A stretch of DNA of 64,000 nucleotides from Gracilaria domingensis (lineage: Eukaryota; Rhodophyta; Florideophyceae; Gracilariales; Gracilariaceae). This document shows, one piece after another, positions 1-64,000 of the stretch. The stretch spans positions 248,001-312,000 of the forward strand of contig VCMS01000038.1 in assembly GCA_022539475.1 (NCBI GenBank), written 5' to 3'. Within the stretch, counting starts at the first letter, position 1; each line of letters starts with the position of its first letter. The position numbers and the translations under genes were made by a program. A model generated the notes under the pieces. That model searched no databases, was not told the origin of the DNA, and saw only the letters and a list, made by a program, of their open reading frames with translations.

Positions 1-508
1 CGGAGGAGACATTGCGTTCTGTACCTGAGCTGCCATTGTCTTGATGATGATGAACCAGATGTGTCCCTTTTTTTGGCGGTTTGAAGAGCCTTTGTACCGA
101 CGGTACGGTAATCCTGGGTTGCAATCGCAGCATTTTGGCCGATCATGCATGCAAAGTTGTTGTATGTTTGGTGCAAACATTATTGCTGTATGCAACGTAC
201 GGATTTTGTCAACATTGAAGATTGTGATTGGGAGCTGTTGACATGGTTTTGGAGTTTGCTATTGGTTCATGGCATCAGAGATATTGTACGCAGCAAATGG
301 AGAACGACTCTGCTTTATCTTTAACTATCGTAGACATAAGCTGACTCAACAAGTGGCAGTTTGTGCGCCACCTGTTCTTCCTGTTCTCCAATCATGTGTC
401 CATGTTAAGTCTATATCGGTAGACTTAATTTTGTAGCGTCAAAAGGGTTAACTCTCGCTTGTCGTTGTCCATTACACGTCTGGGCTGATTCGTAATTCCA
501 CCTCTCTT
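1..508. other. No gene recognised; region downstream of THO2-like gene
   Basis: The only open frame here is 66 codons, Met-rich at its start, and resembles no family I know. No repeat, RNA gene or regulatory motif stands out. It lies 3' of the minus-strand THO2-like gene and probably contains its 3' untranslated region. Confidence 0.4.
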
Positions 509-3500
509 TCAGTCTTTGGTTGCACTACGTTTTGGTGCTATGGACCGCCCACTACCAGGCACTGTACGAGCCGCATCTACCATTCGTTCAGCACCTTTCT
601 TTCTGCCGTCCTGGTGCGGCAACTTACGATCATCGCGTCCTCCATCTTTCGACCCCACCGGTCGCAGAGTACTTTCGTGCTTGACGCCCGCTGCTCGACT
701 TCCATCATGTCCGTAACCATAGTCGGAGCTGCTCGGGGGCTTACCGCCACTTGCACCGCGGTCAGACGGCGACCGGCTGTTCATATCTCCGCGTTTTGCA
801 CCTGGCCTGTCTGCCGTACCTCGTCTGTCATTATAATCATCTCTGGTGGACGACTTCGTTTCATCATCACGTCGTTCATTGTTGCTTACGCGAACTGTGA
901 AAGTCAGTCTGTCATGAGGCCTGGGTCTCTTTGATGGTAAAGGACCATCCGTCCTGTCATGTTTTGCACCACCCAAGCTCCCGCTAGTGTCGTCATCCCG
1001 ACTTCTCTTCCCGCTGCTAGAACTTGTTCCATCTTTTCTATCATTCCCATGAGGCTTCGGCACAAACTCTTTCGCATTCGGATTAAGCTTCATGGCTTCC
1101 TGCTTTACAACAGGCGCCTTGGCGGTGGATGATGCATTAGGACCAGAGGCATTCGCTCCGGCTTCACTCCGCTCTGCATTTGCTGTATTGATCGCTAAAC
1201 TTCCCGGCTTGGTGCGGACATTAGTCTCCTTGTTTTCCAGCTTTCCGTTAGAAGTCAAAGACTGCTGACTTCGAGCATCTGTCACCGCAGCCGATGGTCG
1301 CAGGGTGAAAATAGGCTTCGGAAGCCGCTTGGCTTTTCCGCCTTGGAGTCTGGCACGCACTCCGTTGGAAACCAACCTCAAGTCCTCCAATTTCGACTGC
1401 GATAGTTCCTTGACTTGCACCTCGATTCTCGAAGCATGTTCTCCAACTTTAGGGTACACATCTATGACACTTGCTAGCAATGACAAAGAGTTCCGTTGGT
1501 GGAGATATTCATTGATGTTCAGTACAATGAGAAAGACGTTGGTTAGCTTGTCATGTATGTCAAACAGCCATTGACAAAAACGCTCGTGTCGCATTGGCTT
1601 CGTGTTATCGCCGCCTGTGCGCTCTCGGAATCCGTTTGTTTTCTTGTCAGGGGCTTGGGATTCGAAAGCTTTCCTATTGCTTCTCCATTTTTACAGAGTA
1701 CGTAAGACTTCCCGGAAAAGCACCAAAAGTCCCAATGCCTCATTATCTGAACATCCGCGCAAGCTAAGTAGCACAATCTGCAAGAATGTCTCGAAGTATT
1801 CTGTATACACCATGGCCGGAACATCCAGTTCTAGAAGCATTTCCACGAATCGAGCACAAAAGATCGCATCTGGGGCAGAGTTCTTGTATTTCGGCAGGAC
1901 ACATTCCTGAATGAACGCAATAACTGTTGCTTTTGTATCGTTCTCTGAAGCATGCGAAGCAGAAAACTTTTCTCTGTTTGATGATAACGTTTTATGTACT
2001 CGAGACTTCCTTCTTAACACAATTTCTCCCTCTTTTTGTACTTGTTCCGTGTATTCTCGTATCCTGCGAAGATCCATATCCGATCTGTTCGTTCGTTCTG
2101 GATCCCCATGACGACGAAACATGTCAACCTGCTTCTCCCACGTACCCTTCACAACCAGAAGTTGGTTAGCCTCGCTATCGTAAAGATCCACAGCAACGGA
2201 AATATCACTAAACTGCAAAGTTTAAAATGAGCGGATGAGATATGCAGACGATGCTACTTTCGTCTTTTCCGCAAACATGTTAGAAAACTCAAAAGCATCC
2301 GGTTGATCGCGATCGAGTTTTGCGTCCATTTCCATTGCATCCTCCTTCTTAGATAGATTGCCCCTACTCACTTTGATTGATCTGTCCTTCGACGTAGAGG
2401 TACTTCCAGCCATGCTGGACGAGTTGCCTTCATCATCTAGAAAACTCAGGGAGAGCCCCATCATCTCTACTGCTGCAAACGTCGGGATATTCAGTTCGGT
2501 GATCATCTTTGTCATGCCGAACGCGCACAGCGGTTGCCAGAGTTTCTTCCTATCCAAGACAGGCTCTCTAGCTCCAACTGGGGAGAAATCCAAGAAGTTG
2601 CACAGCTGAACCAAAGTGGTTCTTGCCATGTCTACAATATTCGCACCGAGCTTAACTGGCATGGAGTGTACTTTTTCTTGATAGATAGTACTCTTGATGA
2701 TCTTGATGATGATGATGTCCCAGGACCATAGCGATAGATTTGCGCAGCTCAGAACGCTCGAATGCTTTCTGAAAAGCGAGAGTGAAAACTCGTCGTTCGC
2801 GCTCGGTTTTGAAATCGATTGTTTTCCTACGGACTGTGGGTCAGGCTGGAGACTACCCCACATTCCAGAAATCACTTCTTGAAGGTACTTTCCGCCGCCT
2901 TTTGCTTTTGATTGCCTTGTGGTAATGTTGATGTCCATTTCAATATCCGATACGCATCTGATAATATCACTCAGGGCAGTCATCAACAATGCCTCTTCGC
3001 ACACGACAAGCGTTGTGTACAGAAACTCAAGATCGGCATCAATTTGATGCGATGTCACTGGCAATTTCCTGAGTCCAGTTCCAAGAAACAACGATAGTGT
3101 AGCGTACCACTGAGCAGTGTTCACGCCATCTTCCTTCAGACGATATCTTTCCGAATTCGTCATGCGGTCCAAAAGCAAGTACAGGAACATGTCGATAGCA
3201 AGGTTATTGCAATTCCAACATGCTTCAATTACGGGAGATATTGTGACAGTTTCAGCTGGATAACCTTGCACTCTATCGAGAGTTGCGTTGAATGCAGGTA
3301 ATGCTCGACCAGTAGTAAGTTTCGCGACAGAAGTCAAGAACGAGCCCGCATTGTCAGTCGTGATCCGCTTGAGAATGTACTTCATTTCGTACGATGTGCG
3401 GTCTGCAACGACCTTGTACACCGCACACGTCTTCGCTACATCGTTCTGAAGATAGCCATAGAGCTTCCACCCGGTTGCGTGCGGCAGTTCCTTCAGCACA

Positions 3501-3952
3501 TCCCAAATAGCGTTTGCTAACCCCGTATTTGACTGAAAAATGGTGAAAGCCGTCAGGATCATTTCGCGCATGATGTCGATTGCCTCCTTTTCCTTTCTCC
3601 CCTTCAAAACGCGGCAAAAAGCGAAGAGGGGCCGCGGATAGTGTCGCGCAGGCGGTCCAAGTACAGTTAGTATTTGGCGCACGACAGCTCCAGGTCCATC
3701 CGGGTCAGATGAGACCAGCTGCTCAACGGTGTCCAGTGGCACGGAGCATTGATTTTCCCGTCCTCCCAGCTGATGCAACGCCTCAGTGACCGACTCGGCA
3801 TGGTGGTACAGACTAGGGTGCGTCTGGTGAAGCAGAGGTTGGAACATATCGCGCAAAAACCGCACTGTAGAATCGGTACATGTGTTGTCAGAATACATAA
3901 GGTTTTCAATCGGGGAAGGAGAACACAATGCAGAAGAAAGCAAATGATGCAC
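509..3952 (-). CDS. THO2: THO complex subunit 2-like protein, three exons
   Basis: THO2 is the large scaffold of the nuclear THO/TREX complex, which couples transcription to mRNA export. Three open segments (3952-2222, 2218-1691, 1594-509) read collinearly like the middle and C-terminal part of eukaryotic THO2. The second segment carries the FIQECVLPKYKNSAPDAIFCA block, typical of the family's conserved helical region. The last begins with a helical DIHDKLTNVFL stretch and then becomes a long Ser/Arg/Asp-rich disordered tail, usual for THO2. A 45-bp GT-AG intron at 2213-2257 joins the first two segments in phase 0. A second short intron lies near 1607-1694; its exact ends are not resolved. 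The total is about 1,100 residues, shorter than animal THOC2 (about 1,600). The N-terminal third seems absent, because the DUF6818 gene starts 40 bp upstream. The 3952 start is therefore uncertain, and a missing 5' exon is possible. Confidence 0.8.
2213..2257 (-). other. 45-bp spliceosomal intron in THO2-like gene
   Basis: On the minus strand the segment starts GTAGCA and ends TTTGCAG. Removing it joins Lys and Phe codons in frame and avoids the TAA that otherwise ends the first open segment. It is short but has a plausible branch region (CTCATTTTAAAC). Confidence 0.7.
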
Positions 3953-3992
3953 TAAGCACTAAGACACCTACGATATTGCGTCTTATAATAAG

Positions 3993-4805
3993 TTACCTCT
4001 GCTGACGAGCAGCACGTTGTGAACGACCGAAGATCTCGCGCAGGGTGTCTGATACCGTAGAAGAAAGCTTTCCCTCCAACTCCTGCTGCTTCTTCTCAAT
4101 CGACCCAATCATCTCAACCAGCCTCCGTTCTATGTCCTGATGGCTCCGTTCGATATCTTCATGGATTGTTTCGGTCTGCAGGCTAGCTGCAGCAATGTCA
4201 GCTAGCGTTTGCGTCATTCGATTAAGGTTGGCACCGAGGTCTAATTCGCAGCGTTTGGCTTCCGGTTCCGACCGATTGGGCAGAACTCTTTTCCCGGAAG
4301 ATGACGATTTCGCTTTCACGTCACTTGCCGAACCAGTCTTTCCAGGCTGAGCGAATAGCTCTATTTCGTCGTCTTCTACCTTGCTACTGAAGTTTTCGGA
4401 CTCAATTTTAGACAAGATCTCTTTCTGTATTTTCTTTGCGGGTCGAACCAGCGGTGGACAAGACAGATCTCCTGTTTTCTTCTGTACGTAAAGCAAACGA
4501 TCGAACTTCTTCTTTAGGCTGGCCTGCCTTCGAAACGGTCGGTCATTGCTGCGCCCGTACATGTTGTAATGACGAAAAACTTTAGCGCAACCATTAGACC
4601 CGATTGGCTCAAACTGATCTACGAGGTCTAAGAATTTAGCGATGTCTATATACGAATAGTTCCTGCTTCCCTCACGGGTTCCTGCTTTTTTCGAAACGAT
4701 CAGCTCTTCTGCCTCACCATAAGCACTGTCGTACTCGTTTTCTTCCACGTCCTCTATGTCCTCTTCGTTGAGTAGTTGACTAGCTGCCTTATCCGCTCGC
4801 TTCAT
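3993..4805 (-). CDS. DUF6818 (Myb/SANT-like) domain protein
   Basis: The product is about 270 residues. Near residues 50-140 there is a Myb/SANT-like helical domain of the DUF6818 type, with the GSNGCAKVFRHYNMYGR core and then a KKTGDLSCPPLVRPAKKI signature. This family is expanded in oomycetes and red algae (recalled, not searched), and DNA binding is inferred. An acidic N-terminus precedes the domain. A Ser/Lys-rich linker and a C-terminal coiled coil (ETIHEDIERSHQDIERRL and following) come after it, suggesting a dimer. I chose the Met at 4805 because the 48 codons upstream look non-coding; the open frame itself reaches 4949. The stop overlaps a good splice donor (CAGCAGAG, then GTAACT), so a further 3' exon is possible. 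Confidence 0.65.
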   Translation of the reverse strand: MKRADKAASQLLNEEDIEDVEENEYDSAYGEAEELIVSKKAGTREGSRNYSYIDIAKFLDLVDQFEPIGSNGCAKVFRHYNMYGRSNDRPFRRQASLKKKFDRLLYVQKKTGDLSCPPLVRPAKKIQKEILSKIESENFSSKVEDDEIELFAQPGKTGSASDVKAKSSSSGKRVLPNRSEPEAKRCELDLGANLNRMTQTLADIAAASLQTETIHEDIERSHQDIERRLVEMIGSIEKKQQELEGKLSSTVSDTLREIFGRSQRAARQQR

Positions 4806-5445
4806 GTTCCAACAAACTGTCTGGTACAGGTTCGGATGCGGTTCAAGAATAATTTTCATGCCTCCAAAACGGTTGTGCAGCCCAACACAAGCCAGGACAC
4901 TGTACGCATATCTTGTAGTGGTTGTACAGAAGTAAAAAAAGTGCGTCACTTACACACCTACTGCTGTAACTACTTGGAAAACTTTCTGCAAAGGACAAGA
5001 AAATCTCTCTTTGGCGTCTGCGAAAATGGGATTTTTCGGATGGCTCCACTGCTCATAACGCCGTCAGCAATACAAAGGACCCAGACGTACAGAGTCCAAC
5101 TCCGTCGTCTCCGGAGGTGGCGTTGCATCTTTTACGGTCTTTATCTCTACAGAGTTTTACAGTCAGGATTAATTCCACTCCTTAACATGTTATTTGTAAA
5201 GTACAAAACTGTTGCTCAAATCAGCAAGCAGCAAGCTCTGCTGTTTTTTAGCTTTACCTGCTTTTAGTGGGCTCGTATTATTTTATTTTTGTGCATCTTG
5301 CGAGTCTATGGGCAGGGAAGGCGTTGTAGCGTTAATTTAGTTAATAACTGATGTTACGGAAGGTGGAATCGATAATAATTCCGTGATAGAAGGCGTTGGA
5401 AGCCGGTGATGTTTCCTTCAAGTGGCGTGTGAGAACTAGTTGTGA
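4806..5445. other. Intergenic, nothing recognised
   Basis: It contains the putative 5' region of the DUF6818 gene and AT-rich sequence up to the E1 target duplication. A plus-strand frame of 163 codons (4776-5267) runs antisense to the DUF6818 start and has no family resemblance. Confidence 0.4.
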
Positions 5446-5450
5446 GGACA

Positions 5451-6842
5451 TGTGGACGCCATTTTGGGGGAAACAGCGCGGGTGGTGACAAACCCAAGGA
5501 GAGCGACACAATAAATGCTCGATAGTACCAGCCCAAAAGGGGCGACAAGTTAACGTAGCTCAGATGCCTGCAGGAGCAGACAAGATAACCCCAAGATAGT
5601 AAAAACTCTCCGCTAACAGGAAACGGGGAGAGTAATTAAACGAGAGCGTGGTTCGGCGTTCGATGCCGAACGACAACACAACGACAGAATGCAGCGCAAA
5701 CAGACCAACGCATCAAGGCTGTCGGCGGAACAGTAGAATCAGCAGGGCTCAGGGGTTCGGTCCTGTTGTCGATACCACCATAAACCTAGTAACCAGGCGA
5801 GGTGACGACAGAAAGGGAACCAGTGCGATGCGTACCACTGCCAACGTCCGTCCGAGGGAACGGGAATGTAGATATGATCGCAATATGCGGACGGGCCCAA
5901 TGAAGGGCAGCACAAGGCGACTGAGTAGGGAACGGTGGGAGACCGGGCCGCCGGGAATAAGGAAATGTAGGGGGAAAGGTTGGTGGCAGGGAGGCGCAGA
6001 CTGCGCTGAGGGAAGGTGGGATTGCCAAAGGAAGGAAGAAAGGCGAGAGAGGCAAGGATGGGAGGGGGTCGTCGAGGGGGGAAGTGGTCTGCCCGAGTCG
6101 AAATGGCTGAGAAGTCTTGGACTCGGAGGTTTATATCTACACTGGTGATGCTTCGTATACCCTAAGTTCTAGCATGATCTTCTTGTTGTCTCAAAAACCT
6201 AGTGTTGCTCACCATTTCCACAGTGGGTAGTGATGTTAACGTACGGTTCTTCGTTATGTTGGCTGGTGGTTGGCCAGTGATGATATGTTGTTAGGTCCTG
6301 AACCAGTTTCGTAGGTCATATTCGTGTTCCATATAATGCCATGATGTTCGGTCTCAATATCTCATTATGTTGATTTGTGGTTGTCTATTGTTCTCGTGGC
6401 ATCTTACTACTCTCTTTCTCATCCGCTTATCTTTTTAGGTCGCATCGGTATCATCTTCAGTTTCAGGCACGCCGCAGCGCACGGCGCGCAACTTCATCGC
6501 CCTCTGCCTCAGGCGCGCCGCAGCACGCGGCGCGCGACTTCATTGTTCTCGTCCTCATGCGCGCCGCAGCGCGCGGCGCGCGACCTCATTATCCTCATTG
6601 GCGCGCCACGGCGCGCGGCGCCCAGCTTCCTTCTCTTTGACGCCACGCCGCGGCGCGCGACCTCATCATCTTCGGCGGCGCGCCGCGGCGCGAGGCGCGT
6701 AGCAGTGAGCGCAGACGGGGCGGCGACGGGCGCAGTTCAGGGGTGCAGGGTGATTTTATCTCCGGAGCAATCTCCGAAGATAAGAAAATCTTTTGGCCGT
6801 GTCCAAGGAAGTGCGGGACACTCCCTTGGAACTGCCTCCACA
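5451..6842 (-). repeat. 3' LTR of E1 (1392 bp)
   Basis: This matches 13908-15200 over its length except for extra GC-rich repeat units at about 6460-6700, which make it about 100 bp longer. The ends are TGTGGA...TCCACA, an inverted terminal match. The segment 5481-5500 (GGTGGTGACAAACCCAAGGA) is identical in the LTRs of E2. Confidence 0.92.
6460..6700. repeat. GC-palindrome minisatellite inside the E1 LTR
   Basis: About five degenerate units of roughly 45-50 bp each contain a near-palindrome such as GCGCGCCGCAGCGCGCGGCG, followed by a CTTCAT or CCTCAT spacer. The partner LTR has fewer units (about 14860-15005), so the array has changed copy number since insertion or during reverse transcription. 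The Arg/Ala-rich open frames here on both strands are by-products of the repeat. Confidence 0.8.
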
Positions 6843-6858
6843 CACTCCCTCACTCAGC

Positions 6859-6879
6859 GGTCGCTACCCTTGGGCGACC
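6859..6879 (-). other. Hairpin next to the E1 polypurine tract
   Basis: GGTCGC and GCGACC flank an 8-9 base loop. On the element strand this hairpin lies just upstream of GAGTGAGGGAGTG, the likely polypurine primer for plus-strand synthesis beside the 3' LTR. The same hairpin, with a nearly identical loop, is at the same place in E2 (17646-17666). Confidence 0.6.
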
Positions 6880-6890
6880 AAGAATTCCAC

Positions 6891-7802
6891 TTAAGAAAGC
6901 GTTGGTATTGGTCCGTCCCTTGAAACTTCTTCGGTGGTATACCTGAAGGGATATGGAGATTCTGGGTACTCAGGATCCGGTTCAAAGTCAATAGAGAACT
7001 CTTTGAAAGCCTGGATACGTCTGATGTAATCCATAACTTGCTCTTCGTGGGTAGCTGCAGGTGGTAGGTATCCGTACTTTCCGATCACGTAATGATAGAT
7101 GAAGTAGATCATCTCATCTGGGCCCAATCGGGTCATTTGCGGATGAAGCCTCCTACCCAACCGACCAAGCATCACATGCGAGTGCTGGGTAAAGTACTGA
7201 CCGTAGATAAGGTAAATGCTTAAACAGAGGTGAAAGAAATTCCACACGATGCGATGCTTTTCCCAGTCTTCACAATCAAGTATCGAGAGCCAGTCTTCGA
7301 GCTTGCGCCCGCCAATCTCCATTTGCAGATAGTTCACGTCTTCATTGTAGACTTCGTAGTCAACAGTTATTGGCATTGCAAGAAGAGCCGGCGTTATTGG
7401 TATGGTGTCTTCAATCTGGAGTGGAGGAGGTACGTCACCGCGATCTTGATCATATCCCAGATCGATCTCGAAAGCCTCTCCAGCTTCAATCCGTTGCAGG
7501 AAGCTCGACACTTCAACTTTATAGGTTCGTTGTGAGAGAAGATGTCCGTGACGTGCAACTACAAAGTGATAGTAGTAAAAGACAAACTGCTGATCCACGA
7601 GCGGTATGATGAAAGGATCCATCCTTCCCGTCAATGAGACGAGCTTAGCAAGAAGGCCTTCTGTTATGTAGGGCCCGTGGCGTTTGAACGCTCCTAAGTA
7701 GACGTGTAGGAGGTTCCATGTAATCTTCTGTAGATCGTTTGTACTCGTGCTGACAGGGGAAAGCCATTCAGAAAGTCTCAATCCACCCACAATTATCCTC
7801 AT
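6891..7802 (-). CDS. Extra ORF after integrase in E1, two copies of a new helical domain
   Basis: This is an intact 303-residue ORF between integrase and the 3' LTR, the place where some Ty3 elements carry env or accessory genes. I recognise no family. The protein has no signal peptide and no clear membrane anchor, so it is not an obvious envelope protein. Residues 6-115 and 164-273 are clearly related to each other. Both start GG-x-x-L-x-x-WL, continue with a W-N-x-x-H helix and a F-x-Y-x-Y-H/HYV-x-x-x-x-G-x-L core, and end with RI-x-A-x-E-F-x-I-D. The linker is acidic and Pro-rich. It begins 75 bp after the Pol stop in the same frame, so it may have been expressed by readthrough, reinitiation or splicing. 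It is undamaged although gag and pol are broken. Confidence 0.75.
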   Translation of the reverse strand: MRIIVGGLRLSEWLSPVSTSTNDLQKITWNLLHVYLGAFKRHGPYITEGLLAKLVSLTGRMDPFIIPLVDQQFVFYYYHFVVARHGHLLSQRTYKVEVSSFLQRIEAGEAFEIDLGYDQDRGDVPPPLQIEDTIPITPALLAMPITVDYEVYNEDVNYLQMEIGGRKLEDWLSILDCEDWEKHRIVWNFFHLCLSIYLIYGQYFTQHSHVMLGRLGRRLHPQMTRLGPDEMIYFIYHYVIGKYGYLPPAATHEEQVMDYIRRIQAFKEFSIDFEPDPEYPESPYPFRYTTEEVSRDGPIPTLS

Positions 7803-7877
7803 TTAATCAGCAGGGGGTCTGGTTGTGTTTGGACCCTCTTGTAGCACGACCGGACATGCCGCTTCGGGCCAATTATT

Positions 7878-10800
7878 TCATTCATGTCGTACTGTTCTAG
7901 GGATCAGATGCCTTGGTCTAGAACGGTAAGGTCGTAAGCGTCTCGCATGAATGCCCCTTCTCGACATACGTCGGTGTGGAGAAACCAATATGTACCAAGG
8001 ATGATTGGCCCGAACGACGTGGCATGGTCCATAAAACTTTGATTTGAATGATGGCCATTTCACCGAAGGATTAAGGGCTTCACCACGCATTACCAGTACC
8101 TGGTCTCCAACAGCGAACCGATGTCCACGGCGCTCATCGTCTTGACGGTGAGGCTGCTGCAATACCCTTGTGGCCCTCCCAAGAGTGGAGGCTTTTAGTT
8201 CCAACTCACGATGATCAAGTGACGCCGTGACTATCAGGGAAGTAGGATCTGATGGATGCATTCGGGGCCGTACTCCATACATGAGCTGAAATGGAGAATA
8301 TCCTTCGGCCATTTGTCGACTGCGATAACCATAGAGAACCTCCGGAAGTACTTCATCCCAATCAGAGTTCTGATCGTGAATCGTTTTCGCGATCGCCCTC
8401 TTGATCGTCCCAATCATTATTTCTGCGCGTCCATTAGACATAGGTGCATATGCGAGCACCGGTTTGAGAGTGATATCATGACGCATTAGATAAGCTTGGA
8501 CAGTTGACGCGAGAAAGGAGGTAGCGTTATCGGAGACAATCGTGCGGGGATAGCCGAAGGCTGTGATGATCTCCCTTCTAATAAAGTTGACTATGTCGAC
8601 TGCAGTAGAAGTTCGAGTCGCCACTGCGATCGGCCATCTCGTGAGGTGCTCGACCCCAATGAGCAAGAATCGGTTTCCGTTCCTCGTCACCCTGAGGGGT
8701 CCGGCAAAATCAATTGAAAACGTGTGGAAGATATCCGTCAGCGGGGCTCGTTGCCCCGCTCGGCGAGCAAGAAAAGATCCCATGAACTGGCAGCCATCAC
8801 AACTCTTGACGTAGGTTGTGACATCAGAGTGAATATTGGGCCACCAGAATCGATCAATGAGGTGCCTCCTGGTTGCCCTGACATTCCAGTGTCCCACATC
8901 GTCATGCAATGTTTTCAAGAGTTTACGCCTTTCATTGACGTGAGGAAGGAGCCGTAGCCCGAACCCCATTCTGCGATACAATTGCCCATTCCACACTGTG
9001 AACTTCTTAGAATTTCTTTTGATCGCCCCTCTGAGGCTCGAGTTGGGCTCATCGACCGGAAGGTCACTCAGATATCGACCGATATATGCATAGTAAGGTT
9101 CGAGGCCTGAGAAAGCTTCGCATGCAGGGGAAGAAATAGTAGTCGCCACCTCCAGAGCATGATGTACCCTTATCGTGGAGTAGCGAGAAAGATAATCAGC
9201 AGCGCAATTCTTATCCCCTGAGCGGTACACAACCTCGAACTCGTATTCAGCTAGGAAATCGAGCCACCTGGCCAATCGCCCATGTACATCCTTCTTCTGA
9301 AATGCATACTTCAGCGCCTGATGGTCTGTAATCAATTGAAATGGCTTTGATCCAAGGAGGTATAGCCGAAATTTCTTGAACGCGAAGATGACAGCAAGCG
9401 CCTCCTGCTCACAGACCGCGTAGTTCCTTTCAGCTGCTGTCATAGTCCGGCTGGCATACTGAATTGGGTGAAACATGCCATCAGATTTCTTCTGAGCGAG
9501 AACGGCGCCCAACGCAAATGAAGAAGCATCGGTTTCGACCCGAAACGGGTTGTCGAAATCGGGAAAGGCCAACACTGGAGGACTGGTTAGCTTCTCCTTC
9601 AGGTCTTTGAAGGCTTCAACCATCTCATTGTTGAACACTAGTTTCCGATTTCCGGACGTTGCTGCATGGAGAACTGCCGAAGTTTTGGCAAAGTGCTTGA
9701 TAAACCGGCGGTAGTAGCCAGCAAGCCCAAGAAAGCTCCTCAGTTCAGTGGTTGCCTTAGGGATCGGAGCCGCCTTGATGGCCTCTATTTTCTTCGCGTC
9801 CACTGCAACTCCGCTCTGGTCGACAACCTGTCCGAGCAGTTCAATCTTGGGATGGGCAAAGTCGCACTTAGAGATCTTCAGCTTCAACCCATGGGAGGCA
9901 ATTGTTTTTAGTACTAACTTGATGTGCTCGACGTGATCCTCTAAGGTTTTTTAATAGATAACCACGTCGTCCAGATAGACCCTTACAAACGGATACTTGT
10001 TGAGGATAGAGTCCATCATTCTTTGGAATGTAGAGGGGGCGTTCATCAAGCCGAAGGGCATGACCTCAAACAGATAGGTTCCTTGACGGCAAACGAAGGT
10101 GGTCATCTCCTTACACCGAGGTGACATTCTGATCTGCCAGTATCCGGAGAAGAGGTCAAGCGCAGTGAAGAACGAACAGCCGCCCAAGTCATCAAAGGTT
10201 TGTTCAATATGAGGTAAGGGCCATCTGTCCGCTTTCATAACTTGGTTCAGAGCTCGGTAGTCCACACAGAACCTTGGCTTGCCATCCTTTTTGGTCGCAA
10301 TGACGATCGGAAAGGACCATGCCGATGTACAGGGTTTGATTATTCCAGCGTCAAGCATCTTGCCGAGTTTTTTCTTGACGACTTCATTATGTCGCGGCGG
10401 AAGCCTACGAACTCTTGAGTGTATCGGAGTCTGGGTCGTCAGTGAGAACTCATGCATGACTGATACATCCGCCGGTCGAAGATCATACAGAGACCAGGCG
10501 ACCACACCAAGGTCAAGTAAAACACGAAGTAGTTCCTGTTGCTCCCCGCTGGGCAAGTGTGAGAGCCTTTTGAGGATGACTTCTTCGTGACTCGTGTCAG
10601 GAGGGTAATCTCTTCGATCCAATGTACGACCCTTGCCATCAATAGCGACCGGATCTAACAGGGAGTATTCGATCTCAGGAGCGAGACACGCAACCGTCGG
10701 CTCACTATCACGTGAACTAGAGTGTCCTTCACCAGAGCCAGTTGTACGCGGCTCTGTTTGCGAGGGGTCGGGTTGATCTTCCAACTCTCTAACAGGTGGT

Positions 10801-12002
10801 GGGGGGACCTGCGTCGAGAACTCTTCTTGAGGAAGCTCCTCCTCGAAAGCAATCACGTAACGGCCATTATCATCCTCCTCCAGTAGCCCGGTACGACCAA
10901 AAGGCATGTTCTGCACGCCGAGGTGAGGGAGTTGCGCTGAAGTGAGTACAGGGTACCGAATCTGGACACGAACCAAAAGAAAGTCGCTGATAAGTTCCCC
11001 TTCTTCAGGTGGTAGCAAAGTGACCTCGTCCGTAATCGGGATGGTGAGGACAGGGTCGCGGTAGAGAGGGGTACCAGACAGCTCGACTTCTTCTGGTGAG
11101 TAACCATCTTCATCTTCCTCATGATCATCTTCATTTCCATTCTTCGCCACTCCCTCTTCTACTTCTACTTCTACACAATCTTCATCTTCTTCGCCGTCCC
11201 TTCCAGAGTTCTTCTCTTCATCTTTTCCATCATTGCCAGATGACAAAAGGGGAGGATCAGGTGGTTGAAGGCTAGTGTCTGTCATGAAACTCTGAAAAGA
11301 CGAGGGATTTGGGACGTGATAGACCGAGTGGCGGTGATCGTCATTCGGCTCAGCTAGACCGCTCAGCTGGTTATCGGCCTCATCGTTGCTGTGGTCAAGA
11401 CTTATAACCATGACATGGTCTTCATGAGCTTCACTTTGCGATGGAACCGCAAAGGGTTCTTCATCAGCCGGTGCAGGTATAGGCCAGCCTACTCCGAAAC
11501 GGACTATTGGTTCGGAACTGTTGTCCAGCTCTAGGACACCCATTTCTGCGTACGGAAGTTCGGAAGTGTGAGGGTGGAGTTGGTCTCCGTCAGTTGGCTG
11601 AGGATAACGACGGTAGACTCGAAAGATAAGATAATCAGGTTGGCGTCTCATATCTTCGGCTCGTAGAAGAACAACGTCATCCCTGACTGGGACAACGAGA
11701 TCGCGTTCATGCTCTTCATCTGATGAAGAGCCTCCGGAGTCGTCGTCGTCTGCACTTTCCTCCGATTCTTCACCGTTCTCAAATTCTCTATTTGCTTCCC
11801 CAGGGGCGTGAGGAGTAGTAATAGCAGGTTCCGGCTCAACATCATTCACATTCAATTGTCTCATACCTTCCTCCAAATCCTGAGGATCAGCAGGGGAGGG
11901 GCTTTCCTGACCGATACTCGTAGCACCAATATTCTCCAGTTCGTTCGCGGATTCCTCTTCGGGTGGTTGTAAGTAGTTTTGTTCTTCATTCATAGTATTC
12001 AA
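7878..12002 (-). pseudogene. pol: E1 Pol: duplicated linker module, RT, RNase H, integrase; one in-frame stop
   Basis: This frame makes the element's DNA copy and inserts it. It has one internal stop, TAA at 9951-9953, where the family normally has a residue just after RT YLDDVVIY. Before the stop are 683 codons: an acidic N-terminal region with two related modules (residues 102-176 and 317-390), then RT with FCVDYRALNQ, LDLFSGYWQ and YLDD (676-679). After it, numbering from 9887, come RNase H (D120, TDHQ near 188), the integrase zinc site (H328, H333, C363, C366) and the integrase triad D393, D453, E489. Domain order and residues are typical of Ty3/gypsy. All active-site residues are present, so the stop looks recent. 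The duplicated modules are not standard gypsy domains. Confidence 0.9.
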
Positions 12003-12134
12003 AGCATATACTGACGCGTCAACTTTTTCTTTCGAGAAAGCGATCGCGTATCCTTCGTCGTCACTCTCCGAACTCTCAGAGAAGAACGACTCTGAAGCGG
12101 AAGTGAAATCCTCACTATCGGTGTGTTCATTCTC

Positions 12135-12723
12135 TTAGTCGAACACTACACCGGAGCGATGGTAATCGAGAGGCAGAACAGCAGATGCGGCCTCAAATTG
12201 CATAGAAACGTGCTGAGTACCGAGGTCCAAGCAGGCTTGGAGGGACTCAAGAGCAGGACAGCCAACAATCACATTGAAGGGAGGCTTCTCAAAGACCAGG
12301 AAATCCAACGGGACAGGGAGAGAACTAAACTCGAGGGGAACATCGTGAAGGCTTCCGCGAACTAACGATTTGGTCCCGTCTGCAACGACAATCCTCCTAC
12401 TCGACGGTTTTATCTCCAATCTCGAACGATAACCGGTTGCATAATGCAATAGAAATTAGGTTCGGGATAGCACCAGAATCCAGCGCCGCCTGGGAACTAG
12501 TGCCATACACAGTAACATTCACCACTTTGAGAGTCTGAGGGAGTGAATGAGTATGAGCGTAACTGACACGCCTTGACGAGAGACCTCTGGAGAGAAATCG
12601 GCGAATGTCTTTCTTGGCCCCGTCCGCATCACCGCGGACTAATTGACCAAAGGTGATGCCAGAAGGGGCTCTCGCCAACTCTTCGTAAATGTTATATTTC
12701 CCAACGTGTTCCTGGATCTTCAC
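12135..12723 (-). pseudogene. E1 aspartic protease region
   Basis: The segment has a retropepsin-like ALDSGAIPNLI active-site motif and, in the next frame, VIVGCPALESL, which fits the second half of the fold (I-x-G). The halves are in different frames around 12400-12450, so a frameshift splits the protease. It lies between the Gag zinc knuckle and Pol, as expected for an enzyme that matures Gag-Pol. Confidence 0.7.
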
Positions 12724-12763
12724 TCTCCGGGACTATCCTTTAGACTTCTTCTCAGTGCCCTTC

Positions 12764-13919
12764 CTAGTCCTTGTCGACTTTTTCGGAGGGCCTTTGGCTT
12801 GCTGAGAAGCAGTCCGGGGGGTGTGGGATTCGGGAAACATTACAGGAGAAATCCCTGAGAGGGCCAGTTCGCGGTTGCTTGGGCAGAGGCTCCCCTTCCG
12901 AGTCTCTTTTTGCGGTGGTAACGGGATCTTCATCATCTGAAGGGTCAGCAATCACAACTGAGACTTGGTTCCCACCTGTGTTCTGGGAACCTCGTTTCTC
13001 ACTCAGCAACTTCTCTTTCTCCGGTTCGGATTTCACACCTTCAAATGCAACTTTTCGCACAACATCAATGTTATTCTTCCTCCAGCACGTAGCTGTAGAG
13101 TGACCTAACTTGCCGCAATTACCACATCGTGTGCCTCGATGTGGATTAAGCTCACAACGTGCCGCAAAGGGACCAGGTTGGCTGCAATACGAACAAACTT
13201 TTTCCGTATCCTGACGTCCGGTGGCAGTCGCAGCGCTCTGAGTCTTCTTCACCAGGAGGTGCAACTGTGCCATCTGGTCAGCCAACTGATCCACTTTCGA
13301 CTCCAGCGGAATTGGACGAGCGGGCTCCTTAGCACGTTGAAGTATATGCTTCGCCAGTGGGAAAGCGTTAAGGGTACCATACGATCCAAGAGCTTTCTTT
13401 CCGCCGACAAAGTCCTTAACGAGGGCCTTCAAGGATTCATAGTCATCTGCTCCACGGAATATGACAAACAAGATCTGCAAACTCCATGACAGCGTTTCGT
13501 AGTAACCCGAACTTAGCTTTCGAGTTAAAACCTGCCTGATCGAATAAAGAGTCCATCTTCTTCAGGGACCCTAGCAGATCGACGTAATCTAAACGCGCCG
13601 AAACTGCACGGCGAATCCTGTCCGCCGGTTCTTCGATTGCACCGAAACGTTCGATCAAAGCGAACTTCACCTTCTGATAGTCCTTTGCTTCAATCGAAAG
13701 AGAGCCATCAGCAGCATAGTTGTCATAGTAGAAGTCAAACGCTTCACCCTCGAGATAGCCGAGCAACTTCATAGCCCGAACACTATCCTCTTCGTTGGGA
13801 ATAGCGACATTCTCAAAGTAAAACAGAAACTTCCTTACGTCGACAGCAGAACCATCCAAGGAAATCACACCAGATTCAGGAGAGCCAGGCCCTCCTCGAG
13901 AGTACCATGTGGACGTCAT
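12764..13919 (-). pseudogene. gag: E1 Gag with CCHC knuckle, frameshifted
   Basis: The capsid precursor starts at the ATG at 13919, twelve bases inside the LTR, and reads across the primer-binding site (residues WYSRGG). A capsid-like helical region (FYFENVAIP, EAFDFYYDNY, LLGSLKKMDSL) runs to about 13470. There the frame breaks: one extra base separates it from the continuation FRGADDYESLKALVKDFVGG. The second part has a canonical CX2CX4HX4C knuckle (CGNCGKLGHSTATC) preceded by a degenerate one (CSYCSQ...). The E2 Gag aligns across the break in a single frame, which supports a one-base mutation and not programmed frameshifting. Confidence 0.85.
13888..13907 (-). other. Putative primer-binding site of E1
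   Basis: Immediately after the 5' LTR the element strand reads TGGTACTCTCGAGGAGGG; the plus strand here is GGCCCTCCTCGAGAGTACCA. Starting with TGG fits pairing with a tRNA 3' CCA. The same 20 bases follow the E2 LTRs. The implied tRNA acceptor end (CGAGAGTACCA) is one I cannot assign to an amino acid. Confidence 0.6.
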
Positions 13920-15200
13920 TTTTGGGGGAAACAGCGCGGGTGGTGACAAACCCAAGGAGAGCGACACAATAAATGCTCGAGACTACCAGATCAAAAGGGG
14001 CGACAAGTTAACGTAGCTCAGATGCCTGCAGGAACAGACAAGATAACCCCAAGATAGTAGAAACTCTCCGCTAACAGGAAGCGAGGAGAGTAATTAAACG
14101 AGAACGTGGTTCGGCGTTCGATGCCGAATGACAACACAACGACAGAATGCAGCGCCAACAGACCAACACACCAAGGCTGTCGGCGGAACAGTAGAATCAG
14201 CAGGGCTCAGGGGTTCGGTCCTGTTGTCGATACCACCATAAACCTAGTAATCAGGCGAGGTGACGACAGAAAGGGAACCAGTGCGATGCGTACCACTGCC
14301 AACGTCCGTCCGAGGGAACGGGAATGTAGATATGATCGCAATATGCGGACGGGCCCAATGAAGGGCAGCACAAGGCGACTGAGTAGGGAACGGTGGGAGA
14401 CCGGGCCGCCGGGAATAAGGAAATGTAGGGAGAAAGGTTGGTGGCAGGGAGGCGCAGACTGCGCTGAGGGAAGGTGGGATTGCCAAAGGAAGGAAGAAAG
14501 GCGAGAGAGGCAAGGATGGGAGGGGGTCGTCGAGGGGGGAAGTGGTCTGCCCGAGTCGAAATGGCTGAGAAGTCTTGGACTCGGAGGTTTATATCTACAC
14601 TGGTGATGCTTCGTATACCCTAAGTTCTAGCATGATCTTCTTGTTGTCTCAAAAACCTAGTGTTGCTCACCATTTCCACAGTGGGTAGTGATGTTAACGT
14701 ACGGTTCTTCGTTATGTTGGCTGGTGGTTGGCCAGTGATGATATGTTGTTAGGTCTTGAACCGATTTGGTAGGTTTTATTCGTGTTCCATATAATGACAT
14801 GATGTTCTGTTGCAATATCTCATCATGTGAATTGGTGTTATTCTATTGTTATCGTTCTCATGCGCGCCGCAGCAGCCGGCGCGCGACTTCATCGTTCTTA
14901 GGCGCCCAGCAGTACGCGGCGCGCACCCTTCTTTTTTCTGCCGCTGCGCCAAAGCGCGCGACCTCATCATCTTCGGCGGCGCGCCGCGGCGCGAGGCGCG
15001 TAGCATTGAGCGCAGACGGAGCGGCAGACGCACGGCCGCGACGGGGTGGCAGACGCATGGCAGCGAGCGCGGACGGGGCGGCGACGGACACAGTTCAGGG
15101 GTGGAGGGTGATTTTATCTCCGGAACGATCTCCGGAGATAAAAAAATCTTTTGGCCGTTTCCAAGGTAGTGCGGGACACTCCCATGGAATTGCGTCTACA
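13908..15200 (-). repeat. 5' LTR of E1 (1293 bp)
   Basis: This is the partner of 5451-6842. It holds the promoter end of the minus-strand element and the Gag start codon (13919). It is followed by the target duplication GGACA at 15201-15205 and has fewer GC-palindrome units than the other LTR. Confidence 0.92.
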
Positions 15201-15205
15201 GGACA

Positions 15206-15664
15206 CATCAGAGAATCAACGCAGATTGTCATTGCTCATAGCAAAGCTGCTAGTGCCTTAGGCGCCTGCTTTGCAGATCTAATCTAGAGCTATTTTGAAG
15301 AATATTCTTATTTTCTGTGCCACATTAGCTTTATTTTGGCAACAAGACCTACCTCAGCATTTATCTGTATCTCGTTAAAAACTTACTTTACGCCATTCTA
15401 AAGGTGACCAGTTGGTACACGGTCAAATCTTACCGCTTATATATAGAATAACGTGTTTTGTTTCAAAGGCGGCACGAAACACAAGTAAAAGTTTTTAAAA
15501 AAAATGCGGCATACAACACGGCGCATTTGTCCTTCTTTTTGGAGATTCAACCTACTTCAGATCACTGACATGCCAACAAATTAAAATTTGCCCAAACAAA
15601 AATCCTTGTAGGCAAACGTTTCGGACATATGCCCAAGCACTACTCTAGAATGCTCTGCAGTTCC
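15206..15664. other. Unique sequence between E1 and E2
   Basis: AT-rich DNA with no open frame of note and no repeat. It was probably part of the original intergenic region, now separated by two retrotransposon insertions. Confidence 0.45.
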
Positions 15665-17629
15665 TGTAAACGTCATTTTTGTACCGAATGCGCAGAATGA
15701 CGCGGGTGGTGACAAACCCAAGGAGGAGGTCGAGAGTACCAGCCTAGAAAGGCGAAACAAACCGATAAATGTAGCTCAGTGGTTTGTAAAAGAAAACAAA
15801 CTGACAACCAACAGGCCTATGCCTGCAAGATTCAATGACAATGGCAAACAAGCAACAACGAACGATAAACCAAACGACCGATCTGCACGAACAAAGAAAC
15901 CAAATAGTACCAGCGTACCAACAGCACTGAACACTTCTAGATGAAAAAACCAACAATCAATACAATAAGTAGAGCTTCAAAGCGCCTACAACTCGAGGCC
16001 TAAGCAATGAGCTCCAACAACTTGACAGACAACTAGATTAGCACCAACACGTACGATCACTCTCTCGGTCACATACGCGGCGCCAACCCAACTGAAAGAC
16101 AGAACACAAGCCCAATCTTAGGGCACTGTTACATAAACACTGAAGAGACGGTGATGTTCAGAACGGGAGGAACAACCTGGTAGATAGTACGGATTTTCCA
16201 GATAGACGGAGACCAAGAACAAGTAAAGCAACTCAAGCAAACCAAATACGATGATAGAGAGAAAGGCAAATCAGCAAAGCAAATGACCAGAATAAACAAA
16301 CAAGAAAGCAATCATCAACAAACAACTGAAGAGTAGCGAGGGCAAACAACAATAGCCGCAGCAGTGCAATACGGGCCCATCGTAGGGCAGCACTGTGCGA
16401 TACAACGGTGTCGGGGTGGGAGACCAAGCCACCCGAAGAGAACGAAAGGGAACCAAAGGAGGAAAGTTGGTGGCAGAGAAAGCACTGACTGTGCTGAAGG
16501 AAGTTGGGGATGCCAAGGGGAAAAGATGGGCTTCACGAAGAACGGGAGTGTGGGGACGAATAATGTAGGTGGTCTGGACTTGATGATCTGGTCTTGATCG
16601 TGTGGTCTGACTGAGATGAGATGACGGCGAGAGTGAGAAGATGAGGGTCTATATAGACAGCCACATGCTGCGGCAGCTTCCAACATTCAATATGACATGT
16701 CACCATCGGTCGTGTGATACACGAATATTAGACACGAAGTTCCATTCCAAGTATTCATGGCAGACGAATGTTCTAGTTGCCGAAACCCTAAGCCAAGAAG
16801 TTGTACTCGCCCTTCTTATTGGGTGCGGGATGCATGCCGGAGTCATTGCTGATACTAGTAGCATGTTGCGTCACACATTATGCGTTGAGGTGGAAGCAGC
16901 CAGGCTCCATGGAGATAGACTAGGTTGAATACATCATCTTGTCATAGCCACGCTGTCTCTCAGCGGCGCTGTCCTGCGCGCATCGGCGCCGTCTATGATA
17001 GAAATTAACGAGAGATCAATTGTGTCGCGTGGAACCACGCGCGAGATTGATGTTGTTGCGGACGTGTCGCGGCAGTGGCAGCATTCGTAGCACTTCACTA
17101 GTAGATCGTGGTGACACAGCATCATATGCGGTGTATAGGTAGCCGCATCACCATGCACTTTGCACACGGTCATAATGACAGTCTCTGTCTGATACGAGTG
17201 TAGCAGCAAAGCCAGAAAGGGCAAGCTCCAGAACAGCACCAAGCAGCGAAATCATAGCGTAACGGCAGCGGGGCGGGTGCGCTGTAGTACGGTGTCCAGG
17301 GGTGCGGCGATGGGCGGAAAGTGAGCAACGAGTGGCGGCACCAATTGCAACAATCTTCGAGGCGGTGGTTGTGTGTGAGGCGTGCGGAAAGAGAGATGAC
17401 ACAGTGCTGCGCGGTCGGCGATGAGCGCAGCTGAAGCACCGCGGTCACTGTGCGGCGGCCTGTTCGGGTCGCTTCGAGACGACGGAGGGAGCGATGGTGA
17501 GCCTCTGCGCTGTCTGGTTGTGCTAAATAAGCAACCAACCCTGCAAACCCTAGTTCCAGCAGTGCACTTTGATGTACGCCGTTCCGCCTCTTTCGTGTCA
17601 TTTGTGGTACTGACGAATCCGCCTTTACA
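15665..17629 (-). repeat. E2 LTR, first copy
   Basis: 1965 bp, TGTAAACG...TTTACA. Its downstream part (near 16370-16520) is recognisably related to the E1 LTR, for example a shared GGTGGGAGACC segment and a shared TTGGTGGCAG segment. The box at 15705-15724 (GGTGGTGACAAACCCAAGGA) is identical to E1. Confidence 0.92.
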
Positions 17630-17645
17630 CACCCCCCAACTCAGC

Positions 17646-17666
17646 GGTCGCTACGCCTGGGCGACC
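17646..17666 (-). other. Hairpin and polypurine tract of E2 (first unit)
   Basis: GGTCGC...GCGACC hairpin, followed on the element strand by GTTGGGGGGTGTG (17630-17642) directly against the LTR, the expected polypurine tract. The second copy is at 21937-21957. It matches the E1 hairpin at 6859-6879. Confidence 0.6.
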
Positions 17667-17750
17667 AAGACGTGGCATAAGCATGATCAATGTTCAACAT
17701 GTGATTGGCAGAGTGAATCTTCGAGTAACGTCTCAACTGAATGGTTTGAA

Positions 17751-19967
17751 TCAAAGCGAACTCATTTGTAGACAGCAGTAGTGTCCAAGCAGATAAGAAG
17801 AAGCAAGCATAAACCGATAGAATGATGAAGAGCAGTGAATAAACGAATGAAGTAGCTGAATCCATTGAGCGATAATGATCAACCATACGAGCTTCTGGTT
17901 TGCGGTAAGGAACGGATTAACTGAGCATACAGAAGATTTCTTCCGGTGAGGGAAGAGACGAAGGTTCACTCGAACCGCAAATTGCAACCGGCGACGAAGA
18001 ATGTGCGAAGTGCGTTCCGATAGCTTCTTTTGACGATCGTTCCTGACAGACACATGACGATTAACAACCAACTTGAATGACTTGGTGCACAACGCTCGTA
18101 CCGGCTTTTTCTCGTAGACTTTTCCACGCTCTGGTGGGCAACTGAGATATTCATAACAAGCAGAAACGTGACTTGATATCCTGTACTTCTTCTTGATAAA
18201 ATCATCGCATATGCTGAAGAGAGTGAAAGACCAGGCAACCATACACTTGGTGAGTAGTGCACTAAGTAACCACTTCTGCATAGCTGTGGAAAACTGAAAC
18301 GGCTTTTGGATACGACTCTCATGTCTAACACGGCACGGAAGATAGTAGAAATGGTGAATCCTCCCTCCATTTTTCTCCCATGCTGTAGGATTCAAGAGAG
18401 GGTACTTGATGTGCGCGGCCAGACGTACGGCCTTTAGACCACAGTCGGAGCAAGAAGAAAGCTCGGATCCTGATTCATGCTGCAAAGAAGAATGATCATT
18501 GTCTTCATGCTTCGCCGAAAGAACTTCTGACTGAATTTCTAGATTCCCGATCTCTGTGAGAGCTGCCAGAGTACTTCCGGATTCACTTTCAAGATTCTCG
18601 AAGACTCCGCTGCAACTGCCTTCTTCATTTCGTTCAGAACGACTAGGTGGAAAGTTATCACTGAAAATCCATGACACTTTAGACTGAGTCTCATGTAAAG
18701 CAACATTGACCATTCTGACAAACTCTTTGTTGAACTTGGGTTTGGCAAAGTGATCCTGCATTCGCATCTTCTTCACTCTCAACTTTTTCTTCTTTACGAG
18801 GCTCTTTTGAATAGTCGCAACAAGGCCCAGAGCATTTTCAGGATATGGATCCTGCTTCTCTTCAATCTTCGTCTCCAATGAAACAACTGGAGAAGCACTG
18901 GAAACCTGAGGTCCACAAAGCTGCTCAGGTAAAAGTATCTCATCGACATCTCGCTTCGTGGTGAGATCTGGGTGATGCTCGTCGAAAGATCCAGTAGCAA
19001 TGGCTGACAAAGCACCTTCTTGTGACTTCTGGTGAGCATCACTGTCCCTTGGAGTCTCTGATACAGATGTCATTTCTTCCGGAGAACAATTGCGGCTGGG
19101 GTCCTCCGTCGACGCCGACCACTTTCGACACGTCTCAAGAACATGAAAAACTTTTCCACACCCATCAACTTGAGTGTCATGGGCTGTTTTCGACCCAAAG
19201 CTTCTCGAATGACCAACAGGCAGTTGAATGTGTGAAGAAAGTCTCTCTTCATCTTGGTCAACCACTGCTGGTTGTGACTTCGTAACCAGTATATGAGGCT
19301 CTTCAACTTCAGCCACCAGCGAATCAATTTTATCATCAGTCGGCACAGTGTTTGTGGAAGAAACCTGTTCCGACTGCTGCGAAATCTGTGGCGAGGGAAG
19401 GCCACTCGGAATGCTGCGTGATTCCCAAGAGTTCTTCCCGACTACGAAAGCTTTCACTAGTCTCTTCAAAGCCTCATAGTCATCGGCACCACGATAGAAA
19501 ACAAACTCAGCAAGCTCGATATGTTCACCAACAGCATTGCCGAGCAATGCAAACTTAGCTTCACTGTCGAGACCTGCTTCTTCGAGCAACAATTCCATCT
19601 TCTTCAAGGATCCTAACATGTCGGCACTATCGAGTCGCACCGACACTGTTTCGTGCGCAATTTTTTTTGGCTCTTCAACAACCCCAAAGTGGTCGATGAA
19701 GGCAGCCTTAACTTCTTCATAGTCCTCTGCTTCATCAGATAGGGAACCATCAATAACATACCAATCGTAGAAGAAGTCAAACGCTTCTCTCCGTAGGTAT
19801 CGCAACAATTTGGCAGCCCGATCAACATTCTTGACCTCAGGTGCCAACACATTCTCAAAGTGTAGGAAGAACTTCTTAACATCACAAGAAGACCCATCAA
19901 AATACATGATTCTGGAGGAAGCAGACGAAAGAACAGGCCCTCCTCGAGAGTACCATGTAAACGTCAT
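17751..19967 (-). CDS. gag: E2 Gag-like protein fused to a relic of the pre-RT region (unit 1)
   Basis: The 738-residue frame starts at the ATG at 19967, exactly twelve bases inside the LTR, and encodes WYSRGG through the primer-binding site. Residues 1-200 align with E1 Gag (FDGSSCDVKKFFLHFENV, EAFDFFYDWY, MLGSLKKMELLLEEAG, YRGADDYEALKRLV). No CCHC knuckle survives. The region after about residue 530 weakly follows the segment just ahead of RT in E1 Pol (KYPLLNP, CMVAWS, a Pro-rich turn, then Lys-rich sequence), and then becomes hydrophobic and unrelated. The simplest reading is an internal deletion that removed protease and pol and kept one long open frame. The open frame extends upstream to 20051 in the LTR (SLGLSPPA), a stretch also readable in E1. 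Confidence 0.8.
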   Translation of the reverse strand: MTFTWYSRGGPVLSSASSRIMYFDGSSCDVKKFFLHFENVLAPEVKNVDRAAKLLRYLRREAFDFFYDWYVIDGSLSDEAEDYEEVKAAFIDHFGVVEEPKKIAHETVSVRLDSADMLGSLKKMELLLEEAGLDSEAKFALLGNAVGEHIELAEFVFYRGADDYEALKRLVKAFVVGKNSWESRSIPSGLPSPQISQQSEQVSSTNTVPTDDKIDSLVAEVEEPHILVTKSQPAVVDQDEERLSSHIQLPVGHSRSFGSKTAHDTQVDGCGKVFHVLETCRKWSASTEDPSRNCSPEEMTSVSETPRDSDAHQKSQEGALSAIATGSFDEHHPDLTTKRDVDEILLPEQLCGPQVSSASPVVSLETKIEEKQDPYPENALGLVATIQKSLVKKKKLRVKKMRMQDHFAKPKFNKEFVRMVNVALHETQSKVSWIFSDNFPPSRSERNEEGSCSGVFENLESESGSTLAALTEIGNLEIQSEVLSAKHEDNDHSSLQHESGSELSSCSDCGLKAVRLAAHIKYPLLNPTAWEKNGGRIHHFYYLPCRVRHESRIQKPFQFSTAMQKWLLSALLTKCMVAWSFTLFSICDDFIKKKYRISSHVSACYEYLSCPPERGKVYEKKPVRALCTKSFKLVVNRHVSVRNDRQKKLSERTSHILRRRLQFAVRVNLRLFPHRKKSSVCSVNPFLTANQKLVWLIIIAQWIQLLHSFIHCSSSFYRFMLASSYLLGHYCCLQMSSL

Positions 19968-21920
19968 TTTTGTACCGAATGCGCAGAATGACGCGGGTGG
20001 TGACAAACCCAAGGAGGAGGTCGAGAGTACCAGCCTAGAAAGGCGAAACAAACCGATAAATGTAGCTCAGTGGTTTGTAAAAGAAAACAAACTGACAACC
20101 AACAGGCCTATGCCTGCAAGATTCAATGACAATGGCAAACAAGCAACAACGAACGATAAACCAAACGACCGATCTGCACGAACAAAGAAACCAAATAGTA
20201 CCAGCGTACCAACAGCACTGAACACTTCTAGATGAAAAAACCAACAATCAATACAATAAGTAGAGCTTCAAAGCGCCTACAACTCGAGGCCTAAGCAATG
20301 AGCTCCAACAACTTGACAGACAACTAGATTAGCACCAACACGTACGATCACTCTCTCGGTCACATACGCGGCGCCAACCCAACTGAAAGACAGAACACAA
20401 GCCCAATCTTAGGGCACTGTTACATAAACACTGAAGAGACGGTGATGTTCAGAACGGGAGGAACAACCTGGTAGATAGTACGGATTTTCCAGATAGACGG
20501 AGACCAAGAACAAGTAAAGCAACTCAAGCAAACCAAATACGATGATAGAGAGAAAGGCAAATCAGCAAAGCAAATGACCAGAATAAACAAACAAGAAAGC
20601 AATCATCAACAAACAACTGAAGAGTAGCGAGGGCAAACAACAATAGCCGCAGCAGTGCAATACGGGCCCATCGTAGGGCAGCACTGTGCGATACAACGGT
20701 GTCGGGGTGGGAGACCAAGCCACCCGAAGAGAACGAAAGGGAACCAAAGGAGGAAAGTTGGTGGCAGAGAAAGCACTGACTGTGCTGAAGGAAGTTGGGG
20801 ATGCCAAGGGGAAAAGATGGGCTTCACGAAGAACGGGAGTGTGGGGACGAATAATGTAGGTGGTCTGGACTTGATGATCTGGTCTTGATCGTGTGGTCTG
20901 ACTGAGATGAGATGACGGCGAGAGTGAGAAGATGAGGGTCTATATAGACAGCCACATGCTGCGGCAGCTTCCAACATTCAATATGACATGTCACCATCGG
21001 TCGTGTGATACACGAATATTAGACACGAAGTTCCATTCCAAGTATTCATGGCAGACGAATGTTCTAGTTGCCGAAACCCTAAGCCAAGAAGTTGTACTCG
21101 CCCTTCTTATTGGGTGCGGGATGCATGCCGGAGTCATTGCTGATACTAGTAGCATGTTGCGTCACACATTATGCGTTGAGGTGGAAGCAGCCAGGCTCCA
21201 TGGAGATAGACTAGGTTGAATACATCATCTTGTCATAGCCACGCTGTCTCTCAGCGGCGCTGTCCTGCGCGCATCGGCGCCGTCTATGATAGAAATTAAC
21301 GAGAGATCAATTGTGTCGCGTGGAACCACGCGCGAGATTGATGTTGTTGCGGACGTGTCGCGGCAGTGGCAGCATTCGTAGCACTTCACTAGTAGATCGT
21401 GGTGACACAGCATCATATGCGGTGTATAGGTAGCCGCATCACCATGCACTTTGCACACGGTCATAATGACAGTCTCTGTCTGATACGAGTGTAGCAGCAA
21501 AGCCAGAAAGGGCAAGCTCCAGAACAGCACCAAGCAGCGAAATCATAGCGTAACGGCAGCGGGGCGGGTGCGCTGTAGTACGGTGTCCAGGGGTGCGGCG
21601 ATGGGCGGAAAGTGAGCAACGAGTGGCGGCACCAATTGCAACAATCTTCGAGGCGGTGGTTGTGTGTGAGGCGTGCGGAAAGAGAGATGACACAGTGCTG
21701 CGCGGTCGGCGATGAGCGCAGCTGAAGCACCGCGGTCACTGTGCGGCGGCCTGTTCGGGTCGCTTCGAGACGACGGAGGGAGCGATGGTGAGCCTCTGCG
21801 CTGTCTGGTTGTGCTAAATAAGCAACCAACCCTGCAAACCCTAGTTCCAGCAGTGCACTTTGATGTACGCCGTTCCGCCTCTTTCGTGTCATTTGTGGTA
21901 CTGACGAATCCGCCTTTACA
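19956..21920 (-). repeat. E2 LTR, shared middle copy
   Basis: It acts as 5' LTR for the internal region 17630-19955 and 3' LTR for 21921-24246. It lies exactly 4291 bp from the first copy, and all compared stretches are identical. Confidence 0.92.
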
Positions 21921-22041
21921 CACCCCCCAACTCAGCGGTCGCTACGCCTGGGCGACCAAGACGTGGCATAAGCATGATCAATGTTCAACATGTGATTGGC
22001 AGAGTGAATCTTCGAGTAACGTCTCAACTGAATGGTTTGAA

Positions 22042-24258
22042 TCAAAGCGAACTCATTTGTAGACAGCAGTAGTGTCCAAGCAGATAAGAAGAAGCAAGCA
22101 TAAACCGATAGAATGATGAAGAGCAGTGAATAAACGAATGAAGTAGCTGAATCCATTGAGCGATAATGATCAACCATACGAGCTTCTGGTTTGCGGTAAG
22201 GAACGGATTAACTGAGCATACAGAAGATTTCTTCCGGTGAGGGAAGAGACGAAGGTTCACTCGAACCGCAAATTGCAACCGGCGACGAAGAATGTGCGAA
22301 GTGCGTTCCGATAGCTTCTTTTGACGATCGTTCCTGACAGACACATGACGATTAACAACCAACTTGAATGACTTGGTGCACAACGCTCGTACCGGCTTTT
22401 TCTCGTAGACTTTTCCACGCTCTGGTGGGCAACTGAGATATTCATAACAAGCAGAAACGTGACTTGATATCCTGTACTTCTTCTTGATAAAATCATCGCA
22501 TATGCTGAAGAGAGTGAAAGACCAGGCAACCATACACTTGGTGAGTAGTGCACTAAGTAACCACTTCTGCATAGCTGTGGAAAACTGAAACGGCTTTTGG
22601 ATACGACTCTCATGTCTAACACGGCACGGAAGATAGTAGAAATGGTGAATCCTCCCTCCATTTTTCTCCCATGCTGTAGGATTCAAGAGAGGGTACTTGA
22701 TGTGCGCGGCCAGACGTACGGCCTTTAGACCACAGTCGGAGCAAGAAGAAAGCTCGGATCCTGATTCATGCTGCAAAGAAGAATGATCATTGTCTTCATG
22801 CTTCGCCGAAAGAACTTCTGACTGAATTTCTAGATTCCCGATCTCTGTGAGAGCTGCCAGAGTACTTCCGGATTCACTTTCAAGATTCTCGAAGACTCCG
22901 CTGCAACTGCCTTCTTCATTTCGTTCAGAACGACTAGGTGGAAAGTTATCACTGAAAATCCATGACACTTTAGACTGAGTCTCATGTAAAGCAACATTGA
23001 CCATTCTGACAAACTCTTTGTTGAACTTGGGTTTGGCAAAGTGATCCTGCATTCGCATCTTCTTCACTCTCAACTTTTTCTTCTTTACGAGGCTCTTTTG
23101 AATAGTCGCAACAAGGCCCAGAGCATTTTCAGGATATGGATCCTGCTTCTCTTCAATCTTCGTCTCCAATGAAACAACTGGAGAAGCACTGGAAACCTGA
23201 GGTCCACAAAGCTGCTCAGGTAAAAGTATCTCATCGACATCTCGCTTCGTGGTGAGATCTGGGTGATGCTCGTCGAAAGATCCAGTAGCAATGGCTGACA
23301 AAGCACCTTCTTGTGACTTCTGGTGAGCATCACTGTCCCTTGGAGTCTCTGATACAGATGTCATTTCTTCCGGAGAACAATTGCGGCTGGGGTCCTCCGT
23401 CGACGCCGACCACTTTCGACACGTCTCAAGAACATGAAAAACTTTTCCACACCCATCAACTTGAGTGTCATGGGCTGTTTTCGACCCAAAGCTTCTCGAA
23501 TGACCAACAGGCAGTTGAATGTGTGAAGAAAGTCTCTCTTCATCTTGGTCAACCACTGCTGGTTGTGACTTCGTAACCAGTATATGAGGCTCTTCAACTT
23601 CAGCCACCAGCGAATCAATTTTATCATCAGTCGGCACAGTGTTTGTGGAAGAAACCTGTTCCGACTGCTGCGAAATCTGTGGCGAGGGAAGGCCACTCGG
23701 AATGCTGCGTGATTCCCAAGAGTTCTTCCCGACTACGAAAGCTTTCACTAGTCTCTTCAAAGCCTCATAGTCATCGGCACCACGATAGAAAACAAACTCA
23801 GCAAGCTCGATATGTTCACCAACAGCATTGCCGAGCAATGCAAACTTAGCTTCACTGTCGAGACCTGCTTCTTCGAGCAACAATTCCATCTTCTTCAAGG
23901 ATCCTAACATGTCGGCACTATCGAGTCGCACCGACACTGTTTCGTGCGCAATTTTTTTTGGCTCTTCAACAACCCCAAAGTGGTCGATGAAGGCAGCCTT
24001 AACTTCTTCATAGTCCTCTGCTTCATCAGATAGGGAACCATCAATAACATACCAATCGTAGAAGAAGTCAAACGCTTCTCTCCGTAGGTATCGCAACAAT
24101 TTGGCAGCCCGATCAACATTCTTGACCTCAGGTGCCAACACATTCTCAAAGTGTAGGAAGAACTTCTTAACATCACAAGAAGACCCATCAAAATACATGA
24201 TTCTGGAGGAAGCAGACGAAAGAACAGGCCCTCCTCGAGAGTACCATGTAAACGTCAT
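22042..24258 (-). CDS. gag: E2 Gag-like protein (unit 2)
   Basis: The translation is identical to the product at 17751-19967, with the same start twelve bases inside the LTR (LTR start 24247). With no difference from unit 1, the duplication is very young, or gene conversion or assembly has made the copies identical. Confidence 0.8.
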   Translation of the reverse strand: MTFTWYSRGGPVLSSASSRIMYFDGSSCDVKKFFLHFENVLAPEVKNVDRAAKLLRYLRREAFDFFYDWYVIDGSLSDEAEDYEEVKAAFIDHFGVVEEPKKIAHETVSVRLDSADMLGSLKKMELLLEEAGLDSEAKFALLGNAVGEHIELAEFVFYRGADDYEALKRLVKAFVVGKNSWESRSIPSGLPSPQISQQSEQVSSTNTVPTDDKIDSLVAEVEEPHILVTKSQPAVVDQDEERLSSHIQLPVGHSRSFGSKTAHDTQVDGCGKVFHVLETCRKWSASTEDPSRNCSPEEMTSVSETPRDSDAHQKSQEGALSAIATGSFDEHHPDLTTKRDVDEILLPEQLCGPQVSSASPVVSLETKIEEKQDPYPENALGLVATIQKSLVKKKKLRVKKMRMQDHFAKPKFNKEFVRMVNVALHETQSKVSWIFSDNFPPSRSERNEEGSCSGVFENLESESGSTLAALTEIGNLEIQSEVLSAKHEDNDHSSLQHESGSELSSCSDCGLKAVRLAAHIKYPLLNPTAWEKNGGRIHHFYYLPCRVRHESRIQKPFQFSTAMQKWLLSALLTKCMVAWSFTLFSICDDFIKKKYRISSHVSACYEYLSCPPERGKVYEKKPVRALCTKSFKLVVNRHVSVRNDRQKKLSERTSHILRRRLQFAVRVNLRLFPHRKKSSVCSVNPFLTANQKLVWLIIIAQWIQLLHSFIHCSSSFYRFMLASSYLLGHYCCLQMSSL

Positions 24259-26211
24259 TTTTGTACCGAATGCGCAGAATGACGCGGGTGGTGACAAACC
24301 CAAGGAGGAGGTCGAGAGTACCAGCCTAGAAAGGCGAAACAAACCGATAAATGTAGCTCAGTGGTTTGTAAAAGAAAACAAACTGACAACCAACAGGCCT
24401 ATGCCTGCAAGATTCAATGACAATGGCAAACAAGCAACAACGAACGATAAACCAAACGACCGATCTGCACGAACAAAGAAACCAAATAGTACCAGCGTAC
24501 CAACAGCACTGAACACTTCTAGATGAAAAAACCAACAATCAATACAATAAGTAGAGCTTCAAAGCGCCTACAACTCGAGGCCTAAGCAATGAGCTCCAAC
24601 AACTTGACAGACAACTAGATTAGCACCAACACGTACGATCACTCTCTCGGTCACATACGCGGCGCCAACCCAACTGAAAGACAGAACACAAGCCCAATCT
24701 TAGGGCACTGTTACATAAACACTGAAGAGACGGTGATGTTCAGAACGGGAGGAACAACCTGGTAGATAGTACGGATTTTCCAGATAGACGGAGACCAAGA
24801 ACAAGTAAAGCAACTCAAGCAAACCAAATACGATGATAGAGAGAAAGGCAAATCAGCAAAGCAAATGACCAGAATAAACAAACAAGAAAGCAATCATCAA
24901 CAAACAACTGAAGAGTAGCGAGGGCAAACAACAATAGCCGCAGCAGTGCAATACGGGCCCATCGTAGGGCAGCACTGTGCGATACAACGGTGTCGGGGTG
25001 GGAGACCAAGCCACCCGAAGAGAACGAAAGGGAACCAAAGGAGGAAAGTTGGTGGCAGAGAAAGCACTGACTGTGCTGAAGGAAGTTGGGGATGCCAAGG
25101 GGAAAAGATGGGCTTCACGAAGAACGGGAGTGTGGGGACGAATAATGTAGGTGGTCTGGACTTGATGATCTGGTCTTGATCGTGTGGTCTGACTGAGATG
25201 AGATGACGGCGAGAGTGAGAAGATGAGGGTCTATATAGACAGCCACATGCTGCGGCAGCTTCCAACATTCAATATGACATGTCACCATCGGTCGTGTGAT
25301 ACACGAATATTAGACACGAAGTTCCATTCCAAGTATTCATGGCAGACGAATGTTCTAGTTGCCGAAACCCTAAGCCAAGAAGTTGTACTCGCCCTTCTTA
25401 TTGGGTGCGGGATGCATGCCGGAGTCATTGCTGATACTAGTAGCATGTTGCGTCACACATTATGCGTTGAGGTGGAAGCAGCCAGGCTCCATGGAGATAG
25501 ACTAGGTTGAATACATCATCTTGTCATAGCCACGCTGTCTCTCAGCGGCGCTGTCCTGCGCGCATCGGCGCCGTCTATGATAGAAATTAACGAGAGATCA
25601 ATTGTGTCGCGTGGAACCACGCGCGAGATTGATGTTGTTGCGGACGTGTCGCGGCAGTGGCAGCATTCGTAGCACTTCACTAGTAGATCGTGGTGACACA
25701 GCATCATATGCGGTGTATAGGTAGCCGCATCACCATGCACTTTGCACACGGTCATAATGACAGTCTCTGTCTGATACGAGTGTAGCAGCAAAGCCAGAAA
25801 GGGCAAGCTCCAGAACAGCACCAAGCAGCGAAATCATAGCGTAACGGCAGCGGGGCGGGTGCGCTGTAGTACGGTGTCCAGGGGTGCGGCGATGGGCGGA
25901 AAGTGAGCAACGAGTGGCGGCACCAATTGCAACAATCTTCGAGGCGGTGGTTGTGTGTGAGGCGTGCGGAAAGAGAGATGACACAGTGCTGCGCGGTCGG
26001 CGATGAGCGCAGCTGAAGCACCGCGGTCACTGTGCGGCGGCCTGTTCGGGTCGCTTCGAGACGACGGAGGGAGCGATGGTGAGCCTCTGCGCTGTCTGGT
26101 TGTGCTAAATAAGCAACCAACCCTGCAAACCCTAGTTCCAGCAGTGCACTTTGATGTACGCCGTTCCGCCTCTTTCGTGTCATTTGTGGTACTGACGAAT
26201 CCGCCTTTACA
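24247..26211 (-). repeat. E2 LTR, third copy
   Basis: The outermost 5' LTR of the array on the element strand. It ends CCTTTACA at 26211 and is followed by GTTTC, which nearly matches the GTTCC before the first LTR. Confidence 0.92.
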
Positions 26212-26767
26212 GTTTCGCTGTTCATTAAAGAAATTTTGGCAAGTCTACTAATACTGCTACAAGCCTACGCAAAACTACAAATACAGTAAAAATAAGTAGC
26301 AAAGTTTTGCATTTATTGTATTATTTTCTTCTTTCCTTCATAAAAATTATCAACTTGTCGGCACTATTATCAACAGTTTAAGTAATTTCAATAATGAAGG
26401 AACTGTTCTTACAAGGTTCATTTCAAGGAGCTTTGCGACCATTATTTTGAAAGTATTTCAAAGCTCTCATACCGCTTCACTAATATGTCCTTTTTCAGCA
26501 ATGTTTGTCATGGCGTCTGCAACTATTCTGCAATACGTTTCACATCTGCAATACGTGTATCAATTTTGTTTCTTACGAATTGCAGAATTTGACGTGCGTA
26601 AACTGTCTATTGAAGTGCATTAGGCCTACCTAATTAAACCTGACAATTTGGTTGAAATATTACTTTTCTATATATAACTGGCCTGACTCGACTTGATTTT
26701 GCTGTGTTATACCGATTCAAGACACAAAGATAAATTTATTTGGAATCTATCGATGCGTGTGCTGATA
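26212..26767. other. AT-rich intergenic DNA
   Basis: No open frames, RNA genes or repeats recognised between the E2 array and the inverted-repeat element. Confidence 0.45.
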
Positions 26768-27396
26768 GTAGAAACCGCAGTTTTTAGTAGATTGAGCTCC
26801 CTGCTATCTAAAAGTGTCAGCCAATTTGTAGAAAACTCTCTATTTTGTAGATAATTGCCTCTTTTATAGTTAGCTGCCTATTATCATAGTTCAGAATCTT
26901 CATACACTGCATGTATGTGAAGACGTACAGTACGTGAGAGCGCAAAAGTCTGAATTGCTAGAAAATGTATGTGTTAATAGCCGCACGGTAGCGTATGCGC
27001 ATGCGTGGGGAGCTACAGCAGCACAGCTAGAATCAGCCACTCAAGAGTCTGGGTAGCCTGTAGTTTAAATTGCTTTCCCGTTTGGGCACAAGACAGAATT
27101 GCAGCCTAAAGCGGCTGCTCTGTCCTTGCTGTCTTGCCCGGAAGGGCATAATAAATACCCGGACACAGCGGGAGACCGCTAGTGTTCGGAGGCAGAACCC
27201 AACAGAGACTGTTGGAGTTCCTTTGTGCCTGCTCCCTTGTTTTGTTCCTCCCTCTGCTCGCCTGTTCTTTCGCGCATCGCGTGCGACCAACAGTATGACA
27301 CGATAGTTTTGTATGATTTCAGCGTGATGACCACCTATCTACAGTAGACAGTTATCTATAGTAAGGGCAGTCATCTACTAAAAACAGGATTTCTAC
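26768..27396. mobile_element. Inverted-repeat (MITE-like) element, split by a solo LTR
   Basis: The left end (26768-26818, GTAGAAACC...GTTTTTAGTAGAT...) and the reverse complement of the right end (27345-27396) agree over about 50 bases with scattered mismatches and small gaps. Inside each end are short repeated units of the form GTAGATAACTGCC (for example near 26855 and 27345), resembling subterminal transposase-binding repeats. Without the nested LTR the element is about 300 bp and non-coding, typical of a non-autonomous DNA transposon. I could not define a target duplication, so the superfamily is open. Confidence 0.5.
26972..27292 (+). repeat. Solo LTR, 321 bp, with perfect target duplication
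   Basis: The sequence begins TGTTAATAGC and ends CGACCAACA, flanked by GTATG on both sides (26967-26971 and 27293-27297). A TATA-like ATAAATA near 27150 and the downstream layout give plus orientation. No internal region remains, so it is the product of LTR-LTR recombination. Small size and the CCAACA end suggest a Ty1/copia lineage, but it is unlike the E3 LTR. Confidence 0.85.
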
Positions 27397-27680
27397 CATT
27401 ACATATATCATCTAGAAAAGAATGTGTATTTTATACGTAACCGTGCTTTTGAGCAGAAGGTCAATAATACTTACTTCGGTCTATTATACCTCATATTGAC
27501 GAGTGCATGGGACCGCGTCCCAATATTTATGGGACGCTACCCCATGCACTTGACAAACCAAACAAGCCACAGAATCTGCACAGATGGCGTTGCTACTCGT
27601 TGCGGTACAATGATATATGACACGATTGGTCAACAATCTCGGACGAACCATGGGCGCTCAAGAGCAATGGGAGAGAAATT
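27298..27680. other. Intergenic, nothing beyond the inverted-repeat element's right end
   Basis: Apart from the inverted-repeat element's right arm (to 27396), I see no gene. The open frame at 27424-27684 has no family resemblance. Confidence 0.4.
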
Positions 27681-29159
27681 TTAAGCCATCAGAAACACCT
27701 GCCTCGTGCGGAACACGACACATTTTTTGGCAGATCTCGGCACATTGTTCAGGTTGGAAAACGGATTCATCAACTGAATACTAGTAAAGAAAATGCGAAT
27801 GCACCGGTCTCTGGCCAGCTGCTGTTGATCTCCTTGGAACGTTTGATGACCGATTCCAGTCCCTCGTCCCTGCCATATGGAGAGAGGCTTGAATTGACTT
27901 GAGGCAAAGCGAGGCGACCCAAACTTGGTTATGGGAAACACTCCAGAATCTTCAATAAACTCAGGCACAACGTTGTTTGAATTCAAAACGCCGAGGTGTA
28001 CGTCCGAATCCTTTGCCACAATCACCGGCGTGAAGCTCTTGTCAGAAGCTCCATCGATACTAAACGAGGCCAAGCCTCTCTTGCCCGCAAACGTGAATTC
28101 GCATTCATCGAACGCCACCTCACAACTGTCCTTAGGAACTGGACTGGGAGTTGGAACCAGACTGGTACACTGTTGGATGGTAAGGAGTTCATGACAGCGA
28201 GGGTCATCAGTTCTCGGACAAGTGGCTGCGATCTCCGACGTAAAGTAAATAGCCGCGGCTACATCCTCGAGCGTAGTAAAACAGTTAACTTCAACAAGGC
28301 GATCATGTACCCTGCCCAGGAGAGTATCCGCCCATCTTAGCGTCTCATCCGTAGTAACAGCGGATACTAGTGAACGAGTGAGACTGTCCATGTCTCGATC
28401 AACACCACCCACGGCTGAGATAATGTACCCTGCTTGGATGATAACTTCGTGCCCCTTCTTTGAGACAGTCAAACGTGCACGGCAGAACTTTCCCCCCGCG
28501 CAATCACCCGTTCCGACGTACTCCTGCACGAAAAAATCTTCGACGTCGGGCACAACATCCTTTCCGTTCCAGTGTGGTAATGAAGACTGTGATAAGTGAT
28601 TGACAACTTTAGTGGGGTCAGGATGGGAAGACCAAGGCAAGTACGCAATTTCTGATCTGAAATACGGGGTCTCTGTCGGTGCAGACGGATGCACGATAGG
28701 CAGTTGATTGGGAGTGCGGTTGAAGAAATGGCTATCTTGCCTGAGTAAATTGTAGGACACATGACGCCGAGAGACAATGAGAAATGAAGCCGATATCAAA
28801 ATGACCACGGGCAACGCTTTAAGCACAAGAGAGACAGACGACGAGAGAGAAACACGGTGCTCGTGCTCATGTACAATATGTCGAAACTGTGGAGCTTGAC
28901 GTGGGGAACTGAGCGGAATGGAGTCGTAAAGAGGAGGACCATGACCTGCGGTAGAATCCATAACAAGTCGAGCTTTAGCTAAAGATACCGTACTATCGAT
29001 GAGAAGATTCTTCTCTTCGACAGTACGGGGAGTATTTGACGATAGATAAGCGGAACGGATTTGAACGGTTTTATACCCCAAGAACAATGGTACGGACATG
29101 TTTCCAGCTGATTTTTCAACAATGGGATGATTTCCTGCCATGCAAATTCGGAGGTCCAT
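27681..29159 (-). CDS. Single-pass membrane protein, family not recognised
   Basis: A 492-codon open frame. One strong transmembrane segment, KALPVVILISASFLIV, is at about residues 113-128 and is preceded by a His/Arg-rich stretch and a Pro/Ser-rich N-terminus. No signal peptide is seen, so a type II topology with a large lumenal or extracellular C-terminal domain is likely (inference). That domain has several Cys, an N-x-T site and a VRDRL-like helical region, but no catalytic motif I know. The Met at 28961 (MDSTAGHGPPLYDS) is a plausible alternative start, because the residues before it look less protein-like. It stands alone, with no intron needed. Confidence 0.6.
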   Translation of the reverse strand: MDLRICMAGNHPIVEKSAGNMSVPLFLGYKTVQIRSAYLSSNTPRTVEEKNLLIDSTVSLAKARLVMDSTAGHGPPLYDSIPLSSPRQAPQFRHIVHEHEHRVSLSSSVSLVLKALPVVILISASFLIVSRRHVSYNLLRQDSHFFNRTPNQLPIVHPSAPTETPYFRSEIAYLPWSSHPDPTKVVNHLSQSSLPHWNGKDVVPDVEDFFVQEYVGTGDCAGGKFCRARLTVSKKGHEVIIQAGYIISAVGGVDRDMDSLTRSLVSAVTTDETLRWADTLLGRVHDRLVEVNCFTTLEDVAAAIYFTSEIAATCPRTDDPRCHELLTIQQCTSLVPTPSPVPKDSCEVAFDECEFTFAGKRGLASFSIDGASDKSFTPVIVAKDSDVHLGVLNSNNVVPEFIEDSGVFPITKFGSPRFASSQFKPLSIWQGRGTGIGHQTFQGDQQQLARDRCIRIFFTSIQLMNPFSNLNNVPRSAKKCVVFRTRQVFLMA

Positions 29160-30745
29160 TGCAAACCTGACATGTGCAGAATTGATCAGTTATGCGCACA
29201 AGTGGATACATACATGTACGAGAAACTCATTGACCCATTCAGTTTGCTTAAATCGAGCTACGTATCCCTACACGTACGTGTAGTATAAAACAGTAAATGT
29301 TGGCCTAGTCTGCGCGTATCGGTACACGTCTCTGTGTTGACTGGGAGCATTCTGCTCGTGCTCTTCAAGACTGCGCTCGCGTGTATGGAACTTCTTCACT
29401 TTCCAATGGATGTTCTTCATGAGTAAGATTCAGATACCCCATTGTCGTGAGTTGGACCTGACGTCGACCGCAACTCTAAAGAAGGTCAGATGATCTACGG
29501 TGGAAGGGACTTGTAACTAAGTCATGTTGAGTGTAAGGGTGGAACAAAGAGACTTCTTGTCCGCCTCGAGCACGATGGGGGGGTAACAACAAGTCCAACA
29601 TTTACACATGTTCTAGATTCCACAACATCACATTAGAGAAAACCAGAACTTCAGAAATGAAATTACATCCGGTTTTTGAGGGTTTCTGTGTAAGTTTTTG
29701 ATATATTAGAAAAGGAATATCCGTTACTTATTTTTATCGAAAAAAGCTCGAAATTGGCCAATATATCAGTTTTTAACGAGTAACTGACAAATACTGAGTT
29801 AGGTTAGGTTTTGTTCGCTTGTCAGCTCACTTCGAACGCACGCTTCGTTCGGCAAGAACTCTCCGCGCATCTCTCTGCTCCCCTCTTCATGAAGATATCT
29901 TCCGTTTGCTTTCGATTGCTTGATGGCGCAGTTTGCTCCTCATGCCCCCATCATGGACACGATCAATTCAGGACACGATGTTTAATGAGAGAGGCGCGCA
30001 ACAGCGCGTCAGCACGTTCAGAGCTATGGAGATATGTCCCGAGTCAAAGTAAAGAGTCAAGGGTTTTCTACCTCACCATGTAAAGTTGTTCATTGACTTT
30101 CTCGAAAACGAGAAAATAGAACAATTTCTGAAATCAGATCGTCACATACATATTGTATTTCTTTAGGAAGCACTCCCTAACTTTTTGCTCATCTACGAAC
30201 AGATACCATGAGATGTTCCGCAGCCATGTAGTGTCAGTACTACTTTGATGCTTCCCACAAACTGTTATTCATCCAGAAGAGTTCTGCTATAAAGCACAGC
30301 GTTGATGCTTCACTCGCGATGTCGAACACAGGCGCTTCTTAGAGGTTCCCAAATACTTTGCGCCAGTACGCATACGAGTTATGCACGTGGTTATTTCTGC
30401 ATGGCCATGACATCGATGGACAAAGCTTACACATTCATATGAATAGCTTTTCGCTTTATGTAGATCCCTAACACGTTTTCGCCAACATTAGTAAGGAAGC
30501 GACGAATCCTTACTTTAAAAGTTAGTAACAAAATCTTTCTTCAAGAATTATTTGGTCCCAATATCTTTTTCAAGTGTTATGCATATTCCCAGAATGTATG
30601 AGCACACCGCTTTAGAAAAGCAATCACAGTTCTGATTACATCCAGAAACATACATTGATTAAAGGAAGGATACTCAATTGTCTTTGGCTGAAAGGTGTAA
30701 AGGTGACAAGAAGCTGAAATGTTGCTAGTGCCTTCGTCAAAATAG
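29160..30745. other. Intergenic, no gene recognised
   Basis: A 1.6-kb stretch with only short open frames (the longest is 90 codons at 29811-30083, Cys- and Ser-rich but without family features). A small inverted pair, TGATATATT near 29698 and AATATATCA near 29760, could form a weak hairpin. Confidence 0.4.
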
Positions 30746-30753
30746 TATAAAAG
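30746..30753 (+). promoter_or_regulatory. TATA box of the Cys-rich secreted protein gene
   Basis: TATAAAAG lies 95 bp ahead of the start codon at 30841. It is a full-consensus TATA element at a fitting distance for a transcription start in the 30775-30785 region. Confidence 0.6.
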
Positions 30754-30840
30754 CGCTTTAGTTGAAAGGTACAACATCGTTCTATATCTCTCACGTCATC
30801 CTTTACATCTGGTTCCATACAACCCAGCCCCGTTTCCAAC

Positions 30841-31287
30841 ATGAGGATCATTTTTCTACTTGTTCTCGGTACGGCCCTCGCCATTCCGAAATTGGATGAG
30901 GAGGGCATCGTGGACGAGTACCTTAAGACTGCGGATCGCAGAGCTACCGGCGAAGGGCCATGCTACATGGCAAATAACAGAAGGTTAGGAGGCGCTGTTT
31001 GCGACACCACGCAGTGCTGCCACGGTGAAAATGGAGGAAGGTGCCTTCTTTCGGTGCACAATCGCTGCGTGATGCACAACATGAGAGGAAACCATGTGAA
31101 CCTGGCATGCCATGACTGCGCATGTTACAAGAGTGCTTCCGGCCAGCCCGCCGCAGCTTGCCTCGCAGGCGTGACTAGCCGAGGATCTTGGCTGAACAAG
31201 GTGGTAAAGGTGTTTGATGTTAGCGCACATTGCTTTGATCCGTGCGATGGATGCTGCGGGGGAACGTACAATACTGAATGTGACTAG
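30841..31287 (+). CDS. Small secreted cysteine-rich protein
   Basis: 148 residues. An N-terminal signal peptide (MRIIFLLVLGTALA) is followed by an acidic, propeptide-like stretch to about residue 36. The rest has 15 cysteines, including CC pairs (TQCC, DGCC) and a CHDCAC cluster, which points to an extracellular disulphide-rich fold. I do not recognise the family, and no enzymatic motif is visible. Candidate roles such as cell-wall binding or defence are guesses. It is intact, intronless and has a strong TATA box, so it is probably expressed. An odd cysteine number would leave one free or allow dimer formation. Confidence 0.7.
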   Translation: MRIIFLLVLGTALAIPKLDEEGIVDEYLKTADRRATGEGPCYMANNRRLGGAVCDTTQCCHGENGGRCLLSVHNRCVMHNMRGNHVNLACHDCACYKSASGQPAAACLAGVTSRGSWLNKVVKVFDVSAHCFDPCDGCCGGTYNTECD

Positions 31288-31532
31288 GCGAAAATGGTCA
31301 TGGCCTTCAGTGGGATGATAGCTTTGTCCAACTGACTTCTAGGCGCAGCTCGCCGAGATCTGAAAGACCTCTGTTGGACCGCTGTTGTTTGCTACGACAA
31401 GTTCTCCAATAAATGGAATGCATGAAATAATTTTGACAAATACGAAAAAGATTTGTCCACATACTCCACCTGTGAGATATTGTCCACGCCCCACAAGCGT
31501 ACACGTGTTTAACGTGCACGTGCACAGAGTGT

Positions 31533-32513
31533 TCATCGCTGCCCCGACGCGGCCTTCCGTCGGGCGCGAAGCTGCTCCAAGCGCCTCTGCCGCCCCACCA
31601 CGTCCGACGCTCTCCGCGCACGTCGCTGCGCGCTCGCCTCAGCACTCGCCGCAGCGCCGACAAACGTGTCTCTCCTCCCCGCGTCCGTCCGCCCGGCCGT
31701 CTCGCTCCCCGTCGCCCCGGAGCCCGCCGGCCGCGGCGCCATCCTCGCACGGTCTTCCGTCGCCCCGAATGGACGCGGAGCTTCGCCGCTACGGGCGGCG
31801 GTCATGCCAGACGCCGCCGAACTAGAGCTGCCACCCGGGGCGATCATCGGTTCCGAGCTCGGGCTGTCCGGTGGCGACGACGGCGCGTCGCGGGCGCGAC
31901 TTGGTGACGATGCGTCTCTCTCGCGGTTGAGGAGCTTGCGCATGTTCTTCACGGAGGAGGCTCCGACCGATTCCATCGTCCTCCAGCCGCGCTGCATGGC
32001 CGCGCCGACGGCCTCGGCGCCCTCGGCCCCGACGCGACGCATGCTCGCCGCCGTACTGCCCGACGTGGCCGGCGTTACTGACGAGTGCGATGCTTGTGCG
32101 GTGCTGCTGTCTGCCAGTACCCCGCCGAGATCGGTTAGTTCGGACATGCCGAGGAACTTGGAGAGCAGGCCGACCACTTCTCTTGCCGCGATGTTCTTGT
32201 CCACAGCCGCCATTGCGTTGAGACGCGCTTCTGACAGCATGATGTGCAGCTTTGCCACCACCTCATGTTGCCACTCTTCCTCGGCGTTCTCTTGCAGGTA
32301 GCTGATGTTTCCGATGAGACGCCGTGTGGCTTCGAGAGCCGCCCGGAAAGCGTTGAATTTCAGGAGGCGTTTGGGCTGTGTCTCGAACCTGATCAGCTTC
32401 GCTTCTGTTAGGTTGTGTGAGAGAATTGCCTTGTAGTCGCCTTGCAGAGCCAGTTGCTCCAGCGCGTTGAGCCCATGTGTACTTCGATCTCGATTGTTTT
32501 TCCACGAGAGCAT
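31533..32513 (-). CDS. Paralogue A of an unrecognised helical-domain family
   Basis: About 326 residues. Residues 10-130 form an all-helical domain (LEQLALQGDYKAILSHNLTE, RLLKFNAFRAALEATRRL, VVGLLSKFLGMSEL) that aligns along its length with the protein at 33516-34793. The remainder is a low-complexity Ala/Arg/Ser/Pro tail that ends in a basic helix. The open frame reaches 32591, but I start at the Met at 32513 because MLSWKNNRDRSTHG lines up with the start of the paralogue. The C-terminal half is encoded by very GC-rich DNA (31540-32130), unlike its neighbour. I know no function. The folded domain plus disordered basic tail suggests a binding or scaffold role. Confidence 0.65.
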   Translation of the reverse strand: MLSWKNNRDRSTHGLNALEQLALQGDYKAILSHNLTEAKLIRFETQPKRLLKFNAFRAALEATRRLIGNISYLQENAEEEWQHEVVAKLHIMLSEARLNAMAAVDKNIAAREVVGLLSKFLGMSELTDLGGVLADSSTAQASHSSVTPATSGSTAASMRRVGAEGAEAVGAAMQRGWRTMESVGASSVKNMRKLLNRERDASSPSRARDAPSSPPDSPSSEPMIAPGGSSSSAASGMTAARSGEAPRPFGATEDRARMAPRPAGSGATGSETAGRTDAGRRDTFVGAAASAEASAQRRARRASDVVGRQRRLEQLRARRKAASGQR

Positions 32514-33515
32514 GTTGCTTACCCGTGATGCGATATAAACCTGAAACCCTGTGAAAGATACCTGACGGCCAAGTTCCGGATGGTGCATCAAAGTTAATCC
32601 AACTTCTCGCGTTCAAAGTCTGCGATCGGCTGACAATCGAGCGGTTTGTGCATTTTCGCAGATGATGCTGGTCGATCGGGACCCATCGTCATTCTCAACG
32701 GATAATGTAAACAGCTGTCCCAAATCTATGTTTGGAGAATGCGTTGACAACAGTGTAATTGCCATTTTGGAAACATGAAGCACCCATTCGGGCCCTTTCA
32801 GAATAGGAGAGATGATGCACACGACAGACCACGCCTTTGGACAAGGATAGTTCGGTCCGGGCCAATGGCTCTTTGGCCGGAACAGGCCCCATGCACCATT
32901 TTCATCACCATACGCTCACGTACACCTGCTTGTCTGGCCAGTTGAAGTGTCATTCTTTGTCCACTCCCCGCTACGCGTCCCAGGACAAGAGGTGGTCTCG
33001 CCATAGAAGTACTATTCCATTCATATATTCTGTTACGTAACGTGCCAAATGTGCAATAAGTTCCCGTAAGATTACGTTATTCGAAACGTTTCGAACCGTA
33101 GGAGAGAGAGAGAGAGAACTGCAACATGCCTGAACAGAGGTAGAAACAGGGCAATGCAAAATTGGCATCGTTTGAGGGGCTGATCTGGTGCCCCTTTAAT
33201 TGCAACAAAAGTCCAACTAATACAGGTGAAGGAGTGAATCTGGTGAGCTCCATATCCTTTCAACCTTACAGATCCTCATGCTTTGATTCAGCAAGTCATG
33301 GGACAACGATGTCAGATATAAAGCTACTTTGACTTTTGGGCGAAACGTAACCCGTAGTTTCGTATAGTACATGACGGGAAGCAGAACGTATCTCCACTCG
33401 TTGATATCGAATTAGAATCGGAAACAGATTTATTACATAATATGTATGTGCTACTTTTGTTTTGTTCTAGTGGCAAGACAATTAAGTTATCCATGGTTCC
33501 AAAGTAAAATGTGTA
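32514..33515. other. Intergenic between the two paralogues
   Basis: No gene recognised. It contains a short GA microsatellite near 33102-33118 and presumably the promoter of paralogue A (minus strand). Confidence 0.4.
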
Positions 33516-34793
33516 TTATGACTTCTGCTTCTGCTCCTGCTGGGCTTCTTTCCTCACATTTTCTCTCACTCTTCTCAGAAAATTATTCGCTTCCTTCTTC
33601 TTTTGCTCCAGCACCGGCTTTACTCGCTTTTCAGACGAGCTCTGTGCCAAACCAGAGCCTCTGCCCTGTGCTATTCCTTTTGCTTGTTTATCTCTGGCCT
33701 TAAGAAGCAAGACCATCTTCAACTTATTCCTCTGCTTCTTGTACATTTCGATTGCCATCTGGTGTTGTTCGTCCTCACTCATTTCCCATGCTTCAAGTTG
33801 CTGCGGCGACCGCATTCCAATCTGTGGAGTAGTCTGTGTCCCAGGCAATACTCGGGTTCCATCACTCCCTACTTCGCCTGGCATAGCACCACGTCGCGTA
33901 GAGTTTTGAATCTGGGTACGTGGAAGATCTGCTTCATTCATAGGCCCTTGAGAAGGCGGCTTGGATTCCGTTTCTTTACTTCTACCCCTTGCAGAGTTAT
34001 TTCTTCCAACAGAGCCTCTTGCACGAGTTGTACGTGTATTAGAAGGTTTTTGTCTACTTTGAGAGCTCTGCGAGCGACGTTGAAGATTGGGCTGGGCCGA
34101 TGATCTAGCACTTGCTGTAGTTGCTCTTCTTTGCATTTGGGATGAACTTGATGCCGCACTAGGCTGATTGAAGGATGACTCAGAAAATACAGAACCGGTT
34201 GAAGACGACGCTACAATGTTTGAGGCCTCGTGATCAAACTTCACTTTCTCTCCTTTGCTCCTGGCTGCTGAGTGCTGACTCGAATGGATCTTCATACCTG
34301 TTCTTGTAACAGTACCCAGAAGCGGCCCTGCGCCAGGAATGAAGGACATACCGGTCCTTGCCACGAAGCCAGCCGCGTCCATCTTTGCGGAGTGATCAGC
34401 TCTATAAACCTGGTCTAATTCAAGGGAGATGCCTAGAAACTTTGAAAGTAGGATGAATACCGTGGCTGAAGAAGGATTCGAAAGGTGTGCCAAAACGTTC
34501 GCTCGAGACTTTGTGAGGTTCTTGCCCAATATAGCTACCTGTTGCTTCTGCCACGGTGTTTCCGCAGAAGCGCGCATTTCTTCCATGCTGCCAAACAGCC
34601 TACGTGCCGAGTTTGCGGCTTTCTCGAACGCGTTGTTTCGAATCAGACGCCTGGAGTCAGTTTCAAAAAGAATAGAGCGTGATTCGGCGACGTTGAAATG
34701 CAGCTGTGCGTTGAAGTCGCCACTCATTGCCAACATGTGAAGCGATGCGGCGCCAGCCTGACGTCGCTTTCGGTTGTTAACGAAATTAGCCAT
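33516..34793 (-). CDS. Paralogue B of the same helical-domain family
   Basis: 425 residues, intronless. Residues 10-130 match paralogue A (LHMLAMSGDFNAQLHFNVAE, RLIRNNAFEKAANSARRLFG, FILLSKFLGISLEL). The middle has a Gly-rich hydrophobic patch (FIPGAGPLLGTVTRTGMKI), absent from A, then a long Ser/Gln/Arg-rich disordered stretch. The C-terminus is a charged helix (YKKQRNKLKMVLLLKARDKQ and a KKKEANNFLRRVRENVRKEA helix) likely to form a coiled coil. Composition is far less GC-rich than A. Both genes are on the same strand, about 1 kb apart, as expected for an old tandem duplication. Confidence 0.7.
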   Translation of the reverse strand: MANFVNNRKRRQAGAASLHMLAMSGDFNAQLHFNVAESRSILFETDSRRLIRNNAFEKAANSARRLFGSMEEMRASAETPWQKQQVAILGKNLTKSRANVLAHLSNPSSATVFILLSKFLGISLELDQVYRADHSAKMDAAGFVARTGMSFIPGAGPLLGTVTRTGMKIHSSQHSAARSKGEKVKFDHEASNIVASSSTGSVFSESSFNQPSAASSSSQMQRRATTASARSSAQPNLQRRSQSSQSRQKPSNTRTTRARGSVGRNNSARGRSKETESKPPSQGPMNEADLPRTQIQNSTRRGAMPGEVGSDGTRVLPGTQTTPQIGMRSPQQLEAWEMSEDEQHQMAIEMYKKQRNKLKMVLLLKARDKQAKGIAQGRGSGLAQSSSEKRVKPVLEQKKKEANNFLRRVRENVRKEAQQEQKQKS

Positions 34794-35615
34794 TGTTTCA
34801 GACGCCTATCCGTTGGTTGACAATTGCAATCGACTTCGATGAATCCGAAGAAGCTTTCAACTCCTCTCTCTACGGAGCAAAGTTAAGAGCACCGGGGAAA
34901 ATATCGATTGTGCCTCATTTAAAGTTAGCTCAAAGTAGAATAAGGACCGCAATACTCATTCTATGATCTCGTACTCAAGCGCAGATGGACAGACCAACGA
35001 TAGAAATCATGCGTTACAGGCCCAGTGCGAGAATCTTTCGCTCTGGGCAAAAGCCGGTATTCGAAAATGTGCGAAGTGTTCCTCCGGATATCGGTCCGTT
35101 TAACAATTCTCAACATCAGGCCAAGAGGAGAACTTGAACGATAATGTTCGCAGTTTGCCCAACGCACTATATGCCTTGCAGCTTGCAGGACACCCATCTA
35201 CTCATTACAAAACGCTCTCTATGACCATCTCGATAACATCATGAAAACGCCATGTGGGAGAAGAAGCGACCGCCAATTCTTCAGACATTGACGTGTCCGG
35301 GAATTGACACTGGGTCTGGACAACTCATTAAGGCCCTTCTTGGCCTCATTTATTGCATGTTGTGGCGTACTTGTGAAACAATGTATTTAGATAAGGGCCT
35401 GAAAGGCCTGAGTCATATCTGGCCAACCACAGGAGATAAATCTTTCACATGCAGTTGAGAGGGAGCGAAGTCTCTGTATCAGTCTCCACCCCGGATGGAC
35501 TTGATACGGTGGATTCGACTTCCCATCAGCCTTTTGGAGTGTATCGCGAATTTTTCTCGTGAATAACATCTTAATGGAAAGTGTGGTGACAGAAAGGATC
35601 CGGTGCTAGACAATC
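34794..35615. other. Intergenic, nothing recognised
   Basis: Divergent spacer between paralogue B (minus) and the acidic gene (plus). It probably contains both promoters, but no clear TATA or other motif stands out. Confidence 0.4.
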
Positions 35616-36675
35616 ATGGGAAATGAAGTAAGCGAAATGGCAGCTGACGCTATCGTTAGCGCATCGGTGGAAGAAGGGAATCCGGACATGGATGCTCTGG
35701 CTGAGATTGCGGAGGAATCGTTCACCTGCGGTAATGGCGATGAACTCATTGAATCTCTTCTGCCAGATGATGAAGATGTTGATGGGTACACCTATTATGA
35801 TGAGGACGTGGACAATGAGGGAGGTGGATGGGAAGCTGGCGCTCCTATTGAAGAAGAACCTGTCTCAGAAGCTTACAGCGAAGATGTGGACAATGAGGGA
35901 GGTGGATGGGAATCTGTCGCTCCTGTTGAAGAAGAAGCTGTCTCAGAAGCTTACAACGAGGATGATGAGTACTACGATACAGAAGATGACTCTAATGATT
36001 CAGCAGAGGGAAATGCAGGGGAAGAGGAGTCAGGCGATGAATATGCAGCCGATTTGGATGATTGGGATGGCGTAGAAATCGGGGAGATTGAGGATGGCCT
36101 TTTTGATGAAGATATTTATGGATTGAGAAGCGAAGCCGGGCTTTTTGGCGAAGTTGGACTGGATATCTATGATGGGGTGGACCCTATGGAACCGATTGAT
36201 TGGTACGTTGCTTGAAGTTATCATTCCCTTCTTCCAATCCAGAGCGCGAATGTAATTGGAACAGATGGTTTTTCTAACCGACGTTCTTTTTCTGTGATCA
36301 AATAACAGGGAAGTTGAAGAGTTTTATGATTATGATGTGGATGAATTGTCAACTGCTACTGATATCGAGTTGACAAGCCTTGGTTACCCACCAGAACCAA
36401 TAGCAGGAACGACAACGGAAGATATCATATTTTCAGCGGAGATGATGGACGAATACACTGTGCCGCTGGAAAGGTTCAACGAAGGCGCTTCAAAACTTTT
36501 GGAAACGCAGGAGGAGATGGTTGATTCAATTAGAGACATGAGGTAAAGTTTAATGTAGATTCAGATTTCGGCACGCTTAGCCATTACGGCCTGACTTGAC
36601 GTGAGTTCCTTTTCATTAAAACCTCAGTTTACAGTGTACGCTTTTGTACTTGTTACCCTTGGTACAAGAAGTCCT

Positions 36676-36969
36676 TGTCGTGTAAACGCACGTAAGCGCT
36701 TTGCTGCGAGTGTCTTGTACAATCAAGACAGAAGAAAAGTGGGGGGGGGGGGGTGTAGTTTGGAGGGGGTGCGTCTCTTCGCGCCCCAAGAAGTCTAACT
36801 TTATTGTAAACTTCAATCCAAACTGCCTCTCTCTCCCTCCTTGCCCATGCAGCGTCCAAGCGTTCGCTATATGTGTGTCCTTTGGGAGCTCACAAGCCTG
36901 AGGTTTGTGAGCTCCCTAGTTGAGCTCGTACACTGCTGTCGTCCACCAGGGACGACAGTCAAATTGACA
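36676..36969 (-). repeat. 3' LTR of E3
   Basis: 294 bp. Nearly identical to 43460-43745, but with an expanded G tract (about 36739-36752). The ends TGTC and GACA are inverted. Confidence 0.92.
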
Positions 36970-37353
36970 CTCCCTCCCTCAACTGGTAAAGGACAGACAA
37001 GCAGCGAACGCGAGTGAAACTAGTACCAGACAAGAACCATCAACAAACTGAAGTAAAGCGTGTACTGGAGCGCAAAAACGTAGCCCTATCGTAGCCTGGG
37101 AATGTATCCAGTATCATAGTCCAAAACAAACGCAGACAGCATTGACAGGATCAGAAGAAAGTGAAGGGAATTGCGCAGGAGACGTTTGCCGATGATTTCA
37201 GTGGGTTACACGGCTGAGTCTGACCGAATAAGAGCGGAGTAAGGGCGGAAAGGAAGCTGGTTTTGGTGGCTGTCGTAAGTTGTTCTGGGCTGGACCCCAG
37301 GTGTGGCACCGACTAGACTCCTTGCGAGTGACGATCGCGTCCCATTTTGCACC

Positions 37354-38367
37354 ATGGCGGAAAGGTCCAGATCAGCCACAACAGAGCCTCAAACGGCGAC
37401 ACGCGCGAGAGCGGGTGGCCCCACGACAACGAGCGTTACAGTGAGGGGAAATGTGGGCACCAAGGCACCCCGAAAGGGTGGTATCGGGAAAAGAGGGCCG
37501 CGCAGCGCTGAGAAGAATGCGGTAGTAGGGGGGGCGGTGGGGTGTTGAGAAAGTCATGGCGTGGGATGGCACGAAGACGAGGAAGAACGTTGAAAAGGGA
37601 TGTTTTGTGGCGATGTCGAGTCGTCAGAACGGAAGTGAATCGATGTTCGGCATAGACATTTCAAGTCTGCAGACCAAGCAATGGCAGAATGGGAACTTCG
37701 TAGTAATGCCAGAAACGGATCTTGAGAAATCAAAGCCAGTCCCATTACCACCAAAAGCACGTATCCACCGTGGCAACAGGAGGCGGGCAGGGGCAATCCT
37801 TAGAAACAAGATATGGGACTGGTGTGAGAACAACCCGGGATTTAGTATATCATCTGTAGGTCCTGGTCAGCGGGGAAACAGTGCTGCAGTCAAGAAACAT
37901 TTGAAAAAGGGGCCCAAGAGAACGATAGGACGACGCGAGGGGGGGGGGGGTGTTTGGTGTACGCAGATGTAAACGCCGTCGCGAGAGTGGCTAGTGAAGA
38001 TATAGCCAGGAAGATGGAGGCTCATATTAGAAAGACGAAGCGACGGTTCCGGTCGATTGGCAACGTGCAACGCACAGTACAGGAGGTTAATGTTCATTTG
38101 AGTATGCGCCGCATTCGAGATCCAAAGTACATCCAGGACAAGCTGTGCTGGCTAGGATGTAGAGAAAGGGCGGTGTACTTGCTTCATGTAGGGGTCCAGA
38201 ACGAACTTGACCATTGCATAATCGTTGATGGGGGATCCAGAAAAATTGTAGATGTGGAGGAGGCCAACGTTCTACAGTTGTCACGGGCGGCGTTAGCAGC
38301 CTGTGGTGGGGATGACGCGAAAGGGTTGTATGTAGCAGAAGTGCGTGAGTTATACTTGTCGAAGTAA
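37354..38367 (+). pseudogene. Antisense accessory ORF of E3, broken at poly-G runs
   Basis: On the strand opposite pol, and converging with it (12 bp between the two stops), three open stretches follow one another: from Met 37354, 37556-37972, and 37954-38367. The joints fall at G-rich runs (near 37528-37546 and the run of ten G around 37937-37948), where a slip of a base would merge the frames. The N-terminal part is basic and disordered. The C-terminal part has DHCIIVDGGSRKIVDVEE, then a Leu-rich helix and a Cys-Gly. That pattern resembles the His/Asp half of papain-fold cysteine peptidases such as Ulp or OTU types, but I see no convincing catalytic Cys. Function and even family are therefore open. 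Confidence 0.5.
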
Positions 38368-38378
38368 AAACGGGTAGT

Positions 38379-41300
38379 TCAGCCCCGACCAATCCACTGT
38401 TCAGCAGTTATTGTCAATATTCCAGAGAACAGTAAATTGCGTAACGCATCCAGTTGCATCCTCTTTGTCAAACCGTCGGCGATGTTCAATGAGCTGCGAA
38501 CAAAACCAATGTCAGAGATAAGATGTGATTTAAAACCTTCTCTTGCCGCCGCAATGTCCAGCTTCATACGCTTTTCTGACGTCCTCGATCCTTTCGAAAT
38601 AACATCAAACAAACTTTTGCTGTCAATAAAAAGTTGAAATGGTATCCGTTGACGGAGAATGAGTTCCAACTCCTGCGCAAGGGTGATTGCGATGTCAAAT
38701 AGGTCTGAGAAAGCGATTACTTCTCCCGCCATGGCAGAGCGAGTCACCCGTCGAGACTTGTAGGACTTAAAGCTAATCGGAATTACGGTTCCCGAGTCGT
38801 CACCCAACAAGCAAATATGTCCTAGCTGTGACGATACCTCTTCATTGTTGGCGAAGGACAAATCAGAGTATCCAATGACTCGAAGAGATTTTGGGGAAAG
38901 TGGAGGAAACTTGATAGATATATCATTCAACTTCGCAAAACGTATGGCGCGGTTGAGTTGGGATATGATGGTAGTTCGATTACGATGGAATAGCTCATCG
39001 GTGACTTGTGCCATTTGTGAGATCTTGAATAGACAGTCGGGGCGCGAGTTTACGAGCCAGGCTAGCTTCATTCTCATCCATCGGAACTCCGAGAAGCTGG
39101 CGGAAGTCTGCAGGTCTTCTAGCTTGCGAAGATAACTTCGTTGATACATTTGAATATTGCCGTCCGAGTCACACGAGAGGCTAAAACCAGTAAAGGGACT
39201 GGGTAAGTGTTGGTCCTCCGTCATTTGGAACCTTTGTCTGCTTTTGTTGCATACATGTTTGAACTCGGAGTTCTCAAAAGGTATCCAGTCGTCAACGTAA
39301 CAACCAGATAATCCTTTTAAGAGTCCGTCACCCAGCATTATGTACAGTGCTGGGTCAGTGCGGAGGGGGGTCATACTGAGATCATCGCGATGGTGCCGGT
39401 CAAGTGTTCTATACCATAAGTCACCTGATTCAAAAAGGCCGTAAAGTAGCTTCAAGAGTTGTAGACATTGTGAAGGATCAAGCTCGAACTCAGGGACGGG
39501 CTTTGTAATGAATACCTCGCGGGAAAGGGGTTCGGCAGACTGTAGGTAGGCCTGTCGGATGTCAGATGTCCATACAACGAAGCCATGTAGGGCGGCTAGA
39601 GCGAGAAGAAGGCGAATGGATTGTGGTTGCAGTGTAGCAGAGTTGTGCACCATCATGTTCTTCAATTTGTCGCGGTGTCCTCCAATCACGTATCGGGCGC
39701 GGTATTTTATCTTTCCGTCCTCGGTTGACTTGATGGCGAAGACGAATCGCCCTGTAAGGATGTTGGCGTTGGGTGGAACGCCTTCGCGCAGAATGACTTT
39801 GAAGGTACCTCTTTCAAGAAGACCTTTAATCTCGGTCTTCTTAGCCTCATTCATCTCTTTGGACTGCACCCGAGGATCTTGCTTATCGAGGATCTCAGTG
39901 AGGTAACAATGGTATGCTTCCGGTGATTGGAAATGAGATATCGATCGGTATAGATCGTTGAAGAATGAGTGCGCCAGCGTCTCAGGCTCATAGTATCGTT
40001 TGACCTGAGCCAAGCCAAAAGGTTTGGCGGTCCCAATGCGAACATCTTGGACATAGACCATTTTCGTGGCCGTGTCAACGGCTTGCACTGTGAACGGTCC
40101 CATCCATTCACCAATGCGGTTGTCAACGATCTTTTCTCTCCAAACTAATACTCTATCGCCGACCTGGTAGCTTTTGTCGGCTGCTGCAGGGATCCTATGC
40201 TTTAAGGCGCGGTCACGCCTCAGCTTGGACATGCACTTCTCCATCTCAGCTCTCGCGGTGTTTGCGATCTTTGCACGGCTTGCTAGTGCAGCCCGTGCGC
40301 TTGGGGTCTCTGAACGAGTGTGGACCGGTGGGTACTCGCCACATACTAGGGCAGATGGCACAAGGCCCTCTGGACCGAGTGTGTCGTTCATGGATTTCAC
40401 CGCAGCGGCAAGAGCTACTTCAGGTTCTCTTTGACCATCTGCTGCCAATATCTTCCTGTATGTCTGACGGAGTGGGCGGTGGTATCTTTCGCCGATTCCG
40501 AGACTTGAGTGGGCTTCTACACCGGTGCGGTCGACTTGAATGTTTGACAGGGCCGCGATGTCAATAAATAGTTGAGCAAAAGCGCTTCCCTGATCTACAA
40601 GCATTCTGTTTGGAATGCCAGTATAAATCGTTATCCAACACAGAAGAATCTTCCTCCAAATAGTTTTCGTTGAGGCATCTGGGAGAAACGTTGCGGCTGA
40701 GAAATGGGTTGCTTCATCAACTACGTCTAGGATTGGCTTGCCGTCAATGTACATGATATCAATAAGAACGCGCTCATTGAAGCGTACGTTTTCGGCACCG
40801 AAAGAAACGCGGGATCGTGTTGGCGCGTTCTGGATTCTTTGACAAGGATCGCATCTTTGGGTGAGGTCCCTTAACGTATTTAAGGTCTCGGGGGTGGCTT
40901 CCTCTGGCCTCGCCTTCTTGATGAGATTGAAAAGCTTCGTGGCGGAAGGGTGGAAGAATTGCCGATGCAGCTTGTAGAGTTGTGCCCTATTGAAATATAT
41001 CTTAGATGGAAAGCGTATATCCACGAACACATGTCCACTCTTTGCCCTGTAGAGTGGGATGGACCAGTTGTCGACATATCGGTCGACACCGTCTTCATTC
41101 GTGATGCGTTCACGGCGTGTGAGACGATTTGCCACAGGGTCTGCGATTAAAGATTCCCGATCTAATATGTCCATGCCAAGAAGAGCTGGAATGTCAGCCT
41201 GGACAACGTCCATGGTCACGAAAATGGGGGGAACGTTGGGAGGCGTATCGAGTGACAAGGTGATCTGCCCGATCGATTCGAATGTATCGTCGGCAAACCG

Positions 41301-41429
41301 GAAGCGTGTGTGAGATGATAGGCGATCTAGTTTCGGGACAGGAACACGATTGCGAGCAAAGATTCGTCTCAGTTCCTTTATGCCTACGACCGAACGAGGG
41401 GCACCAATGTCGACACAAAATCCAGGCAA
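38379..41429 (-). CDS. pol: E3 Pol: protease, integrase, RT, RNase H (copia order)
   Basis: 1016 open codons from 41429; the same frame stays open further upstream, so this start is only nominal. The protease motif is C-V-D-I-G-A (D7), with PALLGMDIL as the second half. Integrase has the zinc site H155, H160, C193, C196 and the triad D224, D279, E314. RT has IRQAYLQS and the catalytic CYVDDW. RNase H has GYSDLSFANN at its start, LFIDSKSLFD, and the closing IADGLTKRM motif. All catalytic residues are present and the frame is uninterrupted. Integrase before RT is diagnostic for Ty1/copia. RT normally reads YLY/YVDD, and the Trp after YVDD is unusual but tolerable. Confidence 0.92.
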   Translation of the reverse strand: MPGFCVDIGAPRSVVGIKELRRIFARNRVPVPKLDRLSSHTRFRFADDTFESIGQITLSLDTPPNVPPIFVTMDVVQADIPALLGMDILDRESLIADPVANRLTRRERITNEDGVDRYVDNWSIPLYRAKSGHVFVDIRFPSKIYFNRAQLYKLHRQFFHPSATKLFNLIKKARPEEATPETLNTLRDLTQRCDPCQRIQNAPTRSRVSFGAENVRFNERVLIDIMYIDGKPILDVVDEATHFSAATFLPDASTKTIWRKILLCWITIYTGIPNRMLVDQGSAFAQLFIDIAALSNIQVDRTGVEAHSSLGIGERYHRPLRQTYRKILAADGQREPEVALAAAVKSMNDTLGPEGLVPSALVCGEYPPVHTRSETPSARAALASRAKIANTARAEMEKCMSKLRRDRALKHRIPAAADKSYQVGDRVLVWREKIVDNRIGEWMGPFTVQAVDTATKMVYVQDVRIGTAKPFGLAQVKRYYEPETLAHSFFNDLYRSISHFQSPEAYHCYLTEILDKQDPRVQSKEMNEAKKTEIKGLLERGTFKVILREGVPPNANILTGRFVFAIKSTEDGKIKYRARYVIGGHRDKLKNMMVHNSATLQPQSIRLLLALAALHGFVVWTSDIRQAYLQSAEPLSREVFITKPVPEFELDPSQCLQLLKLLYGLFESGDLWYRTLDRHHRDDLSMTPLRTDPALYIMLGDGLLKGLSGCYVDDWIPFENSEFKHVCNKSRQRFQMTEDQHLPSPFTGFSLSCDSDGNIQMYQRSYLRKLEDLQTSASFSEFRWMRMKLAWLVNSRPDCLFKISQMAQVTDELFHRNRTTIISQLNRAIRFAKLNDISIKFPPLSPKSLRVIGYSDLSFANNEEVSSQLGHICLLGDDSGTVIPISFKSYKSRRVTRSAMAGEVIAFSDLFDIAITLAQELELILRQRIPFQLFIDSKSLFDVISKGSRTSEKRMKLDIAAAREGFKSHLISDIGFVRSSLNIADGLTKRMQLDALRNLLFSGILTITAEQWIGRG

Positions 41430-41812
41430 TCGGGAGCAATTACGAGCCTGAGAAATCTTTGCTGTATGAATGTGGGTTATGTTAACTTCAACGGCGTCCT
41501 TTGCTGATTTGCGCCTCGGTAGAGCAGTTCGGTGTGAAGCTACCCATCGACATGGGCGACATAGCTGAGGCTGGATACTACGACGCCCTACTGAAAATCC
41601 TGCGGCTGTGTTCCTGAAAAATTCACATCATTGTTAGTCATGGATGCAGACAGGTAATTAGTAAACAACGCCTTGTCCACGGCTTCAATTTCGGAAGAGG
41701 CCGATCGTGCTTCACCACCTGTTAGCTCGTCGAACAGCCGAACCTCCTCGGCGCTAGCCTCATCGTTCTCGTTTGGAATCACTGCGTCTTCTACGTGCTC
41801 TGCGTTGTCTCC

Positions 41813-43397
41813 CTACATTGCTAAGACGAGGTCTGAAACGATGTGTACGGCGGGCTCTCCGTTCTTGATGCGTTGGCGGATGTGATTACGGATTGAACCG
41901 GGCTTGCAACGATGTCCCGGATGCCATAGGGCATGGCATCTATGGCATTCGTTACGACGACGACTCTCCTCAAAGGTTCGTGGAAGAGATTGTGAGCGAG
42001 AGGAACGACCATATGACTTAGTGTCATTATGAGGTAGATGCTTGCGCACAAACTTCGGGTTTCTACCATACTGTTGATATAAAGTGTCTTCATGAATGAG
42101 GTGAGTCTCTTTCTTCCGAGCTATCTCCTTGATCTCCTCTTCTAGTTGGAGATTCTCTCTGAGGGCAGTGATGAAACCATTGAACGTGTACTTGGAAGTC
42201 ACAATGTTGCTGATGGGAAGCTTCGACCAGTCAATGCCGAGCACGGCCTTGCGAAGGTAGCCAATCTTATGATCTTCCGACCTGAAGTGAGGGGGACACT
42301 GTGGGGAGAGTTCCTCAATCATAGTAACCAATTTTGTGAGACCCTCGAAGTGAGTGGTGAGCTCATTCTCCGTCATGGCTTTCTCAATACGAAGAGTGTT
42401 CAGAATGCTGTATACTTGAAGCTGGCGGGCGTTGCTATTATACTCGGCGGTCATCATGGTAGCCATTTGATCAAAAGTCATGTCATCACGCGCATTCTGG
42501 AAAAAGAATGTGCGAGCGGGACCATCCAACACATTCACAAGCTTTCTGCATTGGGCTCAAACGATGCTGGCGGGCGCAGACATTGTAGTCACGGAGTGTT
42601 AGCTCAATGGATTGAGACAGATCTCCATTGAAGCGGTTCTCCTTAAAGTGTTGCGACACATAGTTTGCCTTGCCAGTGTCTTCGGCATTGGACCCGTGGC
42701 GGCCTGTCTCACTTGACGGAATGTTCACAACTGCGTCTGTTTCATTGTTGGAACGCATTAAATGACCTTCCGCTGCTTGAGCGTGTTAAGCTTGCTCGGG
42801 AGGGAGAGAAACCGAACGACGGTGTGGAAATGCATCGGCATGAGATTCTAAGGGAGGCAAAATGTCAGTAAGGTTTCCGCCAGATCCTTGATTGTTCTCA
42901 GCGACCGGTGGAGTCTCGTCGAGGCGAGAAGCGGAACGAGAACGACGGTAACGCTCCACACCAGTCTTCATAGTGTCAAAGGATGCGTTCATGAGGAGCA
43001 TGAACCAGATGTGAGTCATCAGAGAACGATTGGAAGTTTCACGAGATTCCAAATAAAGAGAGGATATTATTCCTGCAGAAATCTCATCCAAGTCGTACAA
43101 AGCAGCGACGTCACGAACCAGTTGAACGGGAAACAGCGGTGTATTGAAGAAAGTCGGCGTAAGAGTCGACTCAGGAGAGGGAAGGAATCCTCTCAGAGTA
43201 GTCTCGACCTCTTCTTTGAGAGACGGAGTGAGCGTAATAGGAGATCCAGACTCATCAACAACGGGATAGATTGATAGGATATAACCCGAAATGTCGCGAA
43301 GATGACGACCAACCTCAGTAGTCGGCTCTACAACAGAGATAGAACGCTTCAGGCGATCATACTTAGCAACGGATTGAAAACGAGTAGTAGCGGACAT
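41813..43397 (-). pseudogene. gag: E3 Gag with CCHC knuckle; in-frame stop and frameshift
   Basis: From the ATG at 43397, 203 codons run to a TAA at 42786-42788. The same frame then continues at once (Met 42758) with the typical copia Gag opening (KENRFNGD...ELTLRDYNVCARQHRL). Near 42540 the frame changes to the one read from 42538 (NVLDGPARTFFFQNARDDMT), which carries the capsid helices and a CHRCHALWHPGHRC knuckle (CX2CX4HX4C). The extra 203-residue N-terminal block is helical and has an RSRSAS stretch. It may be a separate ORF ahead of Gag or part of a longer Gag. The intact Pol beside a broken Gag suggests recent decay. Confidence 0.8.
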
Positions 43398-43459
43398 TGT
43401 AGTTCAAGATTATGTGATCACAAGCTGTAACAAAGCACAGTACTAGTACAAATCCGGAT

Positions 43460-43745
43460 TGTCGTGTAAACGCACGTAAGCGCTTTGCTGCGAGTGTCTT
43501 GTACAATCAAGACAGAAGAAAAGTGGGGAGGTAGTTTGGAAGGGGTGCGTCTCTTCGCGCCCCAAGAAGTCTAACTTTATTGTAAACTTCAATCCAAACT
43601 GCCTCTCTCTCCCTCTTTGCCCATGCAGCGTCCAAGCGTTCGCTATATGTGTGTCCTTTGGGAGCTCACAAGCCTGAGGTTTGTGAACTCCCTAGTTGAG
43701 CTCGTACACTGCTGTCGTCCACCAGGGACGACAGTCAAATTGACA
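43460..43745 (-). repeat. 5' LTR of E3
   Basis: 286 bp partner of 36676-36969. Downstream on the element strand the sequence is ATCCGGATTTGTACTAG, which does not begin TGG, so priming is probably not from a full tRNA 3' end. Confidence 0.92.
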
Positions 43746-44049
43746 GTCCTAGACGTTGTTCTAGGTATTTCTGATCGACAACTTCTTCTTCTGCAAATGG
43801 AGGCGCTTCGTTGCACAGATGGCACACGGGTGCTACGCACACAGGCAGAGGCTACCCAGCGAATCGGTGGCCAATTTCTTGATTACTTTTTGGTTCCGAC
43901 TAGCCCTGATCGCTGTACACGAATCATGTCTTTTTGTCATTTCTCTGGCACTTTTTGGAAGCTTACAGCGCCGTGGTCTGCTTGTAGCAATCGGAATAAA
44001 ACTTGACTTACTTTTGCTTAAACTTTGCAAGTAGAATTGAAACTTGACA

Positions 44050-45120
44050 AGGTTAGGTACTGTTTACACATGTGAAACGTGTTACACCGCCGCCCTGCCG
44101 CCGCCCTGCCGCCGCCGCCGCACGCCTCGCCCAGCGACGAGCCCGTCGTCTGCGTGGGCAGCCGCGTCGCGCCTGCGATCGACCTGCACCCGGCGCCGCC
44201 GTCGCGACGCGCCGCAGTCCCCACCGCTGCGCGGCGTCGCCGCGCGCGCGGCGCCCCGCCTGCGCGCGAGGGACGCGTATACAGTTGTACCCGCCCTGCA
44301 GCCGCGCGCTCACGCCGCGCACGTCGCCCACCACGGGCGCGTGCAGCTGCGGCGCGCAAGCGCCCCGCCCGGGCGTCGGCCACATCGTCGTCGCCGTCGG
44401 CCGCGAGCGGCGCCGGAGCCACAGCCCTCGCCGCGGTTCTTCTGCGGCGGCTCCCGCGTTTGTCAGCGCGACGCCGCGCGGGATGCGCTGCACGACGGGC
44501 GCGGTCATCACACGCACGAGGTTCGTTCTTCGCGCCCACCGCGCGCGAACAGCGTGTGCATCTCACGGTTGGGCGACGACACGCCGCTGTCGTCGGCCGC
44601 GCCAAGGGTGACGGCGCGCTTTCGCGCTAGCGGGTGCAGCCGCAGGCAGTCCGCGTTGCTGTCGGCGGGCGTGGCGGCCGCGCAGTCGTTGATGGCGTCG
44701 TCCATCTCGCGCACGACGCACATCCACACGCTCTGGCACGGCGAGCCGTTGTCGGCGCACTCGGCGCGGAAGCGCGCGTGGTCGCTCCGATGACGGCTCG
44801 GAGCCGTGGAACGCGGCGACCCGCTCGTGGAAGCGCTCGCCGCGCGGCGTGGCGGCGGCGTCGGCGGAGCAGTCGCGCAGCGCGCGCGTGGAGTCGGGCT
44901 TCTGCGAGCTGCCCGGCCGTCGGTGTAGACACGGCCTGCTGGTGCAGGTCGATGCGCGCGTGCCGCGACGCGTCGGCGCGGATGGTGTGTAGCGCAGCAA
45001 GGCCGCGAGCGGCGCGGGCAGCGGCGCATGGCGCGCGCCGCGTCGCGTTGGGCGCTGCGGTCCGCGCGACTTGGCGCGCTACGCGGCCGCTCCACCGCGA
45101 TAACTGATGCGATGGCGGCG
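44050..45120 (-). pseudogene. Very GC-rich decayed coding block, identity unknown
   Basis: Over 70 percent GC by eye. On the minus strand, protein-like stretches appear in alternating frames: DASRHARIDLHQQAV, then DSTRALRDCSADAAATPRG, then FRAECADNGSPCQSVWMCVV with following VREMDDAINDC. This suggests one coding region broken by small indels. The Cys-containing middle piece is the most convincing. I recognise no family. The open frames on the plus strand are Arg/Ala-rich and look like by-products of composition. It could also be a GC-rich non-coding tract. Confidence 0.3.
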
Positions 45121-45405
45121 ACGCTCGTGTGGCTACACAAAGGCGAGTTGTTGAATGCGATGATAATATCGAGCAGAGACGGAACTCTCTGCTCGTACTC
45201 TTCGCCTTTTATTTTGTCTGGCCGCGTCCGGTCATCCCGGCAGTTCGACACAAATCGGAAACGTTTATTTCTACCGGTACTGCGTGGGTTGTCTTTCTTA
45301 CCAGAGGCGCAACACACGCAGGCCTTGAATCACTCGTCTTGTGTTTATGTTGCTGTCATTATTATTCCAACTACTTAAAACATAATAATCTATCGTAATG
45401 CTTTC

Positions 45406-45620
45406 TTAATTATTCCAATCACGTATAACCAATTGTTCAGTGTTATGAATGATTTTGTTGCGAAGAAGAATGTTTTCAAAAACAATGTTCATAGTTCGCT
45501 TAGTGAAAACATCTGCAAGGTGTAGAGCAAAACCCAAAAAGTGATGATCCACAGGATGTCCGAGTCCTGCTCCCTGTATGGGCAGACTCAGCAGAAGAGC
45601 CCTCTGTCCGCACTCAAGCC
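45406..45620 (-). pseudogene. Remnant of a Ty1/copia RNase H C-terminus
   Basis: On the minus strand the frame ending at TAA (45406-45408) reads GHPVDHHFLGFALHLADVFT, followed by KRTM. The HLADVFTK motif is the closing signature of copia RNase H. Nothing further upstream of Pol remains. The frame dissolves near 45620, where sequence related to the E4 leader region begins. It is a different copia lineage from E3 (IADGLTKRM). Confidence 0.65.
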
Positions 45621-45991
45621 GAAAAGCTAACCGGGTTTAAGGCCGGAGACGGTGCCTGGATATACCTTCAGAGGTGAGAAACCAAGAAAGGATGGTGATC
45701 AATACACAGTACGAAAACCCAGAGAAAAGGGGAAAGAAGGAGAAAGGAACTGTAAATACGGGGAATGCCTCAAAGGAAACCAACCCAGAAGCGGAGCCAA
45801 GGCCGGTGCCAACCGGCGGAAACAGGGCCGAGAGCGGAGCGACAACGGCGACCAATGCCGAAATAAACCCAATACAGGGGCGGAAACCAAACCTAAACCA
45901 GGTGACTATGTCCAAAGCGACGCCACTCCAGGGCCAAGACGCTTGACACTAGCCGGAATCGGATCAACAACAAATGACCATTCAGTGGTGA

Positions 45992-46290
45992 GACAGAGCT
46001 TCCTAAGTGACCCTGAGGGGATAGTTGTACAGGAACCAAACGTGGTTACCGGCCTAAAAAGGGGTTGTAAACCTACGAAGGAAGTACGAACTAGCACCAA
46101 GCCTTTGGTTAAGCGAGGCGACCTCAGTTGACTTAACTTAGTGCCCGCGACCGGGAAGTCACGCTCACCTAAGTAGGTTCAACTAGACATTAAACTAACA
46201 ACTATTAACTAATGTAGTGCACACCTAACGAAGTCCATACACGTGGCTAACCCACTGTCAGGGTGTCTAGAGAGGTGGTGCACTAGCTAA
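45992..46290. repeat. Left arm of a diverged large inverted repeat
   Basis: Read against the reverse complement of 48731-49124, several blocks match: GACAGA, CCAAACGTGG against CCAGACGTGG, GCTCACCTAAGTAGGT (exact), ACACGTGGCTA, and GTGCACTAG. Identity is patchy, perhaps 60-70 percent with gaps. Weaker similarity seems to continue outward to about 45690. Confidence 0.6.
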
Positions 46291-48730
46291 AAACTACACA
46301 ATATCCACGTGTCCATGACCATGCAATGGTTTCAAGACCGACTTCACCTGACAAGGTTCACCAGAAACATCCCCAACATTACCCAAGTAGTGGGGCCAGT
46401 CTCGACGAGAACAGCACCTCATCCCGGAGGGAGCGCACATCCTAAGCAGGCTCATCAGTACCCGTGAGGGGTGGTTTTGCACTACATATCGCCCTCCTTA
46501 GCCGAGGGTGCATGCGCCCGAAAGCGGGAACAACCCACTTCCACCTCGTACTGACGAGCGTTCAACACTAACTTCACCGACCATCCGGTTGTCATGTATC
46601 ATCACATCCGCACCGCGGCGAACGACGTTCACTTCCTCAACCGCACGGTGGTACCATCCACACATAACTCACACAGAGTGTTCTCCTTTACAGGATCATT
46701 GACCACCAACGTACCATAACCTTTGTAGGTTTTATACCAACTTCCCATCCAATAGGATACTTGACAGGGCTGACAACACCCTTCCGGGGTCCAACCTGCG
46801 AAGGTTTGACTCCCTCTTTGTTCACCTTTCGAGGTCCAGATCGTGTAGCGAGAGACCGAAAACGGTAGCGTTACAACACCGGTGTTCACGGTTCCAATGG
46901 CTTTCCCAGATATAGGGCGTCACACGAGAGGTAGTACCCTGCGGGTTCAGCTGTGTCTCCTTCGGATTCCGACTTCAGAGACATCCGACAAAACTTGTCT
47001 CAACGACGAAATTTGTCCTGACAGAGCTGTTCAGCTTCACCAGAAACTGGTTATAACTCTTCACGAGTGAACCTAGCTGCTAGCCGTTCACATACGGAGC
47101 TCAACAAGCCATATTCCATCCCTAAAGGGCAACATAGCCGTGTACGGTACAATCTGAAACTCAGCTGTAAAGTTCTATTCAGGAGATAAAATATTACGAC
47201 AGAGAACCAATTCCCCATCCTCCCAATGCAGGGCGAGAAAAACGAGTGACCACGGCGTGGTGTGCATCATGTGCTCTCCTGGAGAATACGCCCGAGCGAG
47301 ATACACCGAGACCGGTATCATTAAGATATTGACACCGATAAGCGGTAGACACGGCAAGGTGCCACGCCACCAGGCACAACCCGAAACGGGGGGACATGCA
47401 TACACTACCTTGGTGTTTCACACTGCAACGCGGGCAACCATCTCCTTCACTGCGTGAATTCACATCTTCTTCTACCCATATGGGTTCTCAAAACCTCTTC
47501 CCGTAAAAGGACACATCCATGCATCCATGAGGATTCTACCTTTCCAGACCCAAAAACAGGGTGACTGCACCGATATCGATCGCTTCATCTCCCAAAAAGG
47601 GCTGTCCGAGACCGACTACGCGGTCGCTGTATTGCGCGAGAAACTGCATATGCATGCACAAACAAGTTCCACCAATATAGCTGAAATCCCGTTAGGGCCA
47701 CTTCATATCTGTGTGAGGTCTTCCCTCAGTGAGGTTCCATGTTAATTGAGAGTCTCTCACTACAGATGAATCCGTGTCCTCCGAGAAAACACTACTCCTG
47801 AAGTAGGATCACATATCATCAGCCATTTCCACCTTTGCCAACATCAGCCATGTACCGACGCATCCGGTTCATTGATATTCATCACCGTTGAACGGTTCCA
47901 TGAACGACTATTCACTTCACCGGAAGCGGTTTGAATCTAATTGCCGAGACCGGAACAACAGTGTAGAACAAACCTGCAAAGGTCACGCGCTACTGTGCTC
48001 ACCTTCTAACCTCACCTCAGGTGTATACCACTTTGGCTCGGAACCATGCGCTGGTTGCTATTTCTTAGGAGGCACGGAAATATTTTCCCATTACGTTGAT
48101 GAGGCAAGAAACCGACGCGCGGTAGCTTTCCTCACTGGAACATAGCGGAAAAACCATGCGCCATACCGTACTGACGGTGAACATGCAGTCACTGCACTCC
48201 CTGTACAATTGGGACAGTTTTCGACTCGTCGCGGTACCATATTCAACCCACACTGGGTACCAAAAACACCAAAATATCCACTTTGGCTTCATTCTGGCTG
48301 ATGCGGCAATCCAGCAATGCAACACCATACCATTGGTTCTGCACTCTGACACGTGGAGTTGTGCCATGCATTCCGATTGGGCGATTTGAGTGCCAAGTGG
48401 CCATGTGCACTATCGTCCGATTGCGGAGTCTCCATGCGCCGTGGCAAGCCAAAAAATCAAATAAATTAATTTTGGCACGCCCACCTGGGCTGGCACCACA
48501 GGGGTGTGTAGAGCAACGCATTTTGCGTGGTTATCAGGATGATGCGCCTCATATACTCAGGAGAGTGATACGAGGATGCACTCGAAGAGTTATGAGTTGG
48601 ACCCAATTTTGGCGGTTACTTTTGGAATGGCTTTCCCACAGTTACCTGTAATCAGGGTTGCCATTGCTGGCCAATACCGCTAGGTGGACGCCTGTACTAC
48701 ACCACCCTGTGTGTGCATATTACGGGACAA
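46291..48730. other. Non-coding interior between the inverted arms
   Basis: 2.4 kb without a long open frame, rich in short repeated words (CACGTG, ATGGCTTTCCCA at 46897 and 48628). I see no transposase, RNA gene or other coding feature. It may be one or two long LTRs of E4-type elements in head-to-head arrangement, or the body of a foldback element. Confidence 0.4.
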
Positions 48731-49124
48731 TAACTAGTGCACCTGAGGTGCCTGACACTGGGCTAGCGGGAGGTTCGGCTTGTCCCAATGGACAAGTCAC
48801 AATTTATTGTGCTAACCTTCCAAGTTTCTGGGCAACAGAGTACACTGGGCTAGCCACGTGTACGGATCCCTGCGGGTGTGCACCACGTGTACATAGTTAG
48901 TTTAGACCTACTTAGGTGAGCTCGACCTCGTCGTCGCGAGCACCTTTGTAAAGTCAACCCGAGCACTTCTAAGTGAACTCTTTGTCGAGTAGCGCTCTCC
49001 TGAGTGGACTCTACACGAGTGAGGCTCTGGCGCCAACCGCCTACGTGGGTTATCACTCTCGCGAGTATAGCCACGTCTGGTTACGGTGGTCCTACCCTCT
49101 CGGTACCTTTGAGGAACATCTGTC
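48731..49124. repeat. Right arm of the diverged inverted repeat
   Basis: Partner of 45992-46290. It includes two tandem copies of ACACTGGGCTAGC (48756 and 48842 region) and CCTACTTAGGTGAGC at 48907-48921, which is complementary to the left arm. It merges into the untranslated leader of E4. Confidence 0.6.
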
Positions 49125-49811
49125 GTTGACGTCGGGACCTGAGGGTCGTACCGAGGAGGTATAGGACTAGATTACGAAGTGATCCGACTCTGTATAGAGT
49201 TTTGCCGTGTTTACGGAAACCCGTGCATTACCGTTGGAGGATCTCGCCCCGCTCCGGGCACAGTGCCGAGGAGGCCCTACCCGTCGCGTGTGGGTGTTGT
49301 TTGGTTGTTGCTTTCTGCTGCTTTCCCTCTCGGGACTACACCTGTCGTTGGTCGTGTTTCATCGTTGCCGATACCACCCCATCTCTGGAGTTTCTCATCG
49401 TTTCCTCACGACGTGGCCTAGCACCTCTGTAGGTATAGCCAGTTGCCACTTCGGCCTTACAATCGAGTTACGGTGGTACAGAGGGCTCTGTCACTGGTCT
49501 GCCATCTCTCACGAGAGCGGACCTTCGGACAGTCTGGTGGGTTTCACTCTTCCGAGTTTGCCCCACAAAGTGGTCTCCCGACTTAGAACCGTTTTAAGTC
49601 ACTGTCGTGGAATTGACTTGATTGTTGACGGATCACCGTTGTCTGACAACGATCAGGGGACTCTTTAGAGTTTTGGAGGTTGACAACTTTTGAACGTGAA
49701 CCGCTGACGTGGTGGTTTACCGAGAAGGTTTATTGAGTTTTCTTGTTCTTTGGAGACTCGTGTACGAGTTTAAATGGATCATCTGGATCAGATTGCTTAC
49801 TGGTTTTCAGT

Positions 49812-51881
49812 ATGCCGCAACCGCCTCGAGGTTCTCGAGCTGGTTCCGCGCGGTCGTCAGCTGCGGTTCTACCCGTTGCACCGACGTCCCGGTCTATCCC
49901 AGATGAGGCGCAACCTCTTGAGGTCGTACCCCGCCCCCGGAGAACGCGTTCAGTTACAGAAGCACCCAAGGGAAATGTGGGTTCTGCTCAACCCGTCGTT
50001 GAGACACCATCCATGGTTAATCCTAACGCTGCTACCGTAGCCGAGTTGGCTAGGTTGGAATCCCGCTTGGATATTAATCACGCTGCTCACGTGGAACTCC
50101 TACAGGATGTTACCTCGTTGAGGACGCAGGTTGATAATGCCCAGGTGAGGGATGTCTCAGGAGACTTACGTCTTCTGAGAAGGGACGTGAATTCCATTAT
50201 GGAAAATCTGGGTACCCCAGACGTCTTCGTCACGGAGTACCGGGCATTTGTCGAGGAAATGCGCACCGATATCGGTCGAATTCGTTCGCGCTTGGAAACG
50301 CTGGAGGATACAATCCGTATGGATGAAGCTGTGGACGCACAGGTTCCTCAAGGAAATCCATCTGCGGATGAAGACCATCGTTCGGTGAAGCAGAAACGTC
50401 GACACCCAAGACGAGTTCACTATGATTCGGATTCATCGCGCTCTGACTCGAGCGGCATGACTGAAGACAGTTCGTCAGATTCATCTGATAGTGATGACAA
50501 CCGTCATAGGTCACGTTCGACACGGTCGAAAGCGACGCAGTCTACTCAGGCAGTGATGAGATCACGCGTGAAAGGACGGCGCCACTTAGGACTCAAAGAG
50601 TTAAAGCCGACGGACCCGCTCTACACAAAGCTGTTGTCGTACCGCTATTATCGGTTGGAAGATGTTACTTCGAATCGCTCCTCGCGAGGAACCGGTAAAG
50701 TGAAGGACTACATTCGAAGGTTGAATGTTACCCTTGAAACAAGGAAGTTCTCGGGGACAGATCGTATCCTTATCTTGGATTTCCTTGCCAGGTTCGTCCA
50801 GGAGGCCAATATACTCGGTATGAGTGAAGCACAGGCATATGTGGCACTGCCGTACTTCCTAACAGGGACTGCGGAAGATCAGTACAACTCAGTTCGAGGA
50901 ACCTCGAGAGCCTCGGAAGAAGGAGTCACGTGTTGGCCGGAAGCCGTGAACTACCTTCTCAGGTCGTACGCGACTTCCAACGCGATTTACAGCGCTACTC
51001 TTGCTGTTCGCGAGACTAGACAGAAGAGTGGAGAATCTGAAACGGTTTATTCAACGCGGTTGAACAAAGCGTTTCACCGATGTGGTAATGTGTATTCCGC
51101 ACAGGAGCGGTGTACCATGCTTGTTGATGGTTTGGACCCCACCACTCGGTCGTTGGTCGCTCGCCGACGCGAGGAAAAACGACGAATGACGTACCTAGAG
51201 TTGGTTAATTACGCCCAGGCGGAAGGAGAGACGTATCGAGCCCGCAACCCGGGGCAGCGCCGCTCGAAAGCGCTACTCGCGGAGAGTTCGTCACGATCGA
51301 TGTCGGTTTTGCGACGTGAAACCACTGTCGGTGATGCTGATAACGTCCACTTCATCGGAAGTAATCCCGATTCTTACGGATCTACGGACCTGCCGTCAAC
51401 CTCGATTCCGAGCACGGAAGAAGACCCCGCATTGTATGCCCAAGGTGTCCCGGTGCCTGCAGCCCCGCTGCCTTACGCTAACAATTCATCGCGTCTGAAC
51501 CGTCCAGGGTGGAAGGACACAGCACCACAACGTCGAGTGGACAATCGCCCTCGCGACAAACCGGCCTCGGTCATATGTTACCAGTGCTACCTTCCAGGTC
51601 ACGTATCGACGCAGTGCGTATTTCCGCCGTCGCACAGGCCAAAAATTATTGCGTATTACGACGCCCTCACGCCCGAGGAAAAGGAATCTGCTCCACGAAA
51701 GGAATATGATAAGGCCAGAGCTGAACTGGGATTACCGGTTCCGGTCTATGCTCAGCCCTCCGTTCCGGCACAGGCACCTTCGAACCAGGTTCAAGGCGAA
51801 GTACCCACGCATGGGATTCAGTTAGGCTCCCTGAACGGAGTTCACGCACCGAATTCGGTGAGCCCCGTTCAGAAAAACTGA
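49812..51881 (+). CDS. gag: E4 Gag with CCHC knuckle
   Basis: About 689 residues, intact. I chose the Met at 49812 (MPQPPRGSRAGS) over the more upstream Met at 49743, because the 23 codons between read like leader. An N-terminal Ser/Pro/Arg region and a helical coiled segment (LARLESRLDINHAAHVELLQ) come first. A Ser/Asp-rich linker follows, then the retrotransposon Gag core (YIRRLNVTLETRKFSGTDRI, AQAYVALPYFLTGTAEDQYN, TRLNKAFHRCGNVYSAQERC). The knuckle CYQCYLPGHVSTQC (CX2CX4HX4C) binds the RNA genome. Gag's open frame contrasts with the broken pol downstream. Confidence 0.85.
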   Translation: MPQPPRGSRAGSARSSAAVLPVAPTSRSIPDEAQPLEVVPRPRRTRSVTEAPKGNVGSAQPVVETPSMVNPNAATVAELARLESRLDINHAAHVELLQDVTSLRTQVDNAQVRDVSGDLRLLRRDVNSIMENLGTPDVFVTEYRAFVEEMRTDIGRIRSRLETLEDTIRMDEAVDAQVPQGNPSADEDHRSVKQKRRHPRRVHYDSDSSRSDSSGMTEDSSSDSSDSDDNRHRSRSTRSKATQSTQAVMRSRVKGRRHLGLKELKPTDPLYTKLLSYRYYRLEDVTSNRSSRGTGKVKDYIRRLNVTLETRKFSGTDRILILDFLARFVQEANILGMSEAQAYVALPYFLTGTAEDQYNSVRGTSRASEEGVTCWPEAVNYLLRSYATSNAIYSATLAVRETRQKSGESETVYSTRLNKAFHRCGNVYSAQERCTMLVDGLDPTTRSLVARRREEKRRMTYLELVNYAQAEGETYRARNPGQRRSKALLAESSSRSMSVLRRETTVGDADNVHFIGSNPDSYGSTDLPSTSIPSTEEDPALYAQGVPVPAAPLPYANNSSRLNRPGWKDTAPQRRVDNRPRDKPASVICYQCYLPGHVSTQCVFPPSHRPKIIAYYDALTPEEKESAPRKEYDKARAELGLPVPVYAQPSVPAQAPSNQVQGEVPTHGIQLGSLNGVHAPNSVSPVQKN

Positions 51882-52078
51882 CTTCGGGAGTTTCCCCTAC
51901 GGGAGGGGCGCCTTCCGAGCCAAAGTTGAAGGCGCCCGAGGCGTCACAGCTTCGCTCTCCAGCTGTTAGAATCCTTTCAAGGATAGCGGCTACAACTGAC
52001 GTGAGCTCAGAACACCTTTTGGTTCTACGTCGTCCGTAGATACGGTCCCGTAATCTCCGTATTCCGGAAAGAGTTCTT

Positions 52079-52462
52079 GTGATGGCCAAGAGAAACTACA
52101 AAGTTTATGCCGATCTTGGCTTTTCTAACCAGTTCATGGTTCGACAGTTGTCTGTGCTGGATACAGGAGCTGCACCGAACCTGATTCACCTTGAGTTGGT
52201 GCCACCCGCGCTACGGGATGAAATTCGTCATGGTCCAGGTTTGGACATCGCGGATGCCAACAATAACACGTTGCGTACTCTTGGGTACATACCTCTCATG
52301 GTACGATTAGGAACCTGTATGGTTAAAGTGGATTTCATGGTTTCCAAAAGCATTGCCGCACCGGTGATACTCGGTTGTGACTTTTGTGACCGTTTTGTTG
52401 AAGCGATTCGACCTCGAGCTCAGTTGTTACCATGGATGATGGTTCCGAAATACCGATTGTAA
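52079..52462 (+). CDS. E4 aspartic protease
   Basis: LSVLDTGAAPNLI is the retropepsin D-T-G active site, and APVILGCDFCDRF is the second conserved strand (I-L-G). The frame ends at 52462, overlapping the next frame by about 30 bp. That overlap could be a programmed frameshift or a mutation. There is no Met that clearly fixes its start; the 197 bp after Gag also encode Pro/Ser-rich residues. Confidence 0.75.
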   Translation: MMAKRNYKVYADLGFSNQFMVRQLSVLDTGAAPNLIHLELVPPALRDEIRHGPGLDIADANNNTLRTLGYIPLMVRLGTCMVKVDFMVSKSIAAPVILGCDFCDRFVEAIRPRAQLLPWMMVPKYRL

Positions 52463-55400
52463 GGAAACCGCTAAGGAGAGCTACACGCAAGCGCGTCCCG
52501 CTCCCTGCTGCACAGGAAGTTCCAACCGTCGACCCGGTATCATCTAAGCTCCATGTGGCTCATGCCATCGCAATCCCTGCGCAATCCCACGTTTGGGTCA
52601 CCATAACTACTAAGCAGTCTGGTCTACGTGTGGTACAACCATTGCCATCATTGTATGATCAGAAGCAACTCGCTTTGGCGAACGGAGTAATCTCGGTGGA
52701 ACCCGACAAACCATTCAGAGTTTTGGTAGCCAACTTTGGCACAACCCGACAGTGGTTAGCTAAAAACCAAATCCTGGGTACCACTCTCCCAAACCCTGCT
52801 GCTATCGTACCGACGAAGATACCCGTTGCTGTTCTCGGTATAACCGATGCTAAGGAGAGGGAGGGATCAGCGGAAACCGCTTTTACCGCATCGGTTACCC
52901 CGGCGAGCGAAGTCACCGAATCGCTGGCACCCACCGAGGGTAAAGCGTTGCCACCAGGAACGGAAGATACAGACCCTGTCAAGGAACTGGAACAGTTGAA
53001 TTTTGATCATGTACCTGAATCTCATAGAGGTAAGCTAAGAGAAATGTTGAGGGAGTTCACACCCATGTGGGATGGATCCCTCCGGACAATTGGAATCACG
53101 TAACACCGTATTGACCTACTTCCAGGTACTAGCCCCATTTCCCAACACCCATACCGGGCTGGTCCCAAAGCTAGGGAAGAAGAGCAATCTCAGGTTGAGA
53201 AGATGTTACGCGCTGGCGTCATAGAGGCGGCTCAATCCGCTTGGGCCTCACCCGTGGTGCCCGTTCCAAAAGCGGACGGATCATGGCGATTCTGTATTGA
53301 TTACCGTCGTCTAAATTCGGTCACCGTCAAAGACGTTTATCCCATACCCAGGATGGACGAATACATTGACTCGCTTGGGAGTGCTACAGTGTTCACGGCC
53401 TTGGATGCCAATTGGGGATACTGGCAAGTTCCGATCCGTGAAAAGGATAAGGACAAAACTGCTTTTGTGTGCCACCAAGGTTTGTACCGGTTTAAACGAA
53501 TGCCGTTCGGATTAACCAACGCACCGGCTACGTTTCAACGTGCTATCGATATCCTCTTGGCTCGATTCAAGTGGAAGACCTGCTTGGTGTATCTTGACGA
53601 TATCATCGTGTTCTCCGATAACCTTGATGACCACTTAACACACGTCCGGGACGTCATGAGAGTCCTCAGGGACGCGGGCATTACGCTGAAACTCAAGAAG
53701 TGCGAGTTCTTCACAGATTCTGGCAAATACCTAGGGCATATCATTCGACCTGGACAGCTCTCAGTTGACGCAGTTCGCGTGAAGTCGCTGAAGGAAGCGA
53801 AACACCATACGACACAAACGGAACTCCGCAGTTTTCTGGGTCTTTGTAATGTATATCGGCGTTTTGTCCCGAACTTCGCAGATATTGCGACCCATCTTAA
53901 CCACCTTTTGAGGAAAGGTCAACCAGTTCAACTGGAACCCCTAGGCGACGCGGAAGCGTCTGCCTTTTCGGCATTAATTGACGCAGTAACGTCACCGCCA
54001 ATCTTGGCTTTGCCTTCCATTCGAAGTAGACACTGATGCCAGTGCACACCAGGTTGGTTGCGCCCTGTTTCAGGTCACGGAAGACGGCGTGAGACATCCA
54101 ATTGGATACTGGTCGCGATCCTTGAACGTACACGAACGTAACTACTCAGTTTCGGAGAAAGAGTGCTTAGCCGTTGTATGGGCTCTAACTACACTGAGGC
54201 CATATCTTATGGGCAACCATTTTACGGTACATACGGACCACTCATCTCTCCGATGGCTCATGGAAATCTTGGAACCATCAGGACGCTTGATGCATTGGCG
54301 CTTGAGGTTATCGGAGTTCGATTTCACAGGTACGTACAAAAAAGGAACATTGAATCTGCAGGCAGATGCACTCTCCGCTTGGGAACAAATGCAGAAGCGG
54401 CACCAGTTGACGATCTGGATATACCATGCTTTATGGTGGAAGAACAAGCAGGTTGGGTCGAATCTTTGTCGGATGACATCTGTGACGACATCCTGCTCAC
54501 TTCTGAGAAGTTAGATCCCTTGACTGGATCTTTTGTACCCATCACTCCCGAGGAGATGATCCGAGAACAGCAAACGGATGAGTTTTGTACGCGAATTCGC
54601 GCTCTTCTCAATGGAGGAGATCGTATACCTTTTCAGGTTAACGATCAGGGGTACCTGGTTAGGTTGGTTGAAGCGTATACCCAAATGGTGGTCCCATACT
54701 CGCTGCAAAACCGTGTGTTGGTCATGACACACTATGTGAAGGTAGGAGCCCACCCAGGAGGTCGAAAACTATACTTGACCCTGCGTAGGGATTTTTACTG
54801 GCCGTCAATGGCATTGGACTGCTACGCAGTACGACGATCTTGCACCGAGTGCGCTAAGAATAACGTGAAACTTTGTAAGTACTCGAAGAATTTAACGCTG
54901 TTCCCAGCACGGTCTCCTTTGGAGTTTATCGCTATCGATATCTTAGGTGAATTGATCAGAACCGCAAGAGGTAATCGATACCTTCTGGTTATCACCGATC
55001 GGTTCTCTAAGTTGGTACGGACAGTCCCGCTGAAACGGATTACGGCCACCGTGGTTGCACAAGCTTTTGTCACCCACTGGGTCTTTGTGTACGGTCCACC
55101 GGTTCATCTATTATCAGATAACGGTTCACAGTTCACGTCGAAGTTTTTCCAGGACGTCTGTCGGATCTTGAGTGTCAAGAATCTATTTACGACCACCTAC
55201 CACCCCCAAACAAATGGTCAGGTAGAACGATTTAACCGTACCATGCTGAATGCATTAAGATCTTATGTGGCAGATCATCCTAAGGATTGGGATTTGTATA
55301 CGGACGCTATTACGTATGCGTACAACACCCAAGTCCACCGGGTAACGAAGCTAGCACCTTTTGAGTTGGTATTGTCAAGAGTACCGCCACCGGTTGCAAT

Positions 55401-55705
55401 CGAGGCTCAAGAAACGCTTTCTACGTACCCGTCTGTTGGGTTATACAGGAACGCTTGGAAGGATTGGTTAACCAAAATGGTACCGGTCGCTCGCACAGCG
55501 ATGGATAAGGCGCAGGCCGCTTATAAGCGCAACTTCGATGCGAAGGTTAAGAACCCATTACCAAAGGTCAAACCAGACGATATGGTATTTCTCCGCAAAT
55601 AATACTATAATCCGGAGAAGGAACGCCGCCACAAGCTCTCGCCTATCGCGGAAGGACCCTACAAGGTTATTTCCGTCACGGACGATACCCCAGTGGAAAC
55701 GGGAG
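52432..55705 (+). pseudogene. pol: E4 Pol: RT, RNase H, integrase, multiple breaks
   Basis: The pre-RT region (52432-53103) ends in a TAA at 53101. RT follows in the same frame, with FCIDYRRLNSVT, LDANWGYWQVP and VYLDDIIVF. Near 54020 the frame shifts, and RNase H continues (VDTDAS, YSVSEKECLAVVWAL, VHTDHSSLRW). It shifts again near 54390 into integrase: zinc residues in HYVKVGAHPGG...CTECAKNN, then the triad in AIDILGEL, LLSDNGSQF and NGQVERFNR. A TAA at 55600 interrupts the C-terminal chromodomain-like or SH3-like tail (YNPEKERRHKLSP, EGPYKVISVTDD), which stops at 55705. Four breaks mean it cannot encode a working polyprotein. Confidence 0.85.
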
Positions 55706-55985
55706 ATATGGTTTGATATAGATTTGATATAACGTAAGCGTTTTGGATATAAATTTTATATAATTTTGATATAGGTTTCATACATACTGCGTTTATGGGT
55801 CAAAACGGCAGATATGAAATCGATACTGGTTCGATAAGATTTTGAGCCAGTCAAGTTTTCAGATACAAGTTTAGTATAATTTCGATAAGCAACGTACTTA
55901 GATATAGTCTCGATAAAGCTAAGCGTGATATAAAACTGATATTTTTTTATGCTTGCTGGATATAAAGTACTTCTGATGAAGAACT
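55706..55985. repeat. AT-rich tract with recurring GATATA motifs
   Basis: TTTGATATA, GGATATAAA, GATATAGG and CGATAAG motifs recur every 10-25 bases, without a strict period. It separates the truncated 3' end of E4 from the truncated DGAT1/SOAT remnant, so it may be a degenerate satellite or filler DNA at a breakpoint. Confidence 0.5.
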
Positions 55986-56089
55986 GATGCATGTTGGATA
56001 TGCTCTCGAAACGCCTCCGCACACAGCACACATCTCCCTTACCGCCACCGACTGGAAACAGGCTCTCCTTCATATTCCCGTCGCACCCC

Positions 56090-57008
56090 TGGCCGTACTG
56101 GATCACCATGCACAACACCATCTGGATGCTGAAACACCCCACGTATCGTACGCAAACCGTGTGAGTGCGGGAGTAGCTCGTTTCGTACACCGACACCGGC
56201 GCAACCGCGTAATACAACATGTTGCCTGCCGTCAGGTTGCGGGGGTATTTCACACGCTTGCTGCTTGCGGCATTGGAGCGCCCGCGTGAGTCCAACGACG
56301 ATTCCGATGCCGCGCTAGTAGTTGCCGTCGTTGTGGTTGTGGTTGTGGTTGCTGTCGCCGTCGTCGTCGTATTTTCGTTCGACGCACTTGCGCACTGTCG
56401 TTGGCGCTGAAGCTGCATGCGGCGAAGGTGAGTATCTTCATCCAGCAGCAGATTGGTCAGCACATAAATGTGCTGCTTAAGTGCCACCGCCACGAACAAC
56501 ATGCCATGAATCACTCCGAACAACGGATCGACCTGCGCCAGGAACAGCAGCCTGGTGGCCACAGTGAAGAATAATTACAAACTTGAGCCGTGCAGAATGA
56601 GCGTCTGATGCACGGTAAGCCATGTTGTTCGCATACCCTTGGTGATGAAGTACGCCACAAAAAACAGCAACGGCAGTACCAAATTAAGAAACAGCGAACG
56701 AACAGTGTGCTGGAACAACTGCTGTAGCAAATGGAACTCGGCCACGCGCCAAAGCCGTCCTCCAAAACATTCCTGGCCAACGGATACACCAGACAGAACG
56801 CAGGCAACATGAACGACAGGTTGTAAAACCCTTCTAGACGATCAGACTTGAGCTTGTCCAGAAGCTCGATGGGACGAAGTTCGTGTCCATAATATTCTTC
56901 AAGTGGCGCTGCCCGGGCTCGCGGTTCGTGAACGTACAGTGATAGGCGAGAGACGGAGTCGGCATCTGTTACAGAGGAGGAAAAGGAAGGACTTGACGGT
57001 GGGCGCAC
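56090..57008 (-). pseudogene. DGAT1/SOAT-family O-acyltransferase remnant
   Basis: This is part of a membrane-bound O-acyltransferase of the DGAT1/sterol acyltransferase group, ER enzymes that make triacylglycerol or sterol esters. The order is an N-terminal ...FYNLSFMLPAFCLVY membrane helix, then, after a one-base frame change near 56770, EFHLLQQLFQHTVRSLFLNL and FVAYFITKGMRTTW. A TAA follows near 56573, then LFFTVATRLLFLAQVDPLF, LKQHIYVLTNLLL, and the family-typical YPRNLTAGNMLYYAVAP. A Thr-rich insert (about 56340-56380) is unusual. The C-terminal half, with the catalytic His and Asn, is missing; similarity ends near 56090. One frameshift, one stop and the truncation argue for a pseudogene. 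DGAT1 versus SOAT is undecided. Confidence 0.65.
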
Positions 57009-57424
57009 GTCGTGGTTGGACGGTCGCGAAGAGTTGTGCGTGGAAGCAATTCACACTTTGAGAGCCTGCACGAGCTGCGAACGGCGCTGGAGCAGCGATG
57101 GCGACAGCTCCACGTTGCACATCACGTGCTCGGCAAAGCCTGCAATATTAAATGCGCTAATATTGGAGGTGGGGGAAGCAAAAGCGGAGCGGTACGAAAG
57201 ACAAGCGCACAGAGACCGAGAAAGAATCAATCAAAGCCGTTTTAAAGGCGTTGGCAATGAGGGGAGGGTAAGCGGTGATCACAGCGGCGACGGTAGAAGG
57301 TGAGAAATGGCGCCGGGGCGAAGGTATGGCGAGGCGAAAGAGCTGGTGGGCGGTATCTAAGTGCTCGAAGAATGAGCGTGCAGGGTGGGCGCGAGCGCGA
57401 CAATGGGGGAAAAGGAGCTCGTGA
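57009..57424. other. Intergenic between remodeller and acyltransferase remnants
   Basis: Short open frames only. No features of a gene, and no sequence continuing the CHD1 C-terminus, such as its SANT-SLIDE part. Confidence 0.4.
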
Positions 57425-60400
57425 TCATAGTCGTGTGGGAGGTCTAACGAGCAGTTCGTCGATATCGTCAACGTCAAGAACACGACAGTCCTCTGCGTTC
57501 TCGTCCTTATCTTCCTTCTTAGTATCGTTCGCAGTCGGTTCAGGACCATTGGGTGCACCATCCTTCATCTTCGAGTCACCTGCTACGTTTTCTATAAGGT
57601 CCTCTTTGGCAAAAACTTTCTCAGCACCGAAACGAAGGATCGCAGATAGTTCCTCTTTCTTAAACGCAATATCCGGTTCCTTTCCATCAGCTTTGCTACC
57701 ATCTTCCACACCATGAATCACGACATGCTCAAGAACCCGCTTTCGTTTAGCTCTCTCCAGAATATCTTCTTCAACGGTTTCCCTTCTCAGCAATCGAAAC
57801 CCTTTCACGTCCTTAAATTGTCCAATGCGATGGCCGCGACTCTCCGCTTGCAGATCATTTTCAGGATTCCAGTCAGAATCAAAGATAATAGCGGTGTCCG
57901 CTGTAGCCAAGTTGATGCCAAGGCCCCCAGCTCTGGTTGAAAACAAGAAAACAAAGTCCGTCGAGTCTGGCGTACTAAGTGGTTCACAGCACGCTGGCGA
58001 ACTTGGTTCGCAACACTTCCATCAAGTCGTTGAAATGGGAACAGCCGCATTCGACAGTAGTCTTGAAGTATGTCCAACATCTTCACCATTTGAGAAAAAA
58101 TAAGCACTCGATGTCCTCTTTCCTTGAGACGAAGCAGAAGTTTGTCCAAAAGAATCATTTTCCCAGAGGCGCGAATTAATTCTTCGACAGTGGTTGGAGT
58201 GGAGGTATCTTCATAGTTGGGAAAAAGATATGGGTGGTTCCAACACTTCTTCAACTCCATGAGAAGGATTCGGATACTAGAAGTGTTACCAATGCCTCTG
58301 GCTTTTCCAGCTTCGTTCAACTTTGTTAGATTCTTAGTTAGTAACCAACGATAGTATTGCTGCTGGGCGGAAGTCATTCCCGCTCGAAGAACAGCATACG
58401 TTTTCTTCGGCAAGGATTTCTCGACATCACCCTTTTGACGACGAATAGTGTAGGGACGCGAGGTATTGTGAAGCTCGCTTACACGCTCTGGATCTCTCAA
58501 CGCCGCAAAAGAAAAGCGTTCCTCAAATGCTTCCGCGCTAAGGAACTTCGTTGGGTTCAGGAAGTGTAGCAGCGCCCATAACTCGCGCACTGAATTATGC
58601 AGTGCGGTTCCGGTGACTAGCAGACGGTTTGCAGAGCGCAGACTAGCAATTGTTGTGTGCAGAGCACTTGTTTCATTCTTCAAACGGTGAGCTTCGTCCA
58701 CGGCAATCATGGACCACCTAAACTCACCAAGATATTCAACATCCTGCATAAGAAGCTCCGGCGTTGTAAGAAGCGTGTGGAACTTTTCAATGCCTCCTTT
58801 GGCTGATGAGAAGAACTCGTGCTCTCGAATCATGGCTCTCGATTTGGAGTTCCCAACGTAGCATATGACGTTCATGTCCGGTAGCCACCGCCTAAATTCC
58901 CGAACCCATCCTGCTATGGTGCTCAGTGAAACGACAACAAGAAACAAACCATGGATATTATGGGCATACATCAACCAGCCAAGAAACGATATGGTTTGCA
59001 GAATCTTTCCAAGACCCATCTCGTCTGCGAGAATAACGTTGTTGCGCTTCGTCCACGCAAAAGCAAGAAAGTTAAGACCGTTAAGCTGATACGGTCGGAG
59101 AGTTCGCCCTTCTCCATGAAGAAACTTTGGCTGCTCAGTCATGCGCTCATTTTAGGTCTATCGTCTTTGACATTGAAGGGGTTGAAACGCTTCTTACTTG
59201 TCATAGACAGGACTGCTTGTTCTCTGTCACTGAACGCATCTATGGCTTTCATGTCAACCTCAGTACTAAGATCAGATCTTTTCTCCCAAGTGCAATCCTC
59301 ATAAGAGAGGATACACCACTTCACCAAATACTCTGTACCCAAATCTTCAGTTTCTCTCTGGGCAATGATGCGGTCAACAACCTCATAGCTTCGGAAGAGC
59401 TCTCTATTTTCTTCCCTATTTACCGGCAGGTCCTCAATATCTTCTGGAGTTGCGTGGGTCCAGACATGTTTTCGTACTTCTTCAACCGACTTGACAAAGT
59501 TCCTGACCTTCTTCGCACCTTTCACTGCCTGAAGAGTATCCCATGTTTCCCAGGTGCACTTCCGGAACGAGGTGATAGTCCACTTGACCTTGAATTCTAC
59601 ATTGGAGACCGCAAAATCCGTGTAAGGTCCATCGCCTTCACCCGCTTTTGGTTTCCCATCCATAACGCGATAGTCCAAAACTTGGTCAACGCCTAGTATG
59701 TTGGCATCTGCAGCCTCCTCAGCCTGCTTTGCTGCAAGAATAGCAGCTTCCTCCTCCGACAGATCGTCCCCCTCAAAGTAATTCACCGTACCACCTGTCC
59801 GACTATTAATGCGCGCACTTCGGAATGCTTCATCATCGACTGGGACGGAATTCGTTCTCCGTCGTTTCTTCGGATGCTGCGAAAATCTGCGCCTGCGCTT
59901 CCCAGCAAGTTTTGCAGGCGTTCCATCCATGAGCCAATCATCCTCAGAGTGAGATGGAGATGCGTTACCATCGTCGACGCGGTCATCAGCGTCACTTGCC
60001 TCGAATCGTCTGATACGACTGGCCTGCCCAGAGGATGATCGCTTTGCGCGAGATCTTATCTACCTACCTGATTCCAAAGTGAAATCGTCATCATCAAGGT
60101 CTTTATATTCTTCATCTTCGTCCTCCTCTTTTGTTAGCTGTGTCAGAACAGATGTGGGGAGTGCAGAGACGACATGTGTTAGAGAAGAACAGGAGTTAGG
60201 GCCAAAGGCAGTATTAGTTGAAAGAAAAATTAACGTACCATTGTTAGCCTTGTTGTCAGAGTCACTGCCGACGCAAGAGGCGCCGGAAGAGTCTGGTGGG
60301 GAATTAAGAGGCGCTCTGGGGCATGCCTTGAGCGAGAAGAACGGCGAAAGTAGCGGGTGTCGTCACGCATATCTTCTGGGATGACAAATTTCTGTTGCGA

Positions 60401-60703
60401 GCGACGTCTCCTGCGAACCACGTTCGACTGATCATCACTATCACTATCAGGATGGTCGCCGTTTGCCAGTGGTTGTGGGTGGTTTGGACTGTTTCCGGAA
60501 GCGTATTGAGCATCTTGATCCACGTGGTCCAGCTCGTCCTCAAGCTCAACTTGAACGTCAGCATCGTCCTCATCGTCATCTTCGTTCGCATCTTCGTCAT
60601 GATGATAGGAAGAAGAGCAGTCCTTACGGTGGGGAAAACTTAGGGATTGTTCGCGAAATGGGGAGGGCTGTTGTGGTGAAGAGTTTTGGATTAGAATGGG
60701 CAT
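57425..60703 (-). pseudogene. CHD1: CHD1-like chromatin remodeller, frames broken, C-terminus short
   Basis: CHD1 slides nucleosomes using tandem chromodomains and a SNF2 ATPase. An acidic, Arg-rich N-terminal exon (about 60239-60703) and a probable intron (60138-60238) come first. The double chromodomain (59139-59930) has FKVKWTITSFRKCTWETWDT and VKWCILSYEDCTWEKRSDL. It ends TGA, overlapping the ATG of the ATPase frame (59142-57805). The ATPase has LRPYQLNGLNFLAF, DEAH and PFQRLDGS. One missing base near 57980 shifts the frame to [17 protein letters not shown] and HRIGQ (57425-57946), then [15 protein letters not shown]. The gene stops soon after, without SANT-SLIDE. Walker A reads GLGKILQT instead of GKT, TGTALHN replaces TGTPLQN, and LLTTPELL replaces LLTTYELL. 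The frameshifts and lost key residues suggest a non-functional copy. Confidence 0.75.
60138..60238 (-). other. Probable intron in the CHD1-like gene
   Basis: On the minus strand it starts GTACGTTAAT and ends CTGACACAG. It connects the N-terminal exon to an acidic exon (TKEEDEDEEYKDLDDDDF) in phase 0. The next junction, near 60060, does not resolve cleanly. Confidence 0.5.
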
Positions 60704-61320
60704 TATTGGAGAAATTATGTATAGAAGAAGATTAGAATGATCTTCTTAATTGCAACTGGTCGGAAGAAAGTTCTGGTTCTTCGCCGCCAGGCGAGCCGTC
60801 CGCCCTGGAGGGGGGAGAGGATTGCATGGGGGGGAAACGGGGAGCAGGGCAGTGCAAAGAGATGAGGGGTAAACAACGGGAGATACAGATGAGATATAGA
60901 AGTTCGAAGCGATATAAAGAGAAGAGGGAGTGGTTGAAGAAAAGGAGATCGGACCGGGATGAGAGAGGGGTGGAGACAGTGCGGGAATGATAAAGGGGGT
61001 TGAAGCGGAGAAGAGGTGGGCGGGAGAAGCAAGAGAGCCAAGGAAGAGGCGGGGGTAAGGGAAAGGGCGAAGGAAGGAGGGAAGCGAGGGAGAATGTGCT
61101 GCGACGTCTTTCGATGACGACTTGGCAGTGGAGCGCGTTCAGCGGACTGATGCAGCAGTGTAGCAGGCAGGCGGCTGATTAACGACTGATACACTGCCGT
61201 GCGTACGCTCGTGCGTATGCTCTCTAGTCTCGACCGAGCTGACGGGTCTACGCACGGCTTGCGTAGGTCCAGGTTGACGCGGACAGAATGGCCATGCATT
61301 ATCGCGCCTTTTGCTGGCGG
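60704..61320. other. Purine-rich (plus strand) spacer, no gene
   Basis: A G/A-rich strand asymmetry runs from about 60800 to 61100, with pyrimidine-rich DNA on the other strand. The 194-codon minus frame here is Pro/Leu/Ser low complexity and not a credible protein. The tract may be the promoter region of the CHD1-like gene. Confidence 0.4.
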
Positions 61321-61377
61321 GGATGACTATGCTGGAAAGCGGGAACCGCGCATAACGAGGTCTCTCTTCTTACCTTC

Positions 61378-62006
61378 AGCAACGCTATCACGATGATGGC
61401 GTAGATACATGGCAGCCTGCAGCTCGATCAAAGTGTCCGCCACGTGCAGCAGCGCACGACTGCAGCCAGATCGCAGTCGTGCGCGTCGATGGCGCGGGGC
61501 CCACTCCCGGGCAGCTGTGTGGCACACAGTGTGTGCCGCACAGGGCTGCGGCTCCCGCGGAACACGGGGAGGGGGAGCGGTCGCGGGGCAGATCACGGCG
61601 CGATTCGGCCATGCGCCACAGCGCTGCGGCGTTTCGCGCATGACACACGTGACCGCGTCCCCCAAACAAAAGGCGAGTGGCAGCCGGGGCGCGCCGCGCG
61701 CGCTCGTTGGCTGCACAGCGGTGGACAACAGCCTGTTTTGCAATCTGCGCAGCACCGCGCGCCCCGGCAGCGCGGCGTGCACCTGACCCGCGCATCCGCT
61801 CCGCGCGCAGCCCCCCCGCCTTTGATACAAGGGTACGCGCCCCCACCCGCGCCGTTCGCTACTTCCGCCGCGCGCGCCCCCCCATCTTTCCGTCCCGTGG
61901 CCACGGCCTCGCCGCCGCCGCCCTCACGCGCTCGCGCCCGCCGCCTCACCGCCTCCGTGGGCCCGCCGCAACTGCCCCGCGCCGCCGCTCGGAACCTATC
62001 GCTCAC
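61378..62006 (-). other. GC-rich block with one possible exon
   Basis: Strongly GC-rich, with Arg/Ala/Pro frames in all readings. The best candidate is the minus frame ending LLHVADTLIELQAAMYLRHH, followed by a consensus splice donor (GAAG, then GTAAGA) at 61378. No matching downstream exon was found. It may instead be the shared GC-rich promoter of the photolyase gene. Confidence 0.25.
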
Positions 62007-62118
62007 GTGACCCCGCCCCGCCGCGGTGCAGCAGCACAGTGGCGTCCCAAATGAACCGTCGTCCCTGAATTCCCATCCCCCCGACGATAGCGACGCTCCT
62101 TACCAAAACATCTCGGGT

Positions 62119-63967
62119 ATGCCGAGCGCCACCACCCGGTCCCCTTCCGTGCAGCGGCATCCCTCCAACCGGCGCCCTCGCACACAGTCTCCGCCCCCCA
62201 AGCGTCGCCGCACCACCCCCCACCCCCCACGCCCCGCTCGCCCTCTCCACGTCCCGCCTCCACCAAGTGGTTTCGCAAGCCCAGCGTCGTGTGGTACCGC
62301 GGCAACGACTTGCGCGTCGAGGACCATCCAGCGCTGTTCACCGTCGCTCAACGAGGCGGTCCGGTCGTTCCTTTGTTTATCTGGGACCCGTCGGATGGCT
62401 TTGGAGCTGGCTTGGGACCCGTCAAGCAGTGGTGGCTTCTTCACTCCCTTCGCCAACTGCAGAACGATTTGCGCCGACTCGGAGTGCAGCTTTATACCCG
62501 TAAGGGCAGGAGCACTGAAGAGCTGCGACGCTTCCTCATCGATACAGGTGCTGACGCTGTGTTTTGGAATCGATGCTATGAGCCTCAACTACTAAAACGA
62601 GATGAAGAGCTACGCGAAGAGCTGGCTCAAGAGGGCTTCACAGCAGAAAGCTTCAAGGCTGAATTGCTTGTCGAACCCTGGGAGCTATCCAACTCCGAAA
62701 CTTGCCCCCGCTTTGACACTTTCCACGCATATATGAGCGCATGGATGACCGTCGCCCCTCCTCCTCACCCGCTTCCTTCCCCATCAAGGTTACAGCCACT
62801 ATCCACATTTGTGCAATCTCTTGGTTTAGATCTCTTAGGATTCGAAATTTCAGACGATACGGCCAGTAATCTAGCTAAGATTTGGAAGCCAGGAAGTTCA
62901 CAGGCGAAACGACAGCTTGATCGCTTTCTCAACGAAGTTTTCCCGATCTTTGGTGAAAGTCGCTGTAGGCAACATTTTGAAGGAACAAGTCGTTTGAGTC
63001 CATATATTCGTTTGGAGAAATCAGCCCTCGCAGAATGTACCATGCCACAAAGTTACGAGTTTCGCGATGGATCAAACCACGTTGCCAAAAGGCCTGAAAA
63101 CAGGTCAGGCGCTCAATGTTGCACCTCGAAAGCATCGCCCTACGGTTAGCAATAAGCCTGGAAACAACGATAGCAATAAGTTCGGTAAACCTGGAAACGA
63201 ATCCGTTTCAAATTGTCAACCATCGGCCTCAGATAGTCTGACGCAAAACAGTCGGCGTTCAGGATCAGATCGAAGACAAGGCACATCGAAAGACCAAATA
63301 GACCAGGAAGATATTCTTGTTTCAGGAAAAATTGCGAGTTCGCCGTCCTCACATATCCCAATCGGCGCGTGCATTCCTCAAAAACCTATGCCTTCGAGAT
63401 TTCTCCTTCCATATTCTTTATCACTTCCCTGAAATGAACTCGAAGCCACTGATCCCAGAGTTTTCTACGTTTCCTTGGGCAGAGGATAACTGTTCATTCG
63501 ACTGCTGGCGACATGGGACTACGGGATATCCTATTATAGATGCCGCAATGCGAGAACTGCGCGAATCTGGTTGGATTCATAACCGAATGAGATTCCTCCT
63601 GGCCTGTTTCTTGACAAAGTATTTGTTGCTACCCTGGTCTAAAGACTACGGCAATTTTACAGGCTTCTTGTCGATGGCGATCGCTCTGCGAATGCTTTAG
63701 TTGGCAATGGACGGCCGGCAGTAACACTGATGCATTTCCTGTGACGACTCTAGTTAATCCTGTGAAACAAGCTTACAGACAAGACCCGAATGGTGATTAT
63801 GTCAGACGATGGCTTCCGGAATTGGCCAAATTGCCAACAAAATACATACACCGACCGTGGAAGCACCGCAGGAGTTGCTAGAGAAGTGTGGTATTGTTAT
63901 CGGAGATACCTATCCCGAGCGTGTCGTTGATAGGCACTATGCAATGCGAGGGCAGTTAAGGCAATGA
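62119..63967 (+). pseudogene. Photolyase/cryptochrome family flavoprotein, several frameshifts
   Basis: Photolyases repair UV-damaged DNA with light, and cryptochromes sense blue light. A basic N-terminus with a likely nuclear signal (SPPPKRRRTT) starts at 62119. It joins, across C-rich runs, the photolyase frame (VVWYRGNDLRVEDHPAL, VPLFIWDP). The FAD-binding part has GTSRLSPYIRLEKSALAE, then shifts frame near 63035. After a low-similarity stretch come NLCLRDFSFHILYHFP, the family signature TGYPIIDAAMRELRESGWIH, and NRMRFLLACFLTKYLLLPW. Another shift near 63675 leads to LVDGDRSANALVWQWTAG and GDYVRRWLPELAKLPTKYIH; a last one near 63863 precedes the end. FAD-site residues are mostly conserved. 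With four or more breaks it is a pseudogene unless the assembly is faulty. Subclass is not decided. Confidence 0.75.
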
Positions 63968-64000
63968 CAGTCATGAAGCAGATATTTGCTGCTAATAGAG

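Follow-up and report, generated by a model that had tools for sequence, protein, structure and literature searches.

Modules that end Ty3/gypsy integrases can decide where the elements land, and to our knowledge few types of such end modules have been described. Chromoviruses are recognised by a chromodomain at the integrase C-terminus. Sense additional ORFs located between pol and the 3' LTR are named aORF-3S, as summarised in PMC7264820, and domain capture by Ty3/gypsy elements is illustrated, in the outline given in PMC9289625, by an orchid ORF for a 2-ODD m6A demethylase. The window, which is the whole stretch of 64,000 nucleotides of Gracilaria domingensis DNA analysed here, contains a retrotransposon whose polyprotein ends in a real, conserved and undescribed domain, which is found in a known kind of place. 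In the open-access literature searched, no publication on this tail domain was noticed.

The window element and its polyprotein tail

The element lies on the reverse strand and has the following features:

5451..6842, (-): 3' LTR, which ends in GTCCACA, with TGTCC adjoining at 5446-5450
6845..6855, (-): presumed PPT, a purine-rich tract next to the 3' LTR, read by eye
6891..7802, (-): tail ORF, the last 303 codons of the polyprotein frame, with two homologous domains
6909..7376, (-): domain 2 (dom2) with the N-terminal MPxxVDY segment, 156 aa
7407..7799, (-): domain 1 (dom1), 131 aa, aligned with relatives
7803..7880, (-): linker between integrase and tail, with in-frame stops TAA (7803-7805) and TGA (7878-7880) in the window copy
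7878..9887, (-): downstream pol piece with RNase H (PF17917), integrase H2C2 (PF17921) and the rve core; we take its end to be GPY/F-like
9951..12002, (-): upstream pol piece, which ends inside reverse transcriptase (RT, PF00078)
12764..13967, (-): putative gag region, assigned by position, with two ORFs of different phase
13908..15200, (-): 5' LTR, with TGTCC adjoining at 15201-15205

The element is a Ty3/gypsy LTR retrotransposon, as its domain order and its two LTRs with a target-site duplication show. The RT, RNase H, H2C2 and rve domains are all present in the two window pol pieces, which share the same phase and are separated by a stop at 9951-9953. The rve core of the downstream piece scores 31.8 bits, just under the cut-off of 32.6, and this domain is slightly under the cut-off in the window family (E1) and in groups B and E, which are described below. 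The PR-RT-RH-IN order is complete in the polyproteins of L034 and L047, one from group B and one from group E, where a single domain directly follows it. The window pol pieces scanned gave no match to a protease family, and the profile search matched no gag family in the putative gag region, which gave a weak zinc-finger match (E=0.0033). The two LTRs align over 950 bp at 96.3% and over 358 bp at 71.8%, and the duplication TGTCC flanks both. The presumed gag-start ATG sits within the last bases of the 5' LTR (window 13880-13940 and 5421-5480), so the presumed primer-binding site, read by eye, would fall in coding sequence.

Translation of the ORF at 6891-7802 (-) gives the 303-residue product reported in the initial annotation. 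Its residues 6-115 had been paired with residues 164-273, and the pairing stands, since residues 1-129 align gap-free to residues 159-287; the Smith-Waterman self-alignment of the tail scores 185, while 2000 shuffles average 29.0 (SD 4.8) and never exceed 55. The domain has about 130-150 residues and its secondary structure, predicted at low confidence, is mainly alpha-helical. The tail had also been described as intact in a broken element, and indeed no stop falls within either domain, whereas the pol phase is interrupted at 9951-9953, 7878-7880 and 7803-7805 and the gag region is split over two phases. Hydropathy agrees with the reported lack of a membrane anchor, the Kyte-Doolittle 19-residue maximum of the window tail being 1.16. 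In a tblastn search of the window with 17 domain sequences, the convincing matches are solely to dom1 and dom2 themselves.

The description of the tail as an extra ORF after the integrase did not survive. Copies were sought in the source genome (77.9 Mb, 680 contigs); of 306 candidates, 130 were scored, and the 30 best-scoring matches were taken with 1.5-kb flanks. This sample is biased towards good copies, and the window copy is one of the 30. When the linker is read in the frame of the tail, 28 of the 30 have no stop in it; one of the 28 (L022) is visibly out of frame there. The two copies with linker stops are L014 and that of the window. At the position of the window's ATG, a methionine is missing in all 29 other copies. 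The integrase end and at least 342 subsequent residues share one open frame in 21 of the 30; among the other nine, the frame ends within the tail in four, and no joint frame was found in five, including the window copy. Ten two-domain matches lie within stop-free frames of 2363-2401 aa, which, judging from this length, would span gag to tail; the longest of them, C8, has a shifted stretch in dom1. The phase shared with pol, the stop-free linkers and the joint frames thus turn the supposed extra ORF into a polyprotein tail. This tail forms the C-terminal module of the gag-pol polyprotein in a Ty3/gypsy element, directly after the integrase, and two stops cut it off in the window copy.

Two other features of the window are recorded here. 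A second Ty3/gypsy-like element, recognised by its translations, lies at 49743-55602 (+) and gave no convincing match to the 17 domain sequences in tblastn. At 17751-20051 and 22042-24342, 4291 bp apart, lie two ORFs of 766 aa that are identical and have a start resembling gag. No pol ORF was noticed with them, and perhaps they are a non-autonomous relative in tandem.

Distribution, selection and exchange of the domain

The genome search confirms that the domain is present in many copies of E1. Group B (9 loci, L031-L039) and group E (6 loci, L043-L048) have one domain after the integrase, and integrase end and domain share one frame in all 10 of these 15 loci that were examined. Counts from the further genome searches, in which 150 candidates were scored of 349, 359, 313 and 326, are lower bounds. 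With the Chromo profile (PF00385), neither the pol nor the tail of the window element gave a match at E<=1, and L007, L034 and L047, which represent the fused families, gave none at E<=0.1; no chromodomain was detected at the integrase C-terminus of the window family.

A different arrangement is found in chromovirus-like elements. C98 has a 946-aa frame with RT, RNase H and integrase, then a frame break, and then a chromodomain (PF00385, E=1e-10, over the cut-off). The chromodomain frame and a separate domain ORF of 154 aa overlap at the stop of the former and the ATG of the latter, and a purine tract (by eye) lies just 3' of that ORF. This element is itself broken between integrase and chromodomain. 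C152 is like C98, with a weak chromodomain frame (E=0.0031, below the cut-off), and C202 combines a chromodomain-like frame, as judged by eye, with a 154-aa domain ORF that is intact and lies in another phase. C191 is similar to these three by eye and has one stop in the domain region. In a chromodomain survey, in which 150 of 1207 candidates were scored, no listed domain match was seen by eye within 1.5 kb, which suggests that the strongest chromodomains of the genome lack the domain; the C98 chromodomain is outside the 150 surveyed.

Some copies are arranged in series. L055 (C179:157-166 kb) is a tandem array of at least 7 units of about 1.3 kb, each with a broken domain piece. Evenly spaced same-strand copies occur on C27 at ~111-130 kb (about 8.97 kb), on C244 at ~66-83 kb (8.03) and on C110 at 1-9 kb (8.03); these may be arrays in head-to-tail order with LTRs in common, or an effect of the assembly.

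The dN/dS values, estimated by the Nei-Gojobori method, speak for purifying selection, which had been put forward as a check of the domain: both domains have values of 0.05-0.10 against L052. L007 and L052 give 0.03 for the integrase, 0.08 for dom1 and 0.05 for dom2 (dS 1.6-2.2), while the window copy against L052 gives 0.10 for dom1 and 0.07 for dom2. Comparison of L007 with the window copy gives 0.14 for dom1 (dS 0.48) and 0.08 for dom2, and window dom2 against group B gives 0.07. Near-identical pairs are noisy, with 0.68 on 3 changes for the integrase (L013), 0.28 on 8 changes for dom2 (L024) and, in the L002 pair, for which only the integrase is compared, 0.32 on 40 changes. dS is not computable for the integrase against groups B and E, nor for dom2 of L007 against B. 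Within E1 and B, these values indicate that both domains are constrained, though less strictly than the integrase to some degree. Values for dom2 against group E are 0.33-0.56 at saturated dS, and between E1 and E the domain dN is 0.97-0.99, with dN/dS of 0.38-0.56 at saturated dS, against an integrase dN of 0.34, so that the domain changes faster between families. The domain ORFs of C98 and C152 have a dN/dS of 0.15 at dS 0.81, while those of C98 and C202 (0.37) and of C98 and C191 (0.30) are compared near saturation.

In a tree of 17 domains, d1, d2+B, E and solo come out as coherent groups. This is not so for the three chromovirus-like rows, and L058 joins E (86/90) on long branches. The union of dom1 with dom2+B has a support of only 61/81, so that a simple internal duplication as the source of dom1 and dom2 is not established by the tree; for the order of the groups, AU p-values are 0.309 for d2+B+E and 0.322 for d1+d2+B+E.

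Among 30 copies plus L052, 272 pairs are alike (>=95%) in integrase and dom1, and in 62 of them dom2 is below 85%. Exchange of dom2 as a cassette was considered and rejected for these pairs in general, because the 3' flank also differs in 61 of the 62, and therefore mostly the whole 3' end was exchanged. The flank is alike (>=93%) in one divergent pair, L010 and L011, which have integrase, dom1 and 3' flank alike and dom2 different. L010 and L052 have dom2 and the 3' flank in common, and integrase and dom1 not.

Identity, function and origin of the domain

The claim that the duplicated domain has no known family holds in the libraries searched, which gave no env, chromodomain or integrase-tail match. 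Neither Pfam nor PHROGs has a family that matches the tail or its domains, and NCBIfam gave one match at 0.066, in one of 10 members. A single tail query against PDB sequences gave six matches at residues 188-263 (E 0.0061 to 0.52), all transaminases; the two domain profiles returned no transaminase from PDB (best 0.14 and 1.6), and the transaminase matches were judged to be chance. AlphaFold, run on the full tail with no alignment (pLDDT 36.6) and on dom2 with dom1 as its only relative (pLDDT 44.0), gave models that were too poor for a fold search in both cases. Pattern searches gave 109 and 8 matches in viral contigs and 9 in genome contigs, none of which was confirmed; these collections are without eukaryotes.

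The reading that we tentatively prefer is that of an integrase-associated accessory or tethering domain. The tail domain would work with the integrase or the pre-integration complex, and it might tether the integrase to a nuclear or chromatin factor of the host, or aid nuclear delivery. Such a partnership would account for both arrangements of the domain, as a fusion with the integrase and as a product made alongside it, and fusion in one lineage with adjacency in another is a classical sign that two proteins share a task. A limit of this reading is that the chromodomain elements have a targeting module of a known type in any case, so that the domain is not simply standing in for a chromodomain. 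Points that count against an integrase partner are the faster change of the domain between families and the broken state of C98, which is the best chromodomain example. A further one is that a polyprotein is normally cut by its own protease, and hence the C-terminal position may serve expression only. The tail, once released, could then be a free accessory protein without integrase contact, for example in anti-silencing or as an RNA or particle chaperone, and chromovirus-like elements would make it from their own ORF. The separate intact ORFs of C98, C152 and C202 and the existence of free-standing ORFs fit such a protein. Harder to reconcile with it is the frame that domain and integrase share in 21 of 30 E1 copies and in 10 of 10 group B and E loci examined; we hold a free protein to be possible at a lower level, not much less likely than an integrase partner. 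It is highly unlikely that the domain is an envelope-like third gene, as the position of the domain ORF between pol and the 3' end in chromovirus-like elements might suggest, since eight domain proteins have no strongly hydrophobic segment (highest 19-residue mean 1.46) and other families have the domain fused in frame to the integrase. Equally improbable is a meaningless open frame or decayed passenger: the window copy is broken in the gag region, RT and linker, but dN/dS of 0.05-0.15 in several comparisons with dS above 0.4 and residues common across families at 22-40% identity contradict such decay.

Capture of a host gene, once or twice, by retrotransposons concerns the origin of the domain and can be combined with either function, integrase partner or free accessory. 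Two ORF lineages of the domain, C106 and the intact C2, C405 and C454, stand alone in the flanks seen, and they would be the host family or a domesticated branch. C106 is open from ATG to stop (159 aa), and its surrounding 1.5 kb matches only itself in a genome search that skips very common words; C2 (161 aa) and C106 have a dN/dS of 0.11 at a saturated dS of 3.1, and no pol was seen by eye in 900 bp upstream and 500 bp downstream of C2. On the other side, there are three close copies of C2 (97% over 1015 bp, with 89% over the last 267) along with a broken one at 82%, which also fit a mobile or duplicated repeat, and C2 against C454 gives 0.39 on 19 changes. A candidate RT-like fragment, read by eye, lies about 2.8 kb from C106 within the 7.7 kb surveyed, and the solo branch is unrooted in the domain tree. 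We hold host capture to be possible but less likely than not, and the free-standing ORFs may also simply be stranded. A longer scenario, which we regard as rather improbable, has a domain of host origin entering at least two Ty3/gypsy lineages of this genome, at first as an overlapping ORF beside an integrase-chromodomain and then as a fused and doubled integrase tail replacing the chromodomain; it would be a second, chromodomain-independent means of steering integration, and its free-standing relatives would serve the host.

Comparison with known systems

With a conserved module that is fused, doubled or separate, one could test directly how integrases gain or exchange their partners, and the tails of several polyprotein families in the genome could be annotated. 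The domain resembles the chromodomain of chromoviruses (PF00385) in its location directly after the integrase end in the polyprotein. It differs from it in sequence, as the window pol and tail have no Chromo match and C98 carries chromodomain and this domain as different things. The orchid 2-ODD m6A demethylase ORF, as outlined in PMC9289625, is likewise an added domain retained by an element family; it is a known enzyme, whereas the tail domain matches no family searched. A separate sense ORF after pol, as in aORF-3S, is found in C98, C152 and C202 and not in the window family. These three elements share with aORF-3S, as summarised in PMC7264820, the location, the sense orientation and the lack of a known protein match, and they differ from its env-like kind, so far as that summary describes it, since the domain has no strongly hydrophobic segment. 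Another difference from aORF-3S, as summarised there, is that here the domain is also found within the integrase frame, in one or two copies.
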